Assembly (NCBI GenBank): GCA_025056175.1
Contig: JANWWK010000009.1
Coordinates: 1 to 59,470 of the forward strand
Source: Anaerolineales bacterium
GTDB taxonomy: Bacteria > Chloroflexota > Anaerolineae > Anaerolineales > Villigracilaceae
Direction: 5' to 3'
DNA: 59,470 nucleotides
Made by a program: the position numbers and the translations under genes. The notes under the pieces were generated by a model that was given only the letters and a program-made list of their open reading frames with translations, ran no database searches and was not told the DNA's origin. Each line of letters starts with the position of its first letter. The stretch's first letter is position 1. This document shows positions 1-59,470 of the stretch, piece by piece.

Positions 1-982
1 GGTGTCCCTCACCCGCGGCCCCTCTCCCGCAGGGCGAGGGGAGACCCTCACCCCCGGCCCCTCGCCCGTAGGGCGAGGGGAGGCCCTCACCCCCAGCCCC
101 TCTCCCGAAGGGCGAGGGGAGACCCTCACCCCCAGCCCCTCTCCCGAAGGGCGAGGGGTGTTATATGGGCGGGGGGCGGTGGATGCCAAAGGGCCGCTGG
201 CGTGTTTTACCGATGCGGTGGCGCGAGTGGGCGCGGTGGAGGGCTGGCAGTTCGTGGTCATCGGGGCGGTGGAGGAGGAACGCGATTCGGACGGCGCGCG
301 CTTCCTGGTGGATAAATATCGCCCCGATTTTTTGATTGTCGGCGAGCCGAACCGCTGGGACCGGATTGCGTTGGGCTACAAAGGCTCGGCTTGGGCCGAA
401 ATCACCGTGCGGCGCGTGCAAAGTCACACGGCCAGCGGCGAGCAGACGGCGGCGGAAGCGGCAGTCGAGGCCTGGCTGGCGATTCGCGCGTTTGCCGAGT
501 CGTTCAATGCGGAGAAACAGCGGGCTTTCGATAAAATCCTGCCCACGCTGCGGAACATCGAGGCCGGGCAGGATGGTTTCGCGCAGTGGGCGCGCTTGAG
601 CGTGGGAGTGCGTCTGCCGGTGGAGATGCCGCCGGAGCAGTGGTATGCCAGGCTGCGGGAGATTGTGTCAGATGCCGAGATGCAGCCGGTGGGGTATGCT
701 GTTCCAGCCTGGGGGTGCGAGAAAAATACCCCGCTGGTACGCGCCCTGTTAAGCGGAATCAGGAGTCAGGGCGGGTCACCGTCTTTTGTCTATAAAACCG
801 GCACTGCCGACCTGAATATCGTCGCTCCGGTGTGGCAATGTCCGGCGGTCGTGTATGGCCCGGGTGATTCGGCGCTCGACCATACGCCGCATGAGCATAT
901 TTCGCTGGAAGAGTACGAGAAGGCAGTGGAAGTGCTGGCGGCGGCGCTGATGAATCTGGTGGAGAACCAATCGAAACCTTAA
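1..982 (+). CDS. lysK: LysW-type amino-acid hydrolase (M20 family), 5'-partial
   Basis: The frame is open to the left edge, so the N-terminus, including the first metal-binding H-x-D motif of M20 peptidases, lies outside the window. What is visible after about residue 55 is a normal M20 core: GRGAVDAKG (bridging Asp), the EEE catalytic/metal acidic patch near residue 90, the GEP metal ligand near 117, KTGTADLN, and YGPGDSALDHTP near the C-terminus. The last two are typical of LysK, which releases lysine (or ornithine) from the carrier protein LysW in the AAA-type pathway. Residues 1-53 are a translated array of 13-residue LTPxPSPxGRGE repeats from an in-frame 39-nt DNA repeat, placed in the loop between the first metal motif and GRGAVDAKG. 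The gene converges on rimO, and the two stop codons overlap in one TTAA palindrome at 979-982. ArgE or DapE is the alternative; KTGTxDxN favours LysK. Confidence 0.82.
   Translation, partial: VSLTRGPSPAGRGETLTPGPSPVGRGEALTPSPSPEGRGETLTPSPSPEGRGVLYGRGAVDAKGPLACFTDAVARVGAVEGWQFVVIGAVEEERDSDGARFLVDKYRPDFLIVGEPNRWDRIALGYKGSAWAEITVRRVQSHTASGEQTAAEAAVEAWLAIRAFAESFNAEKQRAFDKILPTLRNIEAGQDGFAQWARLSVGVRLPVEMPPEQWYARLREIVSDAEMQPVGYAVPAWGCEKNTPLVRALLSGIRSQGGSPSFVYKTGTADLNIVAPVWQCPAVVYGPGDSALDHTPHEHISLEEYEKAVEVLAAALMNLVENQSKP
8..160. repeat. 39-nt tandem repeat array inside lysK
   Basis: Four near-identical 39-bp units (core CCCTCACCCCC-x-GCCCCTC-x-CCCG-xx-GGGCGAGGGG). Each unit is itself a hairpin, with GGCCCCTCTCCCG pairing to GGGCGAGGGG. 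Because 39 is divisible by 3 the array stays in frame and adds 13 residues per copy. A related array sits inside the oxidoreductase gene at 10797-10976. Confidence 0.9.
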
Positions 983-2310
983 GAAACCGGCACACCCGTC
1001 AGGTCGTAGGCCAGCCCACCGGTGATTTTCACTTTCACCATTTGCCCGATTGCGGCTTTGCCTTCGATGAACACGAGGCCGTCAATTTCAGGGGCGTCGC
1101 GGTAAGAGCGGCCAATCGTCAGGCCCTTGTCGTAACCTTCTACCAGCACGTCCAGCGTCTTGCCGACGTAGGATTGGTTGATTTGCAGCGAGATGTTTTG
1201 CTGGCGTTCCATCAGCCGTTCCCACCGCTCCTGCTTCACTTCGGTCGGAATGGGGTCTCCCAATGCTTCGCTGGCGGTGCCTGGCTCGAAAGAGAACTGA
1301 AATGCGCCCACGCGGTCGAAGCGGATTTCTTCGATGAAATCGAGCAGGGTTTGGAATTCTTCTTCAGTCTCACCCGGGTATCCCACGATAAAGGTGGTGC
1401 GGATGGCAAGTCCTGGCAGCGCGGCGCGCATTTTGGCCAGGGTTTTGTGCACCCACTCGATGTTAGAAGGCCGCTTCATGCGGTAGAGCGTTTTGGGGTG
1501 CGCATGTTGAAGGGGCATATCCAGGTAGGGCAAAATTTGCCGATGCGAGGCCATGACCTCGATGAGCCGGTCGGTCACATAGCCGGGATAAGCGTACATC
1601 ACGCGAATCCAATCCATATCGGGGACGGCGCGCACGAGTTGTTCGAGCAAAATGGCCAGGCCGTCTTTCATTCCCAGGTCGTGTCCGTAGTCGGTGGTAT
1701 CCTGGGCGATGAGAATGAGTTCGCGCACGCCCATTTCTCGCAACTGGCGCGCTTCGTTCAGGATGGTGTTGATTGGGCGGCTGACTGCCGTTCCTTTGAT
1801 GAGCGGAATGGCGCAGAAAGCGCAGGGGCGGCGGCATCCATCAGCTACTTTGAGGTAGGCGCTGGCTCCGGCTACGCTGGCGCGCAGAGCGTTGCGCTCA
1901 TCGGCGCCAACGGTAGGGGCTTCGGGCAGGTGATAGAGCGGTTCCGGGTGTGGACGGGCGCGCAATTGTTGCACGAGTTGCACAATATCCATCCAGCGGC
2001 GCGTGCCGAGAATCCCGTCTATGCCTGGCACTTGTTGCGCTACATGTACACCGTAACGTTGCGTGAGACACCCGGCGGCAATCAGAAGTTGTCCGTTCCG
2101 CTTTTGAGCGGCGAGTTCTTTCAGGGTGTTGAGCGATTCTTCTTTGGCCGGGCCGATAAAGCCGCAGGTATTGACAATCAGCACGCCGGCTTTACGGACA
2201 TTTTCGACCGGTTCATAGCCATCGGCTATGAGCAATTGCGCCATTGAGTCGGAATCAACGGTGTTTTTGGCGCAGCCAAGCGAAACGAGATGGAAGGTTT
2301 TGCGGGTCAT
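979..2310 (-). CDS. rimO: Ribosomal protein S12 methylthiotransferase
   Basis: Radical-SAM methylthiotransferase that adds a methylthio group to Asp88 (E. coli numbering) of ribosomal protein S12. The N-terminal MTTase domain opens with VSLGCAKNTVDSD and has three cluster cysteines (about C13, C49, C81). The radical-SAM motif GCRRPCAFCAIP (about C159, C163, C166) and a C-terminal TRAM region follow; 443 residues is normal for RimO, and SLGCAKN distinguishes it from MiaB. I chose the ATG at 2310 because AGAAAGGA lies ten bases before it; the in-frame ATG at 2340, which overlaps the stop of the upstream gene as ATGA, would add ten non-conserved residues. It is coupled to the RodZ-like gene upstream. 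Confidence 0.95.
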   Translation of the reverse strand: MTRKTFHLVSLGCAKNTVDSDSMAQLLIADGYEPVENVRKAGVLIVNTCGFIGPAKEESLNTLKELAAQKRNGQLLIAAGCLTQRYGVHVAQQVPGIDGILGTRRWMDIVQLVQQLRARPHPEPLYHLPEAPTVGADERNALRASVAGASAYLKVADGCRRPCAFCAIPLIKGTAVSRPINTILNEARQLREMGVRELILIAQDTTDYGHDLGMKDGLAILLEQLVRAVPDMDWIRVMYAYPGYVTDRLIEVMASHRQILPYLDMPLQHAHPKTLYRMKRPSNIEWVHKTLAKMRAALPGLAIRTTFIVGYPGETEEEFQTLLDFIEEIRFDRVGAFQFSFEPGTASEALGDPIPTEVKQERWERLMERQQNISLQINQSYVGKTLDVLVEGYDKGLTIGRSYRDAPEIDGLVFIEGKAAIGQMVKVKITGGLAYDLTGVPVS

Positions 2311-2336
2311 ACCGGTAAGAGTCCTTTCTGAAGGCG

Positions 2337-3692
2337 TCATCGCGGCGGGGTAGGGGTGTTGGTTGCAGTCACCGTGAGGGTTGGGGTGGGAGTCGGCGAG
2401 CGGCGCGGCGTGGCTGTGCCGGTGGGACTGGGAGTGGGCGTAGGCGTTTCTACGCCATTGCGTGTGTAAATGCGGTTGACCACCTCGCCCAAACTTCCCA
2501 GCACGCCTAAGTTTTGCTGGTTGTAGATGACCTGGATGGCTGCACCGGAGCCTGTCAGGACTTCGATGCGTTCTTTGCCCTCAAACTTGAGCGCTGCTCC
2601 TGGTACCACACGCCCTTCCTGCTTGACTTCGCCATCTACGATGACTTTCAAGTAGGTGCGTTCGGCCACCAGGAGGGTCAGTTGTACGCCGGGCGCCGGA
2701 GCAAATTCAATAAAAGGCGTGACTGTGGCCGGCAGAGATTGGGGCGGAGCGTCGGTCGGTGCCAGTGTGCCGAGCTCTGGTACGCTGGTTGGTTGAAACT
2801 CAGGCGTGAGCGTGTTTTCACTTACGGGCGAGGCCAGCAGAACTTCGGAAATGGATGGCCCTTCGGTGGCTGTTGGTTCGGTGGCTGTTCGGTTGTTTGT
2901 GAACAGCCGCCCTGCGCCCCAAACAGCCATCCCAAACAGGAGCAGAATCATGCCCCCTCCGAACACCAAATCGGCGCTTAAAAATTGTCGAAACCAAAAC
3001 GGCAGGTGTGGTGTTGTTCGACGTTTGCGCGTTGGGACCGGTGCTTGACGTTCCTGGCGGCGTATCTGAAGCGCTTCGGCGTAGCGCAGGAGCAGTGCGT
3101 CTGCATCTAAATCGAGAAAGTTTGCGTACGCATTCAGCAGTCCGCGTGCCTGGACGGGAGAGGGCAGGTCGTCGAATTTGCCGGTTTCGATTTTTTCCAG
3201 ATGATGGCGGCGGATGCGGGTGTGCCGTTCGATTTCGTCCAGCGTCAGGCTGAGCAACTCACGCCGCTCGCGCAGAGTTTTGCCGATTTCAAGCAAAATC
3301 CGTTCGGAAAGGGTCGGCTCCCCTGTGGGGGTGGGCGAATCGGCAGCGGGTTGCGGCGGGGCGGGGGGAGGGGGAGGCTCTGTTTCTGTGGCAGGCGGTA
3401 GCCGGGGTGTTCGAGGGGGTTCGGGGGCTGTTGCCTGGCTCGTTTCTGAAGAGGGAGAAAGCGGGCCTGGAGTCGCCTCTGACCCCGTTAGTTCCTGAAA
3501 GTCTAATCCCAGATATTCTGCATACGAACGCAAGAAACCGCGCGCCTGCACGGGGGAGGGAATCGCGGTCCAGTCGTCGGCTTCCAGCGCTTCGAGATAG
3601 TAAGAACGGATGCGCGTGGCCTGGACGGCTTGTTTGAGGGTGAGTTTGCGGGCTTTGCGCGCTTGTTTGAGTCGTTCGCCGATGCTTGCCAT
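2337..3692 (-). CDS. RodZ-like membrane protein with two HTH_25 domains
   Basis: 451 residues. Two copies of the RodZ-type HTH_25 domain (about residues 1-65 and 130-205) each contain the family signature PSPVQARG, and they are separated by a Pro/Glu-rich linker. One membrane helix follows (about 241-262), then an extracytoplasmic DUF4115-like beta domain (about 335-400) and a Thr/Pro-rich tail ending in TPTPPR. RodZ proteins link the MreB cytoskeleton to cell-wall synthesis. Most have one HTH, so the tandem copy is unusual and looks like an internal duplication. The stop overlaps the upstream alternative rimO start (ATGA), so the two genes are probably co-transcribed. A strong hairpin separates it from rplI. 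Function is inferred from the fold; I would not give it the rodZ symbol. Confidence 0.8.
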   Translation of the reverse strand: MASIGERLKQARKARKLTLKQAVQATRIRSYYLEALEADDWTAIPSPVQARGFLRSYAEYLGLDFQELTGSEATPGPLSPSSETSQATAPEPPRTPRLPPATETEPPPPPAPPQPAADSPTPTGEPTLSERILLEIGKTLRERRELLSLTLDEIERHTRIRRHHLEKIETGKFDDLPSPVQARGLLNAYANFLDLDADALLLRYAEALQIRRQERQAPVPTRKRRTTPHLPFWFRQFLSADLVFGGGMILLLFGMAVWGAGRLFTNNRTATEPTATEGPSISEVLLASPVSENTLTPEFQPTSVPELGTLAPTDAPPQSLPATVTPFIEFAPAPGVQLTLLVAERTYLKVIVDGEVKQEGRVVPGAALKFEGKERIEVLTGSGAAIQVIYNQQNLGVLGSLGEVVNRIYTRNGVETPTPTPSPTGTATPRRSPTPTPTLTVTATNTPTPPR

Positions 3693-3702
3693 TTTCTTAA
3701 GA

Positions 3703-3746
3703 AAACATCACCGACCGGCGCCGCAGGGGTTTGGTCGGTGATGTTT
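3703..3746 (-). terminator. Hairpin terminator between rplI and the RodZ-like gene
   Basis: Perfect 14-bp inverted repeat, AAACATCACCGACC (3703-3716) against GGTCGGTGATGTTT (3733-3746), with a 16-base loop. On the minus strand it is followed by a short T-rich run, as expected for a Rho-independent terminator of rplI, though read-through into the next gene is possible. Confidence 0.8.
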
Positions 3747-3764
3747 CGACGCTCATGGAAGGGG

Positions 3765-4283
3765 TTAAGCCGGTTCTGCGGCGGCTTCCGTCTCGGCGGC
3801 GGTTTGCGCCGGAGCGGTTTTCAGGGTGGGGTCGGCTTCGCCTTCGCGGAAGACCACCACCTTCAGTTCGGGGACGAGGTCCATCGTCAGACGCACGTGA
3901 ACGGTGTGTTCGCCCAGACTGCGGATGGGCTGCATGTCAATCTGCTGGCGTTTGACTTCGATGCCCGTGCGCGTTTTGATGGCGTTGGCAACGTTTTCGG
4001 CGGTAATCGAGCCGTACAGTTTGCCGGTTTCGCCTGCTTTGGCGGGGAAGCCCAGCGCCAGACCGTTCAGCACTTGCGCAATGGCGCTCATTTCCTGGTT
4101 CAGGGCGGCGCGCTGTTTGATGGCCTCTTCGCGGATTTTTTCGGCCTGTTTGAGCGCGTTGGGCGTGGCAAGTACAGCCAGGCCCTGCGGGAGCAGATAG
4201 TTGCGCCCGTAGCCGTCGGCGACTTTTTTGACGTCGCCCGCGCGGCCAAGTTTGTACACGTCTTTGAGAAGTAATACTTTCAT
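3765..4283 (-). CDS. rplI: 50S ribosomal protein L9
   Basis: 172 residues from MKVLLLKDV. The N-terminal rRNA-binding domain has the L9 signature (GRAGDVKKVADGYGRNYLLP) followed by a long alpha-helix (about residues 42-75). The C-terminal domain contains KLYGSIT and IEVKRQQI. The tail from about 150 is an Ala/Thr/Glu-rich extension. Start: ATG at 4283, with GAAAGGG ten bases upstream; a TTG three codons earlier is too close to that ribosome binding site. It stands without the usual rpsF-ssb-rpsR neighbours. Confidence 0.97.
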   Translation of the reverse strand: MKVLLLKDVYKLGRAGDVKKVADGYGRNYLLPQGLAVLATPNALKQAEKIREEAIKQRAALNQEMSAIAQVLNGLALGFPAKAGETGKLYGSITAENVANAIKTRTGIEVKRQQIDMQPIRSLGEHTVHVRLTMDLVPELKVVVFREGEADPTLKTAPAQTAAETEAAAEPA

Positions 4284-4373
4284 TGGGTTCAAGCCCTTTC
4301 GAGATAAAGAGTGGATTTGGAGCGAAGGGTACGACGCTCCGGCGCGTCATTTTACCAGAGGGGGGCGGAGGCG

Positions 4374-5972
4374 TCAACGCGAAATTTCGTTGCGCGGGTT
4401 GACGCCATCCCAGGCTTCGATGACGCGCCCGTCTTTGATGAGGCGGCCATCGTATTCCTTGCCATCGCCAACCGGAATCCAGCCATCCATGACAAAGGGC
4501 AGCGTGGAGTCATCTGCCGCAATCCAGACTCCGTTGTAACGGCGGGCGATGTGCAGGTGTGCTGCGATGGTGAATCCGCCCTCACAGGAGGGATGGCCGA
4601 TTTTGTCGCCCGTCTGTACCATCGTTCCCGCAGGGATTCGGTCACGCGCAGCGATGTGCAGGTAGAGAATCACCCAACCGGTTTGTTCCAGGCCATCGTT
4701 GTCGAGTTCTTGCAAGACTGAGCCGTCTTCGGAGCGCAGGATTTTTCCCGGCGCTACGGCGCGTACCCAGGCATCTGTCTCGTTGCAGCCGATGGGAGGG
4801 CCGGGTGGTGCAAAATCGAGCGCGGCCCAGCCAGAACCGCTGCCCCAGCCGCCATGTGGGCCGCCGGTAAATTGCCAGATTTCCCCTGCGGCAAATGGCA
4901 ATGAGAGCGTCGGTTGGGCCAGATTTGCCGGTAAGAGCGGTTCGATGGCCCAATCGAAGGGATAGCCGAACAGGCGGCTGTAGGTGGCAAAGAATCCGTT
5001 GGGGCCGGTATCCAGTTTCCAGGTGGTCAGGTCATCGAAGGCGGAAAACAGGTTGTAAAGCGCCGCAGTGCCGGGGTTGATGCCCGGCTGGGGGATGACC
5101 TGTGTGCCATCGGCCAGCGTAAAAGTTTGGATTCGCCCTTCGCGCCAGCGATAAAAACCCTGGTTTAGCCGGTCGGCGCTCCAGGCCAGTTGTCGGTACA
5201 GGCCAACCCAGTAGTCGTCTATGTAGCCGATGGGGTAATCGTAAGTGGAAGGGGCCGGATTGGGGTTGGTAACCCACTGGGAGCGGTATTCCAGCAGCGC
5301 CAGCAGAATGCGAGGATTGACGGAGTAATTTTCAGCGACTTTTCGCACAATTTGTGCGCCGGTCAGAGTGTTTCCATCTATGGTTTGCGTGTAGTAGTTA
5401 AGGTAACCACCCTGATTGGCGAGGTAGGTTTCGATGTTGAGCAGGCTGCTGAGCGGCCCGTAGACCAGTTCGGAATCCGGGATAATTTTGAAGTAATCGG
5501 CGGTGATTTGTGCGTTCGAGAGCGTCGCTGGGCTGGCGGTGGGGGTGACCGGGATGAGGATTTTATCGCCTGGATAGATGATGACATCGTAGCCGAAACC
5601 GTTCGCAGTCAGCAGTTCTTCGACGGTAATGCCATATTGGGCGGCAATGGCACCCGGATATTCGCCTGGCTGGACGATATGAGTGAGCGGCCCAGGCGTG
5701 GCGGTGGGTGGTGGCGTCAGCAGCGCGGGCGCAGGGGTAAACGTGGGCAGAATTTGTGGTACGTTGGGGGTGGGAGTGGGTGCGATGCTGCCTGGCAGGC
5801 GTGTGGGAGGCAAATACGTCAGGATGGCAGGTGGTGCGCCGGTAGGCAATGCAGAGTTTTGAATGGGTGCAGGCAGGGCTGGCGGGGTATAGGCTGTGTC
5901 AATTGGGGCGGCGCGGGTGCAGGCGGCCAGGGTCAACACAAGAAGCAAGAGGGCAGAAGTCGAACGTCTCAT
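4374..5972 (-). CDS. LysM/M23 peptidase-like lipoprotein
   Basis: 532 residues. The N-terminus is a lipoprotein signal (MRRSTSALLLLVLTLAAC, Cys18 as lipid anchor). A Pro/Thr-rich linker leads to one LysM peptidoglycan-binding domain (about 97-143), then a roughly 200-residue domain I cannot assign. The C-terminal third resembles the LytM/M23 metallopeptidase fold: PHGGWGSGSGWAALD supplies the H-x(n)-D pair and AAHLHIA the H-x-H zinc ligands. It probably acts outside the membrane as a cell-wall endopeptidase. The reading frame continues upstream for 160 codons, but that part is only antisense to the divergent hemerythrin-like gene, so I start at 5972. TACAAT lies six bases before this ATG, suggesting a leaderless mRNA. 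Confidence 0.85.
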   Translation of the reverse strand: MRRSTSALLLLVLTLAACTRAAPIDTAYTPPALPAPIQNSALPTGAPPAILTYLPPTRLPGSIAPTPTPNVPQILPTFTPAPALLTPPPTATPGPLTHIVQPGEYPGAIAAQYGITVEELLTANGFGYDVIIYPGDKILIPVTPTASPATLSNAQITADYFKIIPDSELVYGPLSSLLNIETYLANQGGYLNYYTQTIDGNTLTGAQIVRKVAENYSVNPRILLALLEYRSQWVTNPNPAPSTYDYPIGYIDDYWVGLYRQLAWSADRLNQGFYRWREGRIQTFTLADGTQVIPQPGINPGTAALYNLFSAFDDLTTWKLDTGPNGFFATYSRLFGYPFDWAIEPLLPANLAQPTLSLPFAAGEIWQFTGGPHGGWGSGSGWAALDFAPPGPPIGCNETDAWVRAVAPGKILRSEDGSVLQELDNDGLEQTGWVILYLHIAARDRIPAGTMVQTGDKIGHPSCEGGFTIAAHLHIARRYNGVWIAADDSTLPFVMDGWIPVGDGKEYDGRLIKDGRVIEAWDGVNPRNEISR

Positions 5973-5978
5973 GGCGCG

Positions 5979-5984
5979 ATTGTA
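5979..5984 (-). promoter_or_regulatory. -10 element of the LysM/M23 gene, leaderless
   Basis: On the minus strand TACAAT is followed by six bases and then the ATG at 5972, leaving no room for a ribosome binding site. No convincing -35 is seen. Confidence 0.5.
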
Positions 5985-6009
5985 CCAAAAAGCAGTTATC
6001 ATCATGTAA

Positions 6010-6039
6010 TTGCAACCATGAAGCATTTTATGGTACAGT
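6010..6039 (+). promoter_or_regulatory. Promoter of the hemerythrin-like gene
   Basis: TTGCAA (6010-6015), an 18-base spacer and TACAGT (6034-6039). It fires away from the divergent lipoprotein gene and is followed by a leader with GAGAGGA before the ATG at 6075. Confidence 0.5.
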
Positions 6040-6074
6040 GTAGGGTGACGAAACAAAAGTGAGAGGACCCCCCC

Positions 6075-6632
6075 ATGAAGGCCACCAAGATTCTTCGCAA
6101 CGACCAGGAATTGATTGAGCGCTTTCTGGCTGTTTTTGGTCAGGGTGCTGTAAGCGCCGCGCAAAACAAGCCGGTGCAGCCGGGTTTTTTCATCTATGGG
6201 TGCAGTTTCATCAAGGAATTCATCGAAGGATATTACTTTAAAAAAGAGCGCGTCTTGCTGGAGGCGATGGAAGCCAATGGCTTGAGCGCCGACAGTGGTC
6301 CGCTCCAGCACATCCTGGAAGAAATTGAACAGAGTCAAACCATGAGCGAAGATATTCTGGCCGCTGCGCGGTACTGGCAGGCAGGCAACATCGAGGGTCG
6401 CAATGATATTGTGTGGATGACCAGCGGATATACTTCCATGCTGCGCCAGCACATCGAACGCTCACGCAGTATTCTGTTTCCCCTTGCCGAGCAAATTATC
6501 CCGCCAGAAGAGCAGTATAAAATTGCCGAAGCCTATAACCGCATTGCTTTTGAGGAGGGTCAACAGCATCCGCCGGAGCATTACGAAAAAATCGTCGCTG
6601 CCCTTAAAGAAGAGGCCGAAGATTGGAAATGA
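6075..6632 (+). CDS. Hemerythrin-like four-helix protein with altered ligands
   Basis: 185 residues, mostly helical, with the layout of bacterial hemerythrin HHE domains. In this family the second helix carries a YHHxKEE-type iron motif; here the same place reads EGYYFKKERVLLEAM (about 50-64), so the His pair is replaced by Tyr-Phe. Later positions look better kept: QHILEEIE (about 78) and LRQHIERSRSILFPLAE (about 123-139). It may bind no diiron centre or a changed one. GAGAGGA precedes the start. The next gene, a HEAT-repeat protein, begins 23 bases downstream and is probably co-transcribed. Oxygen or redox sensing is the usual proposal for such proteins, but it is not demonstrated here. Confidence 0.65.
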   Translation: MKATKILRNDQELIERFLAVFGQGAVSAAQNKPVQPGFFIYGCSFIKEFIEGYYFKKERVLLEAMEANGLSADSGPLQHILEEIEQSQTMSEDILAAARYWQAGNIEGRNDIVWMTSGYTSMLRQHIERSRSILFPLAEQIIPPEEQYKIAEAYNRIAFEEGQQHPPEHYEKIVAALKEEAEDWK

Positions 6633-6655
6633 AGTTCGCCTGAACGGAGAAAGCC

Positions 6656-7444
6656 ATGCCCGACCATCCTTATCAGCACATTCAAACGTTGCTCTCCAGC
6701 GCAGATGCGGAAAAAATTCATGAGGGGTTGGAACTTGTTCGCCAGGAGGTTGCCCGCTCTGGCGCGCAAGCAGCACGTTCTTTGTTTGAGATGGTGGCGA
6801 CGTTGTTCCACTTCGACATGTTCGACCGCCCTGACCTGCTACCGGTGTTGGAGGAAGCCGCCAGTCTGGTAGTTGGTTTTGGCGATTGGGTCATTCCTGA
6901 GCTTTTGCGCGGACTGGATGAGGGCGATTTGAAGGCGCAACTGGCGATTGGTCACGCTCTGGGGCAGGTGGGCGCTGAAGCAATTCAGCCACTCATTGCG
7001 GAGTATCAGGCAACCGAAAACACGGCCCGCCGCGTTTTTATTTTGTACGCGCTGGGAAAAATCAAATCTCCGCGTATCGTAGAAGCTCTGCCGCTGGCGC
7101 TCGAGGCGCTGAATGCTGCGGATTTGGAACTGCGCGATACGGCAACGCGCGCGGTTGGCAAGTTCGCAGAATGCGTTCCGATATTTTCCGAGGCGGCTCG
7201 CCAGGAGATGTTCGAGAAACTCCGCCACAATCTGGCCGATAGCAGTCCGGTCGTTCGCGCCAAAGCGGTGCGCAGCCTGGGTAAGCTGGCAAAATTTGGT
7301 CATCTCGTGCCGGAAGAGCGCATCTTGCTCAAGACGATTCTGGAACGTCTGATGGGGATTGACGAGCAGTATGCGTGGGATTACGCCTTTATCGTTCGCC
7401 GTGAGGCCGAAGAAGCGTATCAGTACGTGAATTCTGCCGGCTGA
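6656..7444 (+). CDS. HEAT-repeat protein
   Basis: 262 residues of about six 30-35-residue helical pairs, such as ALGQVGAEAIQPLIAEY, ALGKIKSPRIVEALPLALEAL and ATRAVGKFAECVPIF, typical of HEAT/PBS-lyase-type armadillo repeats. No catalytic motif, signal peptide or membrane segment is seen, so it is probably a cytoplasmic protein-interaction scaffold. GGAGAAAG lies before the start. It follows the hemerythrin-like gene closely, suggesting the two act together; no specific function can be assigned. Confidence 0.7.
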   Translation: MPDHPYQHIQTLLSSADAEKIHEGLELVRQEVARSGAQAARSLFEMVATLFHFDMFDRPDLLPVLEEAASLVVGFGDWVIPELLRGLDEGDLKAQLAIGHALGQVGAEAIQPLIAEYQATENTARRVFILYALGKIKSPRIVEALPLALEALNAADLELRDTATRAVGKFAECVPIFSEAARQEMFEKLRHNLADSSPVVRAKAVRSLGKLAKFGHLVPEERILLKTILERLMGIDEQYAWDYAFIVRREAEEAYQYVNSAG

Positions 7445-7529
7445 ATCTCTCCGAAAATTGCTTCCGCTGGTACCATCATCATCTCAACGGAGGATTACGA
7501 AATTCAAGGCAACCACACAACCGCGCGGT

Positions 7530-8450
7530 ATGCACACATCCTCTTCTCAACGCTTGACCCTGACTCGCTTTGCCTGGCTGTCAATCGCCGCGGCAGTTGC
7601 TACCATTCTTCTCAAGCTGGCGGCTTACCTGCTGACTGGCTCGGTGGGTTTGCTTTCTGATGCGGCAGAGTCGCTGGTCAATCTGGTCGGCGCGCTGGTG
7701 GCGCTGGGTATGTTGACAATTGCCGCCCGCCCACCAGATGCACAGCACGCTTTTGGACATAGCAAGGCCGAATACTTCTCCAGCGCCATTGAAGGCCTGC
7801 TGATTTTGAGCGCGGCGGCTGCAATTGCCTATACCGCCATTGAGCGGTTGCTGAACCCCAGGCCACTTGAGCAAATGGGGATCGGCTTGCTGGTCTCGAC
7901 GGCGGCCTCGCTCATTAACCTGGTCGTTGCCCAAATTCTGATTAAGGCGGGTCGGAAGTATGAGTCCATCACCCTGGAGGCCGACGGTAAACACCTGATG
8001 ACCGATGTCTGGACTTCGGTAGGGGTGATTGGGGGCCTGGCGTTGGTGGCGTTTACCGGTTGGACGATGCTCGACCCGATTGTAGCTCTCCTGGTGGCTG
8101 TCAACATCGTCTGGACCGCGATTGACCTGCTGCGCCGCTCTGTCAACGGCCTGATGGATGCTTCTCTGCCCGCTTCTGAACAGCAGGTGATTGAGACGGT
8201 CATGGCGCAATACCGTACCAGGCAGGTAGAGTTTCATGCCCTGCGCACCCGTCAGGCGGCTTCGCGGCGGTTTCTCTCGGTACACATGTTGGTGCCGGGC
8301 TCCTGGACGGTGCATGACGCCCATCACATTGCCGAAGATTTCGAGCGTGACCTGCGCGCCGCGCTGGGTGATGCCATCGTCCATACCCATCTTGAGCCAA
8401 TCGAGGATGAGATTTCGATGGACGATGTAAATGAAAAGCCAGGCGAATGA
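7530..8450 (+). CDS. Cation diffusion facilitator (CDF) metal transporter
   Basis: 306 residues. Six predicted membrane helices: TM1 LSIAAAVATILLKLAAYLL, TM2 with LLSDAAESLVN, then FGHSKAEYFSS, and TM5 with the metal motif HLMTDVWTS (HxxxD). The C-terminal cytoplasmic domain ends in VHTHLEPIED, the CDF dimerisation/metal-sensing domain. It exports Zn, Fe, Mn or Co by proton antiport; the metal cannot be read from sequence. The start is uncertain: ATG 7530 fits the family but has only a weak AAGG upstream, while GGAGG at 7490 has no start codon at proper spacing. A TTG at 7458 is the other option. Confidence 0.88.
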   Translation: MHTSSSQRLTLTRFAWLSIAAAVATILLKLAAYLLTGSVGLLSDAAESLVNLVGALVALGMLTIAARPPDAQHAFGHSKAEYFSSAIEGLLILSAAAAIAYTAIERLLNPRPLEQMGIGLLVSTAASLINLVVAQILIKAGRKYESITLEADGKHLMTDVWTSVGVIGGLALVAFTGWTMLDPIVALLVAVNIVWTAIDLLRRSVNGLMDASLPASEQQVIETVMAQYRTRQVEFHALRTRQAASRRFLSVHMLVPGSWTVHDAHHIAEDFERDLRAALGDAIVHTHLEPIEDEISMDDVNEKPGE

Positions 8451-8463
8451 GCCTGGCTTTTTT
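8435..8463. terminator. Terminator between convergent genes
   Basis: AAAGCCAGGC (8435-8444), loop GAATGA that contains the CDF stop codon, then GCCTGGCTTT and more Ts. The stem overlaps the end of the coding sequence. It can also serve the minus-strand cytochrome gene, which ends 10 bases further on. Confidence 0.85.
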
Positions 8464-8472
8464 GATTGTTGC

Positions 8473-9897
8473 TTAATCATTCTCTCCCCCTTCGCCTTCT
8501 TCTTTTTGCCCGGTGGGGTGACAGCGCAGACAATCGCTAAAGTTGGCAATGCCTTCTTTGCGGTGTTTTTGCTCGGTTTCGGCCTGGTTGTGACAGGTGT
8601 AGCACGTCCAGGTGGCGAGGGTGGGCTGGTGACAGTCGGCGCAGGTGTTGAGGCGGCCTCCCTCCTGACCGTGATTCATGGGAAAGGCGTGGGGGCCGTT
8701 ATATTGCGCCGGGCGCCAGGCGGTGGTGGTGTGGCACTGTGAGCAGGCCTGGCCGGGGAACATGCCCGCGTGATAGTTCGGTTCGCGGTGACAGGCAGCG
8801 CATTCGGTGGGCGTGCCTTTGAAAACCCGGTTTTGGTGGCAGTTCTCGCACTGGACGGTGAGATGCGCGCCGGTGAGCGGGAAGCGGCTCAGATTGTGGT
8901 CGAAGGTGGCGTTTTTCCAATCAGTGGGGGTGTGGCAGGTTTCGCAGGTTGTGCCATATTGTCCGTTGTGGGCGTCATCGGCCTGGTGACAGGCGTAGCA
9001 GTCTTTGGGCGTGCCTTTGTATTGGCCGTTCTGATGGCAACTCTCGCATGGGGCAGCGGCGTGTTTGCCTTCCAGTTTGAAGGCGGTGCGGTTGTGGTCA
9101 AATTGGGCGGGCTGCCAGCCTTCGGGGGAGTGACACACGCCGCAGTTTGTCCCAAATTGTCCGGCGTGGGCGTCATCTTTTAAGTGGCACGATTCGCAGG
9201 TGGTGGACAGACTTTGTAAGTCGGTAAGCGTGCGGGCCTGGCGATGACAATCGGCGCAGGCGGCGTTCTGGTGTTTGCCGGTCAGCGCAAAGGCGGTTTG
9301 GGCGTGGTCGAAGTGGCTGAAACGGTCGTGACCATCGTGGCAGGCCAGGCAGTTCGCGCCGAAATCGGCCTGGTGTGCTGCCATAAAGGCCGCGTCTCGT
9401 TGCTGGTGGCAGTTCAGGCAGGTTTGCTGGTCGAAACGGGCAATGCTTTCGGTGTGGCAGTCACCGCAGGCGAAAGGAAGGCCGGGGGAACGGGTTCGAT
9501 GCGCGGTGAGCGCGAAGCCGGTGGCTTCATGGGGAAAGGAGGCGGTATCCATAACGGTCAGCAGGCCTGCGGGTCCGGCGTGTTCCGTGTGGCAGGTCTG
9601 ACAGGGGGTATCCGCTCCATTGACAAGAGTCCCGTGCAGGGTAGATGAATCTCCCAATTCCGCCTGAATTTCGGTGTGACACGCCAGGCAGCGCTCCGTC
9701 ATGCGCTCGGAAGCCCAAAACGGGGCGTGGCATTGGCCGCAGTCATCGCCAATGTTGGCATGGGCGGCGTGCAGCGCGCCAGGGCTGAACATGGCATTGC
9801 CGTTCAAAATTTCGGAGATGAGCAAGGCCAGCACGGCCAGGAAGAAACTGACCAGCGCAAGCGGGGAGAGGCAGCCGAGTTTGTTGTTCATAGGCAT
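8473..9897 (-). CDS. 18-heme c-type multiheme cytochrome
   Basis: 474 residues with 18 CXXCH haem-attachment motifs, which I counted one by one. The N-terminus has one hydrophobic segment (about 11-30), probably an uncleaved anchor or signal, so the haem domain should be extracytoplasmic. From residue 196 a unit of about 66-70 residues repeats three times (FDH at about 196, 266 and 332), with the pattern FDHxxTxFxLxGKH, CxxCHQN, CxxCHxxDDAHxGQ and GTxCxxCH. It resembles cytochrome c3/c7-type multiheme proteins. It is the last gene of a minus-strand operon: ferredoxin, FAD oxidoreductase, cytochrome b, cytochrome c. It probably takes electrons from the membrane cytochrome b and passes them to an outside acceptor; the acceptor is unknown. 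Confidence 0.9.
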   Translation of the reverse strand: MPMNNKLGCLSPLALVSFFLAVLALLISEILNGNAMFSPGALHAAHANIGDDCGQCHAPFWASERMTERCLACHTEIQAELGDSSTLHGTLVNGADTPCQTCHTEHAGPAGLLTVMDTASFPHEATGFALTAHRTRSPGLPFACGDCHTESIARFDQQTCLNCHQQRDAAFMAAHQADFGANCLACHDGHDRFSHFDHAQTAFALTGKHQNAACADCHRQARTLTDLQSLSTTCESCHLKDDAHAGQFGTNCGVCHSPEGWQPAQFDHNRTAFKLEGKHAAAPCESCHQNGQYKGTPKDCYACHQADDAHNGQYGTTCETCHTPTDWKNATFDHNLSRFPLTGAHLTVQCENCHQNRVFKGTPTECAACHREPNYHAGMFPGQACSQCHTTTAWRPAQYNGPHAFPMNHGQEGGRLNTCADCHQPTLATWTCYTCHNQAETEQKHRKEGIANFSDCLRCHPTGQKEEGEGGEND

Positions 9898-9915
9898 TTC
9901 CCCAGGGGTGAGGGG

Positions 9916-10476
9916 TTAGCGCAGCAATGTGGCGTAGTAGAGCGCGCCCAAAATGTGGGCAAAGGCGGCGGTGAAGAGTGCCATGCCCAGCGGAATGTGA
10001 ACGGCGTGCCAGAGCGCCATCAGGCGGCGGGCGTTTGCCAGCGCCGAGGCTTTCATGATGGCGGTCAGGCCGGGGTCTTCGAGGCCATCGGCGGTGCGCG
10101 GGATGCGGGTGTAGATGTAGCGTCCGATGAAGCCGCTCAATACGACGATGCCCGTCATGAGCAGGGTGACGCCCGCCAGGCCGTTGAATTTCCACGAGGA
10201 GTGCAGCAGGACCATGAACGGCCCAACGATGCCGGTGAAGATGTGGAATTGCAGCCAATCGGCCATGCGCCCCCAGCGGGCCGCGCGGGAGCGTTTTCGC
10301 AGGCTGTAAAGGGTTTCGGTCATCAGCATTAACAGGAAGCCCAAAACTCCGATGAGGTGGCCGTAGAACCCGCTTGCGGCGGGGATGGACTGCGTGAAGA
10401 GCAAAACGCCGCCATACGAGGCCGCAATGACCAGGCAGGCGAGGAAGGCGAGGAGCAGTTCTTTGCCGCGAAGCAT
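9916..10476 (-). CDS. Membrane cytochrome b (four to five helices)
   Basis: 186 residues. Hydrophobic helices at about 8-28, 34-54, 78-94, 100-120 and 160-184, with His residues placed for b-haem ligation: GFYGHLIG, WLQFHIFTG, MVLLHSSWK, LWHAVHIPLG and FAHILGALYY. It resembles the cytochrome b561/ferric-reductase type. Position between the FAD oxidoreductase and the 18-haem cytochrome suggests it carries electrons across the membrane. Nineteen bases separate it from the cytochrome c gene and 17 from the FAD gene, which fits one operon. The family is inferred from fold and His spacing; no exact subfamily is claimed. Confidence 0.75.
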   Translation of the reverse strand: MLRGKELLLAFLACLVIAASYGGVLLFTQSIPAASGFYGHLIGVLGFLLMLMTETLYSLRKRSRAARWGRMADWLQFHIFTGIVGPFMVLLHSSWKFNGLAGVTLLMTGIVVLSGFIGRYIYTRIPRTADGLEDPGLTAIMKASALANARRLMALWHAVHIPLGMALFTAAFAHILGALYYATLLR

Positions 10477-10493
10477 ACTTATTTTCCTGTGTT

Positions 10494-11984
10494 TCAGTTT
10501 CCCTGTTTTCCGTTTCCCCTGCGGACAAACCCGGCCAGAATATCGGCAATGGGCGCATCGGGAGCGAGGAGTTGGGCGCGGATGGGGGTAATCTCCACTT
10601 TTTCGCGGATGAGTTTTTGCAGGGGGGCCGAAAGTTTCTGGTCGCCCATGACGATTGCGCCGAGCAGATGGGTTTTGCCCACCATCAGGCGCAGGCGGTT
10701 GACCTCGAAGCCGCTTTGGGCAATGATGGCGTGGGGCAGTTCGCGCCAGGTTTCGCTATCGCCGCGCGCAATCGCGAGCAGGTCGCCCTCGCCCCGTCCC
10801 TCACCCCCGGCCCCTCTCCCGGTGGGAGAGGGGAGAAGATGAGACGGCGTGTTCCCCTCTCCCTGCGGGAGATGGGAAAGGGGTGAGGGTGCGTTCCTCT
10901 CTCCCTGTGGGAGAGGGGGGAGGGGTGAGGGCGGCTTCCCCTCGCCCTGCGGGAGAGGGGTCAGGGGTGAGGGCACCGCCACCGCCCCGATAATCGTCAC
11001 CGTCAGCCCGGCCAGGCGGGTGACGTTGAAGGGAATGCTCTTGCAATAGGCGGTCGGCTGTCCGGCCATGTTCCGCCCGGCGGCGCGGCCTTGTTCGCGG
11101 GCGGGAGTCCACAGACTATCGAGGACGTGTTTTCCGGCGGCGGGGTCGTAGACCTGGGCCGCATCTCCAGCGGCGTAAATGCCGGGCAGGGAAGTTTCCA
11201 TACGCTCATTGACCAGGATGCCGCGCTCGCAGGCAATTCCTGCTTCGCGCGCCAGGCCGATGCGCGGGGCAATTCCGATGGCATAGGCTATCAAATCAGC
11301 CGGGATGATTTTTCCATTGGAAAGACGCGCGCCGGTCACCTTACCGTTCCTGCCCAAAATTTCGGTCACTTCGGTTTGGGGGGAAAGGGTCATGCCCTCG
11401 CGCCGCAAGAGACTTTCGATGATGCGTGATTCGGTCTCGTCCAGCACGGCGGGCCAGTAGCGTTCACTGCGGAAGACGTAGTGAACCTTCATGCCGCGAG
11501 AGGCCAGCCCTTCGGCCAGTTCCAGCGCGGTGATTCCGCCGCCGGTGACGAGCGCCGGGCGTCCGCGCCGGGCATGGGCCAGCAGGGCGCGGGCATCGGC
11601 CAGGTTATCGAGTTTGTGAACCCCCGCCAGGTCTGCGCCAGGGACTTTGAGCGGCAGGGCTTGCGCGCCGGTGGCAATCAAAAGTTTGTCGTAGGGCAGG
11701 CGCGCGCCGCCTTCGAGTTCAATTTCCTGTTCAGATGGGAAAATGTGGCTGACGCGCGCGCGATAAAAGCGAGCGTTCAGGCGGCTGAAATCGGCTTTCT
11801 GGTAGGGGAAGAGCAGGCTTTCTTCCAGTTCGCCGGTCAGGTAATAGGCCAGGCCGGGACGCGAGTAGTAGCCATGCGGGTCATCGCTGACGACCGAGAC
11901 CTCGCCGCGCTCATCCACCGAGCGGATGGCTTCCAGCGCGGAAATGGCGGCGACGCCGGTGCCAATCAGCAAATAGCGGGTCAT
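10494..11984 (-). CDS. FAD/NAD(P)H-dependent oxidoreductase with inserted repeat
   Basis: 496 residues of the pyridine nucleotide-disulfide oxidoreductase class I family (NirB/rubredoxin-reductase-like). FAD Rossmann motif IGTGVAAISA near the start, LLIATGA near 105, NAD motif VTGGGITALELAEGLA (about 146-161) and second FAD motif GIYAAGDAAQVYD (about 268-280). Residues about 337-400 are low-complexity SPLTPLPQGEG-type sequence encoded by a DNA repeat inserted between the FAD domain and the C-terminal domain. I chose ATG 11984, which overlaps the ferredoxin stop as ATGA; the upstream 23 codons belong to the ferredoxin region. It likely links NAD(P)H or ferredoxin to the cytochrome b/c pair. 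Confidence 0.85.
   Translation of the reverse strand: MTRYLLIGTGVAAISALEAIRSVDERGEVSVVSDDPHGYYSRPGLAYYLTGELEESLLFPYQKADFSRLNARFYRARVSHIFPSEQEIELEGGARLPYDKLLIATGAQALPLKVPGADLAGVHKLDNLADARALLAHARRGRPALVTGGGITALELAEGLASRGMKVHYVFRSERYWPAVLDETESRIIESLLRREGMTLSPQTEVTEILGRNGKVTGARLSNGKIIPADLIAYAIGIAPRIGLAREAGIACERGILVNERMETSLPGIYAAGDAAQVYDPAAGKHVLDSLWTPAREQGRAAGRNMAGQPTAYCKSIPFNVTRLAGLTVTIIGAVAVPSPLTPLPQGEGKPPSPLPPLPQGERNAPSPLSHLPQGEGNTPSHLLPSPTGRGAGGEGRGEGDLLAIARGDSETWRELPHAIIAQSGFEVNRLRLMVGKTHLLGAIVMGDQKLSAPLQKLIREKVEITPIRAQLLAPDAPIADILAGFVRRGNGKQGN
10797..10976. repeat. Second array of the GC-rich hairpin repeat
   Basis: Four degenerate copies of the unit seen at 8-160 (CCTCACCCC, CCCTCTCCC, GGGAGAGGGG), here in mixed orientation: CCCTCACCCC begins the block and GGGGTGAGGG ends several units. 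They are translated in frame within the oxidoreductase. Unit length varies from about 37 to 55 bases, but the total keeps the frame. Confidence 0.8.
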
Positions 11985-12244
11985 TTCTTCCGCTCCGCGA
12001 AGAGATTGGTGCGCTCGAAGGTCAATACCCCGCGCGGACAACGCGCCACGCATTCGCCGCAGGTCAGACAGCGGCTGTTGACCACCGGCTGCCCCAACCA
12101 GGCATGGCGGCGTACGTCAATGCCGATGGGGCAGTTAAACGAGCAGATTCCACACTGTACACACCGGCTGGGGTCGGGCGTGACCTGCCCGGCAGTCAGG
12201 GCTTCGCGGCGGGCGCGTTCACTGCGGAAAAGACCACGAAACAT
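11981..12244 (-). CDS. 2[4Fe-4S] ferredoxin-type protein
   Basis: 87 residues. Two ferredoxin cluster motifs, CVQCGICSFNCP and CLTCGECVARCP, in a HdrC/Fer4_8-like spacing (about 30 residues apart). It heads the four-gene minus-strand redox operon and overlaps the FAD oxidoreductase by ATGA, which suggests a tight complex. The start lies six bases after TATCAT, so the mRNA may be leaderless. It shares a 197-base divergent control region with the hydrogenase locus. Confidence 0.88.
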   Translation of the reverse strand: MFRGLFRSERARREALTAGQVTPDPSRCVQCGICSFNCPIGIDVRRHAWLGQPVVNSRCLTCGECVARCPRGVLTFERTNLFAERKK

Positions 12245-12357
12245 AATTTAATGATACTCCCGATTGTGAGAAGTGGAATAGTGATTTTTGGGTGATGCAT
12301 GTGCGATTGAGAAAAAACAATAATTCTCGTCAATAAACTTACAAACAGCCGAAAACT

Positions 12358-12375
12358 TTGTGACTTTGTTCACAA
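12358..12375. promoter_or_regulatory. Perfect CRP/FNR-type dyad upstream of the hydrogenase locus
   Basis: TTGTGA-CTTTGT-TCACAA, an exact 6-6-6 inverted repeat of the CRP-family type. A -10-like TAAAAT lies at 12399-12404 with no good -35, so the dyad centre is about 43-44 bases before the likely transcription start, near the class II activator position. The site also lies between the divergent ferredoxin operon and the plus-strand genes. Confidence 0.72.
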
Positions 12376-12398
12376 TAGCCATATTCCGAACTATCGTG

Positions 12399-12404
12399 TA
12401 AAAT
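12399..12404 (+). promoter_or_regulatory. -10 element, activator-dependent promoter
   Basis: TAAAAT preceded by TG. The 17-base-spaced -35 position reads TAGCCA, which is poor, as expected if the dyad-bound regulator replaces -35 contact. Confidence 0.45.
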
Positions 12405-12441
12405 TCATCCAGACAAACTGGAAGGAGTTTTTTATTATCGT

Positions 12442-12801
12442 ATGAACGTACAACAGTTGGTCGAAATTGTCCAGGGACAGGTACTCAACCCCCAGGTTTC
12501 TCTTCGGCATGAATTGAAAGGCGGCTGCGGGGCCGATTTGATGAGCGATGTACTGGCTTCGGTCAAACCCGATGCTGTTTTGTTGACTGGTTTGTGCAAC
12601 ATTCAGGTTGTGCGTACGGCTCAGATGGCCGATGTACGCGCGATTGTGTTTGTGCGCGGTAAGAAACCCACTGCCGAGACGATTGCCCTTGCAACGCAGG
12701 AAGGCATTCCGCTGATTAGCAGCCCCTTTGGGATGTTCGAGCTGTGTGGGCGTCTCTACCAGGCCGGGTTACACAGCCTCGAAGAACCGGTTTCCAGCTA
12801 G
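12442..12801 (+). CDS. DRTGG-domain protein (first copy)
   Basis: 119 residues: one DRTGG domain, the small alpha/beta fold also found in the N-terminal part of some HPr kinases and phosphotransacetylases. Features are KGGCGADLMSDVLASVKPDAVLLTG, RAIVFVRGKKP and GIPLISSPFGMFELCGRLYQAGL. No catalytic residues are visible; it is probably a ligand-binding or docking module. It is the first gene of the hydrogenase-associated regulatory block and is followed after seven bases by the CBS-HATPase gene. GGAAGGAG is 14 bases upstream, longer than usual. A second DRTGG gene lies at 13829. Confidence 0.78.
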   Translation: MNVQQLVEIVQGQVLNPQVSLRHELKGGCGADLMSDVLASVKPDAVLLTGLCNIQVVRTAQMADVRAIVFVRGKKPTAETIALATQEGIPLISSPFGMFELCGRLYQAGLHSLEEPVSS

Positions 12802-12808
12802 GATAACC

Positions 12809-13816
12809 ATGAGTAATCTGCACGAACTGCAAGGACGCCGAGGACGCATCATCACCGATAAAGACGCGCGCGAAATCAGCCGCGTCGAAGAACTCTCGTA
12901 TGACCTGAAAATCAGCGAGGTCATGACGCGCAACGTCAAGACCGTTTCGCCCGATATGCCGATGAACGCAGTCCTGGAAATTTTGCGCGTCAACCGGATT
13001 TCGGGAGTCCCGGTACTCGAACATGGCGACCTGGTCGGCATCTTAAGCATTGAAGACCTGGTACGCTGTATGGAGAAGAACGAGCTGCATTTTCCAGTCA
13101 GCGCGTATATGAGCCGCAACATCGTCAGCGTCAATGCTTACGATTCGGTTGTCAAGGCTATCGAAACCTTCAGCACGCAGCGCAAAGGCCGCCTGCCAGT
13201 TGTAGATGAAGCGGGTAAACTGGTCGGCATCATCACCAAAGGGGATATTACACGTGGGGTGCTGAATGCCCTGCAGCGTGACTACCACGAAGAGGAACTG
13301 CGCCGCTACCGCGCCAGCCACCTCTTCGAGGACATCACTTCTGACCGCACCAGCCTGATTTTGCGCTACAACATCAAACCGCGTGACTATCTCAACGGGG
13401 GGCAGGCTTCCAGCCATATCAAACGCGCTCTCTTGCGGTTGGGTGCAAACCCACAACTGGCGCGTCAGTGCGGCATTGCCATCTACGAAGCCGAGATGAA
13501 TCTGATTATCCACACCACGCATGGGGGGATTATCCGTGTCCAGATTGAGCCGCATCGTATTCTGATGCAGACCACCGACGATGGCCCCGGCATTGAAGAC
13601 GTGCAAAAAGCCCTTACACCGGGCTGGTCCACTGCCAGCCAGGAAGTGCGCGATATGGGCTTTGGCGCGGGCATGGGGCTGGTCAACATTCAACGCTGCG
13701 TGGACAGGATGGAACTGGAATCGGCCCCGGGCAAAGGCACCCGGTTGACCATGGAAATTATTTTGCGCCCGGAAGAACGTTTTAAGGAAACGGAAGAAAA
13801 CGGAACTGTTGCTTAA
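12809..13816 (+). CDS. CBS-pair / RsbT-like HATPase regulatory protein
   Basis: 335 residues. Two CBS domains (about 25-150: VMTRNVKTVSPDMPMNAVLEIL and YMSRNIVSVNAYDSVVKAI), which in this family bind adenine nucleotides. The C-terminal half (about 200-325) is a GHKL ATPase like the RsbW/RsbT serine kinases: N-box EAEMNLIIH, G1 DDGPGI, G2 GFGAGMGLVNI. So it may read energy charge and phosphorylate a protein partner. No histidine-kinase dimerisation domain is present. The start at 12809 (ATG) follows the DRTGG stop by seven bases; a longer upstream frame overlaps the previous gene. Such proteins are known next to hydrogenase genes in anaerobes, but their target is not established. Confidence 0.82.
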   Translation: MSNLHELQGRRGRIITDKDAREISRVEELSYDLKISEVMTRNVKTVSPDMPMNAVLEILRVNRISGVPVLEHGDLVGILSIEDLVRCMEKNELHFPVSAYMSRNIVSVNAYDSVVKAIETFSTQRKGRLPVVDEAGKLVGIITKGDITRGVLNALQRDYHEEELRRYRASHLFEDITSDRTSLILRYNIKPRDYLNGGQASSHIKRALLRLGANPQLARQCGIAIYEAEMNLIIHTTHGGIIRVQIEPHRILMQTTDDGPGIEDVQKALTPGWSTASQEVRDMGFGAGMGLVNIQRCVDRMELESAPGKGTRLTMEIILRPEERFKETEENGTVA

Positions 13817-13828
13817 ACGAGGAAACCC

Positions 13829-14167
13829 ATGAACCTGCAAGAAATCATCCATCGGCTTGACCTGACTCCCCTCACGCACCCGAAACCATTTGAGAGCATT
13901 CACCCCACTGGCGGCTACGCCTCAGACCTGCTCAGTTGCGTCATTGCCGGCGCCAAACCCGGCAATTTGTGGCTGACCATTCAGGCACACGTCAATATTG
14001 TGGCAGTAGCCTCGCTCAATGAGTTGGCCGCCGTCATCGTCACCGAAAATGCGTCGCCCGACCCGGCAGTCATCGAAAAAGCCAACGAACAGGGGGTCAC
14101 GCTGCTGGTCTCCCGCGAAACCACGTATCAGGTGGCCGGAAAATTGTGGGAGATGGGCATTCGGTGA
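13829..14167 (+). CDS. DRTGG-domain protein (second copy)
   Basis: 112 residues, distantly similar to the protein at 12442: TGGYASDLLSCVIAGAKPGNLWLT, AAVIVTENASP and GVTLLVSRETTYQVAGKLWEMG. GAGGA precedes the ATG. Its stop is immediately followed by the PHP gene start, so translation is probably coupled. Two DRTGG proteins in one operon suggest a heteromeric pair or two partners for the CBS-HATPase. Confidence 0.75.
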   Translation: MNLQEIIHRLDLTPLTHPKPFESIHPTGGYASDLLSCVIAGAKPGNLWLTIQAHVNIVAVASLNELAAVIVTENASPDPAVIEKANEQGVTLLVSRETTYQVAGKLWEMGIR

Positions 14168-14917
14168 TTGATAAGGCAGAAGGCGTTGAAGGTATTTCGG
14201 GCTGACCTGCACGTGCATACGGTGCTATCGCCCTGCGCGGGCGTGGAGATGATTCCGCCCCTTATCGTGCAGACGGCGCTTGAACGTGGCATTCACCTGA
14301 TTGCCATCACCGACCACAACGCCAGTGCCAACGTTGCTGCCGTCATGCAGGCTGCCCAGGGGACAGAACTGGTCGTTTTGCCCGGTATGGAACTTCAGAC
14401 CAGAGAAGAAGTGCATCTTCTGTGCCTGTTCGATACGCTCGAACAGGTTTTTTTGTGGCAGGCACAGGTAGACCGCTTGCTTCCCAACCTGCCCAACAAC
14501 ATCGAATACTTTGGTGAGCAATTCATAGTGGATTCGACCGGTGAGTTCCTGCGCCGAGAGGAGCGTCTCCTGCTCAATTCGGTCAATCTCTCGCTCGAAG
14601 ATGCCGCTGCGCAGGTAACGGCATTGGGCGGGTTGGCAATTCCGGCACACATTGACCGCTCTGCCAATGGGTTGATAGCCATTTTGGGGCTGATTCCGCC
14701 TGGCTTCGAGGCTCTCGAACTTTCACGTCACCTCACACCCGCAGAAGCCCGCCGCAAATATCCCCAAACTGCCAGCTATCCGCTCCTGCAGAGTGGAGAT
14801 GTTCACCTGCTGGATGGTTTTCTCGGCTCGACGCATTTTGAAATCGAACGTCCGACGGTTGCCGAGTTGCGCCTGGCGCTGGCCGGGCAGCAGGGTCGTT
14901 CGATGTGGGTAGACTAA
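14168..14917 (+). CDS. PHP-domain phosphoesterase
   Basis: 249 residues of the polymerase-and-histidinol-phosphatase fold. Metal motifs are all present: DLHVHTVLSPC (HxH), ITDHNA (DH), GMELQTREEVHLL (E and H), IPAHIDRS (H) and GDVHLLDGFLG (DxH). It should hydrolyse a phosphoester, perhaps a phosphoprotein or a small phosphate compound; the substrate is not readable. It ends the DRTGG/CBS-HATPase/DRTGG/PHP block. Start: TTG 14168 directly after the upstream stop, or TTG 14186; neither has an ideal ribosome binding site. Confidence 0.82.
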   Translation: MIRQKALKVFRADLHVHTVLSPCAGVEMIPPLIVQTALERGIHLIAITDHNASANVAAVMQAAQGTELVVLPGMELQTREEVHLLCLFDTLEQVFLWQAQVDRLLPNLPNNIEYFGEQFIVDSTGEFLRREERLLLNSVNLSLEDAAAQVTALGGLAIPAHIDRSANGLIAILGLIPPGFEALELSRHLTPAEARRKYPQTASYPLLQSGDVHLLDGFLGSTHFEIERPTVAELRLALAGQQGRSMWVD

Positions 14918-15111
14918 TCATCTCAAAACCTGACAAAATTTATCTAAAATTGTGACAAACATCTCTTCCCTTGCCCCACTCTGTCTGTACAATAAGAGTA
15001 CGAACCTGTAAATCTAACTGATTCTATCTGGCAATCGGCATTCGGCGGCGCATGTGGTGAAATCCCCCTATTTCAGACAACTGACACGCCTAACGACATG
15101 ACATTTGTTAG

Positions 15112-15140
15112 TTGACGAATGACGCCGATGCGATTAAACT
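15112..15140 (+). promoter_or_regulatory. Promoter of the hydrogenase structural genes
   Basis: TTGACG (15112-15117), 17-base spacer, TAAACT (15135-15140), a good sigma-70-type promoter. Predicted start of transcription is near 15147, just before the CRP-type dyad at 15150. The rest of the 280-base gap (14918-15111) shows AT-rich sequence and a single TTGTGA half-site near 14953, but no gene. Confidence 0.6.
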
Positions 15141-15149
15141 AGCGAAAGA

Positions 15150-15167
15150 TTGTGATTTTTTTCACGA
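15150..15167. promoter_or_regulatory. CRP/FNR-type dyad downstream of the promoter
   Basis: TTGTGA-TTTTTT-TCACGA, one mismatch from the perfect dyad at 12358. Its centre lies about 12 bases after the predicted transcription start, a position where a bound regulator would block transcription, unlike the activator-like position at 12358. Confidence 0.6.
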
Positions 15168-15197
15168 AATCAAATTCTTTTCTTTTTGGAGTGTTTC

Positions 15198-15698
15198 ATG
15201 GAAGCAGTCGCCAAACCGCACATTGACGGACTCTGTGAAGATAAACGCGCTTTGCTGGACGAAATTATCGAACAAAACCGCGAGCGCCCCGGTGCGCTGA
15301 TGGTCGTCCTGAACGAAACGCAAAGCAAAATTGGCTACGTCTCTGTTCCGATTCAGCACTACATTGCTAAAAAAATGCGCGTGCCGGTCGGTGCTGTGCA
15401 TGGAGTCGTCACCTTCTATTCGTTTTTTACCACCGAGCCGCGCGGCAAACATACCATGAAGTTTTGCATGGGAACGGCCTGCTATGTGGGTGGCGTGCCG
15501 CAACTGATGGAAAAAGCCAAACAAATCACTGGCACTGAGATTGGCCGTACCACCCCCGATGGTCAACTGACGCTCGAAGTTTGCCGCTGTGTGGGCGCGT
15601 GCTCGCAAGCCCCGGTGGTGATGGTAGATGACGAAATCGTCGGGCGCATCAAACCAAACAAATTTCCGCAGTTAATCAAGAAACTGCTCGAAAGCTAG
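15198..15698 (+). CDS. NuoE-like [2Fe-2S] subunit 1 (HydC type)
   Basis: 166 residues. Helical N-terminal half, then a thioredoxin-like [2Fe-2S] domain with all four ligands: CMGTACYVGG (C-x4-C) and CRCVGACSQAP (C-x3-C). In NAD-linked hydrogenases and complex I this subunit pairs with NuoF and holds an off-path or bifurcation-linked cluster. ATG 15198 was chosen because TTGGAGTG lies seven bases upstream; TTG 15186 overlaps that site. Unusually its partner NuoF is not next: a HATPase and a Cys-less ferredoxin-fold gene come between. A second NuoE is at 18661. Confidence 0.92.
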   Translation: MEAVAKPHIDGLCEDKRALLDEIIEQNRERPGALMVVLNETQSKIGYVSVPIQHYIAKKMRVPVGAVHGVVTFYSFFTTEPRGKHTMKFCMGTACYVGGVPQLMEKAKQITGTEIGRTTPDGQLTLEVCRCVGACSQAPVVMVDDEIVGRIKPNKFPQLIKKLLES

Positions 15699-15740
15699 CC
15701 CTGCTGCGCGCCTGTTTTGCTTTCACAGGCGAGAGTAACG

Positions 15741-16307
15741 ATGAAAGAAATTGCCCTCCATCTTCTGGATTTGGCCGAAAACAGCGTCAGCGCGGGCGCG
15801 AAGACGGTGAAAATCACCGTTTGCGAAGACCAGAACGCCGACCTGTTGACGGCTGTTATCGAGGATGATGGGCGCGGCATGACGCCCGAAATGGTCAAAA
15901 TGGTCACCGACCCGTTTTTCACCAGCCGCACCACCCGCAAAGTGGGGTTGGGCATTCCGCTCTTCAAAGCGGCAGCAGAAGCATGCGGCGGCGGGTTGGA
16001 AATTCAATCCACGCCTGGCGTTGGCACGCGGGTCGAGGCGCGCTTTCAGCACTCGCACATTGACCGTATGCCGCTGGGCAACCTGCCAGCAACCTTTTTG
16101 GGGCTGTCGGTTGCCCATCCCGAAGTGCATTGGATTTTTCACTATACCGCCCGCGCCAATGGGGCGCAGGAATGCTTTGAGTACGACGACCAACCTGTCA
16201 AACAAACGCTCGATGGTCTGCCCATCACACATCCCGAAGTGCTTGCCTGGTTGCGCAGCATGTTGGAAGAAGGGATTGGAGCGGCCCAAAAGATTTTGAA
16301 CGCATAA
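15741..16307 (+). CDS. Stand-alone HATPase (GHKL) protein
   Basis: 188 residues. Histidine-kinase-type ATP-binding domain only: N-box LDLAENSVSAGAKTVKI, G1 DDGRGM, DPFFTSRTT, G2 VGLGIPLFKAAAEACGGGLEI. There is no dimerisation/phosphoacceptor domain and no sensor, so it cannot be a complete histidine kinase. The C-terminal 70 residues do not match anything I recognise. Genes of this type are found inside NuoE-HATPase-ferredoxin-NuoF hydrogenase operons of anaerobes. It may phosphorylate a partner in this operon or act as a chaperone-like ATPase; which is unknown. GAGAG precedes the ATG at 15741. Confidence 0.82.
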   Translation: MKEIALHLLDLAENSVSAGAKTVKITVCEDQNADLLTAVIEDDGRGMTPEMVKMVTDPFFTSRTTRKVGLGIPLFKAAAEACGGGLEIQSTPGVGTRVEARFQHSHIDRMPLGNLPATFLGLSVAHPEVHWIFHYTARANGAQECFEYDDQPVKQTLDGLPITHPEVLAWLRSMLEEGIGAAQKILNA

Positions 16308-16317
16308 GGAGAGAATT

Positions 16318-16686
16318 ATGCCAACCGTCAAATCGCTGGAAGACCTGAAGAAAATCCGTGAAGAAGCCCTCAAAAAGCGCGAAATTAAATCCTCTCCGGG
16401 CAGTGTCCAGATTGTGGTGGGGATGGGCACTCCCGGTATCGCGGCCGGGGCACGTGAAACACTCAAAGAAATTCTGAACTACATCGAAGAGAAAAACCTG
16501 ACCAACATTACCGTCCGCCAAACCGGCAATATCGGCAGAGATTCGTGGGAGCCGATTGTGCAGGTGGTGGTGGGTGAGAATGCGCCGGTGACGTATGGCA
16601 AGGTGACGCCTGCCGCGGCGCGCCAAATCATGGAACAGCACGTCGTGGGTGGCAAAATCGTTAACGATTACGTCATCCCGGCCTGA
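16318..16686 (+). CDS. Thioredoxin-like ferredoxin-fold protein lacking cluster cysteines
   Basis: 122 residues, and no cysteine anywhere. It clearly belongs to the small [2Fe-2S] thioredoxin-like ferredoxins of NADP-reducing hydrogenases (HndB type): GMGTxGIAAGARETLKEI, TGxIG, EPIVQV, TYGKVTP. In those proteins the x in GMGTxGIAAG is Cys and the later motif is TGCIGxC. Here they read GMGTPGIAAG (Pro39) and TGNIGRDS (Asn71 and Asp/Ser), so no Fe-S cluster can be held in the usual way. A structural or docking role in the hydrogenase complex is my inference. The next gap holds a small hairpin (GGCATGG/CCATGCC, 16693-16721). Confidence 0.85.
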   Translation: MPTVKSLEDLKKIREEALKKREIKSSPGSVQIVVGMGTPGIAAGARETLKEILNYIEEKNLTNITVRQTGNIGRDSWEPIVQVVVGENAPVTYGKVTPAAARQIMEQHVVGGKIVNDYVIPA

Positions 16687-16745
16687 CATCACGCAACGGC
16701 ATGGTGAATGGCTTGCCATGCCCAACAGGAAAAGGTTATTGAACT

Positions 16746-18533
16746 ATGGCTTTTTATCGTTCTCATGTTCTCGTATCCGTTGACCCGGAGTGTCTGGCGC
16801 GTGGCGCACACGACATCATTGACGCGCTTAATGATGAATTGATTGCGCAAGGATTGATTGACGAAGTGCAGGTGTTGGAAACCTCCCGCATTGGTGACCC
16901 ACACCGCCTTGGTCCCGATATGCTGGTGTACCCGGAAAATGTCCATTACGCCAACCTGACGGTAGATGACATTCCCTATCTGGTGGAAGAGCATTTCCTG
17001 AAGGGGCGCATCGTTGAGAAATTCCGCGCACAAGAAAAAGTCATCACCGATGAAGAATTGGGTGCGCCCAAACCTAAAGAGGTGCGCGTGGTCTTGCGGA
17101 ACTGCGGAAAGATTGACCCGCACAACATCGAAGAATACATTGCCGAAGATGGTTACCAGGCGCTTGCCAAAGTGATTACCGAGATGACCCCTGAACAGGT
17201 CATCGAAGAAGTGATGAAATCGGGCCTGCGTGGACGCGGCGGCGCAGGCTTTCCAGCGGCACGCAAGTGGCAGCTCTGCCGCCAGGTGCAGGATAACCCG
17301 AAATATCTGACCTGCAACGCCGATGAAGGCGACCCTGGCGCGTTCATGAACCGCCGCGTGCTGGAAAGCGACCCGCATTCGGTCATTGAAGGCATGATCA
17401 TTGCGGCCTATGCGATTGGGGCGAGCATGGGCTACATCTACTGCCGCGCCGAATATCCGATTGCGGTGCAGAATTTGAACATCGCCATTGCCCAGGCGCG
17501 CGAATTTGGCTTCCTGGGACAGAACATCTTTGGCACCGATTTCTCGTTTGACCTGGAAGTGCGCATGGGTGCAGGCGCGTTTGTCTGTGGTGAAGAGACC
17601 GCCCTGATTGCTTCCATCGAAGGAAAACGCGGCGAACCCCGCCCGCGTCCGCCTTTCCCGGCAGTCAAAGGCGTTTGGGGCAAACCGACCAACAACAACA
17701 ACGTAGAAACCTACGCTGTGGTGCCGCAAATTATCCTGAAAGGCGCCGAATGGTACGCCAGCATGGGAACGGAGAAGAGCAAAGGCACAAAAACCTTTGC
17801 AATTGCAGGCGATGTGGTCAACACTGGTCTCATCGAAGTTCCCTTTGGTATTACCCTGCGCGAGGTGATTTACGACGTGGGCGGCGGCATCAAAGATGGT
17901 AAGAAATTCAAGGCCATTCAGACCGGCGGCCCGATGGGCGGATGTCTGGTGGAAGAACACCTGGACCTGCCCGTAGATTACGAGGCGCTCACCGCTGCTG
18001 GCTCCATTATGGGTTCGGGCGGCATGATTGTGATGGACGAAGATACCTGCATGGTGGACATTGCGCGCTTCTTCATGGAATTCACGCAGGAAGAATCGTG
18101 TGGTAAATGCACCCCCTGCCGGGTTGGCACCAAGCACCTGCTGGAAATTCACGAAAAAATTTGTGCGGGCAAGGGTGAACCCGCTGACCTGGAGCGCCTG
18201 GATGAACTGTGCGTGGAAATCACCCGTAACTCGCTGTGCGGACTGGGACAGGGCGCACCGAACCCGGTCATCAGCACGCTCAAATACTTCCGGCACGAAT
18301 ACGAAGCCCACATTTACGAGAAACGTTGCCCGGCCAAAGTGTGTCGTGCGCTCATCCGCTTTGAAATTCAGGCGCCGGCCTGCACGGGCTGTACGGTTTG
18401 CTCGCGCAACTGCCCGGTCGAAGCGATTAGCGGTGAACGACGCCAGGTACACGTGATTGACGACGAAAAATGTGTCCGATGCGGCATCTGTGTTCAGGTG
18501 TGTAACTTCAACGCCATCGAGATTTTGAGTTGA
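16746..18533 (+). CDS. NuoF-like flavoprotein subunit 1 (HydB type) with C-terminal 2[4Fe-4S]
   Basis: 595 residues. Domains: N-terminal thioredoxin-like domain (1-95) with one Cys left (C16) and the TGCxGxC position changed to TSRIGDP; FMN/NAD(H) domain with GLRGRGGAGFP (160-170), NADEGDPGAF (191-200) and GAFVCGEET (278-285); the N3-type [4Fe-4S] site ESCGKCTPC plus CGLG (C452, C455, C458, C498); a CPAKVC motif (528-533); and a C-terminal double ferredoxin (C546-C556, C576-C586). This architecture matches HydB/HndC of electron-bifurcating hydrogenases, where the flavin exchanges electrons with NAD(P)H. GGAAAAGG precedes the ATG. Confidence 0.93.
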   Translation: MAFYRSHVLVSVDPECLARGAHDIIDALNDELIAQGLIDEVQVLETSRIGDPHRLGPDMLVYPENVHYANLTVDDIPYLVEEHFLKGRIVEKFRAQEKVITDEELGAPKPKEVRVVLRNCGKIDPHNIEEYIAEDGYQALAKVITEMTPEQVIEEVMKSGLRGRGGAGFPAARKWQLCRQVQDNPKYLTCNADEGDPGAFMNRRVLESDPHSVIEGMIIAAYAIGASMGYIYCRAEYPIAVQNLNIAIAQAREFGFLGQNIFGTDFSFDLEVRMGAGAFVCGEETALIASIEGKRGEPRPRPPFPAVKGVWGKPTNNNNVETYAVVPQIILKGAEWYASMGTEKSKGTKTFAIAGDVVNTGLIEVPFGITLREVIYDVGGGIKDGKKFKAIQTGGPMGGCLVEEHLDLPVDYEALTAAGSIMGSGGMIVMDEDTCMVDIARFFMEFTQEESCGKCTPCRVGTKHLLEIHEKICAGKGEPADLERLDELCVEITRNSLCGLGQGAPNPVISTLKYFRHEYEAHIYEKRCPAKVCRALIRFEIQAPACTGCTVCSRNCPVEAISGERRQVHVIDDEKCVRCGICVQVCNFNAIEILS

Positions 18534-18542
18534 CGCGTAGCG

Positions 18543-18633
18543 CCCTCCCCTTTGGCTGCGTTCCTAAAAACAGAGCGCAGCAGGGGAGGGAAACGGATGA
18601 AACGGTCTGTCGTTCCGACAGGTCAACGACCTG
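18543..18633. repeat. Cluster of three intergenic hairpins
   Basis: CCCTCCCC (18543-18550) pairs with GGGGAGGG (18583-18590), with an inner GCTGCG/CGCAGC stem. Then CTGTCG-TTC-CGACAG (18607-18621) overlaps CAGGTC-AAC-GACCTG (18619-18633). The perfect stems with 3-base loops resemble those at 57167-57207. They lie between hydB1 and hydC2 and may tune read-through or mRNA stability. Confidence 0.6.
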
Positions 18634-18660
18634 TTTTACAACTGAATTCGAGGAGGCAGG

Positions 18661-19179
18661 ATGTTCAAAGTTGCGGAAGTCCCGTCGCAGGCGGGACAAA
18701 CCAAAGACCTGACCAGAATCGTGGAAGCGGCAGTCGAGAAACATGGCGCGCACGCTGATGCGTTCATCCCGATACTGCTGGAAATCAACCGCGATTACGG
18801 TTATATCCCGGCAGAGGCCATTCGGTTGGCGCGCAAGTTGTTGCACCAGCCTGAGGAGCACGTCCTGGTCTCGGAAGGGCAATTATATGGGCTGGCTTCG
18901 TTCTACCACATGCTCCATACCGAAAAAACCGGCCGACATGTGGTGCAGTTTTGTGAGAGCGCCCCATGCCACGTGCAGGGCGGGCGCGAACTGTGGAAGG
19001 CCATCCGACAGACGTTGCGCCTGGAGGCCGGAGAGACCGACCCTGAAGGTCGTTTTACGCTCAAGACGGTCAGTTGCCTGGGCGTGTGCGGCGTGGGTCC
19101 GGTGATGCTGGTGGATGATGACCTGTATGCCAACGTCACACCGGAACAGTTGACAGAGATTTTCGGCAAGTACGAGTGA
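18661..19179 (+). CDS. NuoE-like [2Fe-2S] subunit 2
   Basis: 172 residues. Same family as the gene at 15198 but clearly diverged. It has ligands FCESAPCHVQGG (C-x4-C) and SCLGVCGVGP (C-x3-C). The helical N-terminal domain includes RDYGYIPAEAIRLARKLL. GAGGAGG precedes the ATG. Unlike the first copy it sits directly before its NuoF partner (ten bases apart), the normal hoxE-hoxF order, so this pair forms a second diaphorase module. Confidence 0.92.
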   Translation: MFKVAEVPSQAGQTKDLTRIVEAAVEKHGAHADAFIPILLEINRDYGYIPAEAIRLARKLLHQPEEHVLVSEGQLYGLASFYHMLHTEKTGRHVVQFCESAPCHVQGGRELWKAIRQTLRLEAGETDPEGRFTLKTVSCLGVCGVGPVMLVDDDLYANVTPEQLTEIFGKYE

Positions 19180-19189
19180 GAGGCGCGCT

Positions 19190-20827
19190 ATGAAATTCTC
19201 CCGGTCTATGGTTCTCGTCTCGAACGACCCCGATAGCGTGCGGCTCGGTGCGCAAGAGGTATATCGCCGCTTTGGGGAAAAATTGCTGGAACTCGGTTTG
19301 AGCGAAGAAGTCACTCTCGCGCAGATTACCGACATTGGACGGCATGATGCCCTTCCGCTGGTCATCGTCTATCCCGAAGCGACGGCCTATGGCCCGGTGA
19401 CGGTGAAAGATGTAGACCGCATTGTCGAGGAACATCTTTACAAAGGCCGCATTGCCGAAGAACTGCTTGCCCCCGTCAAAGAACTCTCCGGACGAATTGG
19501 CTGGTTGAAGGCGCGCAAAGGCGCCAGCCCGATGGAGAAGAAAATCGTCACACGCCGGGTGGGACGCATTGACCCGGAAAACATCGAAGATTACATTGCG
19601 GAAGACGGTTACCAGGCACTTGCCAAAGCCTTGCACATGGAACGTGCTGAAATCCATGCCTTGCTGGAAAAATCGGGCCTGCAAGGGCGCGGCGGCGCGG
19701 GCTTCCCAACTGGCATGAAGTGGCGCTTTGTCGCCAGCACGAAATCGCCCAAGAAGTATGTGGTGTGCAATGCCGATGAGAGTGAACCCGGCACATTCAA
19801 AGACCGCATCATTCTGGAAGGTGACCCGCACAGCATTCTTGAAGCAATGGCGATTGCTGCTTATTGTGTGGGCGCCGATGAAGGCTATATTTATGTGCGC
19901 GGTGAGTACCAACTCGCTCAGCGCCGTCTGGAAAGAGCGATTGTGCAGGCACGCGAATGGGGTCTGCTCGGCAAGAACATTCTGGATACGAATTTCTGCT
20001 TCGATGTGCATGTTCACAGTGGCGCGGGCGCCTATGTGTGTGGCGAAGAAACAGCCCTGCTCGAATCCATCGAAGGCAAACGCGGCGAACCCCGCGCACG
20101 GCCTCCCTACCCCACCACGCATGGCTTATGGGGCAAGCCAACTCTTATCAACAACGTGGAAACGCTTGCCAACGTCCCGCCGATTGTGTTGAATGGGGCA
20201 GAGTGGTACCGCTCTTTCGGTACGCCTTCCAGCCCTGGTACCAAGTGTTACACCATTCTGGGAAATGTCAACTTTCGTGGTCTCATCGAAGTTCCGATGG
20301 GCATTACCCTGCGCGAAATCATCAATATTTACGGGCAGGGCATGAAGAACGGCGCACCGTTCAAGATGGCGCAGACCGGTGGCTCCAGCGGTTCGATTAT
20401 CCCTGCCAGTTTGCAGGATACGCCGATGGATTTCGAGTCCTTCCGTCGCGCGGGCGTTTCGCTGGGTTCTGGCGCCTTGCTCATTTGTGATGAAAGTAAC
20501 TGTGTGCTGGACCTGGCGATTACGCTGATGAAGTTCTTCCAATTTGAGTCCTGTGGAAAATGCACGCCTTGCCGCGTTGGCACCGAGCGCGCTTTGCGCA
20601 TGTTGACAGCCATCAGCCGCGGTGAAGGCAAACTGGAAGACCTGGATACGCTGGCGGCCATTGCCCAGGAGATGGAGTATGCTTCCAACTGTGGATTGGG
20701 ACAAACAGCAGGAGTTCCCATCCGCGATACGCTCAAGTATTTCCGGGCTGAAATCGAAGCGCACATTCGGCTGGGGGTTTGCCCGGCAGGTGTGTGCGAA
20801 ATGACGCCGGCAGTAGAGCGCGTTTGA
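19190..20827 (+). CDS. NuoF-like flavoprotein subunit 2
   Basis: 545 residues. The N-terminal thioredoxin-like domain (1-95) has no cysteine at all (TDIGRHD replaces TGCxGxC). It is followed by GLQGRGGAGFPTG (about 163-175), CNADESEPGTF, GAYVCGEETALL, and the N3 cluster site ESCGKCTPC with CGLG. It ends with a CPAGVC motif and lacks the C-terminal double ferredoxin of the first copy. NADESEPGT is the classic complex-I/HoxF form, whereas the first copy has the HydB form NADEGDPGAF, so the two flavins may differ in NAD/NADP preference. GAGAGG precedes the start. Confidence 0.93.
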   Translation: MKFSRSMVLVSNDPDSVRLGAQEVYRRFGEKLLELGLSEEVTLAQITDIGRHDALPLVIVYPEATAYGPVTVKDVDRIVEEHLYKGRIAEELLAPVKELSGRIGWLKARKGASPMEKKIVTRRVGRIDPENIEDYIAEDGYQALAKALHMERAEIHALLEKSGLQGRGGAGFPTGMKWRFVASTKSPKKYVVCNADESEPGTFKDRIILEGDPHSILEAMAIAAYCVGADEGYIYVRGEYQLAQRRLERAIVQAREWGLLGKNILDTNFCFDVHVHSGAGAYVCGEETALLESIEGKRGEPRARPPYPTTHGLWGKPTLINNVETLANVPPIVLNGAEWYRSFGTPSSPGTKCYTILGNVNFRGLIEVPMGITLREIINIYGQGMKNGAPFKMAQTGGSSGSIIPASLQDTPMDFESFRRAGVSLGSGALLICDESNCVLDLAITLMKFFQFESCGKCTPCRVGTERALRMLTAISRGEGKLEDLDTLAAIAQEMEYASNCGLGQTAGVPIRDTLKYFRAEIEAHIRLGVCPAGVCEMTPAVERV

Positions 20828-20896
20828 ACTCTGCGGATTACGCACTTACGGATGACGTAACGCGTAACGCGTACATCGAATTTTAGTGAGGAACTT

Positions 20897-22888
20897 ATGG
20901 TTCAACTGACAATCAATGGAAAACAAATCGAAGTCCCGGAAGGGACAACCGTCTTGCGGGCGGCGGAGATGGCGGGAGTGAACATCCCAACACTGTGCGA
21001 CCACAAGGAACTGACCCCTTACGGCGGTTGCCGCTTGTGCATTGTGGAAGTGCAGGGTTTTCGCGTGCCGATTGCTTCCTGCACTTTGCCCGTCAGCAAT
21101 GGCATGGTGGTCAGCACCGAAACGCCCGCGCTGAAGAAATCGCGCAAGTTTATTCTCTCGATGCTGTTCAGTGAACGGAATCACTTCTGCCCGTTTTGCC
21201 AGGTGAGTGGCGGCGATTGTGAACTGCAAAATGCCGCTTACCGCGAAGAGATGACCCATTGGCCGATGCAGCCTGGCTGGAGCGGCTACCCGGTTGACTC
21301 TTCTCATCCGTATTTTGTGCTGGATAACAACCGCTGCATCTTGTGCCGCCGCTGTGTGCGTGCCTGCGCCGAACTGGCGGGCAATTTCACCCTGAGTGTG
21401 GCCGAGCGCGGTGCAGCCAGCATTATTGTGGCTGATACGAACGTTCCCCTGGGTGAAAGCACCTGTATCAAGTGTGGTTCTTGTGTGCAGGTTTGTCCCA
21501 CCGGCGCATTAATTGACCGCACGAGCGCTTACCAGGGACGTGAAACTGAAATTACGCCCATCAAATCAGTATGCGTGGGCTGTTCCGTGGGATGTTCCGT
21601 CACCCTGCGCGTGCGCGACAACCGCATCGTGCGTATCGAAGGCGATTGGACAGGCGCTGTCAATCGCGGCGTGTTGTGCGAGCATGGTCGTTATCACCCG
21701 ATGACCGAAGCACGTCAGCGCATTACCACGCCGCTGATGAAAAAGAACGGCAAACTCGAACCGGTCTCATGGGATGAAGCCCTGGGCGCCGTGGCCGAAA
21801 AGTTCAAACCCCTGGCCGGGGATGCGCACAACGGCGCGGCGGCCATCGTCTCCACCCGCTTGCCGGCAGAAGTGCTGGCGGCTTTTCGGCAGGTATTTGC
21901 TGAAAAACTTGGCGCAGAAATGGTCACCAGCACCGAAGAGGGCATGACCACTGCTGCCGTTGCAGCGTTGGCCGCCAGGCAAGGAGTCTTCGAGGGCCGT
22001 CTGGATGTTTTGAAAACCGCTGACGTCGTCTTGTGCATTGGCGCGAACCTGGCGCGCAGTCACATGGTCGCGGGCTTCTTCATCAAACGCGCGTTGCCCA
22101 AAGGCATGAAACTCATCAATATTGACCCCGAAGGCGATGAACTTAACGACCTGGCGGATGTTGCCCTGCAAAACAAACCCGGCTCTGACCTGGCACTGAT
22201 TGAAGGCCTGAAAGCCATCATCATCAAAGAGAACCTGGGCCGCGTACCGATGGCCGTTCCGAACGCCGAAAAAGTGATAGCAGAAGCCGTAGAAGCCACC
22301 GGTTTACCGCTTGCAAAACTGACCCAGGCTGCTCGCATTCTGGCACATGCCATCAGTCCCGTTGTCGTGTATGGTAAGGGCATCACGGCCCAGCGCGATG
22401 AGCGCCTGGTCGAGGCCCTGTACAGTCTGGCCGTTCTGGTCGGTGCGATTGACCAGGAACGCAAGGGCTTCCTTTCGGTCAAGGGAGAGGCCAACAGCCA
22501 GGCAGCGGCGCAGCTGGGGTTAGATAAACCCTTTGCGCTCAACGGTCAGAAGGCCGTTTATGCCCTCATCGGTGATGATTACGTCTCGAAATATCTGGTG
22601 GAACGGCTCTCCAAAGCCCCTTATCTGGTGGTTCAGGCTTCCTACGAATCCAGACTGACACAAATGGCGGACGTGGTTTTGCCTGTTTCCATCTGGGCTG
22701 AGCAGGAAGGTCACTACGTCAGCATGGATGGCCGGGTGCAGAAAGCCGAAAAAGTCCTGACTGCGCCCGAAGGTGTACGTGATAACCTGGCTGTGCTGAC
22801 TGAAGTGGCAATGCGGATGAACATGCCGGTTAAGGTAGATTGGCAGGAATCACTCCACGAACGCCCGGCGAGCGTGGTGATGAATTAA
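20897..22888 (+). CDS. NuoG/HoxU-like Fe-S subunit with molybdopterin-type domain
   Basis: 663 residues. [2Fe-2S] plant-type domain (C34, C45, C48, C62), His-ligated [4Fe-4S] (H96, C98, C101, C108), two ferredoxin clusters (C147-C157 and C190-C200), and an FdhA-type [4Fe-4S] (C226, C229, C233, C261). From about 270 follows a shortened molybdopterin-oxidoreductase fold (DVVLCIGANLARSHMV, NIDPEGDEL, PGSDLALIEGL). No residue at the usual catalytic Cys/Sec site is recognisable and the C-terminal pterin-binding part is short, so this domain is probably structural, as in NuoG. It should wire the diaphorase modules to the hydrogenase. GTGAGGAAC precedes the ATG. Confidence 0.9.
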   Translation: MVQLTINGKQIEVPEGTTVLRAAEMAGVNIPTLCDHKELTPYGGCRLCIVEVQGFRVPIASCTLPVSNGMVVSTETPALKKSRKFILSMLFSERNHFCPFCQVSGGDCELQNAAYREEMTHWPMQPGWSGYPVDSSHPYFVLDNNRCILCRRCVRACAELAGNFTLSVAERGAASIIVADTNVPLGESTCIKCGSCVQVCPTGALIDRTSAYQGRETEITPIKSVCVGCSVGCSVTLRVRDNRIVRIEGDWTGAVNRGVLCEHGRYHPMTEARQRITTPLMKKNGKLEPVSWDEALGAVAEKFKPLAGDAHNGAAAIVSTRLPAEVLAAFRQVFAEKLGAEMVTSTEEGMTTAAVAALAARQGVFEGRLDVLKTADVVLCIGANLARSHMVAGFFIKRALPKGMKLINIDPEGDELNDLADVALQNKPGSDLALIEGLKAIIIKENLGRVPMAVPNAEKVIAEAVEATGLPLAKLTQAARILAHAISPVVVYGKGITAQRDERLVEALYSLAVLVGAIDQERKGFLSVKGEANSQAAAQLGLDKPFALNGQKAVYALIGDDYVSKYLVERLSKAPYLVVQASYESRLTQMADVVLPVSIWAEQEGHYVSMDGRVQKAEKVLTAPEGVRDNLAVLTEVAMRMNMPVKVDWQESLHERPASVVMN

Positions 22889-22953
22889 CGGTATAGAGCG
22901 AGGCGGCTCTCCGCTGGTGCGGGAGCAAGCACGCGAAAAAAGGAGAGAATCTT

Positions 22954-23496
22954 ATGTCCAAACCCAAAATTGCTTCCGATTGGATGTGCGGCTGCGCGGG
23001 TTGCCACATGTCCTTGCTCGATATGGATGAGCGCATTCTGAAAATTGCCGAACTGGCCGAACTGCGCTCCACCCCCATCACCGATTTGAAACACCCCGAC
23101 GAGAGCGGCGTGGATGTGGGCGTTTTGGAAGGCGGTATCAACAATACTGCCAGCGAAGAAGTTGCCAAAATGTTCCGCAAGCGCGCCAAAATTCTGGTAG
23201 CGCTGGGTGATTGCGCCGTGTTCGGCGGTGTACCGGCCATGCGCAACTTGTGTGGCGTTGAAGCCGCGCTCAAACAGGCGTATGTAGATGCTCCCAGCAA
23301 TGAACCGGGCAGCGAAATTCCAAACGACCCCGAACTGGCAGTCATGACCAAGACCCGCGCAATTCATGAAGTGGTACCGGTGGATTACAACGTGCCAGGC
23401 TGCCCGCCCGACCCCGATGTTATCTTCTACGTTCTCTCGGAACTGGCACAGGGCCGCAAGCCGGAACTCAAGGACGAACTCTTGCACTGGCATTAG
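22954..23496 (+). CDS. [NiFe] hydrogenase small subunit (HoxY/HydS type)
   Basis: 180 residues. Short small-subunit type of group 3 hydrogenases with a single proximal [4Fe-4S] cluster: MCGCAGCHMSLLD (C12, C14, C17 region), GDCAVFGG (C87) and VPGCPPDPD. There is no Tat signal, so it is cytoplasmic. AGGAGAG precedes the ATG. The gene is 11 bases ahead of the large subunit. Confidence 0.93.
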   Translation: MSKPKIASDWMCGCAGCHMSLLDMDERILKIAELAELRSTPITDLKHPDESGVDVGVLEGGINNTASEEVAKMFRKRAKILVALGDCAVFGGVPAMRNLCGVEAALKQAYVDAPSNEPGSEIPNDPELAVMTKTRAIHEVVPVDYNVPGCPPDPDVIFYVLSELAQGRKPELKDELLHWH

Positions 23497-23507
23497 AGGA
23501 GAGACCC

Positions 23508-24932
23508 ATGACCCAAAAAATTACCATTGAACCCGTTACCCGTATCGAAGGTCACGCCAAAGTGACCATCCGGCTGAAAGAAGATGGCACGGTTGAGCGT
23601 GCGCTCATGCACGTCAACGAATTTCGCGGCTTCGAGAAGTTCTGCGAAGGGCGTTTGTACTTTGAAATGCCCCAAATTACCCCACGCATTTGCGGAATTT
23701 GTCCCGTGAGCCACCACCTGGCCGCCGCAAAAGCTGGCGATGCCCTGACCGGACAAACCCCGCCCCGCCCCGCCAGCCTGCTGCGCGAACTGATGCACAT
23801 GGGGCAAATCATTCAGAGCCATGGAATGCACTTCTTTGAGTTGGCCGGCCCCGACCTGTTGCTGGGCTTTGATGCCGCGCCGGAAATTCGCAACGTGGTG
23901 GGTCTGATTGGCAACAACCCTGAGTTGACGGTCAAGGCCGTCATGTTGCGGAAGTTCGGACAGGAAATCATCAAAACGCTGGGTGGACGCAAGATTCACC
24001 CCACCTTTGCTGTGCCGGGTGGTGTCAACCGGGCGCTCAAAGTGGAAGAACGCGACTCCATCCTGAAAGGCGTGGATGCGGCCATTGAGACCATTCAACT
24101 TGGCCTGCGCATTATGAAAGACTGGGCTGAGAAGAACATGGAAGACATCAACAAGTTTGCCGTCTTCCAGACCGGTTACTTTGGCCTGATTACGCCCGAA
24201 AACGGCCTCGAACTCTACGATGGCAACGTCCGCCTGATTGACCGGAATGGCGTGGAACTGGAGCGCTTCCCGATTGCCGATTATCTGGATTACATTGCCG
24301 AACACGTTGAACCCTGGTCGTATCTCAAATTCCCGTACTACAAAAAGATGGGCTGGCCCGAGGGCGTGTACCGCGTCGGCCCGTTGGGACGTCTGAACAT
24401 CTCGGACAAAATTGATACGCCGCTGGCAAACGAGGAACTCAAGGTCTTCAAGGCGCTCAATGGTGGCAAGCCGGTCGAAAACACCCTGTACTATCACTAC
24501 GCACGGCTCATCGAAGCGCTCTTTGCTGCCGAACGGGTGCGCGTCTTGTGCGAGGACAGGGATATTTTGAGCACCGACATCCTGAACACCCGCAAGAACT
24601 ACACCGGTCGCGGGGTGGGTGTTATCGAAGCGCCGCGAGGTACGCTCATCCACGATTACACAGCCGATGAAAACGGCAAGTTGACGCGCGTCAACCTGAT
24701 TGTTTCCACCGGTCACAACAACTGGGCGATGACCCATGCCGTGGACAGCGTTGCCAAAACCTACGTCAAAGGCCCGAACGTGACCGAAGGGATGTTGAAT
24801 CGTGTCGAAGCGGCCATTCGGGCTTACGACCCCTGTTTGTCCTGCTCCACCCATGCTGTTGGTCAGATGCCGATGATTGTTGACCTGGTTGGCCCGGACG
24901 GTGAACTCATCAAAACCATTCGGCGTGATTAA
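23508..24932 (+). CDS. [NiFe] hydrogenase large subunit (HoxH/HydL type)
   Basis: 474 residues. The Ni-Fe ligands are complete: L1 motif [11 protein letters not shown] (C62, C65) and L2 motif DPCLSCSTH (C443, C446, H449). After H449 a 25-residue tail remains that a maturation protease would remove after nickel insertion; a candidate protease is encoded at 25677. [14 protein letters not shown] at the N-terminus and the overall length fit cytoplasmic group 3 enzymes. It catalyses H2 oxidation and proton reduction. The gene ends the structural operon, before a strong terminator. Confidence 0.96.
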
Positions 24933-25022
24933 TCCTGTCAGGTTGCGTTAGCGCCGTCTTTGCTGCTCCCAGATGTCTGCTTCTCTCCCGCCTCTTTGCC
25001 CTGCGCGCTAACGCTTCTATTG

Positions 25023-25080
25023 GCCCGTTTTCCTGCCGCGCTGCCGCAGCATTATGCCCTGGCAGGGAAACGGGCTTTTG
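25023..25080 (+). terminator. Terminator after the hydrogenase operon
   Basis: 15-bp stem GCCCGTTTTCCTGCC (25023-25037) with GGCAGGGAAACGGGC (25061-25075), one G-U pair, followed by TTTTGTTTTG. Confidence 0.88.
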
Positions 25081-25086
25081 TTTTGA

Positions 25087-25114
25087 TTGATTCTGGCCCG
25101 AAATCGCGTACAAT
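25087..25114 (+). promoter_or_regulatory. Promoter of the first CBS-pair gene
   Basis: TTGATT (25087-25092), 16-base spacer, TACAAT (25109-25114). The -10 area CCGAAATCGCGTACAATAAAAA resembles the one upstream of the paralogous gene at 26384. Confidence 0.6.
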
Positions 25115-25161
25115 AAAAATATCTCGCCCGTCCACTTTCTTATGAAGAAAGGAACTCGCCT

Positions 25162-25605
25162 ATGCCAACCGTCCGAACTATTCTGGAAGAAAAAGGGGAT
25201 ACCATCTATGCGGTAGATTGTTCCGAAACGGTCTATCGCGCGCTGGAAGTGATGGCTGAACACAACATCGGCGCTGTGCTGGTCTCCGAAGGCGACCGCT
25301 ATGTGGGCATTTTCACTGAGCGCGATTACGCCCGCCGAATCATTCTCAAAGGACATGATTCGCGCACGACGCCGCTAAAAGACATCATGACCAGAGAACT
25401 GGTCACTGTGACGCCCGATACATCTGCCGAACAGTGTATGGCGCTGATGACCCGATACCACATTCGCCATCTGCCGGTTGTGGAAGAAGGGCGCATTGTT
25501 GGCCTGGTCTCGATTGGTGATGTCGTCAAGCAGGTGATTGCCAACCGCGAAAGCACCATTGCGGAATTGGAGAATTACATCCTCGGCACCGGCTACGGGC
25601 GCTAA
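25162..25605 (+). CDS. CBS-pair protein (first paralogue)
   Basis: 147 residues made of two CBS domains: CSETVYRALEVMAEHNIGAVLV near 20-45 and DIMTRELVTVTPDTSAEQCMALM near 75-97, the second ending RHLPVVEEGRIVGLVSIGDVVK. CBS pairs bind AMP, ADP, ATP or related nucleotides. There is no effector domain, so it should act on a partner. GAAAGGA precedes the ATG. It is about 65% identical by eye to the protein at 26384, and the two flank the hydrogenase maturation protease. Confidence 0.88.
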   Translation: MPTVRTILEEKGDTIYAVDCSETVYRALEVMAEHNIGAVLVSEGDRYVGIFTERDYARRIILKGHDSRTTPLKDIMTRELVTVTPDTSAEQCMALMTRYHIRHLPVVEEGRIVGLVSIGDVVKQVIANRESTIAELENYILGTGYGR

Positions 25606-25676
25606 CGTTTGAAAGCACGCTTGCAGGGGCGGCAGCCAAAAAGCCGCTCCTTACTTTTGTTATGAGGCATCACAAC

Positions 25677-26180
25677 GTGAATCGTACTCTGATACTTGGT
25701 TATGGCAATCCCGACCGTCAGGATGACGGGGTGGCCTGGCACATTCAGCGCGCCCTGGCGTTGGAACTTGGCCTGGCCGCGCCGACTTCTTATGAAGAAG
25801 AATTTCCACAAACCCCCTGGCTCGATTTTCAATTCTATCTGCAACTGACACCCGAAATGGCCGAAGATTTGCGCGCCTATGAACGCGTCTGTTTCGTAGA
25901 TGCCCACACGGGCAGTATCCCTGAAGACGTGCGGCTGGTTTCGGTGGAGAGCGAGTTTCAGCGCTCGCCGTTCACTCATCATCTGACGCCGCAATCTTTG
26001 CTTTCGATGTGCGAAACGCTCTACGGCAGGAAGCCAGAAGCTGTTCTGCTTTCGGCGCGCGGGTATCACTTTGAGTTCCAGCGCGACCTTTCCCCCGAAA
26101 CTGCGGCGCTTGTCCCGCAGGCGGTTCATCTCATCCGCCAATGGCTGGAACAAAAGCCAGTTTCGGAGAGACTTCCATGA
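25677..26180 (+). CDS. Hydrogenase maturation protease
   Basis: About 167 residues of the HyaD/HybD/HoxW family. Glycine-rich opening RTLILGYGNPDRQDDGVA with the nickel-sensing acidic residue position (D/E), CFVDAHTGSIPED around the second conserved Asp, and FTHHLTPQSLL with the conserved His. It should clip the C-terminal tail of the large subunit (23508) after nickel insertion. Start: GTG 25677, with GAGG nine bases upstream, gives the usual N-terminus; ATG 25662 adds five residues without a ribosome binding site. No hyp accessory genes are in the window. Confidence 0.88.
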   Translation: MNRTLILGYGNPDRQDDGVAWHIQRALALELGLAAPTSYEEEFPQTPWLDFQFYLQLTPEMAEDLRAYERVCFVDAHTGSIPEDVRLVSVESEFQRSPFTHHLTPQSLLSMCETLYGRKPEAVLLSARGYHFEFQRDLSPETAALVPQAVHLIRQWLEQKPVSERLP

Positions 26181-26301
26181 GGCAGGTTTGTCTTTTGAGT
26201 ATGCTCTGGAACAGCAAATGGAAATCCTGAGGCTGAGGTCGCTGCCGCACAGACCGTTTCAATTAACGAAATTCGGTCAAGATTCGCGTAAAATTCCTGT
26301 G

Positions 26302-26328
26302 CTGACAATGCCGGAAATATCGTAAAAT
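26302..26328 (+). promoter_or_regulatory. Probable promoter of the second CBS-pair gene
   Basis: CTGACA (26302-26307), 15-base spacer, TAAAAT (26323-26328). The sequence around the -10 (CCGGAAATATCGTAAAATAAAA) is similar to that before the first CBS gene, so the promoter was duplicated with the gene. Confidence 0.5.
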
Positions 26329-26383
26329 AAAAGCAAGCATCATTTCATCATCCCATTCGACCAGACAGAAAGGAAACCGAGCC

Positions 26384-26830
26384 ATGCCCACCGTCCGCGA
26401 TTTGCTGAAGAAAAAGGAAGGTAAACCCATCATTTCCGTTGCTGCTGAGGATACGGTCTTTCATGCCCTGGAAGTGATGGCTGAGCATAACATCGGCGCT
26501 GTGTTGGTCACTGAAGGCGACCGCTATGTCGGCATTTTCTCCGAACGCGATTATGCCCGCAAAATTATCCTTCAGGGGCGCGAATCCAAAAAGACTACGG
26601 TCGCCGAAATCATGACGCGCGATATGGTCACCGTGAATCCGCAGACGACGGTTGAGCAATGTATGGAATTGATGACCAGGTATCACATTCGCCATTTGCC
26701 GGTTGTCGAAGAGGGCCATCTCTCCGGCCTGATTTCGATTGGTGATGTGGTGCATTCGATTATTTCTGACCAGAAAAGCTACATCGAGAATCTGGAAGAG
26801 TACATTCACGGCACGAGCATTCTGCGCTAA
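26384..26830 (+). CDS. CBS-pair protein (second paralogue)
   Basis: 148 residues, two CBS domains, same length and order as the protein at 25162: AEDTVFHALEVMAEHNIGAVLVTEGDRYVGIF, EIMTRDMVTVNPQTTVEQCMELM and RHLPVVEEGHLSGLISIGDVVH. It differs mainly at the ends. AAAGGA precedes the start. It has its own terminator. Tandem paralogues suggest a heterodimer or two sensors with different nucleotide preference; the target may be the hydrogenase system, which is inference from position only. Confidence 0.88.
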   Translation: MPTVRDLLKKKEGKPIISVAAEDTVFHALEVMAEHNIGAVLVTEGDRYVGIFSERDYARKIILQGRESKKTTVAEIMTRDMVTVNPQTTVEQCMELMTRYHIRHLPVVEEGHLSGLISIGDVVHSIISDQKSYIENLEEYIHGTSILR

Positions 26831-26854
26831 CGGCTGACCGTGCTTCAGCCGTTT
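26830..26854 (+). terminator. Terminator after the second CBS gene
   Basis: ACGGCTGA (26830-26837) pairs with TCAGCCGT (26845-26852), followed by Ts. A second inverted repeat, GGCGCCAG/CTGGCGCC at 26883-26916 with TTTGTG after it, lies just before the crp-like promoter. Confidence 0.7.
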
Positions 26855-26938
26855 TGCACTGGCCTGCTTTGCGAAGTGAACAGGCGCCAGTCCGCTCTGT
26901 AAACGGTGCTGGCGCCTTTGTGTTATTCTCGTTTCGGG

Positions 26939-26944
26939 TAAAAT
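26939..26944 (+). promoter_or_regulatory. -10 element of the Crp/Fnr gene, leaderless
   Basis: TAAAAT, six bases, then ATG 26951. A TTGTGT at 26918-26923 with a 15-base spacer may be the -35. No ribosome binding site fits. Confidence 0.5.
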
Positions 26945-26950
26945 GTCCTT

Positions 26951-27649
26951 ATGCAGTTACTGAAAATCGAACGCGAGGAAAAACTAAAAACCCTGCGCGC
27001 CAATCTCTTTTTTCAGGGGTTGAACGAGGCTTCGCTGAATGAGCTGGCGGCTTCGATGACGTTGCGGCGGTTCGAGCGCGGCGAGGTGCTTTTTTGGGAA
27101 GGCGACCCCTGTGCCGGGCTGCACATCATCCAGAGAGGGAGCGCCAAGCTTTTTCGCGTCTCGCCGATGGGGCGTCAACATATTCTGCGTGTCATTCAGG
27201 AAGGCGACACGTGCAACGAAGTGCCGGTCTTTGATGGCGGCGTCAATCCGGTTAACGTCGAAGCACTGGAGGAGACGACCGTTTGGGTGGTGGATTCGCG
27301 CGCGGTGCAGGCATTAATGCGCCGTGACCCGGTTTTTATGCAAAAGACAATTGAGAATCTTTCGCGTATGTTGCGTCACCTGGTTAACATGGTCAGCGAG
27401 ATGGCCTTTTATCAAGTGACGCATCGCCTGGCGCGCCTGATTGGTGAACTGCCGCAGGAGGAGTTGAGCGGCGAGGGCACTACCCGTTGGACGCAAGACC
27501 AGCTGGCCGCCCGGCTGGGAACGGTGCGTGAAGTGGTAGCACGCTCTTTGCGCGAGCTGGAACGCTCTGGGGCCATTTGTATCGAAAATCGGCGGATTTT
27601 GATTCGGGATAGTGAAGTGCTTCAGCAGTGGGCGCAGCCCTGGAATTGA
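26951..27649 (+). CDS. Crp/Fnr-family transcription regulator
   Basis: 232 residues. N-terminal cyclic-nucleotide-binding-like beta barrel (about 15-125, FFQGLNEASLNELA and GEVLFWEGDPCAGLHIIQRGSAKLF), a long dimer helix (about 128-155) and a winged-helix HTH. The recognition helix reads TVREVVARSL: R193, E194 and R198 have the same spacing as Arg180, Glu181 and Arg185 of E. coli CRP, which read TGTGA. No N-terminal cysteine cluster of FNR type is present; what it senses is unknown. It lies just after the hydrogenase locus, whose control regions carry TTGTGA-N6-TCAC dyads, so it is the obvious candidate regulator. Confidence 0.88.
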   Translation: MQLLKIEREEKLKTLRANLFFQGLNEASLNELAASMTLRRFERGEVLFWEGDPCAGLHIIQRGSAKLFRVSPMGRQHILRVIQEGDTCNEVPVFDGGVNPVNVEALEETTVWVVDSRAVQALMRRDPVFMQKTIENLSRMLRHLVNMVSEMAFYQVTHRLARLIGELPQEELSGEGTTRWTQDQLAARLGTVREVVARSLRELERSGAICIENRRILIRDSEVLQQWAQPWN

Positions 27650-27668
27650 TGTCGTTCAGGGCAGCACG

Positions 27669-29372
27669 TTAAGAATCGGGCGTGCCTGCCGGTTTGATGT
27701 CTTTCAAGAGCAATTGTAACTTTTCTCGGTTGTTGAATTCGTTTTTTTCGAGGGCGTATATCACGTCTACCTTTGCACCGGGCGATATGGTGGCGAGCCG
27801 GTTGCCAAACCGAAAGCCAATGGCATCGAAAATGACCCGGCCATCGGTGGTGAGTTCCAGGCTGAGGTGTTGTGCATCCTGTCCGACCGTCCGCGCACGT
27901 TTGACGGTCACATGACGGCTGACGAAGAGGGCGTGACGGTTGCCGTAGCCAGTGGGTTGCAAATATTCCAGGAATTTCAGCACGTCCCCGGTCATCTGAT
28001 GGAGCGGCACTTCCATGTCGGCGGTCAGTGCCTGACGCAGGTCAAGCTTCTCAAGTTCGCGGCGGGCAATTTGTTGCAGGCGTTCTTTGAGCGCCGGCAA
28101 GTTCCGGTTGTGGACGGTGAACCCGGCAGCGGCGGCGTGTCCGCCGTGGCGGATGAGCAGGTCTTTGCATTCATCCAGCGCGTTGGTGATGTGAAATTCG
28201 GCGATGGAGCGGCAAGAGCAGCGGGTGGTCTCTTCTCCTATTTGCCCAACAATGGCAGGGCGGTAAAAGGTCTCTACCAGGCGTGAGGCGGCCAGCCCGA
28301 CCACGCCGGAATTGAATTGCGGGTGAACAGCAAATAGCAGGTAGGCCGAGGGGTCTTCCTGCAGGGCAATTTGTTCGGCCTGTTGTTGAATTGCACGCGT
28401 AATTTTTTGCCGCTCCTGGTTCTGCAGGTCGAGTTTTTGAGCCAGTTGCCCGGCTACGAAAATATCTTCGGTCATCAACAGGTCGAAGGCCGCCAGTGCC
28501 GATTCCAACCGTCCGGCGGCGTTTAAGCGGGGACCGAGGATAAATCCGATGTCGGTTGCGGTCGTTTTGGGGAGTATTAGCCCGGCAATCTGTGCGAGGG
28601 CAAACAATCCCTGCCGCTGGCTGGTGCGGATTTTATGCAATCCCTTGCGCACCAGCGCGCGGTTTTCGCCTATCAGCGGGGCCAGGTCAGCCACTGTACC
28701 AAGCGCCACCAGGTCGAGCAAATTTTCGAACAGTTCGGCAGGGGGTTCGAGTGCCTGGGCAATTTTATAGGCGACACCCACGCCGGCCAGATTCTTGTCA
28801 GGGTAGGGGTCGCCGGCGCGCTTGGGGTTGATGACGGCCAATGCTTCGGGCAAATCATTATCATCGGGATGGTGATGGTCGGAGATGATAAGGTCCAGAC
28901 CGATACGGCGGGCATGTTGGGCTTCAGCAAGAGAGCGGATGCCGCAATCTACGCTGATAACGAGGCGAATGCCTTCGTTTTTGAGCGTATCCAGGGCATC
29001 GGTGTTCAGTCCGTAACCTTCATCGAACCGATTCGGGATATAGCCCCGCACGTTGCCGCCCAGTGCGCGCAAGGTTTGGACGAGCAGCGCGGTGGCGGTG
29101 ACACCGTCCACATCGTAATCACCGTAGATGGCGATTGCTTCTCCATTCGTCAGGGCGTGGCGGATACGTGTAATAGCGGTTTCCATATCCAGCAGCTGCA
29201 GGGGGTTGGTGTCGAAATCCACCTGGGCGCGCAAGTAGGCGCGGGCGGCAGAATCGGTTGCATAGCCGCGATTATAGAGTAGTTGCTGAAGGATGGGAGG
29301 AAAGGCTTTGAGTTCGGCACGCGCCGAATCGGGCAGGGGAGGGGAGATTATCCAGCGTTTATCGTGCGGCAT
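27669..29372 (-). CDS. recJ: Single-stranded-DNA exonuclease RecJ
   Basis: 567 residues. DHH-family motifs in order: AIYGDYDVDGVTATALL (motif I), VISVDCGIR (II), LIISDHHHPDD (III, DHH), GVGVAYKIAQAL (IV), and the DHHA1 signature GGHAAAAGFTV. It degrades single-stranded DNA 5'-3' in recombination and mismatch repair. I start at ATG 29372, with AGGA about seven bases upstream; the frame is open for 20 codons more without conserved sequence. It converges on the Crp/Fnr gene with a 19-base gap. Its own neighbour upstream, a lipoprotein, is on the same strand. Confidence 0.95.
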   Translation of the reverse strand: MPHDKRWIISPPLPDSARAELKAFPPILQQLLYNRGYATDSAARAYLRAQVDFDTNPLQLLDMETAITRIRHALTNGEAIAIYGDYDVDGVTATALLVQTLRALGGNVRGYIPNRFDEGYGLNTDALDTLKNEGIRLVISVDCGIRSLAEAQHARRIGLDLIISDHHHPDDNDLPEALAVINPKRAGDPYPDKNLAGVGVAYKIAQALEPPAELFENLLDLVALGTVADLAPLIGENRALVRKGLHKIRTSQRQGLFALAQIAGLILPKTTATDIGFILGPRLNAAGRLESALAAFDLLMTEDIFVAGQLAQKLDLQNQERQKITRAIQQQAEQIALQEDPSAYLLFAVHPQFNSGVVGLAASRLVETFYRPAIVGQIGEETTRCSCRSIAEFHITNALDECKDLLIRHGGHAAAAGFTVHNRNLPALKERLQQIARRELEKLDLRQALTADMEVPLHQMTGDVLKFLEYLQPTGYGNRHALFVSRHVTVKRARTVGQDAQHLSLELTTDGRVIFDAIGFRFGNRLATISPGAKVDVIYALEKNEFNNREKLQLLLKDIKPAGTPDS

Positions 29373-29435
29373 GAGGGTTCCTGTATTCTCGAAAGTGCCG
29401 GTGAGTATAAACGTGGAGTGGACACAGGGCAAGAC

Positions 29436-30248
29436 TTAGGGCCATGGGATTTCGACGAATTTCGTGTATCCGTGTTTTTCGGCGGCGGTAATCCGTCCGC
29501 GCGAGGGTTCGGAACAGCCTAGTTCGTCGGTGACGCTGACGACGGTCTGGTATGACCCGATGGACTGCATGACGATTTGCCCATTGCGGCACACCCAGAC
29601 CTGCAGAACGTAGGGAGTTTGGAGCGAATCATCGCCGGCACGTAGAATGAGCGGACTCCAGGAGATGATGACTTCGTTGCCTTCTCTGCGTGCGGTGACG
29701 TTGGTGAGCGGGCCGTAGAAGGGGGATTTGGGCAGGTTGTAGTCATCCGGGTGGATAATCGGCGCGGTGAGCGGGTCACCGTTGATGTCCATCAGGCTGG
29801 CTTTGACCCAACAGGATTTGTTGTCGCCGCGTGAGCGGGTGAGCAACCAGGAACCGTCGTCATTGCGTCCGATAATCTCCTGGTTCGCTCCTTCGAGCAG
29901 ACCGTAGAGATACAGGTACATGGCGCCTGGCCCGTAACGACAACTGACTTTGGCGGTGTTGATTCTGCCCCGTAAAGGCGCGTAGGTCGGAGTGATTGTG
30001 GGGGTAACGGTTTCTGTCGGTGTGGAGGTCGGTGTTCCCGTTGCTGAAGGAGATGGGCTTGGGGTGGATGTAGTTGTGGGCGAAGATGTTTGGGTGGCGC
30101 TGGGGAGCGGGGTACTGCTGGCAGAAGGGGAATCGCTTGGGGGGAAAGAGGTCGGTGCAGGCCGGGTTGGTGCTGGTGAGACGGGCGCACAGGACACAGT
30201 CAGTATCAGAGAGAAGAGCAGGGGCAGGAGTCGAGTTATCATTTTCAT
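29436..30248 (-). CDS. Lipoprotein with SH3-like domain
   Basis: 270 residues. Lipoprotein signal MKMITRLLPLLFSLILTVSC, then a long Ser/Thr/Pro linker (about 22-90) and an SH3-like domain (about 95-165, VSCRYGPGAMYLYLYGLLEGANQEIIGR and SWLLTRSR). The last 100 residues look like a fibronectin-type beta domain (VTARREGNEVIISWSPL). Probably a surface-exposed binding protein. AGGAAG precedes ATG 30248. No function can be assigned. Confidence 0.72.
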   Translation of the reverse strand: MKMITRLLPLLFSLILTVSCAPVSPAPTRPAPTSFPPSDSPSASSTPLPSATQTSSPTTTSTPSPSPSATGTPTSTPTETVTPTITPTYAPLRGRINTAKVSCRYGPGAMYLYLYGLLEGANQEIIGRNDDGSWLLTRSRGDNKSCWVKASLMDINGDPLTAPIIHPDDYNLPKSPFYGPLTNVTARREGNEVIISWSPLILRAGDDSLQTPYVLQVWVCRNGQIVMQSIGSYQTVVSVTDELGCSEPSRGRITAAEKHGYTKFVEIPWP

Positions 30249-30401
30249 TAAGTCTTCCTTATGGTGATTTACCGCTGATGTTCGTATAATTGGAAAAGGC
30301 AACGATTTTTCAACGCAGGAGGGTTGATGTTGGGGCGATAATTGCCATCGCTTTCGTCAGATTGTCTGGTTTTGTGATTTTCAAATCAAACAGGAGGTTT
30401 T

Positions 30402-30758
30402 ATGAAGAAGTTCAAGGTTGGTAAACAGGATTTTCCCGAATTTGCGGGTGATGTGGAAGTGGAGGTGGATGAGACTCAGTTCGACGTTGTGCCGGAACGT
30501 TTTCCGCCAGGGCTGACAGAGCGATTATACAAAGGTCGGCGGGTGCGTTGGGTGGCGAATTTCGTTTTGAAAAAGAAACCCGGTGCAGCCAGACGTGGCG
30601 TCAAGGTTAAGTATGCTATTGAATTGGACAAATCTACGGGGGAGTTGGTGTATTTCGATGGGCGAGAGATTTTCCCGCTCCCGTTTCGTGATTTGGGGAA
30701 TGGCAAAGTGCGCGCGGAACTGGAGGCCGATGACCCGGCGACGGGCTGGACGCCTTAG
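30402..30758 (+). CDS. Small conserved-looking protein of unknown function
   Basis: 118 residues, charged and without a signal or membrane segment. I do not recognise the family. It has a strong AGGAGG ribosome binding site seven bases before the ATG and bacterial codon use, so it is likely real. The sequence alternates short beta-like stretches (VEVEVDETQFDVV, GVKVKYAIELDKSTGELVYFDG). It stands alone between two minus-strand genes. Confidence 0.6.
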   Translation: MKKFKVGKQDFPEFAGDVEVEVDETQFDVVPERFPPGLTERLYKGRRVRWVANFVLKKKPGAARRGVKVKYAIELDKSTGELVYFDGREIFPLPFRDLGNGKVRAELEADDPATGWTP

Positions 30759-30823
30759 AAAAGTGTTTGTCGCACTCTCTGGCATGTGAGACTAATTGAA
30801 AGTAGTGGCTTGTCACACACGCT

Positions 30824-33800
30824 TCAGCCTGTCAAATCATCCTGCCGTTTTTGTCTGCGCCATGCACGCAGGATGGTCTGATTGATGTCGTTGGCGAGAA
30901 ACGCCTGGCGTCTGGTATCTTCTGGAATTTGCGTGCTGCGTGCCTGGAGCAATTCATAGGCGGTGTTTGAAAGTGTTTCTGCGCGTGTATCATGCGCTTC
31001 GCTAAGTATCCGCAGACAGATGGCATACACGCGAAGAGGGTCATCTGACCCTTCCAGGTGGCTGTTTTGTTCCAGGATGCTGAGAATTTCTTCGGTTATC
31101 TGTTGCGCGCGCGCTCTTTCTCCCTGCGCGAAGGCGAGCTCGGCCAGACCTGCCAGAGGTTCTGCCGAAAGCACGACCTGACCGAGTTCCCGCCGGATTT
31201 GCAGGGCATGTTCATATGCCTGACGGGCTTCTTCCAGATTTCCGGCCTTTCGCAGGTTGTGTCCGAGATAGGTAAACGCCCATGCCGCGCCGGATTGTTC
31301 GCCGATTTGTTGGGCAATTTTCAAACCATCGCGTGCGGCGCGCAGGGCGGTTTCGGTACGTCCCAGCGCCCCCAGGTAAGAACTCAGGTTTATCAGTGCA
31401 AATACTTCGTGATATTTGCTGCCAATTTCGCGGGCAATACGCAGTCCGGCTTCGGCGTATTCGGCGGCGCGCTCGTAATTGCCCAGACTGCCTTCAATGA
31501 AGCCCAGATTGCCCAGAATGAGTGCTTCACCAATGCGTGCGCCGATTTGCCGTGCCAGTGCCAGGGATTCTTCAGTATATCGGCGGGCTTCCAGGAAATC
31601 ACCGTGTCGAATGGCTGCCATGCCTAAATTGGCGAGAGGCCGTGCCTGCAAACGCAGGTCATTCGCCTGGCGGGCGAGCTCCAGGCTCTGGCGGAAGTAA
31701 TCGGCAGCCTGTATCAGGTCGTTTTGTTCCGCATGAAACATGCCCACGGTGTTCAGCAGTTTGCTTTCCATGCGCAGGTCTCCGAAGGTACGGGCCAGCG
31801 TCAGGCCTTTTTCCATGAACTCTTGCGCTTGCTCATAGCCGCCCAGGCGCTGAGCTGCATTGCTGAGTATGTTGTAGATAAAAATCGGTTTTTCGCGGTT
31901 TTTAATCGATTCGGCCAGCGCCAGGGCTTGCAGGCCGAGGGCCAGGCTTTGAGGCGAATCTCCCTTGTCGTAGATGACTTCGGTCTTGCGGAGCAGAATT
32001 TCCAGCATCCGCTCCGGTTGTCCGATTCTGGCGGCCAGGTCATTCAGGGTTTGCAGGTCGCGAAGACAATCTTCGTAGCGTCCTTGAGTCTGGTACACTT
32101 CCAGGCGCGCCATCAGCAGGTCATACTGACCGACCAGGTCATCGGCAGGGGTCAGGGCCAGCGCGCGAGTGTAGTAATCTGCGGCCTGACTGTTTTGATA
32201 AGCGCCTTTGGCGATTTCGGCAGCTTGCCTGAGGTAGGTACGGGCTTTCTGGTCGAGATGGGCGCGCTCGGCGTGATAGGCCAGTTCGCCGTAGTGATTC
32301 GATAAATCTTCTGCGTACAGACTTTCGAGCGCCTCCACGGCTGCTGCATGGAGCGTTTGTCGGCGGGCGTGCAGCTGCATGTGGTAAGCGGCATTCCACA
32401 TCAGGGCATGGCGAAAGATGTAGCGAATTTCGCTCAACGCAGCCCAGATGGCTTCGCGTTCAGCGTTTGCCAGCGCGCTGGGTAGTCCGGCAGGAGAAAG
32501 GTCTTGTCGTTCGAGCAGGCGTGCCAGAACCTGCACTTCAAACTCGCGTCCTAAAATGGCAGCGTTTTGAACGGTCTCGCGCACTTCCTGTACCAGCCGG
32601 TCGAGACGGGCTATCAACAGGGCATTCACATCGAGCGGCAGCGTGGGGGTATCCGTGGTCTGTGTAAATGTCCATTCGCCGCTGTGAAAGCGGAGCAGGC
32701 CCTCTTCTTGTGCATAGCGCAAAATTTGCTCAGCAAAGAAGGGATTGCCCTCTGCGCGCGTCTCAACGACATGGAGCAGTGTGGCGCTGATTGGCCCGTT
32801 CAGAAGTGCCTGTGCCATGCTCCGCAGGGCTTCGTGGTCGAGGCGCTCCAGCTGTAGTTCGGCATGTGGTAACGTCTCGACGGCCAGTTTTCCGTCTTCG
32901 TAGCGGGAGGTAGCGAGCAGTGCAATTGGGTAGTGCGCTGTTTCATCGGCGGTCAGGGCGCGTAACAGGCGGGGAAGATAGGCAGCGCTGTCTTCGTCCA
33001 GCCAGTGAATATCCTCAAGGAACAGAATGACCGGTTGGCGAAGGCTTTCGGCCTGCAACAGCGCGGTGAGACCCAGCAGGGTGTTCTGGTAACGGGCTTC
33101 TGCATCGAGTTGTTCATAGGGCGAATCGGCCCAGCGCAGACCAACCAGCGCGCCCAGAAATGAATGGGCGCGTTTGAGTCGTTCGGTCAGTTCCCCTGCT
33201 GGCAGGGAGGCAATCAAATCATCGAGTTTGGTGGTGAAACTGCGCTTGTTGCGCTCCTCGCTGGCTTGCGCCGTAATGCCGAAATAGTGTCTCAGCCAGT
33301 AACGAAACGGATTCAGTGATTCACGCAGGAGCTGGTCGGTTTGCGCCAGGAACCAGGCAGCCCGTTCTCTGGAGATTTGACTCAAAAATTCATAGACGAG
33401 CCTGCTTTTGCCCATGCCGGCTTCGCCAAACACCACCATCAGACCGGCGGGCTGTCCCTCGAAGATGGGTTGCACGAAGGCATGTAAGCGGCTCAGTTCG
33501 GTCTGCCGCCCGGCCAGCGGGCTGGTATATTCGATTTCCCGCGCAGGTTTTCGCCCTAATAGCGTGAAAACTTTCTGCGGTTGGCTGAAGCCTTTGAAGG
33601 GGCGCGCCTCGACGTAAGCAAAATCGAAACTGGCGCGGGCGCGCCGGGCAACAAACTCATCCACCCAAATTTCGCCTTCTGGAGCAGAGGTCATGAATCG
33701 CGCTGCCAGGTTCACGCCGCGTCCGAAGGTGGCGTATTCTTCTGAGAGTGCGCTGCCGATACAGCCGGCATGTGCGATGCGATAGGTGATGCCGGCATGA

Positions 33801-34753
33801 AGCGGGGTTTCGACCCGGGCGCGCAAATCCAGGATGAAACTGAGTGCGCGCTCAACATCGTTTTCATACGCCAGCGGCGCACCCCAAATGACCAGGATGT
33901 GTGGCCCCTTGTCGCCAAAATATAGTTTGACCAGTCCGCCATATTTTTTTTGCAGGTCGAACACGGTTTGCATCACTTTTTCTAATCCCATTTCCTGCTG
34001 TATTTGCGGCATTCCCGCAAACAGGCCAACCACCTGGCGGAATTCCCCTGCGAAGCGCTGGGTGAGCAGCTCAAGAGGAAAGAAACGGGTTGCGAGCGAT
34101 AAGTCGAACGGCGGAAGGGTGACCGGCTCCGGCGGCACTCGCGCTCCGTGATATTCCAGCAGCCGGAAATGGTCTTCGATGGCTTCCACACGCACCGCAT
34201 CGCGGACGATTTGTTGAAATGAAGAGGTCAGGATGACCTGGCCGCGCCCGGCATAATGTTCGGCGCGCGCACTCTCGTCAATGGCCGACCCTTTGAAATA
34301 GCACACTGCCTGCATACCATCGCGCGATTCCAGGATTCCCCACGCAGCATGGCCTGATGCTAACCCAATCTTAACGGCAATCGAGAATTCTCCGTAGGGC
34401 GTTTGTGGGCGCGCCTGTGCCTGAATATGTTCCTGAATGGCAAGTGCTGCCGTCAGGGCGCGCCGGGCGGCCTGTTGCGGATTGGAATGTACCGGAAACA
34501 GGGCGGTGAAGGCATCGCCGGCCTGCGTGGCAACAAAGCCGCCTTGTTCATAGACGCTTTGTATCATCGGCGCAAAGGCTTTGCGAAGCACGACCGCTAA
34601 CACTTCCGCACCATGTTGCCCGTGCGTCATCAGTTCATCGGTCATCGCCGAGAAGCCCGACATATCGGCAAACATGCCAACCGCAGCAATTTCCCCTCTT
34701 CGGCGACCAGCGGCGTACTCCTCCAAAATAAGATGCGGAACGAGACGGTGCAT
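30824..34753 (-). CDS. Twin cyclase-domain / ATPase / TPR regulator (soluble adenylyl cyclase-like)
   Basis: About 1309 residues. Two class III nucleotide cyclase domains at the N-terminus (about 20-200 and 230-395), a AAA/STAND ATPase with Walker A GEAGMGKSR and Walker B LFLEDIHWLDED, then about 12 TPR units to the C-terminus. The order is that of soluble adenylyl cyclase. The first cyclase half keeps both metal Asp residues (FADMSGFS, AGDAFTALFP) but not the Asn/Arg pair; the second lacks the first Asp (LFAGMPQI) but keeps GRGVNLAARF. Together they could make one site. I start at ATG 34753, because an earlier Met would overlap the divergent gene; the exact start is uncertain. Confidence 0.85.
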   Translation of the reverse strand: MHRLVPHLILEEYAAGRRRGEIAAVGMFADMSGFSAMTDELMTHGQHGAEVLAVVLRKAFAPMIQSVYEQGGFVATQAGDAFTALFPVHSNPQQAARRALTAALAIQEHIQAQARPQTPYGEFSIAVKIGLASGHAAWGILESRDGMQAVCYFKGSAIDESARAEHYAGRGQVILTSSFQQIVRDAVRVEAIEDHFRLLEYHGARVPPEPVTLPPFDLSLATRFFPLELLTQRFAGEFRQVVGLFAGMPQIQQEMGLEKVMQTVFDLQKKYGGLVKLYFGDKGPHILVIWGAPLAYENDVERALSFILDLRARVETPLHAGITYRIAHAGCIGSALSEEYATFGRGVNLAARFMTSAPEGEIWVDEFVARRARASFDFAYVEARPFKGFSQPQKVFTLLGRKPAREIEYTSPLAGRQTELSRLHAFVQPIFEGQPAGLMVVFGEAGMGKSRLVYEFLSQISRERAAWFLAQTDQLLRESLNPFRYWLRHYFGITAQASEERNKRSFTTKLDDLIASLPAGELTERLKRAHSFLGALVGLRWADSPYEQLDAEARYQNTLLGLTALLQAESLRQPVILFLEDIHWLDEDSAAYLPRLLRALTADETAHYPIALLATSRYEDGKLAVETLPHAELQLERLDHEALRSMAQALLNGPISATLLHVVETRAEGNPFFAEQILRYAQEEGLLRFHSGEWTFTQTTDTPTLPLDVNALLIARLDRLVQEVRETVQNAAILGREFEVQVLARLLERQDLSPAGLPSALANAEREAIWAALSEIRYIFRHALMWNAAYHMQLHARRQTLHAAAVEALESLYAEDLSNHYGELAYHAERAHLDQKARTYLRQAAEIAKGAYQNSQAADYYTRALALTPADDLVGQYDLLMARLEVYQTQGRYEDCLRDLQTLNDLAARIGQPERMLEILLRKTEVIYDKGDSPQSLALGLQALALAESIKNREKPIFIYNILSNAAQRLGGYEQAQEFMEKGLTLARTFGDLRMESKLLNTVGMFHAEQNDLIQAADYFRQSLELARQANDLRLQARPLANLGMAAIRHGDFLEARRYTEESLALARQIGARIGEALILGNLGFIEGSLGNYERAAEYAEAGLRIAREIGSKYHEVFALINLSSYLGALGRTETALRAARDGLKIAQQIGEQSGAAWAFTYLGHNLRKAGNLEEARQAYEHALQIRRELGQVVLSAEPLAGLAELAFAQGERARAQQITEEILSILEQNSHLEGSDDPLRVYAICLRILSEAHDTRAETLSNTAYELLQARSTQIPEDTRRQAFLANDINQTILRAWRRQKRQDDLTG

Positions 34754-34843
34754 TCGAGCGATGTATTCCTTTTGGAGTGACAAAGAGCGGGTGCATTCCT
34801 GTTCGGAACCACCCGCCTTAAGGTGGATTTTAGCACAGGAAGA

Positions 34844-34849
34844 TACAAT
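34844..34849 (+). promoter_or_regulatory. -10 element of the phosphodiester glycosidase gene, leaderless
   Basis: TACAAT followed by seven bases and ATG 34857. Confidence 0.45.
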
Positions 34850-34856
34850 TAGATAC

Positions 34857-35720
34857 ATGAAGCGAACCTTTTTTGTGCTTACAGGGCTGTTGGTCTTTCT
34901 TGGGATGCTGGCTGTGTTTCTTTACTATCAAGGCCGCCCCGCCCCGGTGGAAATGCGCGAGGAAATCTACCCCTGTGTCGTGTATTATCGCAAGACCCAT
35001 GTGCAACCGCGTCCCATGATTGCCCACATCGTCACGGTAGATTTGACCTGCAAGAACATCCGTATTCTGGTCACGCCGCCAGAAAAAGGCGATAAACAAA
35101 ATCCGCTGCGGGCGCGTACCACTTCTGCTTTTGCGCGTGAGTTTGGCGTGCAGATTGCTATCAACGGAGATGGCTTTACCCCCTGGTGGTCTAACAGTCT
35201 GTTTGATTACTACCCTCACCCCGGCGACCCGGTGCGCCCGTTGGGGCTGGCGGCCTCAAATGGACGGCAATACGGCACGCTCAGCCCCAAACATCCTGTT
35301 TTGTACATCAACGAGCGCAAAGAAGTCTCGTTTGGCAAGCCCATCCGCAAAGTGTATCATGCCATTTCTGGCACGAGCTGGCTGGTGCGCGACCGTAAGG
35401 TTGTTGAAGATTTGAACGATACTTATGCTGCGCCCCGCACGGCGGTTGGGCTGGATGGCCCGGGGACCCGTCTCATTTTGATTGTGGTGGATGGGCGTCA
35501 ACCGTTGTATAGCGAGGGTGCTACGGTATCGGAATTGGCCGAACTGATGCTGTATTACGGTGGTGATAACGCTATCATGCTCGATGGCGGCGGCTCTTCG
35601 ACCATGGTGATAGACTGGCCCGGAAAAGGGTTGCAAGTGATGAACTCGCCGATTGATTTGGGCATTCCAGGCCGTGAACGGGCGGTGGGCAATCATTTGG
35701 GGATTTTCGCACTCCCTTAG
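34857..35720 (+). CDS. NAGPA-type phosphodiester glycosidase family protein
   Basis: 287 residues. One N-terminal membrane anchor or signal (about 5-25), then a phosphodiester glycosidase (DUF2233/NAGPA) domain: QIAINGDGFTPWW, RTAVGLD, LILIVVDGRQPLYSEGATVSELAELML and NAIMLDGGGSSTMV, the family hallmark. Such proteins cleave GlcNAc-phosphodiester bonds in animals; bacterial ones act on envelope polysaccharides, and here the substrate is unknown. It lies between two cyclase/TPR regulators. Confidence 0.88.
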   Translation: MKRTFFVLTGLLVFLGMLAVFLYYQGRPAPVEMREEIYPCVVYYRKTHVQPRPMIAHIVTVDLTCKNIRILVTPPEKGDKQNPLRARTTSAFAREFGVQIAINGDGFTPWWSNSLFDYYPHPGDPVRPLGLAASNGRQYGTLSPKHPVLYINERKEVSFGKPIRKVYHAISGTSWLVRDRKVVEDLNDTYAAPRTAVGLDGPGTRLILIVVDGRQPLYSEGATVSELAELMLYYGGDNAIMLDGGGSSTMVIDWPGKGLQVMNSPIDLGIPGRERAVGNHLGIFALP

Positions 35721-35743
35721 AGCCTGCCTTGCCCATTCTCACG

Positions 35744-35749
35744 TATAAT
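35744..35749 (+). promoter_or_regulatory. -10 element of the 1098-residue regulator, leaderless
   Basis: Consensus TATAAT with seven bases to ATG 35757. Confidence 0.55.
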
Positions 35750-35756
35750 TTGCGTT

Positions 35757-38700
35757 ATGCAAAGCACTCTGGCCCAGCAAATCGAAGATTTACGGCGGGC
35801 GATAGAAGCGCAAGAATCGCTTCGCCCGATGCTCGGTGCAGATGTGGTAGAGGCAGCACTGTCTGTTTTGCGTCAAAAACTCATTGAACTGGAACGACGC
35901 CAGGCCGAAGAGAAAAACCGGGAACGGCGCAAAATGGTCACCGTGATGGTCGCCGACGTTTCCGGTTTTACGGCGTTGGCTGAAAAGATGGGGGATGAAG
36001 AAGTGTCTGAGTACATGAACCGGGTTTGGGCGCGGGTAGATGCCATCATTCAGGCGCATGGCGGTCACATCGAGAAACACATGGGTGATAATGTGGTAGC
36101 TCTGTGGGGATTGCTGACGGTGCGCGAGGACGATTCCGAACAGGCTGTGCGCGCTGCGCTTGAAATTCAGCAAGAGCTTCCCCGCCTGCCGCTCGAATGT
36201 CCCTGCCAGATGCATATTGCCATTCATAGCGGCCCGGTTTTGCTGGGTGAAGTTGGCACGACACATGAATTTACCGCCATTGGGCGCACCGTGCAAATCG
36301 CATCGCTGCTCGAAGCGGAAGCCCGCCCCGGCGAAGTGGTGATTTCGCACGATACGTTTCGCCTGGTGCGCGGCCTGTTCGAGGTCGAACCACGTTCGGA
36401 ACTGCCTGTCTCCGGCTATGAGCGCCCTTTGCCGGTCTATCGCGTCTTGCGTGCGCGTCCGTATGCTTTTCGTCCACGCACGCGCGGCGTCGAGGGCATC
36501 GAAACGCGCCTGATTGGGCGCGAAACTGAGCTGCGTGCTTTGCAGGACACGCTTCGGGAGGTTCTCTCCGAAGGAAAAGCGCGCATGGTGACCATTATGG
36601 GAGAAGCGGGGATTGGTAAAAGCCGCTTGTTATATGAATTTGAGACCTGGCTCTCGCCCCGCGACCGCTCGTTTTGGATTTTGCAGGCGCGGGCGGTTGA
36701 ACGCGCCGCATCTATGCCGTATACGTTGCTGCGCGATGCTGTGATGCTTCGCCTGAACATTCCCGCCGATGCTCCGCTGACGATGGCGCGCCAAAAAATG
36801 GAGCGTGCCGTGCAGGCCTTATTGCCCGAAGACCCCGCTGCACCAGAAAAAGCGCATTTCATCGGGCATTTGCTTGGCCTGGATTTTTCTGCCACACCTG
36901 CACTGAGCGGCATTCTCGCCGACCCGGGTCAAATCCGAGACCGGGCGCGTCATGCGCTGGCGCAGGTGATTGCTGCTGTTGCTGCGCGCCAGCCGGTTAT
37001 TCTCTTACTCGAAGATTTGCACTGGGCCGATGAAGCTTCGCTTGACCTGCTTGCGTATCTTATGCGGGAGGTCCGCGCCTTGCCGGTTTTACTGCTAGTC
37101 ACCGCTCGCCCGGGCTTGCTGGAACGCTTTCCTGATTGGTGGGAACGCTTGCCCGGTCAGCAGCAGTTGCATCTTTCTCCGCTCACGCCGATAGACAGCC
37201 GCGCGCTCCTGCGCGAAATTTTGCAAAAAGCCGCCTGTGTGCCGCCAGCGCTTGAGGAGCTGGTGATTGCCGGCGCGGAGGGAAATCCCTTTTACCTGGA
37301 AGAACTGGTCAGAATGTTGATTGAGGAAGGAGTGATTTCGACCGGCGACATCTGGCAGATAGATGAGGCCCGTCTGCCCCAGGCGCGTGTTCCGGCCACG
37401 CTGACGGGCATTTTGCAGGCTCGGCTGGATTCGCTTCCTGAAGCAGAGCGCACTGTGTTACAGGCTGCTTCGGTGTTTGGGCGTGTATTTTGGGATGGCG
37501 CGCTGATTGCACTCACCGGCGCAGACCCTGACTGGCTCACTTGCACGCTGGAAAGCCTGGAAATGCGGGAATTGATTTTCCTGCGTCCGTATTCCGCCTT
37601 CAGTGGTCAGCGAGAATACGTCTTCAAACATGCTTTGTTGCGGCAGACGGCGCACGAAAGTCTTTCCAAACGCCAGCGCCGGCAATATCACCTGAGCGCG
37701 GGAGAGTGGTTAGCTGCTCACAGTGGCGAACGTGTGCTGGAATATGCCGCGCTCGTGGCAGGGCATTTTGAGACCGCTGAAGATTGGAGCCGTGCTGCTT
37801 TGTGGTATGGGCAGGCTGCGCGCCAGGCCTATGAGACGTACGCGCCTGAATCGGCTGTAGAATATGGTCGTAAAGCCCTGCAATTTGCCCGCCTGGTGAA
37901 CATTCCTGAAGCCGAACGCATGGATTGGCAGGAGACGCTGGGCAAGGCGTTGTTTGCACTGGCGCGCTACGACGAGGCTTTGCATGCGTATCAGGAGATG
38001 CGTGCGATTGCCGATGCCGCTGCCAGCGTGGAAGGCTGGGCGCGCGCCTGGTACCACATCGCTTATGTTCATGACCACCTGGGCAACAATGCGCTCTCGC
38101 TCGAAAGCGCAGAGAATGCCCTGCGCCTGGCCGATAAGGGCGCTAAACCTGACCTGCTCATTCGCGCCGTGTATGGCAAAGGCTGGGCGCTCTATCGGTT
38201 GGGCGATGTCAACAGCGCCATTCATCTGGGCGAACTGGCGCTGCGGATGGCGCGCAACCTGGAACACAAAATCACCGCTCAGCGTGAAATGGCACAGGCC
38301 TGTCAGCTGCTTGGAGCGGCCTATGAACTGCGCGGCGAGTTCACGAAAGCCGCTCAATATGAACAACGCGCTCTGGAACTCTACCGCGCCCTGCGCGACC
38401 GGCGGGGCGAAGCCGCCATGCTCAACAATCAGGGTGTGGGCGCCTTTGTGCGCGGCGACTACCAGACCGCGTTGCGCCGCTACGAAGAAGCCTTGCGAGT
38501 AGCGCGGGAAATCGGCTCGCACGAGCGAGTAACAGTTTTTTTGAGCAACCTGGGCGGGGTACGCGCTGCCCTGGGCCAGTTCGAAGCCGCCGAAACCGAT
38601 TTGCGACAGGTCATTGAGCGGGTGGGCGCGGCCAAAACCCATTATCTGCCTCTCACTTACGTCTTCCTGGCGGAGGCCCTGCTTGGGCAGGGACGTTACG

Positions 38701-39053
38701 AGGAAGCCTGTGATGCAGCACAGACCGGTCTGCGTCTGGCGCAAGAATCAGAACAGCCGGATGTCGTCTCGGCGGCTTTTCGCGTTCTGGGCAATTGTGT
38801 TGCACGCGTTTCAGGACAGGAGCCCTCTTTGCTCAATCTTCAATCACCCGAAGCGTATTATCGCCAAAGCATCCTCACTGCCGAAGAGATTGGTGCCGAT
38901 GCCGATAAAGCCCGTGCCTTGCGCGATTGGGCGTTGTTTGAGACAAGACGCGGCAATTACGACCAGGCCGCTGTTTTACGTGCTGAAGCGCTGGCGTTGT
39001 TCCGCAAACTCGGCATGGATTTAGAAGTACAGCGAATGGAGACCTATGACTGA
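35757..39053 (+). CDS. Cyclase-domain / ATPase / TPR regulator
   Basis: 1098 residues. N-terminal helical region (1-50), one class III cyclase domain (about 58-225), a STAND-type ATPase (Walker A GEAGIGKSR near 283, Walker B LLLEDLHWADE near 420), then TPR repeats from about 690. Both metal Asp residues (VADVSGFT, HMGDNVVALWG) and the purine-site Lys (IEKHMGD) are there, but the usual VNxAxR reads VQIASLL, so the transition-state Asn and Arg are lost and catalysis is doubtful. It may sense a ligand and act through protein interactions. It overlaps the next small gene by eight bases. Confidence 0.85.
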   Translation: MQSTLAQQIEDLRRAIEAQESLRPMLGADVVEAALSVLRQKLIELERRQAEEKNRERRKMVTVMVADVSGFTALAEKMGDEEVSEYMNRVWARVDAIIQAHGGHIEKHMGDNVVALWGLLTVREDDSEQAVRAALEIQQELPRLPLECPCQMHIAIHSGPVLLGEVGTTHEFTAIGRTVQIASLLEAEARPGEVVISHDTFRLVRGLFEVEPRSELPVSGYERPLPVYRVLRARPYAFRPRTRGVEGIETRLIGRETELRALQDTLREVLSEGKARMVTIMGEAGIGKSRLLYEFETWLSPRDRSFWILQARAVERAASMPYTLLRDAVMLRLNIPADAPLTMARQKMERAVQALLPEDPAAPEKAHFIGHLLGLDFSATPALSGILADPGQIRDRARHALAQVIAAVAARQPVILLLEDLHWADEASLDLLAYLMREVRALPVLLLVTARPGLLERFPDWWERLPGQQQLHLSPLTPIDSRALLREILQKAACVPPALEELVIAGAEGNPFYLEELVRMLIEEGVISTGDIWQIDEARLPQARVPATLTGILQARLDSLPEAERTVLQAASVFGRVFWDGALIALTGADPDWLTCTLESLEMRELIFLRPYSAFSGQREYVFKHALLRQTAHESLSKRQRRQYHLSAGEWLAAHSGERVLEYAALVAGHFETAEDWSRAALWYGQAARQAYETYAPESAVEYGRKALQFARLVNIPEAERMDWQETLGKALFALARYDEALHAYQEMRAIADAAASVEGWARAWYHIAYVHDHLGNNALSLESAENALRLADKGAKPDLLIRAVYGKGWALYRLGDVNSAIHLGELALRMARNLEHKITAQREMAQACQLLGAAYELRGEFTKAAQYEQRALELYRALRDRRGEAAMLNNQGVGAFVRGDYQTALRRYEEALRVAREIGSHERVTVFLSNLGGVRAALGQFEAAETDLRQVIERVGAAKTHYLPLTYVFLAEALLGQGRYEEACDAAQTGLRLAQESEQPDVVSAAFRVLGNCVARVSGQEPSLLNLQSPEAYYRQSILTAEEIGADADKARALRDWALFETRRGNYDQAAVLRAEALALFRKLGMDLEVQRMETYD

Positions 39054-39276
39054 TTTACGAAAATATGCTTCCCAAACCACCTTTCGGCTGATTGCTGGCG
39101 CGCTTTTGCTCCTGTTCACGGTTGGGCTGGGTCTCATCTGGCTCATTTATGGCCTCAGTGCAGCACTGATGGGTTTGTTTTGTCTGCTGGGCGCCTTTGT
39201 ACCGATTGGTCTGGTGTGGCTGGCCTTGTTCGGGCTGGATGCTCTGGTTCGTCGGCTCAACCGCGATGAGTTATAA
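39046..39276 (+). CDS. Small two-helix membrane protein
   Basis: 76 residues with two hydrophobic helices (about 15-40 and 43-65) and a charged C-terminus. The start overlaps the end of the regulator gene (ATGACTGA), which points to translational coupling and perhaps to membrane anchoring of that regulator. I do not recognise the family. Confidence 0.6.
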   Translation: MTDLRKYASQTTFRLIAGALLLLFTVGLGLIWLIYGLSAALMGLFCLLGAFVPIGLVWLALFGLDALVRRLNRDEL

Positions 39277-39287
39277 CTTTCCCTGCG

Positions 39288-39935
39288 ATGACGATGACCT
39301 CAACCACATTGCTCACCTTTGAAGACTGGACGTTGCGCGTTTTGCCCTCGCGCAGTAAGCGCATTCTGCTCATGCTGCACGGTTGGACCGGCGACGAAAA
39401 CTCGATGTGGGTCTTTGCGCGCAACTTTCCGGCATCGTATTACATTCTTGCGCCGCGCGCACCTCACCCCGCGCCAGAAAATGGCTATTCGTGGCGCGCT
39501 CCAGCCCCACGCGGCAGCTGGCCGACACTGGAACTGATGCGTCCCTCCGCGGATGCATTGATAGAACTGGTGGACGGTTTTGCCCGCGCTTACGACCTGG
39601 ATTCTTCTACTGTGGATGTCATCGGCTTCAGTCAGGGCGGAGCCATGACGTTTACTCTTGCCTGGCTCTATCCCGAACGGGTGGGCAAAATGGGCATTCT
39701 GGCCGGCTTTGCCCCTGAAGGTGCGGAAGAATCTTTGCGTCCTGGCGCGCTGAGGGGAAAACAGGCTTTTGTGGCGCATGGCACACAGGATACGATGGTG
39801 CCGCTTGCGCTGGCACAGCGCACTATACGCCTGCTGGAAGAAGCCGGCGCCGAAGTCTCCTATTGTGAGAGCGAGGTAGGCCACAAACTGAGTGCTGAAT
39901 GCCTGACGGCACTGGAACGGTATCTGCGCGCTTGA
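39288..39935 (+). CDS. Alpha/beta-hydrolase, phospholipase/carboxylesterase family
   Basis: 215 residues. LLMLHGWTGDE (oxyanion area), nucleophile elbow GFSQGG (Ser near 110), Asp in HGTQDTMVP, and His in GHKLS near the end complete the triad. It resembles bacterial carboxylesterases such as YpfH. No signal peptide, so cytoplasmic. It likely hydrolyses small esters; the substrate is unknown. ATG 39288 or 39294 could start it; no strong ribosome binding site helps to decide. Confidence 0.85.
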   Translation: MTMTSTTLLTFEDWTLRVLPSRSKRILLMLHGWTGDENSMWVFARNFPASYYILAPRAPHPAPENGYSWRAPAPRGSWPTLELMRPSADALIELVDGFARAYDLDSSTVDVIGFSQGGAMTFTLAWLYPERVGKMGILAGFAPEGAEESLRPGALRGKQAFVAHGTQDTMVPLALAQRTIRLLEEAGAEVSYCESEVGHKLSAECLTALERYLRA

Positions 39936-39943
39936 TTGAGCGG

Positions 39944-39949
39944 TATAAT
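39944..39949 (+). promoter_or_regulatory. -10 element of the L,D-transpeptidase gene, leaderless
   Basis: Consensus TATAAT with eight bases to ATG 39958. Confidence 0.5.
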
Positions 39950-39957
39950 CTGACCGG

Positions 39958-41067
39958 ATGTTACGGATGACCCTCTCTCGACGCGACTTTTTGAAACTGG
40001 TGGGCGGCATGGCCGGGTATCTGGCATTGCGACCCTTCAGTCGCGTTTTGCCTTTGCCGGAATTTCCGCAAAGCGAGCGATTGGGGCGGCTGGTTGCCAC
40101 GCTTGACCTGGTCTCTGTCCCTCGCGCCGATTATCCTTCGGTGGGGCGGCTGTATCCCGACACGGTCGTCCCCTGGCTGCGCGAAACGGTGGCACAATCA
40201 AACGACCCACAGGTCATCAATCAGCGCTGGGTAGAGACGCCGCAAGGCTACCTGTATTCGGCGTATGTGCAGCCGGTGCGGAATCTCCCCAACGTGCCGT
40301 TGCAAGCCCTTCCGCCCGGGCAGAGTGGCTTCTGGGCCGAAGTGACCGTTCCATATGTGGATTTTGTGCTGGAGAATCCCGCCCCTCTTTCTCCCTGGCT
40401 CAAACACGCTGTCGAAATGCGCCAGCCTACCCGCCTGTATTACAGCCAGGTCATGTGGGTAGACCAGATACGGGTGAGCGAAGTGACTGGTAACATCATC
40501 TACCGCCTCAGTGAGCGGTATGGCAGTTATGGCGATGTGTTTTGGGCCGAGGGCGCAGCCTTTCGCCCCATTACCGCTGAAGAAATTGCCCCCATTCATC
40601 CTGAAGTCGACCCTGCTCAGAAGCGGGTGGTTGCCAATCTCACATATCAAACCCTTTCCTGCTACGAAGGCCAGACCGAAGTATATTTTTGCAAGACCTC
40701 CAGCGGGCGCAAAGTGGACGCGCAGGGCAACCCCACCGATACCTGGTCTACGCCGGTGGGCGATGGACATCGCACCTGGCGCAAGATGATTTCGGTTCAC
40801 ATGGCTGGTGGCACAGTAGATGCTGGCTGGGATACGCCTGGTGTCCCCTGGTGCGTCTTTTTCTCTGGCAATGGAGTTGCCATTCACTCCACGTTCTGGC
40901 ACAATAACTTCGGCACTGCGCGTTCGCATGGCTGCCTCAACGTTGCGCCGGAAGACGCCAAATGGATTTTCCGCTGGACAACGCCGGTGGTGGAGCTTGA
41001 ACCTGGCGATGTGACGGTAGGGATGCCTGGCGGTACGCAGGTGGATGTGCGGGAAAAAAAGTATTGA
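39958..41067 (+). CDS. L,D-transpeptidase (YkuD) with Tat-type signal
   Basis: 369 residues. The N-terminus LSRRDFLKLVGGMAGYLAL has the twin-arginine pattern for export of a folded protein. The C-terminal YkuD domain has the catalytic signature with HSTFWHNNFGTARSHGC (His and Cys near 350). It should form 3-3 crosslinks or attach proteins in peptidoglycan. An ATG three codons further (39967) is another possible start. It is followed by the ccdA-like gene after 25 bases. Confidence 0.87.
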   Translation: MLRMTLSRRDFLKLVGGMAGYLALRPFSRVLPLPEFPQSERLGRLVATLDLVSVPRADYPSVGRLYPDTVVPWLRETVAQSNDPQVINQRWVETPQGYLYSAYVQPVRNLPNVPLQALPPGQSGFWAEVTVPYVDFVLENPAPLSPWLKHAVEMRQPTRLYYSQVMWVDQIRVSEVTGNIIYRLSERYGSYGDVFWAEGAAFRPITAEEIAPIHPEVDPAQKRVVANLTYQTLSCYEGQTEVYFCKTSSGRKVDAQGNPTDTWSTPVGDGHRTWRKMISVHMAGGTVDAGWDTPGVPWCVFFSGNGVAIHSTFWHNNFGTARSHGCLNVAPEDAKWIFRWTTPVVELEPGDVTVGMPGGTQVDVREKKY

Positions 41068-41092
41068 TATTCTTGAAAATTAGAGGTGCTTC

Positions 41093-41809
41093 ATGGAATT
41101 GAACATATCGTTTGGCCTGGCATTTCTGGCCGGCATTGCCTCGTTTCTCTCGCCGTGTGTTTTTGCGCTCGTTCCGGCCTATGTGGGCTATTTGGGTGGA
41201 CGGGCAGCTGGCGGCGAAGCCCAGACCGAAAATCGCCTGCTGACCTTCTCACATGGGCTGGCCTTTGTGTTGGGGTTCAGCCTGGTGTTCGTCCTGTTAG
41301 GGGTGGCGGCTTCAGCCCTGGGCGGGCTGCTCTATGACCTGCGCGTGTGGCTGGCGCGCATTGGCGGGCTGATTATTATCATTTTTGGCCTGCATATGAC
41401 GGGCGTCTTCCGCATTCCTTTCCTGGAATACGATACCCGCGTTCAGACCCTGCCAGACCCCAAACTTGGCTATCTCTCTTCGGCGCTGATGGGCGTGTTC
41501 TTCTCTGCGGGTTGGTCGCCGTGTGTAGGGCCTGTGTTGGGCGCGATTTTGACCTTCGCCATGAACGGCGGCTCGGTGGTATATGGCGCTTCATTGCTCT
41601 CGGCTTATTCTGCTGGGTTGGCAATACCGTTTCTCTTCGCGGCGCTTGGCATCGGCTGGGTGACGACCACTTTACGAAAATATGGCAAAGTGATGCGCTA
41701 TGTTGAAATTGGGATGGGCGTTTTACTGGTTATCGTAGGCGTGATGCTCATGTTTGGCGTCTTCAATCTCCTGGCGCGCTACGGCGTGTGGTTCGATTTC
41801 GGTCTGTAA
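41093..41809 (+). CDS. CcdA/DsbD-type thiol-disulfide membrane transporter
   Basis: 238 residues with six predicted membrane helices. Redox cysteines lie in FLSPCVFALVPAYVGYLGG (TM1) and GWSPCVGPVLGA (TM4), as in CcdA, which moves reducing power across the membrane for cytochrome c maturation or disulfide reduction. GAGGTG precedes the ATG. It overlaps in context with the glutaredoxin-DUF2085 gene, two bases downstream, so the pair probably works together. The window also encodes an 18-haem cytochrome c that would need such reduction. Confidence 0.9.
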   Translation: MELNISFGLAFLAGIASFLSPCVFALVPAYVGYLGGRAAGGEAQTENRLLTFSHGLAFVLGFSLVFVLLGVAASALGGLLYDLRVWLARIGGLIIIIFGLHMTGVFRIPFLEYDTRVQTLPDPKLGYLSSALMGVFFSAGWSPCVGPVLGAILTFAMNGGSVVYGASLLSAYSAGLAIPFLFAALGIGWVTTTLRKYGKVMRYVEIGMGVLLVIVGVMLMFGVFNLLARYGVWFDFGL

Positions 41810-41811
41810 CT

Positions 41812-42789
41812 ATGCTCGAAGTCACGCTTTTCTCCCGTTCCGACTGTCACCTGTGTGAACAGGTCAAGGCCGACCTGAAGGCCATTCAGGACGAAATTCC
41901 GCATACACTCTTGGAGATAGATATAGATACCGACCCGGCCATACGGGCGAAATATCTCGATAAAATCCCCGTTGTGCAGGTCGGTGCTTACACCCTGAAA
42001 GCACCGTTTGGCCGCGCCGAATTGCGGATGACGCTCGGAGCCGCGCGTGATGCTCGCAGTCAGAACTTGCGCCTGGCAAAACAACCTGTCGCAGCCATCA
42101 CGAGCGCAGACCGATTTTCTTACTGGATTGCCAACCACTGGCTGGCGCTGGTGATGTTACTGGTTCTTCTGTATGTTGGGTTGCCGTTTCTCGCTCCCGT
42201 CCTGATGAAATCGGGTGCAGCGACTCCGGCAAAGGTCATCTATACCGTGTACAGTCCGCTCTGCCACCAGCTTGGTTTTCGCTCGTTCTTCCTGTTTGGA
42301 GAACAGCCGTATTACCCGCGCGCCATTGCGGGAATTGCGGGCATTAAGACTTTTGGCGAAGTCACCGGTATAGACGAAAGCAACGCTGGTTTGCTCGAGG
42401 CGCGTCAATTCATCGGCAACGAGCGCGTTGGCTACAAAGTGGCCTTGTGTCAGCGCGATATTGCCATTTATGCTGCGATTGTGCTTTTTGGATTGCTCTA
42501 TGCGTTCACCGGGCGGCGTATTCGCCCTCTGCACTGGAGCGCATGGCTATTGCTTGCGATTGCCCCCCTCGGATTGGATGGCTTTTCGCAACTGCTTAGC
42601 CAGTTAGGATTGCCTGTGGTGAGCGAGTGGCTGCCCTTCCGTGAATCGACGCCCACCCTGCGGGTCATCACCGGTTTTCTGTTCGGGTTTGGGACGGCCT
42701 GGTTTGGCCTGCCGTATGTGGAAGAGTCGATGCGTGAGACGCGTCAGGCGCTGGTGCAAAAATTTGCTGCCACACCTGACAAAAAGTGA
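41812..42789 (+). CDS. Glutaredoxin-DUF2085 membrane fusion protein
   Basis: 325 residues. Residues 1-80 are a glutaredoxin-like domain with active site DCHLCEQV and the cis-Pro motif KIPVVQVG. Then membrane helices (about 110-135 and more) and a DUF2085 domain with SPLCHQLGFRSFFLFGEQ and ALCQRDIAIY, whose Cys/His residues are conserved in that family. DUF2085 is usually a short protein by itself; fusion to a thiol-redox domain is notable. ATG 41812 directly follows the ccdA stop; a longer start overlaps it. Confidence 0.8.
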   Translation: MLEVTLFSRSDCHLCEQVKADLKAIQDEIPHTLLEIDIDTDPAIRAKYLDKIPVVQVGAYTLKAPFGRAELRMTLGAARDARSQNLRLAKQPVAAITSADRFSYWIANHWLALVMLLVLLYVGLPFLAPVLMKSGAATPAKVIYTVYSPLCHQLGFRSFFLFGEQPYYPRAIAGIAGIKTFGEVTGIDESNAGLLEARQFIGNERVGYKVALCQRDIAIYAAIVLFGLLYAFTGRRIRPLHWSAWLLLAIAPLGLDGFSQLLSQLGLPVVSEWLPFRESTPTLRVITGFLFGFGTAWFGLPYVEESMRETRQALVQKFAATPDKK

Positions 42790-42794
42790 CGCCT

Positions 42795-43583
42795 ATGCAA
42801 TTCGTTCACACTGGCGGCATCCGTTACCTGACCTTTGATTTATTTCCACCGGACGTGGTTCACGCTGTGTTTACCCGACAGGGCGGCGTTAGCCCGGCGC
42901 CCTGGGATTCTCTTAACGTCGGTGGCACCGTTGGCGATGAACGCGCTCGCGTGCGCGAAAATCGGGACCGCGCTTTTCGCATCCTGGGGCGCGACCCGCA
43001 TTCCCTGTTCGATGTATGGCAGGTCCACAGCGCTGATGTGGTGCTTGCTAACGCGCCGCATCCGCGATACGAAAAACCGCCCGAATTCAAAGCCGATGGA
43101 ATTATTACGGATAACCCTGCTGTCACGTTGTTCATGCGTTTTGCGGATTGTACGCCCATTTTGCTGTATGACCCGCAGAAACGGGCGGTTGGTATCGTCC
43201 ATGCCGGCTGGCTTGGCACTGTGCGCCGTGCCGCCGGTGAGACGGTAAAAGCCATGCAGGCCGTCTTTGGCTCGAAACCGGCAGACATTCTGGCCGTTAT
43301 TGGCCCCTCTATTGGACCAGACCATTACGAAGTGGGGAGTGACGTGGAACTGCATGTGCGATATGCTTTTGGTCGCCAGGCTGACTCGCTTCTGCACCGC
43401 AATCACGGCCCCAAAGCGCATTTCGACCTGTGGGCGGCCAACGAACTTGTCCTGCGGCAGGCGGGCGTGCAACAGATTCAGACGGCCAGATTGTGTACTG
43501 CCTGTCACCCCGAAGACTGGTATTCGCACCGTGCGCAGCGCGGCAAAACCGGTCGCTTTGGTGCGCTGATTGCTCTGCGGTAA
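42795..43583 (+). CDS. pgeF: PgeF/YfiH-family (laccase-domain) protein
   Basis: 262 residues. Family signatures: FTRQGGVSPAPWDSLNVG, WQVHSADV, ADCTPILLYDP with GIVHAGWLGT, IGPSIGPDHYEVG and CTACHPEDWYSHR. The zinc ligands (His, Cys, His) are in the expected places. Members hydrolyse L-Ser-containing muropeptides or act on purine nucleosides. The ATG at 42795 was chosen; GTG 42786 overlaps the previous stop. Confidence 0.88.
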   Translation: MQFVHTGGIRYLTFDLFPPDVVHAVFTRQGGVSPAPWDSLNVGGTVGDERARVRENRDRAFRILGRDPHSLFDVWQVHSADVVLANAPHPRYEKPPEFKADGIITDNPAVTLFMRFADCTPILLYDPQKRAVGIVHAGWLGTVRRAAGETVKAMQAVFGSKPADILAVIGPSIGPDHYEVGSDVELHVRYAFGRQADSLLHRNHGPKAHFDLWAANELVLRQAGVQQIQTARLCTACHPEDWYSHRAQRGKTGRFGALIALR

Positions 43584-43588
43584 TTGGG

Positions 43589-44464
43589 ATGTCTCTTGCA
43601 AAATTGCTTGCGATTGCCTGTGGCATGTTGGTGGAAGCCCTGCTTTTGTGGGAGACCGTTGACCGGCAGGCCAATCGTCCTGCTGGTGCGGGTGTGATTG
43701 CACGGCGGCGCATGAGTCGCCTGCAAGAACTGCTGGTTTTTGTCCTGCTCTTCTCGTGGCTGGCAATTTTCCTGGCCGATAGATTTGCCCCCCCACTCAG
43801 TTTGCAACAGCAAAGTGCCATCGAATCGGTTCTCCTGTTTCTGTTGTTTTCGTTTTTGTTCGTCTTTGGTTTGGTGTTGCCTGTGTTACTGCCGCGCGTT
43901 AACGAGCAGACCATTTTTGTTGTCAGCTTGCTGACCACGTATATTCTCTGGATGAAAGGCCTGTTGAGCGGGGTCGGATGGGTACTCTTGTTGCTGCCGC
44001 TGGCAGGGTTGTTCTGGATGGCCTGGACGACTCGTATCCTTTCCCCTTATCTCAAAAGCGGGTTGTATTTGTGGTATCTCTTTTGTCTACTCGTCATAAG
44101 TCTGCAAGCCGATTTTGCGGTGTTTTATGGCGAGACCAGATTGCAGGTGTTCGATTATTTTCTGGGCGGGGCAGCCGCGCTTTTTCTGCTCCTTCACAGC
44201 GTGTTTTTGATACGTTTTTTTCTGATGTTGACGGCGCTCTTTTTGCCTGCCAATCGTCCCTTGCTCGCGCTGACCATGCCCAAATTGTTTGATGACCGGC
44301 AGATTTCCCGCCCACAATGGCTGGGACTGCTGGCGTTGTTTGTCGGCATTCTCGTTCTCAATCGGCTCACCGGGTTGCTGCCTTCGTTCACGGCCTTTAA
44401 CCTGCTCTTTCTCCTGGCTGTTCACTTTCTGGAGCGTCCTTTTCCCATCCTGCAACGGTGGTAG
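43589..44464 (+). CDS. Multi-pass membrane protein of unknown function
   Basis: 291 residues with about eight hydrophobic helices spread over its length. No motif I recognise. It starts after the pgeF stop with GGTAATTGGG before the ATG; a longer upstream frame would overlap pgeF completely. It is followed after three bases by another membrane protein and then by a glycosyltransferase, so they form an operon-like run that may serve envelope sugar chemistry. Confidence 0.65.
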   Translation: MSLAKLLAIACGMLVEALLLWETVDRQANRPAGAGVIARRRMSRLQELLVFVLLFSWLAIFLADRFAPPLSLQQQSAIESVLLFLLFSFLFVFGLVLPVLLPRVNEQTIFVVSLLTTYILWMKGLLSGVGWVLLLLPLAGLFWMAWTTRILSPYLKSGLYLWYLFCLLVISLQADFAVFYGETRLQVFDYFLGGAAALFLLLHSVFLIRFFLMLTALFLPANRPLLALTMPKLFDDRQISRPQWLGLLALFVGILVLNRLTGLLPSFTAFNLLFLLAVHFLERPFPILQRW

Positions 44465-44467
44465 TCT

Positions 44468-45019
44468 GTGGTCGCTTTCTCCCCATCCCGCTTTGGGCGC
44501 CGCGTTCTCTTCCTGTTCGATTTTCTTCTCTGGTTTCTGGCCGCGCTCGCCCCGCTGATGTTTCTTGCAGCATTCCTGTTTGGCTTCGACCAGGTGGTGC
44601 AACATCGTGGCTTACTTGCTGATTTGGAAGCGCATGGGAAAACCGTTTGGGCGCGCGTTGACAAAATTGAACCCGAAGAAAGGGGCGGGCGCATCTACCT
44701 GTTCTACGAACCAGAATCTGGTCCGACGGAACTGGCCATCATTGCTCCGCTGGAATTCTATCCTGCTGCATGGGTGCGCACGCTTGAACCTGGTCAGAGT
44801 CTGGAAATTCTGTGGGTGCCGCCTGGTCCTTACCGCCATGCCCGTCAGGCCGTGCCGCGTATCTACTACGAATCCGTTCGCCATCATCCTGGTCTGACAC
44901 GCGAGGTTATCAGCATTTTCCTGTTTTTCCTGCTGGTCGTTGTGGTTCGCCCACATTTCCTGTTTCTGGGGTTTGTGCCGTTCGAGCAGATTCTGGACAA
45001 GGCCCTTTCGCGCGCATGA
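44468..45019 (+). CDS. Membrane protein, DUF3592-like
   Basis: 183 residues: helix (about 14-40), a soluble middle part (about 45-140, HGKTVWARVDKIEPEE and LEPGQSLEILWVPPGPYRHA), and a C-terminal helix (about 148-170). The middle part resembles DUF3592 proteins. The start is GTG. Its stop overlaps the start of the GT2 gene (ATGA). Confidence 0.6.
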   Translation: MVAFSPSRFGRRVLFLFDFLLWFLAALAPLMFLAAFLFGFDQVVQHRGLLADLEAHGKTVWARVDKIEPEERGGRIYLFYEPESGPTELAIIAPLEFYPAAWVRTLEPGQSLEILWVPPGPYRHARQAVPRIYYESVRHHPGLTREVISIFLFFLLVVVVRPHFLFLGFVPFEQILDKALSRA

Positions 45020-46191
45020 GTTTTTTCCTGCTGGTTTCCACGGTCGCTTTTGTGGCGGCGCTGCTCATTCTTTACTGGCTTCACAGCCAGGCCTGGCTCG
45101 ATGTCCAGACGCCACATGTGTCACCGCCCCCTGATGGCCCTCTCGTGAGCGTCCTGGTGCCAGCGCGCAACGAAGAGCGCAACATTCGCCGTTGTGTCGA
45201 GGCGTTGCTTGTGCAGGATTACCCCCATCTTGAAATTATTGTTCTCGATGACCGCTCTACCGATGCCACCCCTGCCATTCTGTCCGAACTTGCCCGGCGC
45301 GACTCTCGTCTTGTGATTTTGGCGGGCAACCCCCTACCCCCCGGCTGGGCTGGTAAACCCCATGCGCTCTATCAGGCTGCGCGGCGTGCATGTGGCGAAT
45401 GGCTGCTGTTCCTTGATGCTGATACCTTTCTCCACCCCAACGCCGTTTCTGCTGCGCTGGCTGCGGCGAAAAAGACCGGCGCGGATTTGTACACCGTCCT
45501 CACCGAGCAGCTGACTGGTTCGTTTTGGGAGCGCGCGGTGATGCCGTTGGTGATGACCGCGCTCTCGGTAGGGTTCTCGCCCCGCCGGGTTAACAATCCC
45601 CATACGCGTGATGCCATCGCCAACGGCCAGTTCATTCTGATAAAACGCACAGTGTACGATGCTGTTGGCGGCCATGAGCGGCTCAAGAACCAGATTGTGG
45701 AAGACAAAGCACTTGCGGAACAGGTCAAATGGAATCGCTACCGCCTGATTGTGGCCGATGGGCGCGGCGTGGCGCAGACTCGCATGTACACATCGCTGCC
45801 TGAAATGTGGGAAGGCTGGACGAAAAACATTTATCTCGGCCTGGCCGATACCCCCGCCATGCTTCTGCTCGGCGCGTTTGGGGCGTTTCTGGCGTTGATG
45901 GCTGCGCTGGTACTGCCCCTTTGGCCGCTGGCAGCGGTGGTGTGGTATCGCGCAGGCGGTGGCTGGATGGCATTAACTGTTTTGCTGCAAGCTCTGACCG
46001 TTTGGGGAACGCTGCTCGTTGCCCGTATGCGGGTCAATGCCCACATGGGCATTCCGCTCTGGTATGTGGTCACCACGCCGCTCGGCGCTGCCGTCTTTGC
46101 CGCGATGATGCTGGCTTCAGCCTGGAAAGTTCTTTCCGGCCAGGGCGTTACCTGGAAGGGGCGCACTTATGCCTCGAAAACGATTCGGTGA
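45016..46191 (+). CDS. Family 2 glycosyltransferase
   Basis: 391 residues. One N-terminal helix, GT2 domain with VLVPARNEERNIRRCVEALL, DDRSTDATP, LDADTFLHP and QFILIKR, EDKALAEQVKWN, and about three C-terminal helices. It is most like carotenoid/hopanoid-type or exopolysaccharide GT2 enzymes that use a nucleotide sugar at the membrane. The donor sugar is unknown. It overlaps the DUF3592-like gene by ATGA, and the GT4 gene follows after six bases. Confidence 0.85.
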   Translation: MSFFLLVSTVAFVAALLILYWLHSQAWLDVQTPHVSPPPDGPLVSVLVPARNEERNIRRCVEALLVQDYPHLEIIVLDDRSTDATPAILSELARRDSRLVILAGNPLPPGWAGKPHALYQAARRACGEWLLFLDADTFLHPNAVSAALAAAKKTGADLYTVLTEQLTGSFWERAVMPLVMTALSVGFSPRRVNNPHTRDAIANGQFILIKRTVYDAVGGHERLKNQIVEDKALAEQVKWNRYRLIVADGRGVAQTRMYTSLPEMWEGWTKNIYLGLADTPAMLLLGAFGAFLALMAALVLPLWPLAAVVWYRAGGGWMALTVLLQALTVWGTLLVARMRVNAHMGIPLWYVVTTPLGAAVFAAMMLASAWKVLSGQGVTWKGRTYASKTIR

Positions 46192-46197
46192 TGCGAA

Positions 46198-47328
46198 ATG
46201 CAGACTCAACCCATTCCAAAAGTTCTTTTTGTTGACCTTTCACACCGCTTTGGTGGCTCCAGTACCCGCGTTTTGGGGCAACTTTCGCTCTTGCCGCGTG
46301 AACGCGCCGGCCTGGCAGTGATTGAAGATAGCCCTGTTTGTCGTCAGGCGCAGGAGATGGGATTCACTGTTCACCCGGTAGGGCGTTTCAAGACCGATTG
46401 GCGCATTCTGCCGCGTTTGGTGCATCTTGTCCGGCGGGAGGGGTATCAGGTGTTGGATACGCAAAACATTCAATCCAAATTCTGGGCCAGCCTGGCCGCT
46501 CTTTGGACGAAAACCGTGTTGATTTCCACGCTCAACAGCTGGTACGTCTTTGAGCATGGTCAGAATTGGCGCGCGTGGGTCTATACGGCGCTGGAATTGC
46601 TCACCAATTTTCGGCTGAGCGGCTATATTACCGTTTCTCGCACTGTGCAGGCAGCCGTCCAGGCCGCTTATCCGCGCGCGCCGTTTGTGGAGTTAATTTA
46701 CAACGCTGTCGAAATTCCAGAACCGCTGCCTCAGGGTGACCGTTCCTGGCTTGCGCGCACCTTCTCCATTCCCGAACATGCCCTTATTTGCCTTGCAGTT
46801 GGCCGTCTGGTTTGGGCCAAAGGCTACGAAGATTTGCTCGAAGCCTTTGCTCTCGTGGCGCAGGAAGATGCATCGCTGCATTGTCTGATTATTGGCGAAG
46901 GGAATCTGCGCTCTTCGCTGGAAACCCTTTTGCAAGAGAAGAATCTGATTGGGCGCGTCTCTCTGGGCGGATACCAGCCGCCTGAAGTTGTCTTCCGCGC
47001 CTTGCGTGCGGCTGACCTGTTCGTCATGTCCTCGCGGCAAGAAGGGACGCCAATTGCTCTGCTAGAGGCGGCGGCACACGCCTTGCCCATCGTAGCGACC
47101 AGCTGTGGCGGCATTCCTGAGCTTGTGACCGATGAAATCCATGCTTTGCTGGTGCCGCCTGAACGTCCCGATTTACTGGCGCAATCTCTTCTGCGCCTGG
47201 CACGCGACCCCGCGCTGCGCCGAAACTTAGGTCAGGCTGCCCGCACGCATGTTCGTGACCGTTTCAGCCTGCATGCACAGGTGCAGGCCACGCTTGAGGT
47301 CTACCGTCGTGCGCTTGTTCACAATTAG
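46198..47328 (+). CDS. Family 4 glycosyltransferase
   Basis: 376 residues with GT-B fold. N-terminal acceptor domain begins VLFVDLSHRFGGSSTRVLGQL; the C-terminal donor domain has AVGRLVWAKGYEDLLEAF, IIGEGNL, FVMSSRQEGTPIALLEAAAHALPIVATSCGGIPEL (the E-x7-E motif). A retaining sugar transferase using a nucleotide sugar. It is the first gene of the plus-strand part of the exopolysaccharide region. Confidence 0.87.
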   Translation: MQTQPIPKVLFVDLSHRFGGSSTRVLGQLSLLPRERAGLAVIEDSPVCRQAQEMGFTVHPVGRFKTDWRILPRLVHLVRREGYQVLDTQNIQSKFWASLAALWTKTVLISTLNSWYVFEHGQNWRAWVYTALELLTNFRLSGYITVSRTVQAAVQAAYPRAPFVELIYNAVEIPEPLPQGDRSWLARTFSIPEHALICLAVGRLVWAKGYEDLLEAFALVAQEDASLHCLIIGEGNLRSSLETLLQEKNLIGRVSLGGYQPPEVVFRALRAADLFVMSSRQEGTPIALLEAAAHALPIVATSCGGIPELVTDEIHALLVPPERPDLLAQSLLRLARDPALRRNLGQAARTHVRDRFSLHAQVQATLEVYRRALVHN

Positions 47329-47352
47329 ACCTTTTGGGTCTAAAAAATGCTC

Positions 47353-47381
47353 TTGTATGTGCATGGAAATCCGCTTATAAT
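47353..47381 (+). promoter_or_regulatory. Promoter of the exopolysaccharide operon
   Basis: TTGTAT (47353-47358), 17-base spacer, TATAAT (47376-47381). The leader to the first ATG is about 95 bases. Confidence 0.68.
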
Positions 47382-47382
47382 G

Positions 47383-47402
47383 ACCTTTCAAAATAGAAAG
47401 GT
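47383..47402. promoter_or_regulatory. Perfect 7-6-7 dyad over the transcription start
   Basis: ACCTTTC-AAAATA-GAAAGGT directly after the -10, followed by TTT. As it spans the expected start, an operator for a repressor is more likely than a terminator. Confidence 0.45.
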
Positions 47403-47481
47403 TTTAGAGCGTTGGGGGCGTTAGAGCGTGTTTCGCCTGCCTTCGAGTTTTTGAAAATGCACTGATGTGAGGGAAATCAAC

Positions 47482-48636
47482 ATGGAATTCAATTTGTTTT
47501 TACGTACCTTACAACGTGGATGGTGGTTGATTGCACTTTCATCCTTTGTTGCCACGACAGTTTCTCTGGTCATCTCGTATATTACCCCGCCCGTGTATCA
47601 AACTGCGGCGCGCTATGTTGTTTCGCCGAATGCGTCATTGTTTTCGAGCAGCTGGGAATTGCTCTCCAGCCTCGACACGCTCGACCGGCGTTCGATTGTC
47701 AACACCTACCGGGAGATGATAGCCAGTCCCTCGATTTACGAACGTTCGCCGGAAATTCGCAAAATTCAGAGCGAGATTTCCAATGATTTTGACGTTTCGG
47801 TGACGGTCATACCGGATACAAACATTTTGCGCTTGACGGTTGAAGGCCCGGACCCGCGCCTGGTGGTGGTCGTGGCAAAAGCCATTGGCCGGGACGTATT
47901 GGCGTACATCAATGAATTGAATCCGATTTACACATTGAGCATTCTGGAAGAACCGCAAATGCCTACTGCACCCGTTCGCCCACAACCATTGGAAAATGCC
48001 TTGCTGGCTTTTGCCTTTGGCGGTATGGTAGGCCTGGTGCTGGCATTTTCGCGCGAACAGTTGCAAAACACGCTCGATAAACTGCGTGAACGCTCAGTGA
48101 TTGACCCGGTGACCTCGGTCTATACGCGCGTATATTTTGAGCGCCGTCTTTTGGAGGAAATCACCCAAAATCCGAATGCTAATTTCGCTATTGGTATTAT
48201 CAATCTACGTGGGCTGGAACAAGTTCTGAACGTGCTTCCAGAGCCGATTTTTAACCGTGTCCTGAGTACAGTAGCGCACAGACTCAAGAATGAACTGCGT
48301 GGACGCGATATCGTAGGTCGCTGGGGAAGTGCCCAGTTGGCCGTCATTTTGCCTGCCACGGCTGAAACTGCCGTGGAACCGGCTTTCAAACGTTTGCAAA
48401 TCTACCTGGCGGAAACTGTGCCGGTGGACAACATTGGCGATATGTCGTTCAACCCGGACCCGTGCATTGGGGCGACCTTCTACGTGATGTTTGATACCGT
48501 AGATACCCTCATCGAACGTGTCCAGACGGCGGTGGAGCGCGCTTCTGCTATGCCCCAGGGGACAGTGGTCGTTCTAAGACCGCCCGCGCTCTTCCCCCAG
48601 GAAAGCGTACATGCCAGCCTCTCCGTCGAAAAGTGA
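47482..48636 (+). CDS. Wzz-type chain-length protein fused to a degenerate GGDEF domain
   Basis: 384 residues. Residues 1-190 form a Wzz/polysaccharide co-polymerase module with TM1 (about 17-36), an outside helical part (YVVSPNASLFSS, LLSSLDTLDRRSIVNTYREMIAS) and TM2 with the Pro-rich motif (APVRPQPLENALLAFAFGG). The cytoplasmic C-terminal part (about 205-375) is a GGDEF fold: IDPVTSVYTRVYFERRL matches DPLTGLxNR, and RWGSAQLAVILP takes the place of RxGGDEF, so the diguanylate cyclase signature is lost. GAGGGA lies before ATG 47482. It probably controls chain length and responds to a nucleotide. Confidence 0.82.
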   Translation: MEFNLFLRTLQRGWWLIALSSFVATTVSLVISYITPPVYQTAARYVVSPNASLFSSSWELLSSLDTLDRRSIVNTYREMIASPSIYERSPEIRKIQSEISNDFDVSVTVIPDTNILRLTVEGPDPRLVVVVAKAIGRDVLAYINELNPIYTLSILEEPQMPTAPVRPQPLENALLAFAFGGMVGLVLAFSREQLQNTLDKLRERSVIDPVTSVYTRVYFERRLLEEITQNPNANFAIGIINLRGLEQVLNVLPEPIFNRVLSTVAHRLKNELRGRDIVGRWGSAQLAVILPATAETAVEPAFKRLQIYLAETVPVDNIGDMSFNPDPCIGATFYVMFDTVDTLIERVQTAVERASAMPQGTVVVLRPPALFPQESVHASLSVEK

Positions 48637-48651
48637 ATCGAAAGGTATCCC

Positions 48652-50943
48652 ATGCTTAAGTTGTGTAAGCGTTCTTTTCCTCGTTTGCTGTACCTCGCTT
48701 TTCTTGTGGCTCTACTTCGGATGCAGATATTTCCTGTGTACGCGCAGGGAATCTCTTTTCAGGAAACGCCTACGGGAGATGTGTTTTCATTTTCACAGTT
48801 GGGGTATGTCGAACGAATTATGCTCAGCCCGTATGATACCACCCAGCTCTCCTTTGGACTGCCGGCAACCTGGGCGCTGACCGCAGATTCTGCGATTACG
48901 CTGCGCCTTAATTTTGCCAGCAGCCGCGCCGGAGTGTCGAATACAGGAGAATTCCCTGGCGGCACACTGCGGGTGAGTTTCAACGGTGTCATTTTACGAA
49001 CGATTCTCCTCTCTAAACCGGGAGATTTCGTCGAAACTATCCCGCTTTCGCCCGAATCGCTCCGTCCAATAGCAGCGGATGGGCGTCACCGCCTTTCCTT
49101 CATCTTTGATGCCCGCTTCGCCTGTGATGACCGCACTATTTCGTCGTCGCTGGTGATTAGCGATAGCTCTACGATTGCCCTGAAGCACCAGACTGTGCCG
49201 ATAGAGCCAGACCTGACCGTCTTTCCGCGTCCGTTCTATCAACCAGGTTCCATTTTGCCCTCGCAAACATTTGTGGTCATTCCGGATGCCCCTTCAGAAG
49301 CCGAATTGCGCGCCGCTTTGCTCGTTTCTGCCGGGTTGGGCGCGCTCACCGGGGGTAACCTGACATACCGCCTGATTCCGGTTGCGCAATTTCCTGCTGT
49401 CCAAAACACCCCTGCCGATTTTATCCTGGTTGGTCTGCCGGGTTTGTTTTCGTTGTTGGAACAGGTCCGTGTGCCGTATCCGCTTCAGCAGGGCGCGTGG
49501 GCAGTTTCTGGCATGGGAGCTGAAGATGGTTTGTTGCAAATAGCAGTTTCTCCCTGGAATCCCGGTCATGTAGCGCTGGTTGTGAGCGGTAACTCCGAAG
49601 TGGGGTTAGTTAAGGCTGCGCAGGCGTTGAGCGCCGGCAAACTGGTGGCTTCGGTCCGACGCGATGTCTCGGTTATCAGCCAGGTTAATCCCACCGCACT
49701 TGATGAAAACGTCCCCCAAGACCAGAGTCTACTCAGCCTGGGCTATGAAAACACGCCCCTGGGTGGCTTTGATGGAACGTATGCTGCGTTCTTCTTCCCT
49801 GCCTCTGCCGACCAGGTGCTTTCGCTCGGCGGTTACGTAGATATGGTCGTTTCCAGCACCAACCTGCTCGATGCCGAAAAGAGCGGTATGACGGTGTTTC
49901 TCAACGGGAAATTTTTGGGCAGTTTGCGTTTTACCGGTCAGACCGAACAGGTGACGACCACGCGCCTGCAAATTTTGCCGGGCATGTTGCGGCGTGGCAG
50001 CAATCTGCTTGAAGTGTATAGCGATTTGATACCGATTTACGATTGTTTCTCGCCCGATTTGTCTGGCAACACGGTGGTCATCAGTAGCCTGACGAACATT
50101 CATCTGCCGGTGACGGCCCAGCAAATCGAACTTGGCACGCTGCAAAATTTGGGAGACTTTCCATCCCTCTTGACCACCGACCGCAGCCTGCGCGATTTGG
50201 CCTTTGTCCTGGCTCGTAACGACCCCACCGGGTGGGAGATAGCATCGAAACTGGCATTTTTCATTGGGCGCAGTGCCTCGATTCCGGTTGCCAGCCTGCA
50301 AATGGCGTATGCTGATGCAGTCTCCGAAGAATTGCTCAAAAACTATCACCTGATTCTGGTTGGCGCACCTGGCCAATTGCCGTTCCTCAAGGAAATCAAT
50401 GCCCAACTGCCTGCTCCCTTTGACCTGGAGACGGGGCAGGCTGTTCAACCGGCCCTGCTGGTCAATTACCGCCTGTTGCCTGGTGTAAATGTTGGCTATT
50501 TGCAGATGCTTTCTTCCCCCTGGAAGCAGGGCTATTCGATTTTGCTGGTTTCTGGGAATTCGGAAGCCGGTGTTCCGATGGCTGCGCAAACCCTGTTGAC
50601 CCCGGCGCGCCTTTCTCAGCTGAAGGGGAATTTTGCGATAGTTTACAACGAGCAAGTTTTGACGACCGATACCCGCCTGGGCCCGGCCAAAGAAGCACTG
50701 GGTTCAGATTTGCCTGCTGTTGCGACCGTCACACCCCTGCCTTTGGAGCAAACCCTGCCAGAATTCGATATGAGTCGCGTTGAGGAACGACCGGAATGGG
50801 TTCTTCCGGCCATTATTGTGCTTTCTGTGCTTAGTGGACTGATGGTGGTGGTGATTGTGGCGCGTGCACTTTGGGTGCGACGCAATGGGGATAAAACGCT
50901 AGCCAGCAAACGCTCCCTGTCTCCGCCTTCAGGTGGTCAATGA
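48652..50943 (+). CDS. BcsB-like cellulose synthase regulatory protein
   Basis: 763 residues. Signal peptide (about 1-31), two carbohydrate-binding/flavodoxin-like domain pairs as in BcsB (first about 80-300 with GGTLRVSFNG; second about 390-690 with MTVFLNGKFLGSL and RGSNLLEVYSDLIP), and one C-terminal membrane helix (about 715-740). BcsB lies outside the membrane and guides the growing glucan chain out of BcsA. Next gene is a GT2 synthase, supporting a secreted polysaccharide machine. Confidence 0.82.
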   Translation: MLKLCKRSFPRLLYLAFLVALLRMQIFPVYAQGISFQETPTGDVFSFSQLGYVERIMLSPYDTTQLSFGLPATWALTADSAITLRLNFASSRAGVSNTGEFPGGTLRVSFNGVILRTILLSKPGDFVETIPLSPESLRPIAADGRHRLSFIFDARFACDDRTISSSLVISDSSTIALKHQTVPIEPDLTVFPRPFYQPGSILPSQTFVVIPDAPSEAELRAALLVSAGLGALTGGNLTYRLIPVAQFPAVQNTPADFILVGLPGLFSLLEQVRVPYPLQQGAWAVSGMGAEDGLLQIAVSPWNPGHVALVVSGNSEVGLVKAAQALSAGKLVASVRRDVSVISQVNPTALDENVPQDQSLLSLGYENTPLGGFDGTYAAFFFPASADQVLSLGGYVDMVVSSTNLLDAEKSGMTVFLNGKFLGSLRFTGQTEQVTTTRLQILPGMLRRGSNLLEVYSDLIPIYDCFSPDLSGNTVVISSLTNIHLPVTAQQIELGTLQNLGDFPSLLTTDRSLRDLAFVLARNDPTGWEIASKLAFFIGRSASIPVASLQMAYADAVSEELLKNYHLILVGAPGQLPFLKEINAQLPAPFDLETGQAVQPALLVNYRLLPGVNVGYLQMLSSPWKQGYSILLVSGNSEAGVPMAAQTLLTPARLSQLKGNFAIVYNEQVLTTDTRLGPAKEALGSDLPAVATVTPLPLEQTLPEFDMSRVEERPEWVLPAIIVLSVLSGLMVVVIVARALWVRRNGDKTLASKRSLSPPSGGQ

Positions 50944-51005
50944 CTCTCTGAAGTGTTTCCAGGTGTTTCGATGGGATTCGTCTGCGTTCTTTAACCGAGG
51001 TGTGT

Positions 51006-52175
51006 ATGGCTTTCCTCTTCTGGTTCGCAGTGTTTTTTATCCTGTATGTCTATTTTGGCTACCCTTTGCTGGTGGCTCTGCTGGCGCGTTTTCGCCCGGC
51101 GCGTCTGCCTGAACTAAAGGAATTGCCCTCGGTGACTTTGTTGATTGCGGCATACAACGAGGAAAAGGTCATCGCCAGCAAACTTGAAAACTCCCTTGCC
51201 CTCGATTACCCGCGCGAGAAACTCCAAATTCTGGTGGCCGCCGATGGCTCGTCCGACCGCACGCCCGAAATCGTCCGCCAATTCGAGGCGCAGGGTGTGG
51301 AGTTGAATTACATCCCGGAGCGCAACGGCAAAATGGCCGCCCTCGTGCGCGCCATGCCCCGCGCGCGCGGCAGCATTGTCGTCATCTCCGATGCCAACAA
51401 CATGTACAACGCCCAGGCCATCCGCGAGCTGGTCAAACCGTATGGCGACCCGAAGGTGGGCGCAACGACCGGCGCCAAATTGATTCTGGAAGATGAGCGG
51501 CAGTTGAGTTTTGCGGAAGGTTTCTATTGGAAGTACGAATCGTGGATAAAAGAGAACGAAACCCGCCTGAGCACCTGCACGTCGGCGGTGGGCGAAATGC
51601 TTTCCATCCGCAAGGAACTCTTTCAACCGCCCACCCGCAAAATCGTCAACGATGACCGCTACACCGTCTTCAGCCTGATTCGGCGCGGCTACCGCGTCTA
51701 TTACAACCCGGCGGCGCGCTCTTATGAGACCGTTTCCAAGACCGCCAGAGATGAAATTGTGCGGCGGACGCGCATGGTGGCCGGCGCCTACCAGACGGTA
51801 GCGATGGCCGCCGAACTCTTGCCGTTCAACCGTCCGCTGGTTTTGTGGCAGGTGATTTCACACAAATACTTACGCGCCTATGTGCCGTTCGCTATGATTC
51901 TGGCGCTGGTTTCCAACCTGATGTTGGTGTTGTTCCCGGCGCAGAGCGGTTCGTTTTGGCAGCTGGCCTATCCGTTCAACTGGATATTTTTGGGTTTACA
52001 GGCGGCCTTCTATGCGCTGGCGGTTTTGGGCAATTTTGTGCGCTTCAAAGGGCCAATTGGCAAACTGTTGTATCTGCCCACCTTTCTGGTCAACTCGAAC
52101 TACGCCGTTCTCATGGGGTTATTCAGTTTTCTGACCAACAAAAACGTCCATCTCTGGCAGCGCGTGGAACGTTGA
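51006..52175 (+). CDS. Processive-type family 2 glycosyltransferase
   Basis: 389 residues. N-terminal helix (about 3-25), GT2 core with TLLIAAYNEEKVI, ADGSSDRTPEI, ISDANN, and TSAVGEMLSIRKELF; the Q-x-x-R-W-like segment reads RRTRMV. Three or four C-terminal helices (FAMILALVSNLMLVLF and others) could make a transport pore. It is shorter than BcsA and has no PilZ domain, so c-di-GMP control through PilZ is absent. ATG 51006 has GAGG five bases upstream. Confidence 0.85.
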   Translation: MAFLFWFAVFFILYVYFGYPLLVALLARFRPARLPELKELPSVTLLIAAYNEEKVIASKLENSLALDYPREKLQILVAADGSSDRTPEIVRQFEAQGVELNYIPERNGKMAALVRAMPRARGSIVVISDANNMYNAQAIRELVKPYGDPKVGATTGAKLILEDERQLSFAEGFYWKYESWIKENETRLSTCTSAVGEMLSIRKELFQPPTRKIVNDDRYTVFSLIRRGYRVYYNPAARSYETVSKTARDEIVRRTRMVAGAYQTVAMAAELLPFNRPLVLWQVISHKYLRAYVPFAMILALVSNLMLVLFPAQSGSFWQLAYPFNWIFLGLQAAFYALAVLGNFVRFKGPIGKLLYLPTFLVNSNYAVLMGLFSFLTNKNVHLWQRVER

Positions 52176-52190
52176 CGCGAGGAAAACGCA

Positions 52191-53225
52191 ATGGCTTCCT
52201 GGCGCGGGCGCGTCTTTTCCCTGTCTCTTGAAGCGGCCTTTCGGCTGGGCGTGTTTGACCTGGCGCGGCTTCTGCACGCCCAATCGCTCACGGTCTTGAA
52301 CTATCACCGCATTGACCACTTTGACTCCCCCGATTTCGACCTGTTTCGTCCCAACGTCAGCGCCGCGCCGGAAACTTTTGCCCAACAAATGGATTATCTC
52401 CGGGCGCGCTACAACGTCATCTCGATTGGGCATCTGGCCGCCTGGCTGAGGAGGGAGGCCGCGCTTCCGCCGCGTGCCGCGCTGATAACCTTCGATGATG
52501 GCTACGCCGACAACCTGACGCACGCCTTTCCCATCCTGAAGGCGCGCCATCTGCCGGCGGTCATCTTTCTGACCACCGGCTTTTTGGAAACCTCCCGCCC
52601 GTTTTATTGGGATTGGGTTGCCTATTGCTTCCACCACACCCGCCGCGATGCTGTTTTTCTCCCCTTGTTGGGGGAACGCCGCTGGAACGAGCCCAAGGAG
52701 CGCGACCGTGTGATGCGCGCCTGGATTGAAACGCTCAAAACCCTGCCCGATGAGCGCAAGAACGCCCTGATTGCCGAACTGCCTGCCCTGTTAGATGTTT
52801 CCATCCCCGAAGAGCGCTTTTCTGGCTTATACCTGACGTGGGAACAGGTGCGCGCCATGCGCCGCGAGGGAATCGAATTCGGCTCGCACACGGTTTCGCA
52901 CCCCATTCTGACGCGCATCCCGCTGGAGCAGGTTCGCCAGGAATTGGTCGAATCGCGCCGGAAAATTGAACAGGAAACCGGTCATCCGGTCATTTCGCTG
53001 GCTTATCCCAACGGCCAGGCTGCCGATTTCTCTCCTGCTGTGGCCGAAGCCGCGCGCCAGGCTGGTTTTTTGCTCGCTTTTAGTCTGTTGCCCGGCCCTA
53101 CGCGCTATCAGACCGTTCGGCGCAGTCCGTTCACCGTTCGGCGGATTTACATTGGCAATACCGATACGCTGCCGCGTTTCGCGGCCAAACTGAGCGGCCT
53201 GGCGCGGCTCAGTTCTGTGGTTTGA
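52191..53225 (+). CDS. Polysaccharide deacetylase (NodB domain)
   Basis: 344 residues. NodB motifs: TVLNYHRI, ITFDDGYADN (catalytic base and metal Asp), FGSHTVSHPILTRI (metal His pair) and LAYPNGQ. It removes acetyl groups from amino sugars of the polysaccharide. AGGA precedes the ATG. There is no clear signal peptide. It converges on a minus-strand GT4 gene, with 17 bases of overlap at the 3' ends. Confidence 0.9.
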   Translation: MASWRGRVFSLSLEAAFRLGVFDLARLLHAQSLTVLNYHRIDHFDSPDFDLFRPNVSAAPETFAQQMDYLRARYNVISIGHLAAWLRREAALPPRAALITFDDGYADNLTHAFPILKARHLPAVIFLTTGFLETSRPFYWDWVAYCFHHTRRDAVFLPLLGERRWNEPKERDRVMRAWIETLKTLPDERKNALIAELPALLDVSIPEERFSGLYLTWEQVRAMRREGIEFGSHTVSHPILTRIPLEQVRQELVESRRKIEQETGHPVISLAYPNGQAADFSPAVAEAARQAGFLLAFSLLPGPTRYQTVRRSPFTVRRIYIGNTDTLPRFAAKLSGLARLSSVV

Positions 53226-54450
53226 GATGTTCCCGGTACACATCTAAAATCGAGCGGGCAATGGGCGGCCAGGCAAACTTCGTTTCGGAGAGATGCTTTG
53301 CATATCGTCCCATCTCTCTGGCACGCTCTGGGTCATTAACCAGCGTGGCGATGGCTTTTGCTAAACGCACGGGCGATTGGGGCGGGACGAGAAACCCGCT
53401 CTTGCCGTCTTCCACCACTTCGGGAAAAGCGCCCACATCGGTCGCCACCACCGGGCGGCCAAACGAATACGCCACCTGTACTGCCCCGCTTTGCGAGCTG
53501 TTCAGATAGGGCAGAACCACCACATCGGCGCGGTGCATGAGCGGCGCAATCTCCTCCATTGCCAGGTAGCGGCTGTCGAAGCGGATGACATTTTCCAGTT
53601 GTAAGTCTTTCACCTGTCGCAGAAGCGCATCCATGTCAATATACTTTGTGGGCATTCCCGCAATCAGGAGCCGCGCCGCCCTGTTTTGGGAATACACTTC
53701 CTTGAATGCAGTAATCAAATCGGGGATGCCTTTGCTGGGGGTGAGAATGCCAAAAAAGACCACCAGCCGATTTTCATCCTGAAGACCATATTTTGCCTGC
53801 AGGGCTTTGCTTTGCGCTTCGACATCTGGCGGGATGGGAAAAATCTGCTCGTTGCCATGCACGATTTCGTACAGTCGTTCGCGTGGAATCATTGGGTAGA
53901 GGGCGTGAAACTTTTGCAGGTTGCTTGCCCCGTGCAGGAAGAGAATCTCAAACGATTGATAAACGATGACCTTCAGGCGGTCATTGATTTTAGCCAGGAC
54001 GCCCTGTTGCTCGCGTGATTCGAACTCATGGCAGATTTGCGTCAGTTTCAGCCCGCGCCAGCGAAGATGTTGCAGGAACAGGCCCTCGAAAGGAAACTCG
54101 ATTTCCCCAAATTGTACGATGTCGGGCCGTTCGCGGAGCAGGTAATTCATCAGCCGCAGCAACTGGTGGAGATAGCGGATAGCACGCGCGCCGCGCCGCG
54201 CCGTCCAGAACAGTTTACGCGCGGCTTTTTCCAGTCCGTTGCGAGGCGGTTTTGACAGGCGCGGGTCGGAGAGCGGCCAGAGTTTGAGCAGACGGTTGAC
54301 GGTGAAGTTGTGCGGGAACGCGCCCAGTTCATAATTCTCGGCGGTGACCAGCGTCACTTGCGCGCCTTCGGCGGACAGGGCCTGGCAAAGTTGGTAGGCG
54401 TAGTGAATCATCCCGCCCGTACCGCGGGGTTCGATGACGTAGATTTTCAT
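53209..54450 (-). CDS. Family 4 glycosyltransferase
   Basis: 413 residues. GT-B fold: MKIYVIEPRGTGGMIHYAYQLCQAL at the N-terminus, donor domain FFGILTPSKGIPDLITAF, LLIAGMP, VVLPYLNSSQSGAVQVAYSFGRPVVATDVGAFPEVV. Retaining sugar transferase. The start overlaps the stop of the next GT4 gene by ATGA, so the minus-strand genes form an operon. Confidence 0.87.
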   Translation of the reverse strand: MKIYVIEPRGTGGMIHYAYQLCQALSAEGAQVTLVTAENYELGAFPHNFTVNRLLKLWPLSDPRLSKPPRNGLEKAARKLFWTARRGARAIRYLHQLLRLMNYLLRERPDIVQFGEIEFPFEGLFLQHLRWRGLKLTQICHEFESREQQGVLAKINDRLKVIVYQSFEILFLHGASNLQKFHALYPMIPRERLYEIVHGNEQIFPIPPDVEAQSKALQAKYGLQDENRLVVFFGILTPSKGIPDLITAFKEVYSQNRAARLLIAGMPTKYIDMDALLRQVKDLQLENVIRFDSRYLAMEEIAPLMHRADVVVLPYLNSSQSGAVQVAYSFGRPVVATDVGAFPEVVEDGKSGFLVPPQSPVRLAKAIATLVNDPERAREMGRYAKHLSETKFAWPPIARSILDVYREHLKPQN

Positions 54451-55586
54451 GAGGGGTGTTTTCCTATCAGGGAGTTATAGAGTGTTTCGAGCGCATGGAT
54501 TTGCTGCTCGATGTTGAATTTTTCTTCGCAAATTTGGCGGCCGGCCTGCCCCCACGCTGCGCGCAGGGATGGGTTTTCAGCCAGTTCCCCGCAGGCCGCA
54601 ACCAGCGCAGGAACGCCACCCGGCGGAAGCAATTTGCCGTTTCGTCCGTCTTCCACCATCTCCGGCACGCCGCCCACGTTGGAGGCCAGGATTGCCTTGC
54701 GGGCGGCCATCGCTTCCATCAGCACGGTCGGAAGGGCTTCGGTGAGCGTCGGCAGGACGAAGAAATCACATGCCGACAGGATTTCCGGGATGTCTTTGCG
54801 TTGACCGGCAAAGACGACGCGCTCACCCAGTTGCAGTGCTTCGGCTTGTTGGCGCAACGCTGGCCCGTATTCGCCATCGCCCACCACCAGGTATTGCAGG
54901 TTGGGATGTCGCTCGCGCAGTTCAGACATGGCCTGAAGCATGTATTGGATGCCTTTCGGTTCGCGCAAGACCGCAACCGTGACCGCCACGACCGAATTTG
55001 GTTTCAGACCCAGTTCGCGCCGTTTCTCCTGGCAAAAAGCGGGCGGGCGTTCCTCGAAGGCTGACAGGTCAATTCCGTTGTAAAGCGTGATGATTTTTTT
55101 GGGGGTGATGTTTCCATCGCGCAGGTGATGCTGGCGCGTGCTTTCGGAGACGGCAATGACGCGATTGCACCAGTGCTTGAGCGCGAACAGGCTCAAGCGG
55201 TAACGCCAGTAGGCGCGTCGCTCCTGGGGGTTATCGAGCGTGTGCAGGGTAGCAACCGCCGGAATACCCCTCAGCCGCGCCGCCAAACTCCCCAGAATCA
55301 CCGAAAATTCCAGTTGCAGGTGCAACAGAGCCGGCTGGTGTTCGCTCAGATAGCGCAACACTTTGAACAGGTTGGCCGGGTGTCGTAAATGGGGAATTCC
55401 GAGCAAATCCACTGGAATCCCGGCTTTTTCGATTTCGCGCGCCATCGGGTTGCCGCCACGCTCTTGCAGCGCGCACACCCGCAGGTCGAAGCGCGCCCGG
55501 TCGAATCGCTCCAGGATAGCAAGCGTCAGCCGTTCCGCGCCGCCGTGTCCCAGGCTGTCTATCATCCAGACAATGCGACGTTTCAT
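54447..55586 (-). CDS. Family 4 glycosyltransferase
   Basis: 379 residues. N-terminal WMIDSLGHGGAERLTLAILERF, then VIAVSESTRQHHL, donor domain VTVAVLREPKGIQYMLQAM, LVVGDGEYGPAL and VLPTLTEALPTVLMEAMAARKAILASNVGGVPEMV. Start ATG 55586 overlaps the ligase stop (ATGA); a longer frame exists upstream but lies within the ligase gene and shows no family sequence. Confidence 0.87.
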   Translation of the reverse strand: MKRRIVWMIDSLGHGGAERLTLAILERFDRARFDLRVCALQERGGNPMAREIEKAGIPVDLLGIPHLRHPANLFKVLRYLSEHQPALLHLQLEFSVILGSLAARLRGIPAVATLHTLDNPQERRAYWRYRLSLFALKHWCNRVIAVSESTRQHHLRDGNITPKKIITLYNGIDLSAFEERPPAFCQEKRRELGLKPNSVVAVTVAVLREPKGIQYMLQAMSELRERHPNLQYLVVGDGEYGPALRQQAEALQLGERVVFAGQRKDIPEILSACDFFVLPTLTEALPTVLMEAMAARKAILASNVGGVPEMVEDGRNGKLLPPGGVPALVAACGELAENPSLRAAWGQAGRQICEEKFNIEQQIHALETLYNSLIGKHPS

Positions 55587-57145
55587 ACTTCCTGTTCCTG
55601 CCACTGAAGTTGATTTTTCTGCCGCATGGTCTGAAGAATTTGCCGGTTGATGGCAACCGCTGCCATCGCAAAGCCAATCAGTACCCAGATGAACCGGAAG
55701 AGCAACCCGTGCAGAAACATGCCGCTGATGAGGAACGTTGTCAGCGAGAAAATCAGCGCGATTGTCCAGGAGGTCCAACTGGTGTGAATGTGGTAGTCAT
55801 CGTATTTTTTGTAGGCTTGCCAGAGCGAGATGAACAGCGAGAAGAAGAAAAACGAAAAAGTGAAAAAACCGGCCAACCCCATTTCCGAGAGAATTTCGAC
55901 ATACAACGAGTGTGGGTTTTTGGGGCCTTGTGTGCCGGCGCGGTACGTGGAATTGACCAACCCCAGTTCGCTGGCGTATTTCCAGTAATGTGCGGAGTAA
56001 TTTCCGAACCCTACGCCCAGGAAGGGATGGTCCCAGAACATTGCCATTCCGGCTTTCATCTGGTTTTGGCGGCTGACAAAGGAAGAATCTTGATAGAGCG
56101 CGTATTCATCATTATTGGTTTGAAAGATTGCTTTTATCGAAAACAACCGTTCGGCGTAGTTCGATGGTAGCAACATGAACATCAGAGCGATGACCAGTGC
56201 GCCAATCATCATCTGAACGGGACGGATTTTCATTTCAATGGCAATAAGTGGCAGAATGAGACCCATGGCCAGGAAGGCGCCACGGCTGTTGGTGAAGATG
56301 ACCGCCAGTAGAAGGACGAGCGAGGCCGCCAGGGCCAAAACTTTGCGGCGGCTGTTTTTCTCGTAGCGCAGCTGATACAAAGCCAGCGGAACCGATGCCG
56401 CCAAAACCTGCCCCCACATATTTGATTCGCCTATGGGCCCGCCGTAGCGCAATGTACCGCTTGCATCCAGTTGACCGATAATGCTCAATTGGGCCAACCC
56501 AAAGAACGTTTGCTCCGTACCGCTTATCATTTTGAATACTCCCAGCCCGCCGACAATCGTCATCGTGGCGAGAAACACCCGCAGGCAAGTTTCCCACTTT
56601 TCGCGCGTATCGAGGGTCACAAAGATGATGATGCCGATGAGAATGTCTTTGGTCACGTCAATGATGACATTCAGCGCATCTCCAAAATCCGAAGAAACCA
56701 GGCTGGAAGCGACGACGACGCCGTAGAAAAGCAGGAGAGTCCATTCGGCGCGTCCCATCGTTGGCAATTTGAATTTGCCGGTTTGCAAGAAGGTGTTTGC
56801 CAGGATGCTGACCCCGATGACAGCCACCAGCGGCTTGTTGACACTGGGTAATCCCTGCGTGGTCATTAAATCGGATGCGTTTGTAAAGACCATGATGGTC
56901 AGCAGGTATGCGCCCAGTTCGGGTTTTTGGTAAATTGCCATGACCACCACGAACCCGATGATGCCCGCAAAGGCAAACACTTTGAGTTCCAGGTCTCCGT
57001 AAGCAATTCCAAGCGCGCCAACCACCGAGGCTATCAGCGCAACAATTGCAAACACGCTCCATGGAATACTGCGGGTATACAGTTCAAGCAGGGATTGCGT
57101 TCGTTGCTCTGCGTTTGGCGGGGAAGATTTCGTTTGTACGGTCAT
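55583..57145 (-). CDS. O-antigen ligase / Wzy-like polymerase
   Basis: 520 residues with about 11-12 membrane helices. The central region has the Wzy_C features: FTNSRGAFLAMGLILPL and a large outer loop with DHPFLGVGFGNYSAHYWKY and GPKNPHSLYVEILSEMGL (the H-N-x-x-L motif). It joins or polymerises lipid-linked sugar units at the outer face. GAGGAAAAA precedes the start. The 71-base gap upstream contains two hairpins. Confidence 0.85.
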   Translation of the reverse strand: MTVQTKSSPPNAEQRTQSLLELYTRSIPWSVFAIVALIASVVGALGIAYGDLELKVFAFAGIIGFVVVMAIYQKPELGAYLLTIMVFTNASDLMTTQGLPSVNKPLVAVIGVSILANTFLQTGKFKLPTMGRAEWTLLLFYGVVVASSLVSSDFGDALNVIIDVTKDILIGIIIFVTLDTREKWETCLRVFLATMTIVGGLGVFKMISGTEQTFFGLAQLSIIGQLDASGTLRYGGPIGESNMWGQVLAASVPLALYQLRYEKNSRRKVLALAASLVLLLAVIFTNSRGAFLAMGLILPLIAIEMKIRPVQMMIGALVIALMFMLLPSNYAERLFSIKAIFQTNNDEYALYQDSSFVSRQNQMKAGMAMFWDHPFLGVGFGNYSAHYWKYASELGLVNSTYRAGTQGPKNPHSLYVEILSEMGLAGFFTFSFFFFSLFISLWQAYKKYDDYHIHTSWTSWTIALIFSLTTFLISGMFLHGLLFRFIWVLIGFAMAAVAINRQILQTMRQKNQLQWQEQEV

Positions 57146-57166
57146 TTTTCCTCTTTATACCTGTAG

Positions 57167-57207
57167 GGCAAGTCTACGACTTGCCTGCGCAAATCGGAGA
57201 TTTGCGC
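57167..57207. repeat. Pair of perfect intergenic hairpins
   Basis: GGCAAGTC-TAC-GACTTGCC (57167-57185) and GCGCAAATC-GGA-GATTTGCGC (57187-57207), each with a 3-base loop. The design is the same as at 18607-18633. Confidence 0.65.
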
Positions 57208-57216
57208 CACCATTTG

Positions 57217-58692
57217 TTATGCCCGCTTACCTGATAAAACCAATCGCGCCAGGCGGAAGAGTTCATCGCCTTCCAGCCGCCACACAACGACCAGATAACC
57301 GGCAGCGCCGGACAACACCACCAGCGGCAGCTGCGCGAAAGGGCTGAACTGTTGCGTGAGAACCAGCATGCCCCAGGCGGCAGGCATCATCAGCAGAACG
57401 CCCAGCGCGGCGGGCTTCATTTCGGAGAGTATATCCCAAAACGAAACGCGGATGAACCGCCCGGCAACGTATAACGTAATCGCCTGGTCGAAGATAATCG
57501 CCGTCAGGTAGCCCCAGGCAAAGCCAATCAGTCCAAATTGCGAGCCAACCACCAGCGCCGGAACCAGGATGGCCGCGCTCATGATGTTGAGTTTGAAGAG
57601 AATATCAGGCCGTCCAATCGCTTTATAGACATCCCCGGCGTGATAGCCTATGGAATAAATCAGCGCGTAAAGCGAGAGAATCCGCAACAGCGGAATTGTT
57701 TCCAGCCATTGCTCCCCGAAGAACACGCGCACGATGGGTTCGGCGGCCACGAATAAGCCCAGGCAGAGCGGCATGACAATCAGTTGCACCAGCCGGATGG
57801 AGACCAGGAAGCCGCGCCGCAGCTCGTCGGGTTTGTCTTGAATGGACGAGAAAGCCGGGAACAAGACCGAAGCAATCAGCCACAGATTGCCCACAATCAG
57901 CATTTCTGGCAAGCGGTAGGAGATGCTGAACACGCCCAGCGCGGCTACGCCTAACAGTCGCCCAATGATGAGATAACTCAGATTATCTACGAAGACAGTC
58001 AGAATATCTACGCCTGTGACCGAAGCGCCGAATTGCGCCAGTTGCCGCGCCAGCGGCAGGTTGACCCGTAAGCGGGGCCGCCAGGGTTTCACCATCCACG
58101 CCGCCAGCGCCGAAGCCGCTGCTCCGGCCAACTGACCAAAGACCAACGCCCACACGCCCAGTCCGCTAAAAGCCAGCCAGAGCGAAAGGATGCCTTTCAC
58201 AACGGTATTCGTCATATCGGGGATGAACTTACGGCGGTAGTCCAGGTCACGCATGAGCAGGTTGATGTGCGTTGCGCCCAGTGCGTTGAGCGCAAACGAA
58301 AGCCCCAGCCAGCGCAAAACGGGCGTCACCTGGGTTTCCTGGAAATAGGCGGCAAAGAGCGGCGCCAATGGCACGACCGCAAGCGAGAGCGCCGCGCCGA
58401 GCAAAAGATTGATGGTGAAGACTGTGTTCGCTGCCTCGTCCACATCCTCTCGCCGCTGGATGAGTGCCAGCCCTAACCCCAGGTCTTTGACCACCGAAAG
58501 ATAGTTGATGGCGACCACCGCGACCGCCACCAGGCCGAAATCTTCTTTGGTCAACAGGCGCGCCAAAACCGATGTTGTGAGCAGGAGAATTCCCTTGCTC
58601 ACTCCAAAGGAGAGAAAGTTCCAGATGACGCCCCGCCCGGCTTTGCGGGCAATTGAAGCGCGTTCATTAGAGGGTTGGATAGAGTTATTCAC
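57217..58692 (-). CDS. Polysaccharide flippase (Wzx/MurJ-like)
   Basis: About 491 residues with 12-14 membrane helices. KAGRGVIWNFLSFGVSKGILLLTTSVLARLLTKEDFGLVA is the classic start of Wzx/RfbX-type polysaccharide exporters. It should flip lipid-linked repeat units for the adjacent ligase. Start: GTG 58692, with AAGGA ten bases upstream, is favoured; ATG 58758 would overlap the upstream gene by 32 bases and has no ribosome binding site. Confidence 0.85.
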   Translation of the reverse strand: MNNSIQPSNERASIARKAGRGVIWNFLSFGVSKGILLLTTSVLARLLTKEDFGLVAVAVVAINYLSVVKDLGLGLALIQRREDVDEAANTVFTINLLLGAALSLAVVPLAPLFAAYFQETQVTPVLRWLGLSFALNALGATHINLLMRDLDYRRKFIPDMTNTVVKGILSLWLAFSGLGVWALVFGQLAGAAASALAAWMVKPWRPRLRVNLPLARQLAQFGASVTGVDILTVFVDNLSYLIIGRLLGVAALGVFSISYRLPEMLIVGNLWLIASVLFPAFSSIQDKPDELRRGFLVSIRLVQLIVMPLCLGLFVAAEPIVRVFFGEQWLETIPLLRILSLYALIYSIGYHAGDVYKAIGRPDILFKLNIMSAAILVPALVVGSQFGLIGFAWGYLTAIIFDQAITLYVAGRFIRVSFWDILSEMKPAALGVLLMMPAAWGMLVLTQQFSPFAQLPLVVLSGAAGYLVVVWRLEGDELFRLARLVLSGKRA

Positions 58693-58726
58693 CTTGAGAA
58701 ATTCCTTGATGCTGTGTACGTTGCTT

Positions 58727-59298
58727 TCAGATGCTTTGAACAGCCTGAAGATGGCCATACATGTTAGAACGCGTGGTGGATGACGAAAGCGCAGCCTTGA
58801 ACTTTTGCGCCAACTGAATGCTTGTCAGCGCCGCGTTTCCCAGCGGAGAAAGCGTCAGCCAGCCGTCCGCCAGGTTGCGCCGCGCGGGCCATATTTTGCT
58901 CACATACGAATTGGGGCTGGCGGAACTGTCAATGTATTCCAAATCGCTGAAGGCTTCCTCCGCATGTTCCATGATTTGCGCGAGATTGACGATACCGGGT
59001 GAATGTTTGGCGTAGCGGGTATCCCAGCCAAGTTTAAAACCGAAGCCCGCCCGACCCGAAATCAGGTTGACGGTCGAAGCAATGATGTTTCCGTTCAGGT
59101 GAATTTCTGTAAGGAACAAGCGGCCTGCGCCATGAAAGGCTGCGCTCATTTCTTTGAAGAAGCGCAGGTCATTGGGATTGGACACCAGAGAGCTCTTTTT
59201 TTGCCCTTTCCAGCCCATGTTTTCCAGTTTCAGGAACTCCTCCAGACTCTTTTCCACCGGTTCCTGGGCGCGCCGTGCTTTCCACTCGAACCTGCCTA
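58727..59298 (-). pseudogene. Acetyltransferase (FemAB/CelD-like), 5' end cut off by an IS element
   Basis: The reading frame stays open from the stop at 58727 up to the IS junction near 59298. The product contains the C-terminal half of an Acetyltransf_6 (GNAT-type, CelD/FemAB-like) protein: EFLKLENMGWKG, FLTEIHLNGNIIASTVNLISG and GFGFKLGWDTRYAKHSPG. The N-terminal half is missing because an IS5-type element starts at CTAG 59296-59299. A GTG at 59257 could give a 176-residue remnant. It would have modified a sugar in the exopolysaccharide. Confidence 0.72.
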
Positions 59299-59470
59299 GA
59301 GCGTGTTATGAACTTTTGAATCTGGTAAACTTCAGGAATGAACAGAAAAGCCTATCCCAGTGATGTAAGTGATGAAGAATGGGCCTTTGTAGCGCCCTAT
59401 TTGACGTTGATGAGAGAAGATGCCCCGCAACGCGAGCATGAATTGCGCGAAGTCTTCAACGGGTTGCGGT
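59296..59470 (+). mobile_element. IS5-family insertion sequence, right part outside the window
   Basis: CTAG target (59296-59299; IS5 elements prefer YTAR) followed by a terminal sequence AGCGTGTTATGAACTTTTGA and then a transposase start. Only the left 170 bases are inside the window. Confidence 0.75.
59338..59470 (+). CDS. IS5-family transposase, N-terminal part
   Basis: 44 codons are visible, starting [20 protein letters not shown], the typical N-terminus (YPSDxSDxEW) of IS5-type transposases with the DUF4096 domain. It runs off the right edge. The catalytic DDE residues would be further on. Confidence 0.82.

Follow-up and report, generated by a model that had tools for sequence, protein, structure and literature searches.

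Analysis of the window (the whole stretch of DNA studied, 59,470 bases) revealed a five-gene signalling-type block that is conserved across loci and not a one-genome accident, and whose constant partner is the NAD/ferredoxin diaphorase of the electron-bifurcating (Bfu) family rather than a hydrogenase. The block may be the Chloroflexota version of a signalling cassette reserved for this diaphorase, working as a switch with a sensor arm and a core, a reading to which we give slightly less than even credence. The interpretation in a preliminary description, in which a phosphorylation switch ties H2 metabolism to adenylate charge, was partly supported.

Open reading frames and Pfam searches confirmed that the five genes described are real and stand before and between the NuoE, HndB-like and NuoF genes (Table 1). 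The joining of CBS domains to an RsbT-like ATPase was borne out by two CBS domains (pair, 106.5 bits), HATPase_c (40.1 bits) and HATPase_c_2 (32.1 bits) in one protein, whose ATG is at 12809. The second ATPase, HATP2, is a bare GHKL protein as claimed, with a C-terminal part of about 80 residues of its own and no phosphoacceptor domain found by Pfam. The PHP assignment also held, and the positions that we take to be its metal ligands are conserved. Both DRTGG proteins scored above the curated Pfam cut-off, the fold being checked on the DRTGG1 model, and they are the only two PF07085 matches at E ≤ 0.001 in the 3.57 Mb genome. The NuoF at 16746–18533 comprises a ferredoxin-like part (residues 16–93), an FMN domain (156–327), NADH_4Fe-4S (438–522) and Fer4 (541–592). 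Together with the PF01257 domain of NuoE, this assigns the locus to BfuB and BfuC by domain content, and the diaphorase is probably Bfu-type, with electron bifurcation itself predicted.

Table 1. Cassette, diaphorase and hydrogenase features in the window
Feature	Coordinates	Strand	Basis
Perfect palindrome TTGTGA-N6-TCACAA (Rex/Crp-like operator), 5' of DRTGG1	12358..12375	+	Motif scan
DRTGG1, 119 aa, proposed phospho-acceptor for the kinase	12442..12801	+	Pfam DRTGG 28.8 bits, cut-off 25.2
CBS-kinase, two CBS and a SpoIIAB/RsbW/RsbT-type kinase domain (sensor kinase)	12809..13816	+	Pfam, residues
DRTGG2, 112 aa	13829..14167	+	Pfam DRTGG 32.0 bits, cut-off 25.2
PHP-family phosphoesterase, proposed phosphatase	14168..14917	+	Pfam PHP 35.0 bits, cut-off 26.4; metal-ligand positions conserved
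Second Rex/Crp-like palindrome, 1 mismatch, 5' of hydrogenase structural genes	15150..15167	+	Motif scan
NuoE/HydC-like [2Fe-2S] thioredoxin-fold subunit (BfuC-type)	15186..15698	+	Pfam PF01257
HATP2, stand-alone GHKL ATPase, gene within diaphorase operon	15741..16307	+	Pfam HATPase_c 58.0 bits
HndB-like thioredoxin-type protein	16318..16686	+	Weak 2Fe-2S ferredoxin matches only; label HndB-like is our own; order conserved
NuoF, N-terminal ferredoxin-like part and C-terminal 2x[4Fe-4S] (BfuB/HydB-type)	16746..18533	+	Pfam
Second NuoE (18661–19179) and second NuoF (19190–20827), the latter without C-terminal ferredoxin domain	18661..20827	+	Pfam
NuoG-like subunit, molybdopterin-oxidoreductase domain	20897..22888	+	Pfam
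[NiFe] hydrogenase, small (22954–23496) and large (23508–24932)	22954..24932	+	PF01058, PF00374 above cut-off

Full-length CBS-kinase (E ≤ 5e-128) was found in 12 of 41 genomes, our own included; its absence from the other 29 speaks against a universal feature. All 11 other loci with the full-length protein showed the order DRTGG1, CBS-kinase, DRTGG2, PHP, followed in 10 by NuoE, ATPase, HndB and NuoF; in the eleventh, L016, neither NuoE nor ATPase lies in the 1.6 kb from PHP to the contig end. The order is kept outside Chloroflexota too, and all five genes were present in 65 of the 75 loci with 5 kb or more of sequence before HATP2, 21 loci with less being set aside. Cassette membership is not fixed: PHP is reduced to an N-terminal remnant between DRTGG2 and HATP2 in L104, the kinase is missing from three clostridial loci and DRTGG1 plus kinase from three Bacteroidales loci, and HATP2 occurs without the other four genes in L081 and L097. 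Only 2 of 149 Bacteroidia carry HATP2, the seed genome being one. Fusions among the five members were sought in the loci as evidence of contact, and none was found; one joined frame, NuoF1/NuoE2, was seen in L055. Two duplicate loci (L024 and L035, of L013 and L023) were left out of the five-gene count, the residue conservation counts, the comparison of the palindrome at 15150 (as was L016), the CBS-motif tally and the HATP2 tree.

Co-occurrence with hydrogenases beyond this genome had been anticipated; the conserved order in all 11 relatives agrees with this, but the constant partner proved to be the bifurcating diaphorase. A hydrogenase-specific block is contradicted by diaphorase neighbours of four kinds: the catalytic unit beside it is a [NiFe] or [FeFe] hydrogenase or a formate dehydrogenase, and at two loci Rnf genes follow the cassette. 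The Fdh, FeFe and Rnf loci also rule out the block as a marker of NiFe hydrogenases. In raw genome counts, which ignore relatedness, HATP2 (E < 1e-50) was found in 9 of 201 Chloroflexota, each with a BfuB-type NuoF following on the same strand within 1.7 kb (9/9), and 123 of 124 HATP2 genomes among 245 Clostridia encode HydB; a HATP2 genome in which HydB was not seen is G335. Nine genomes have a cassette that does not precede a diaphorase (free-standing, Rnf-linked or displaced), and all nine encode HydB, on another contig in seven and, in two (G246 and G247), on the cassette's own contig but upstream of it.

The clostridial kinase lacks CBS domains and adjoins a group-D-type 'sensory' [FeFe] hydrogenase (HydS). 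Across the 245 Clostridia genomes, 115 had both kinase and HydS, 3 the kinase alone, 2 HydS alone and 125 neither, so that both occur in 115 of the 120 sampled genomes having either, and the two genes are adjacent in 112 of the 115. The only clostridial HydS scanned for PAS (L084) showed by Pfam an H-cluster domain and an N-terminal 2x[4Fe-4S] domain and no PAS domain. The Cx2Cx4Cx16C motif of group D sensory hydrogenases (PMC8163306) was found C-terminally in 23 of 24 HydS of at least 350 aa, with a tail of 7–65 residues, the remaining one (L098) being cut at the locus end; HydS is placed in group D (M2e) by domains and motif.

In Chloroflexota, the kinase carries CBS at 53 loci (51 once the two duplicates are removed); the sole exceptions, L032 and L038, are both cut inside the kinase. 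The S/T-x-x-D positions of the CBS pairs, presumably the ribose-binding motif, are kept in 52–53 of 53, loci truncated by a contig or locus end being scored 'cut' or 'none' in this tally. The CBS pair is therefore a reasonable candidate for an adenylate input. CBS and HydS were never found together in one locus (0 of 98 loci, the duplicates kept and L016, which has no HATP2, falling outside the set), and there therefore appears to be one kinase arm with two alternative inputs, HydS or CBS. CBS domains as a companion of NiFe enzymes were ruled out by L104, the one Chloroflexota cassette joined to an [FeFe] hydrogenase, whose kinase still carries CBS. Of the proposed link to adenylate charge, the kept S/T-x-x-D positions speak for it, whereas the clostridial kinase lacks CBS and has a putative H2 sensor as its partner; adenylate charge is therefore one of two alternative inputs. 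From the Chloroflexota form it seems that the input was swapped while the kinase and DRTGG proteins remained.

Residue conservation was counted after dropping sequences outside length limits. In the CBS-fused kinase, E226 and N230 (numbered from the residue after Met) are invariant (80/80) and align with the SpoIIAB N box; we take them to be the catalytic Glu and Mg-binding Asn of SpoIIAB-type serine kinases. Ser35 of DRTGG1, within D-L-[ML]-S-D, is invariant in 82 of 82 sequences, and Ser36 of DRTGG2, at the equivalent motif position, in 84 of 84. In the proposed switch, DRTGG1, the SpoIIAB-like kinase and its input would form the sensor arm, and DRTGG2, PHP and HATP2 the core. The CBS pair would read adenylates (in Clostridia, HydS would read H2) and thereby set the activity of the kinase, which would phosphorylate DRTGG1 at Ser35; HATP2 would handle DRTGG2 in parallel, and PHP would remove the phosphate. 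The DRTGG/HATP2 state would gate whether the NuoE-HndB-NuoF core is assembled or active, bifurcation being throttled at high H2 or high energy charge. The transcriptional arm would be a regulator of Rex or Crp type that acts at the two upstream sites. We infer the phosphorylation, protein contacts and output of the cassette.

The position of HATP2 could instead point to assembly or repair, with HATP2 as a MutL/Hsp90-like clamp that, together with DRTGG and PHP, loads or repairs the flavin/Fe-S cofactors of the diaphorase while the kinase arm only tunes. Its gene is usually inside the diaphorase operon, flanked by NuoE and HndB in both phyla and without the other four genes there in L081, and its model was nearest to the MutL/GyrB/TopoVI ATPases (Z about 13), although at this score the model indicates a shared GHKL fold only. 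However, 71 of 194 HydB genomes lack HATP2, and the enzyme can therefore be made without it; NuoF/BfuB (E ≤ 1e-120) is found in 123 of 201 Chloroflexota versus nine for HATP2. The cassette is dispensable for the bifurcating enzyme family. The close tie of the kinase arm to the sensory hydrogenase also favours signalling, and we regard assembly or repair as unlikely.

We hold equally improbable a nucleotide-signalling scheme, in which PHP degrades and DRTGG (and CBS) bind a small nucleotide while the ATPases act on nucleotide state, not on protein serines. The DRTGG1 model (pLDDT 94.3) has the DRTGG fold (Z 17.2, rmsd 2.0, 114 aligned against 2ioj) and matches the CBS-DRTGG region of pyrophosphatase (3l2b and 3l31, Z 13.9 and 13.8), a region that presumably binds adenine nucleotides. 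DRTGG domains elsewhere bind nucleotides, and we know of none that serves as a phospho-acceptor, which speaks against the proposed switch. The relatives of PHP, which include 5'-3' exoribonuclease, EndoQ and phosphoesterases, and the kept CBS positions are likewise consistent with this scheme, but it leaves unexplained both the near-obligate pairing of a SpoIIAB-like kinase with HydS and the serine invariant in both DRTGG families. AF1212, the solved DRTGG protein that is the one comparator for the cassette specificity of this serine, has Gln at the Ser35 position.

Less probable still is a transcriptional partner switch, with the kinase as a SpoIIAB/RsbW-like anti-sigma factor, DRTGG1 as anti-anti-sigma and an alternative sigma factor setting hydrogenase transcription. 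In the PDB, the clostridial kinase has sequence relatives at E ≤ 0.1 solely among anti-sigma F factors (SpoIIAB), a weak match (E about 0.002) that is also counted for the proposed switch, and DRTGG1 lies directly 5' of the kinase gene, as spoIIAA precedes spoIIAB. Against these likenesses, Pfam scans of the five cassette and 30 further window proteins, at thresholds from 1 to 1e-6, found no STAS, sigma-factor or PP2C domain (absence of a fold such as STAS from the structure-match lists does not in itself exclude it), HATP2 and PHP have no place in the scheme, and each half of the block already has a Rex/Crp-like site. These palindromes, before DRTGG1 and before NuoE, are the only two with at most one mismatch in the window, versus 0.08 expected, and none of 100 shuffles reached two. 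The Crp consensus shares the TTGTGA-N6-TCACAA core; a search for Rex found one PF06971 protein in the genome. The Crp-family gene in the window (26951–27649) was rejected as a conserved operator partner, having no relative in the fetched loci, many of which end at or soon after the hydrogenase genes.

That the five are old diaphorase neighbours hitch-hiking in an operon with no functional link is very improbable: although neighbourhoods are co-inherited among close relatives and the sample counts ignore phylogeny, HydS and HATP2 co-occur in 31 genomes without lying within 10 kb of each other (29 on different contigs, some possibly assembly breaks, and two on a single contig but over 300 kb apart), HydB lies on another contig for all seven free-standing or Rnf-linked cassettes examined, and the catalytic neighbour type changes 11 times by parsimony on the HATP2 tree, a weak tree whose well-supported branches force far fewer.

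In the literature searched, to which this statement is limited, we recognised no description of the cassette; one paper there combines DRTGG and hydrogenase, and it concerns a different DRTGG protein. The accessible part of PMC3561251 notes that a sensory hydrogenase usually lies upstream of the bifurcating one, in many cases with a histidine/serine kinase between them, and describes neither DRTGG nor PHP nor the cassette as a whole. Finding the interaction partner(s) of TamHydS is called critical in the available portion of PMC13104023 (2026). How putative sensory [FeFe] hydrogenases transmit their signal is a question that the HydS-linked kinase makes directly testable. More tentatively than for the switch in the window, we propose a STAS-less partner switch for bifurcating diaphorases, with DRTGG carrying the phosphate and interchangeable inputs (HydS in Clostridia, adenylate-sensing CBS in Chloroflexota); if this is true, the signalling partner so far missing for group D sensory hydrogenases would be the cassette kinase. 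The cassette would also provide a dedicated control for bifurcating enzymes, which are central to fermentation, syntrophy and biofuel strains.

Compared with SpoIIAB/RsbW/RsbT (sigma-F, sigma-B), the cassette shares a Bergerat-fold kinase with N-box Glu/Asn and G boxes, a separable input and a small partner gene directly upstream. It differs in having DRTGG and PHP instead of the STAS substrate, sigma factor and PP2C, which were not found in the proteins scanned, and in having a second GHKL ATPase within the target operon. Because the STAS substrate was not found, the cassette is filed as working like this partner switch and not as a member of it. The clostridial cassette contains a group D (M2e, TamHydS) putative sensory [FeFe] hydrogenase, whereas the Chloroflexota cassette of the window has no HydS and its CBS domains are fused to the kinase. 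Family II pyrophosphatase CBS-DRTGG and AF1212 have the same DRTGG fold; the former also uses CBS and DRTGG together, but in the cassette these are on separate proteins, and unlike AF1212 the cassette has a cassette-wide serine. The Bfu family has many catalytic partners according to the accessible text of PMC9304861, in which the terms 'HATPase', 'PHP' and 'kinase' are absent and Figure 3 marks regulatory genes. Like Bfu (BfuABC/HydABC, NiFe-HydABCSL), the window locus combines NuoE, an HndB-like protein and a NuoF bearing 2x[4Fe-4S] at its C-terminus, linked here to [NiFe] subunits; unlike Bfu it also has another NuoE and NuoF and a NuoG-like subunit with a molybdopterin domain.

ORF and Pfam analyses bore out the positions given in the preliminary description for the five signalling-type genes of the cassette, namely DRTGG1, a SpoIIAB-like kinase fused to CBS domains, DRTGG2, PHP, and the stand-alone GHKL ATPase HATP2. 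The two DRTGG matches of this block are the only ones in the whole genome (E ≤ 0.001). The downstream enzyme combines an [NiFe] hydrogenase (small and large subunits) with a Bfu-type diaphorase comprising NuoE, an HndB-like protein, and NuoF with 2x[4Fe-4S] at its C-terminus. It further contains another NuoE/NuoF pair and a NuoG-like subunit that bears a molybdopterin domain.

Cassette genes and adjoining diaphorase genes in the window
Gene	Position	Basis or placement
DRTGG1	12442-12801	ORF + Pfam
CBS-CBS-kinase	12809-13816	ORF + Pfam
DRTGG2	13829-14167	ORF + Pfam
PHP	14168-14917	ORF + Pfam
NuoE	15186-15698	5' neighbour of HATP2
HATP2, stand-alone GHKL ATPase	15741-16307	between NuoE and HndB-like gene
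HndB-like gene	16318-16686	3' neighbour of HATP2

Upstream of the block lies a minus-strand multihaem cytochrome gene (8473-9897; c7/c3-type profiles). An oxidoreductase-like ORF (10494-12053) carries repeated proline-rich units (PSPLTPLPQGEG...) at ~10782-10976 on the minus strand, probably an in-frame insert of a short repeat. A small two-CBS-domain protein is encoded in two copies (25162-25605 and 26384-26830) on either side of a 172-aa gene (25662-26180), which gave no Pfam match at E ≤ 0.01 and whose start we take to resemble a hydrogenase maturation protease; in six of the 11 loci from relatives, a homologue of the first copy lay close to the hydrogenase genes.

The full-length CBS-kinase occurred in 12 of 41 genomes searched, including its own. 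Co-occurrence beyond this genome, which the preliminary description had named as a check, was found: the order DRTGG1-CBS-kinase-DRTGG2-PHP was kept in all 11 other loci with the full-length kinase, and NuoE-HATP2-HndB-NuoF came next in 10 of them; conservation of the order also extends outside the phylum. NuoE and HATP2 were not found at L016 in the 1.6 kb from PHP to the contig end, and L020 lacked the second NuoE/NuoF. HATP2 alignment against named genomes gave at least 586 confirmed places, the best 80 of which lay in Chloroflexota, Clostridia, and Bacteroidales. Where 5 kb or more of sequence was available 5' of HATP2 (duplicates removed), all five genes were present in 65 of 75 loci. Of the ten others, three in Clostridia lacked the kinase, three in Bacteroidales had no more than DRTGG2, PHP, and HATP2, two had nothing but HATP2 (L081, L097), L032 was cut at the locus end, and the tenth was L104. 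At L104, PHP survived only as an N-terminal remnant (9813-9988) between DRTGG2 and HATP2, and this loss, together with the HATP2-only loci, shows that parts of the cassette are dispensable.

The conserved block stood, but its proposed attachment to a hydrogenase did not hold as a constant, because at L021 and L023 no [NiFe] genes were found in the 20 kb read and a formate-dehydrogenase-like gene was present. Across 96 loci including the window, catalytic neighbours were [NiFe] (33), [NiFe] plus Fdh (3), [FeFe] (21), Fdh (8), and Rnf (2); in 12 a diaphorase was seen but the locus was cut, and in 17 no catalytic neighbour was seen. Profile checks of representatives gave 784 bits for formate dehydrogenase alpha (cut-off 666), 911 for group A6 [FeFe] hydrogenase (765), and 568 for RnfC (246). 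A formate channel adjoined the Fdh form at L030, and L104 was the single Chloroflexota cassette seen joined to an [FeFe] hydrogenase. In Alkaliphilus peptidifermentans (L074:8001-13712) and a Clostridia MAG (L078:6392-12510), the cassette ran directly into Rnf genes, recognised by RnfC and RnfB matches, instead of into a hydrogenase. Parsimony gave 11 changes of catalytic label on a HATP2 tree whose support was weak, 45 of its 91 inner branches being left open.

The constant partner was the diaphorase. Among 201 Chloroflexota genomes, own counted, HATP2 (E < 1e-50; next-best ~1e-16) occurred in nine and NuoF (E ≤ 1e-120) in 123, and in all nine HATP2 genomes a BfuB-type NuoF followed HATP2 in the same orientation, no more than 1.7 kb away. 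Among 245 Clostridia (thresholds: HATP2 E ≤ 1e-30, HydB E ≤ 1e-170, HydS E ≤ 1e-45, kinase E ≤ 1e-14), 124 encoded HATP2, 194 HydB, the NuoF-type subunit, and 117 HydS, a putative sensory [FeFe] hydrogenase. HATP2 and HydB occurred together in 123, HATP2 alone in one (G335, HydB not found), HydB alone in 71, and neither in 50; HydB lay within 8 kb of HATP2 in at least 107 of the 124. All nine genomes with a free-standing, displaced, or Rnf-adjoining cassette encoded HydB, on another contig in seven and upstream of the cassette on the same contig in G246 and G247. Together with the co-occurrence counts, this indicates that a genome with the cassette can be expected to have the diaphorase, but a genome with the diaphorase need not have the cassette. 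Four clostridial loci (L068, L071, L082, L090) carried DRTGG1-DRTGG2-PHP-HATP2 without the kinase and with no matched redox enzyme adjoining, HydB being on other contigs; genes flanking the L068 cassette resembled housekeeping genes by eye.

The clostridial kinase (~140 aa) lacks CBS domains. Its neighbour, usually between kinase and DRTGG2, is a ~440-aa protein with an H-cluster domain, an N-terminal 2x[4Fe-4S], and a C-terminal Cx2Cx4Cx16C; no PAS domain was found in the one protein scanned. Judged by sequence, its make-up is that of group D putative sensory hydrogenases (motif from PMC8163306). By raw counts ignoring kinship, kinase and HydS co-occurred in 115 of the 245 Clostridia (kinase alone 3, HydS alone 2, neither 125), as same-strand neighbours in 112 of 115. 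HATP2 and HydS, counted likewise without regard to kinship, co-occurred in 112 (HATP2 alone 12, HydS alone 5, neither 116); 31 of these 112 genomes showed no such pair inside 10 kb, and in 29 of the 31 the two genes were on different contigs of draft assemblies. Among 98 HATP2 loci (window counted, two duplicates left in), 53 had a CBS-kinase without HydS, 26 HydS without CBS, and none both; three had neither (L032 and L038, cut at the kinase, and the Rnf cassette L074), and 16 showed no kinase, several being cut. HydS and CBS thus appear to be alternative inputs. Ten Clostridia encoded HATP2 but neither kinase nor HydS, and five encoded kinase and HydS but no HATP2. These tallies divide the cassette in two: DRTGG1, the kinase, and either HydS or CBS form a sensor arm, while DRTGG2, PHP, and HATP2 form a core.

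Residues were counted over sequences from Chloroflexota and Clostridia; for DRTGG2, PHP, and HATP2 the alignments also included three rows from Bacteroidales. Invariant were kinase E226, N230, D256, G258, G260, G285, G287, and G289 (80/80; numbering starts after Met), HATP2 D10, N14, D42, G44, G46, G69, and G71 (95/95), DRTGG1 D32, S35, and D36 (82/82), DRTGG2 D33 and S36 (84/84), and PHP D49, H50, E75, H161, D211, and H213 (88/88; H83 87/88, H15 and H17 86/88). In the CBS pair, D145 was found in 53/53 and S79, D82, and T142 each in 52/53. A PDB sequence search with the clostridial kinase returned only SpoIIAB at E ≤ 0.1 (E ~0.002), the alignment spanning the N box. The DRTGG1 model (pLDDT 94.3) folds as a DRTGG domain, matching 2ioj at Z 17.2 and a CBS-DRTGG pyrophosphatase at Z 13.9, with S35 starting helix 34-40; the single comparator, AF1212, has Gln there. 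The HATP2 model (pLDDT 89.3) falls among the GHKL ATPases, and its best match, MutL (Z 13.6, rmsd 3.0, 147 aligned), is tied with many GHKL rows. Its Foldseek rows include branched-chain ketoacid dehydrogenase kinase (30-37% identity, 83-112 columns), a serine kinase.

TTGTGA-N6-TCACAA (at most one mismatch) occurred exactly twice in the window (0.08 expected), 5' of DRTGG1 and 5' of NuoE. In Chloroflexota, 30 of 57 loci carried it ahead of NuoE and 12 of 49 ahead of DRTGG1 (background 48 of 2394 windows, these sites counted among them); the corresponding figures in Clostridia were 0 of 25 and 0 of 32. The genome encodes one Rex-type protein, and the Crp core is similar to this site. Downstream of the hydrogenase lie, at a short distance, a Crp-family gene (26951-27649) and genes for two large proteins with adenylate/guanylate cyclase, AAA, and TPR domains (30824-34858 and 35757-39053); a cyclic-nucleotide link to the sites is possible.

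Sensory hydrogenases have been described upstream of bifurcating ones, often with a histidine/serine kinase in between (PMC3561251). An ATPase adjoins TamHydS (PMC8163306), for which an interaction partner has been called for (PMC13104023), and deletion of Thermoanaerobacterium HfsB, a different PAS-type sensor, alters fermentation (PMC11837493). No description of the cassette was recognised in the parts of the literature searched; a figure in PMC9304861 does mark regulatory genes.

The make-up and gene order of the cassette, the alternation of HydS with CBS domains, and the conserved residues are established by these analyses. As the most economical reading, we infer that the sensor kinase would phosphorylate a DRTGG carrier, PHP would reverse this, and HATP2 and DRTGG2 would act on the diaphorase. 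The preliminary description had proposed a partner switch. Classical partner switches employ a STAS substrate and a sigma factor or PP2C, whereas the window proteins scanned included none of these; given the absence of both defining features there, the cassette would work like a partner switch without being a member of that class.
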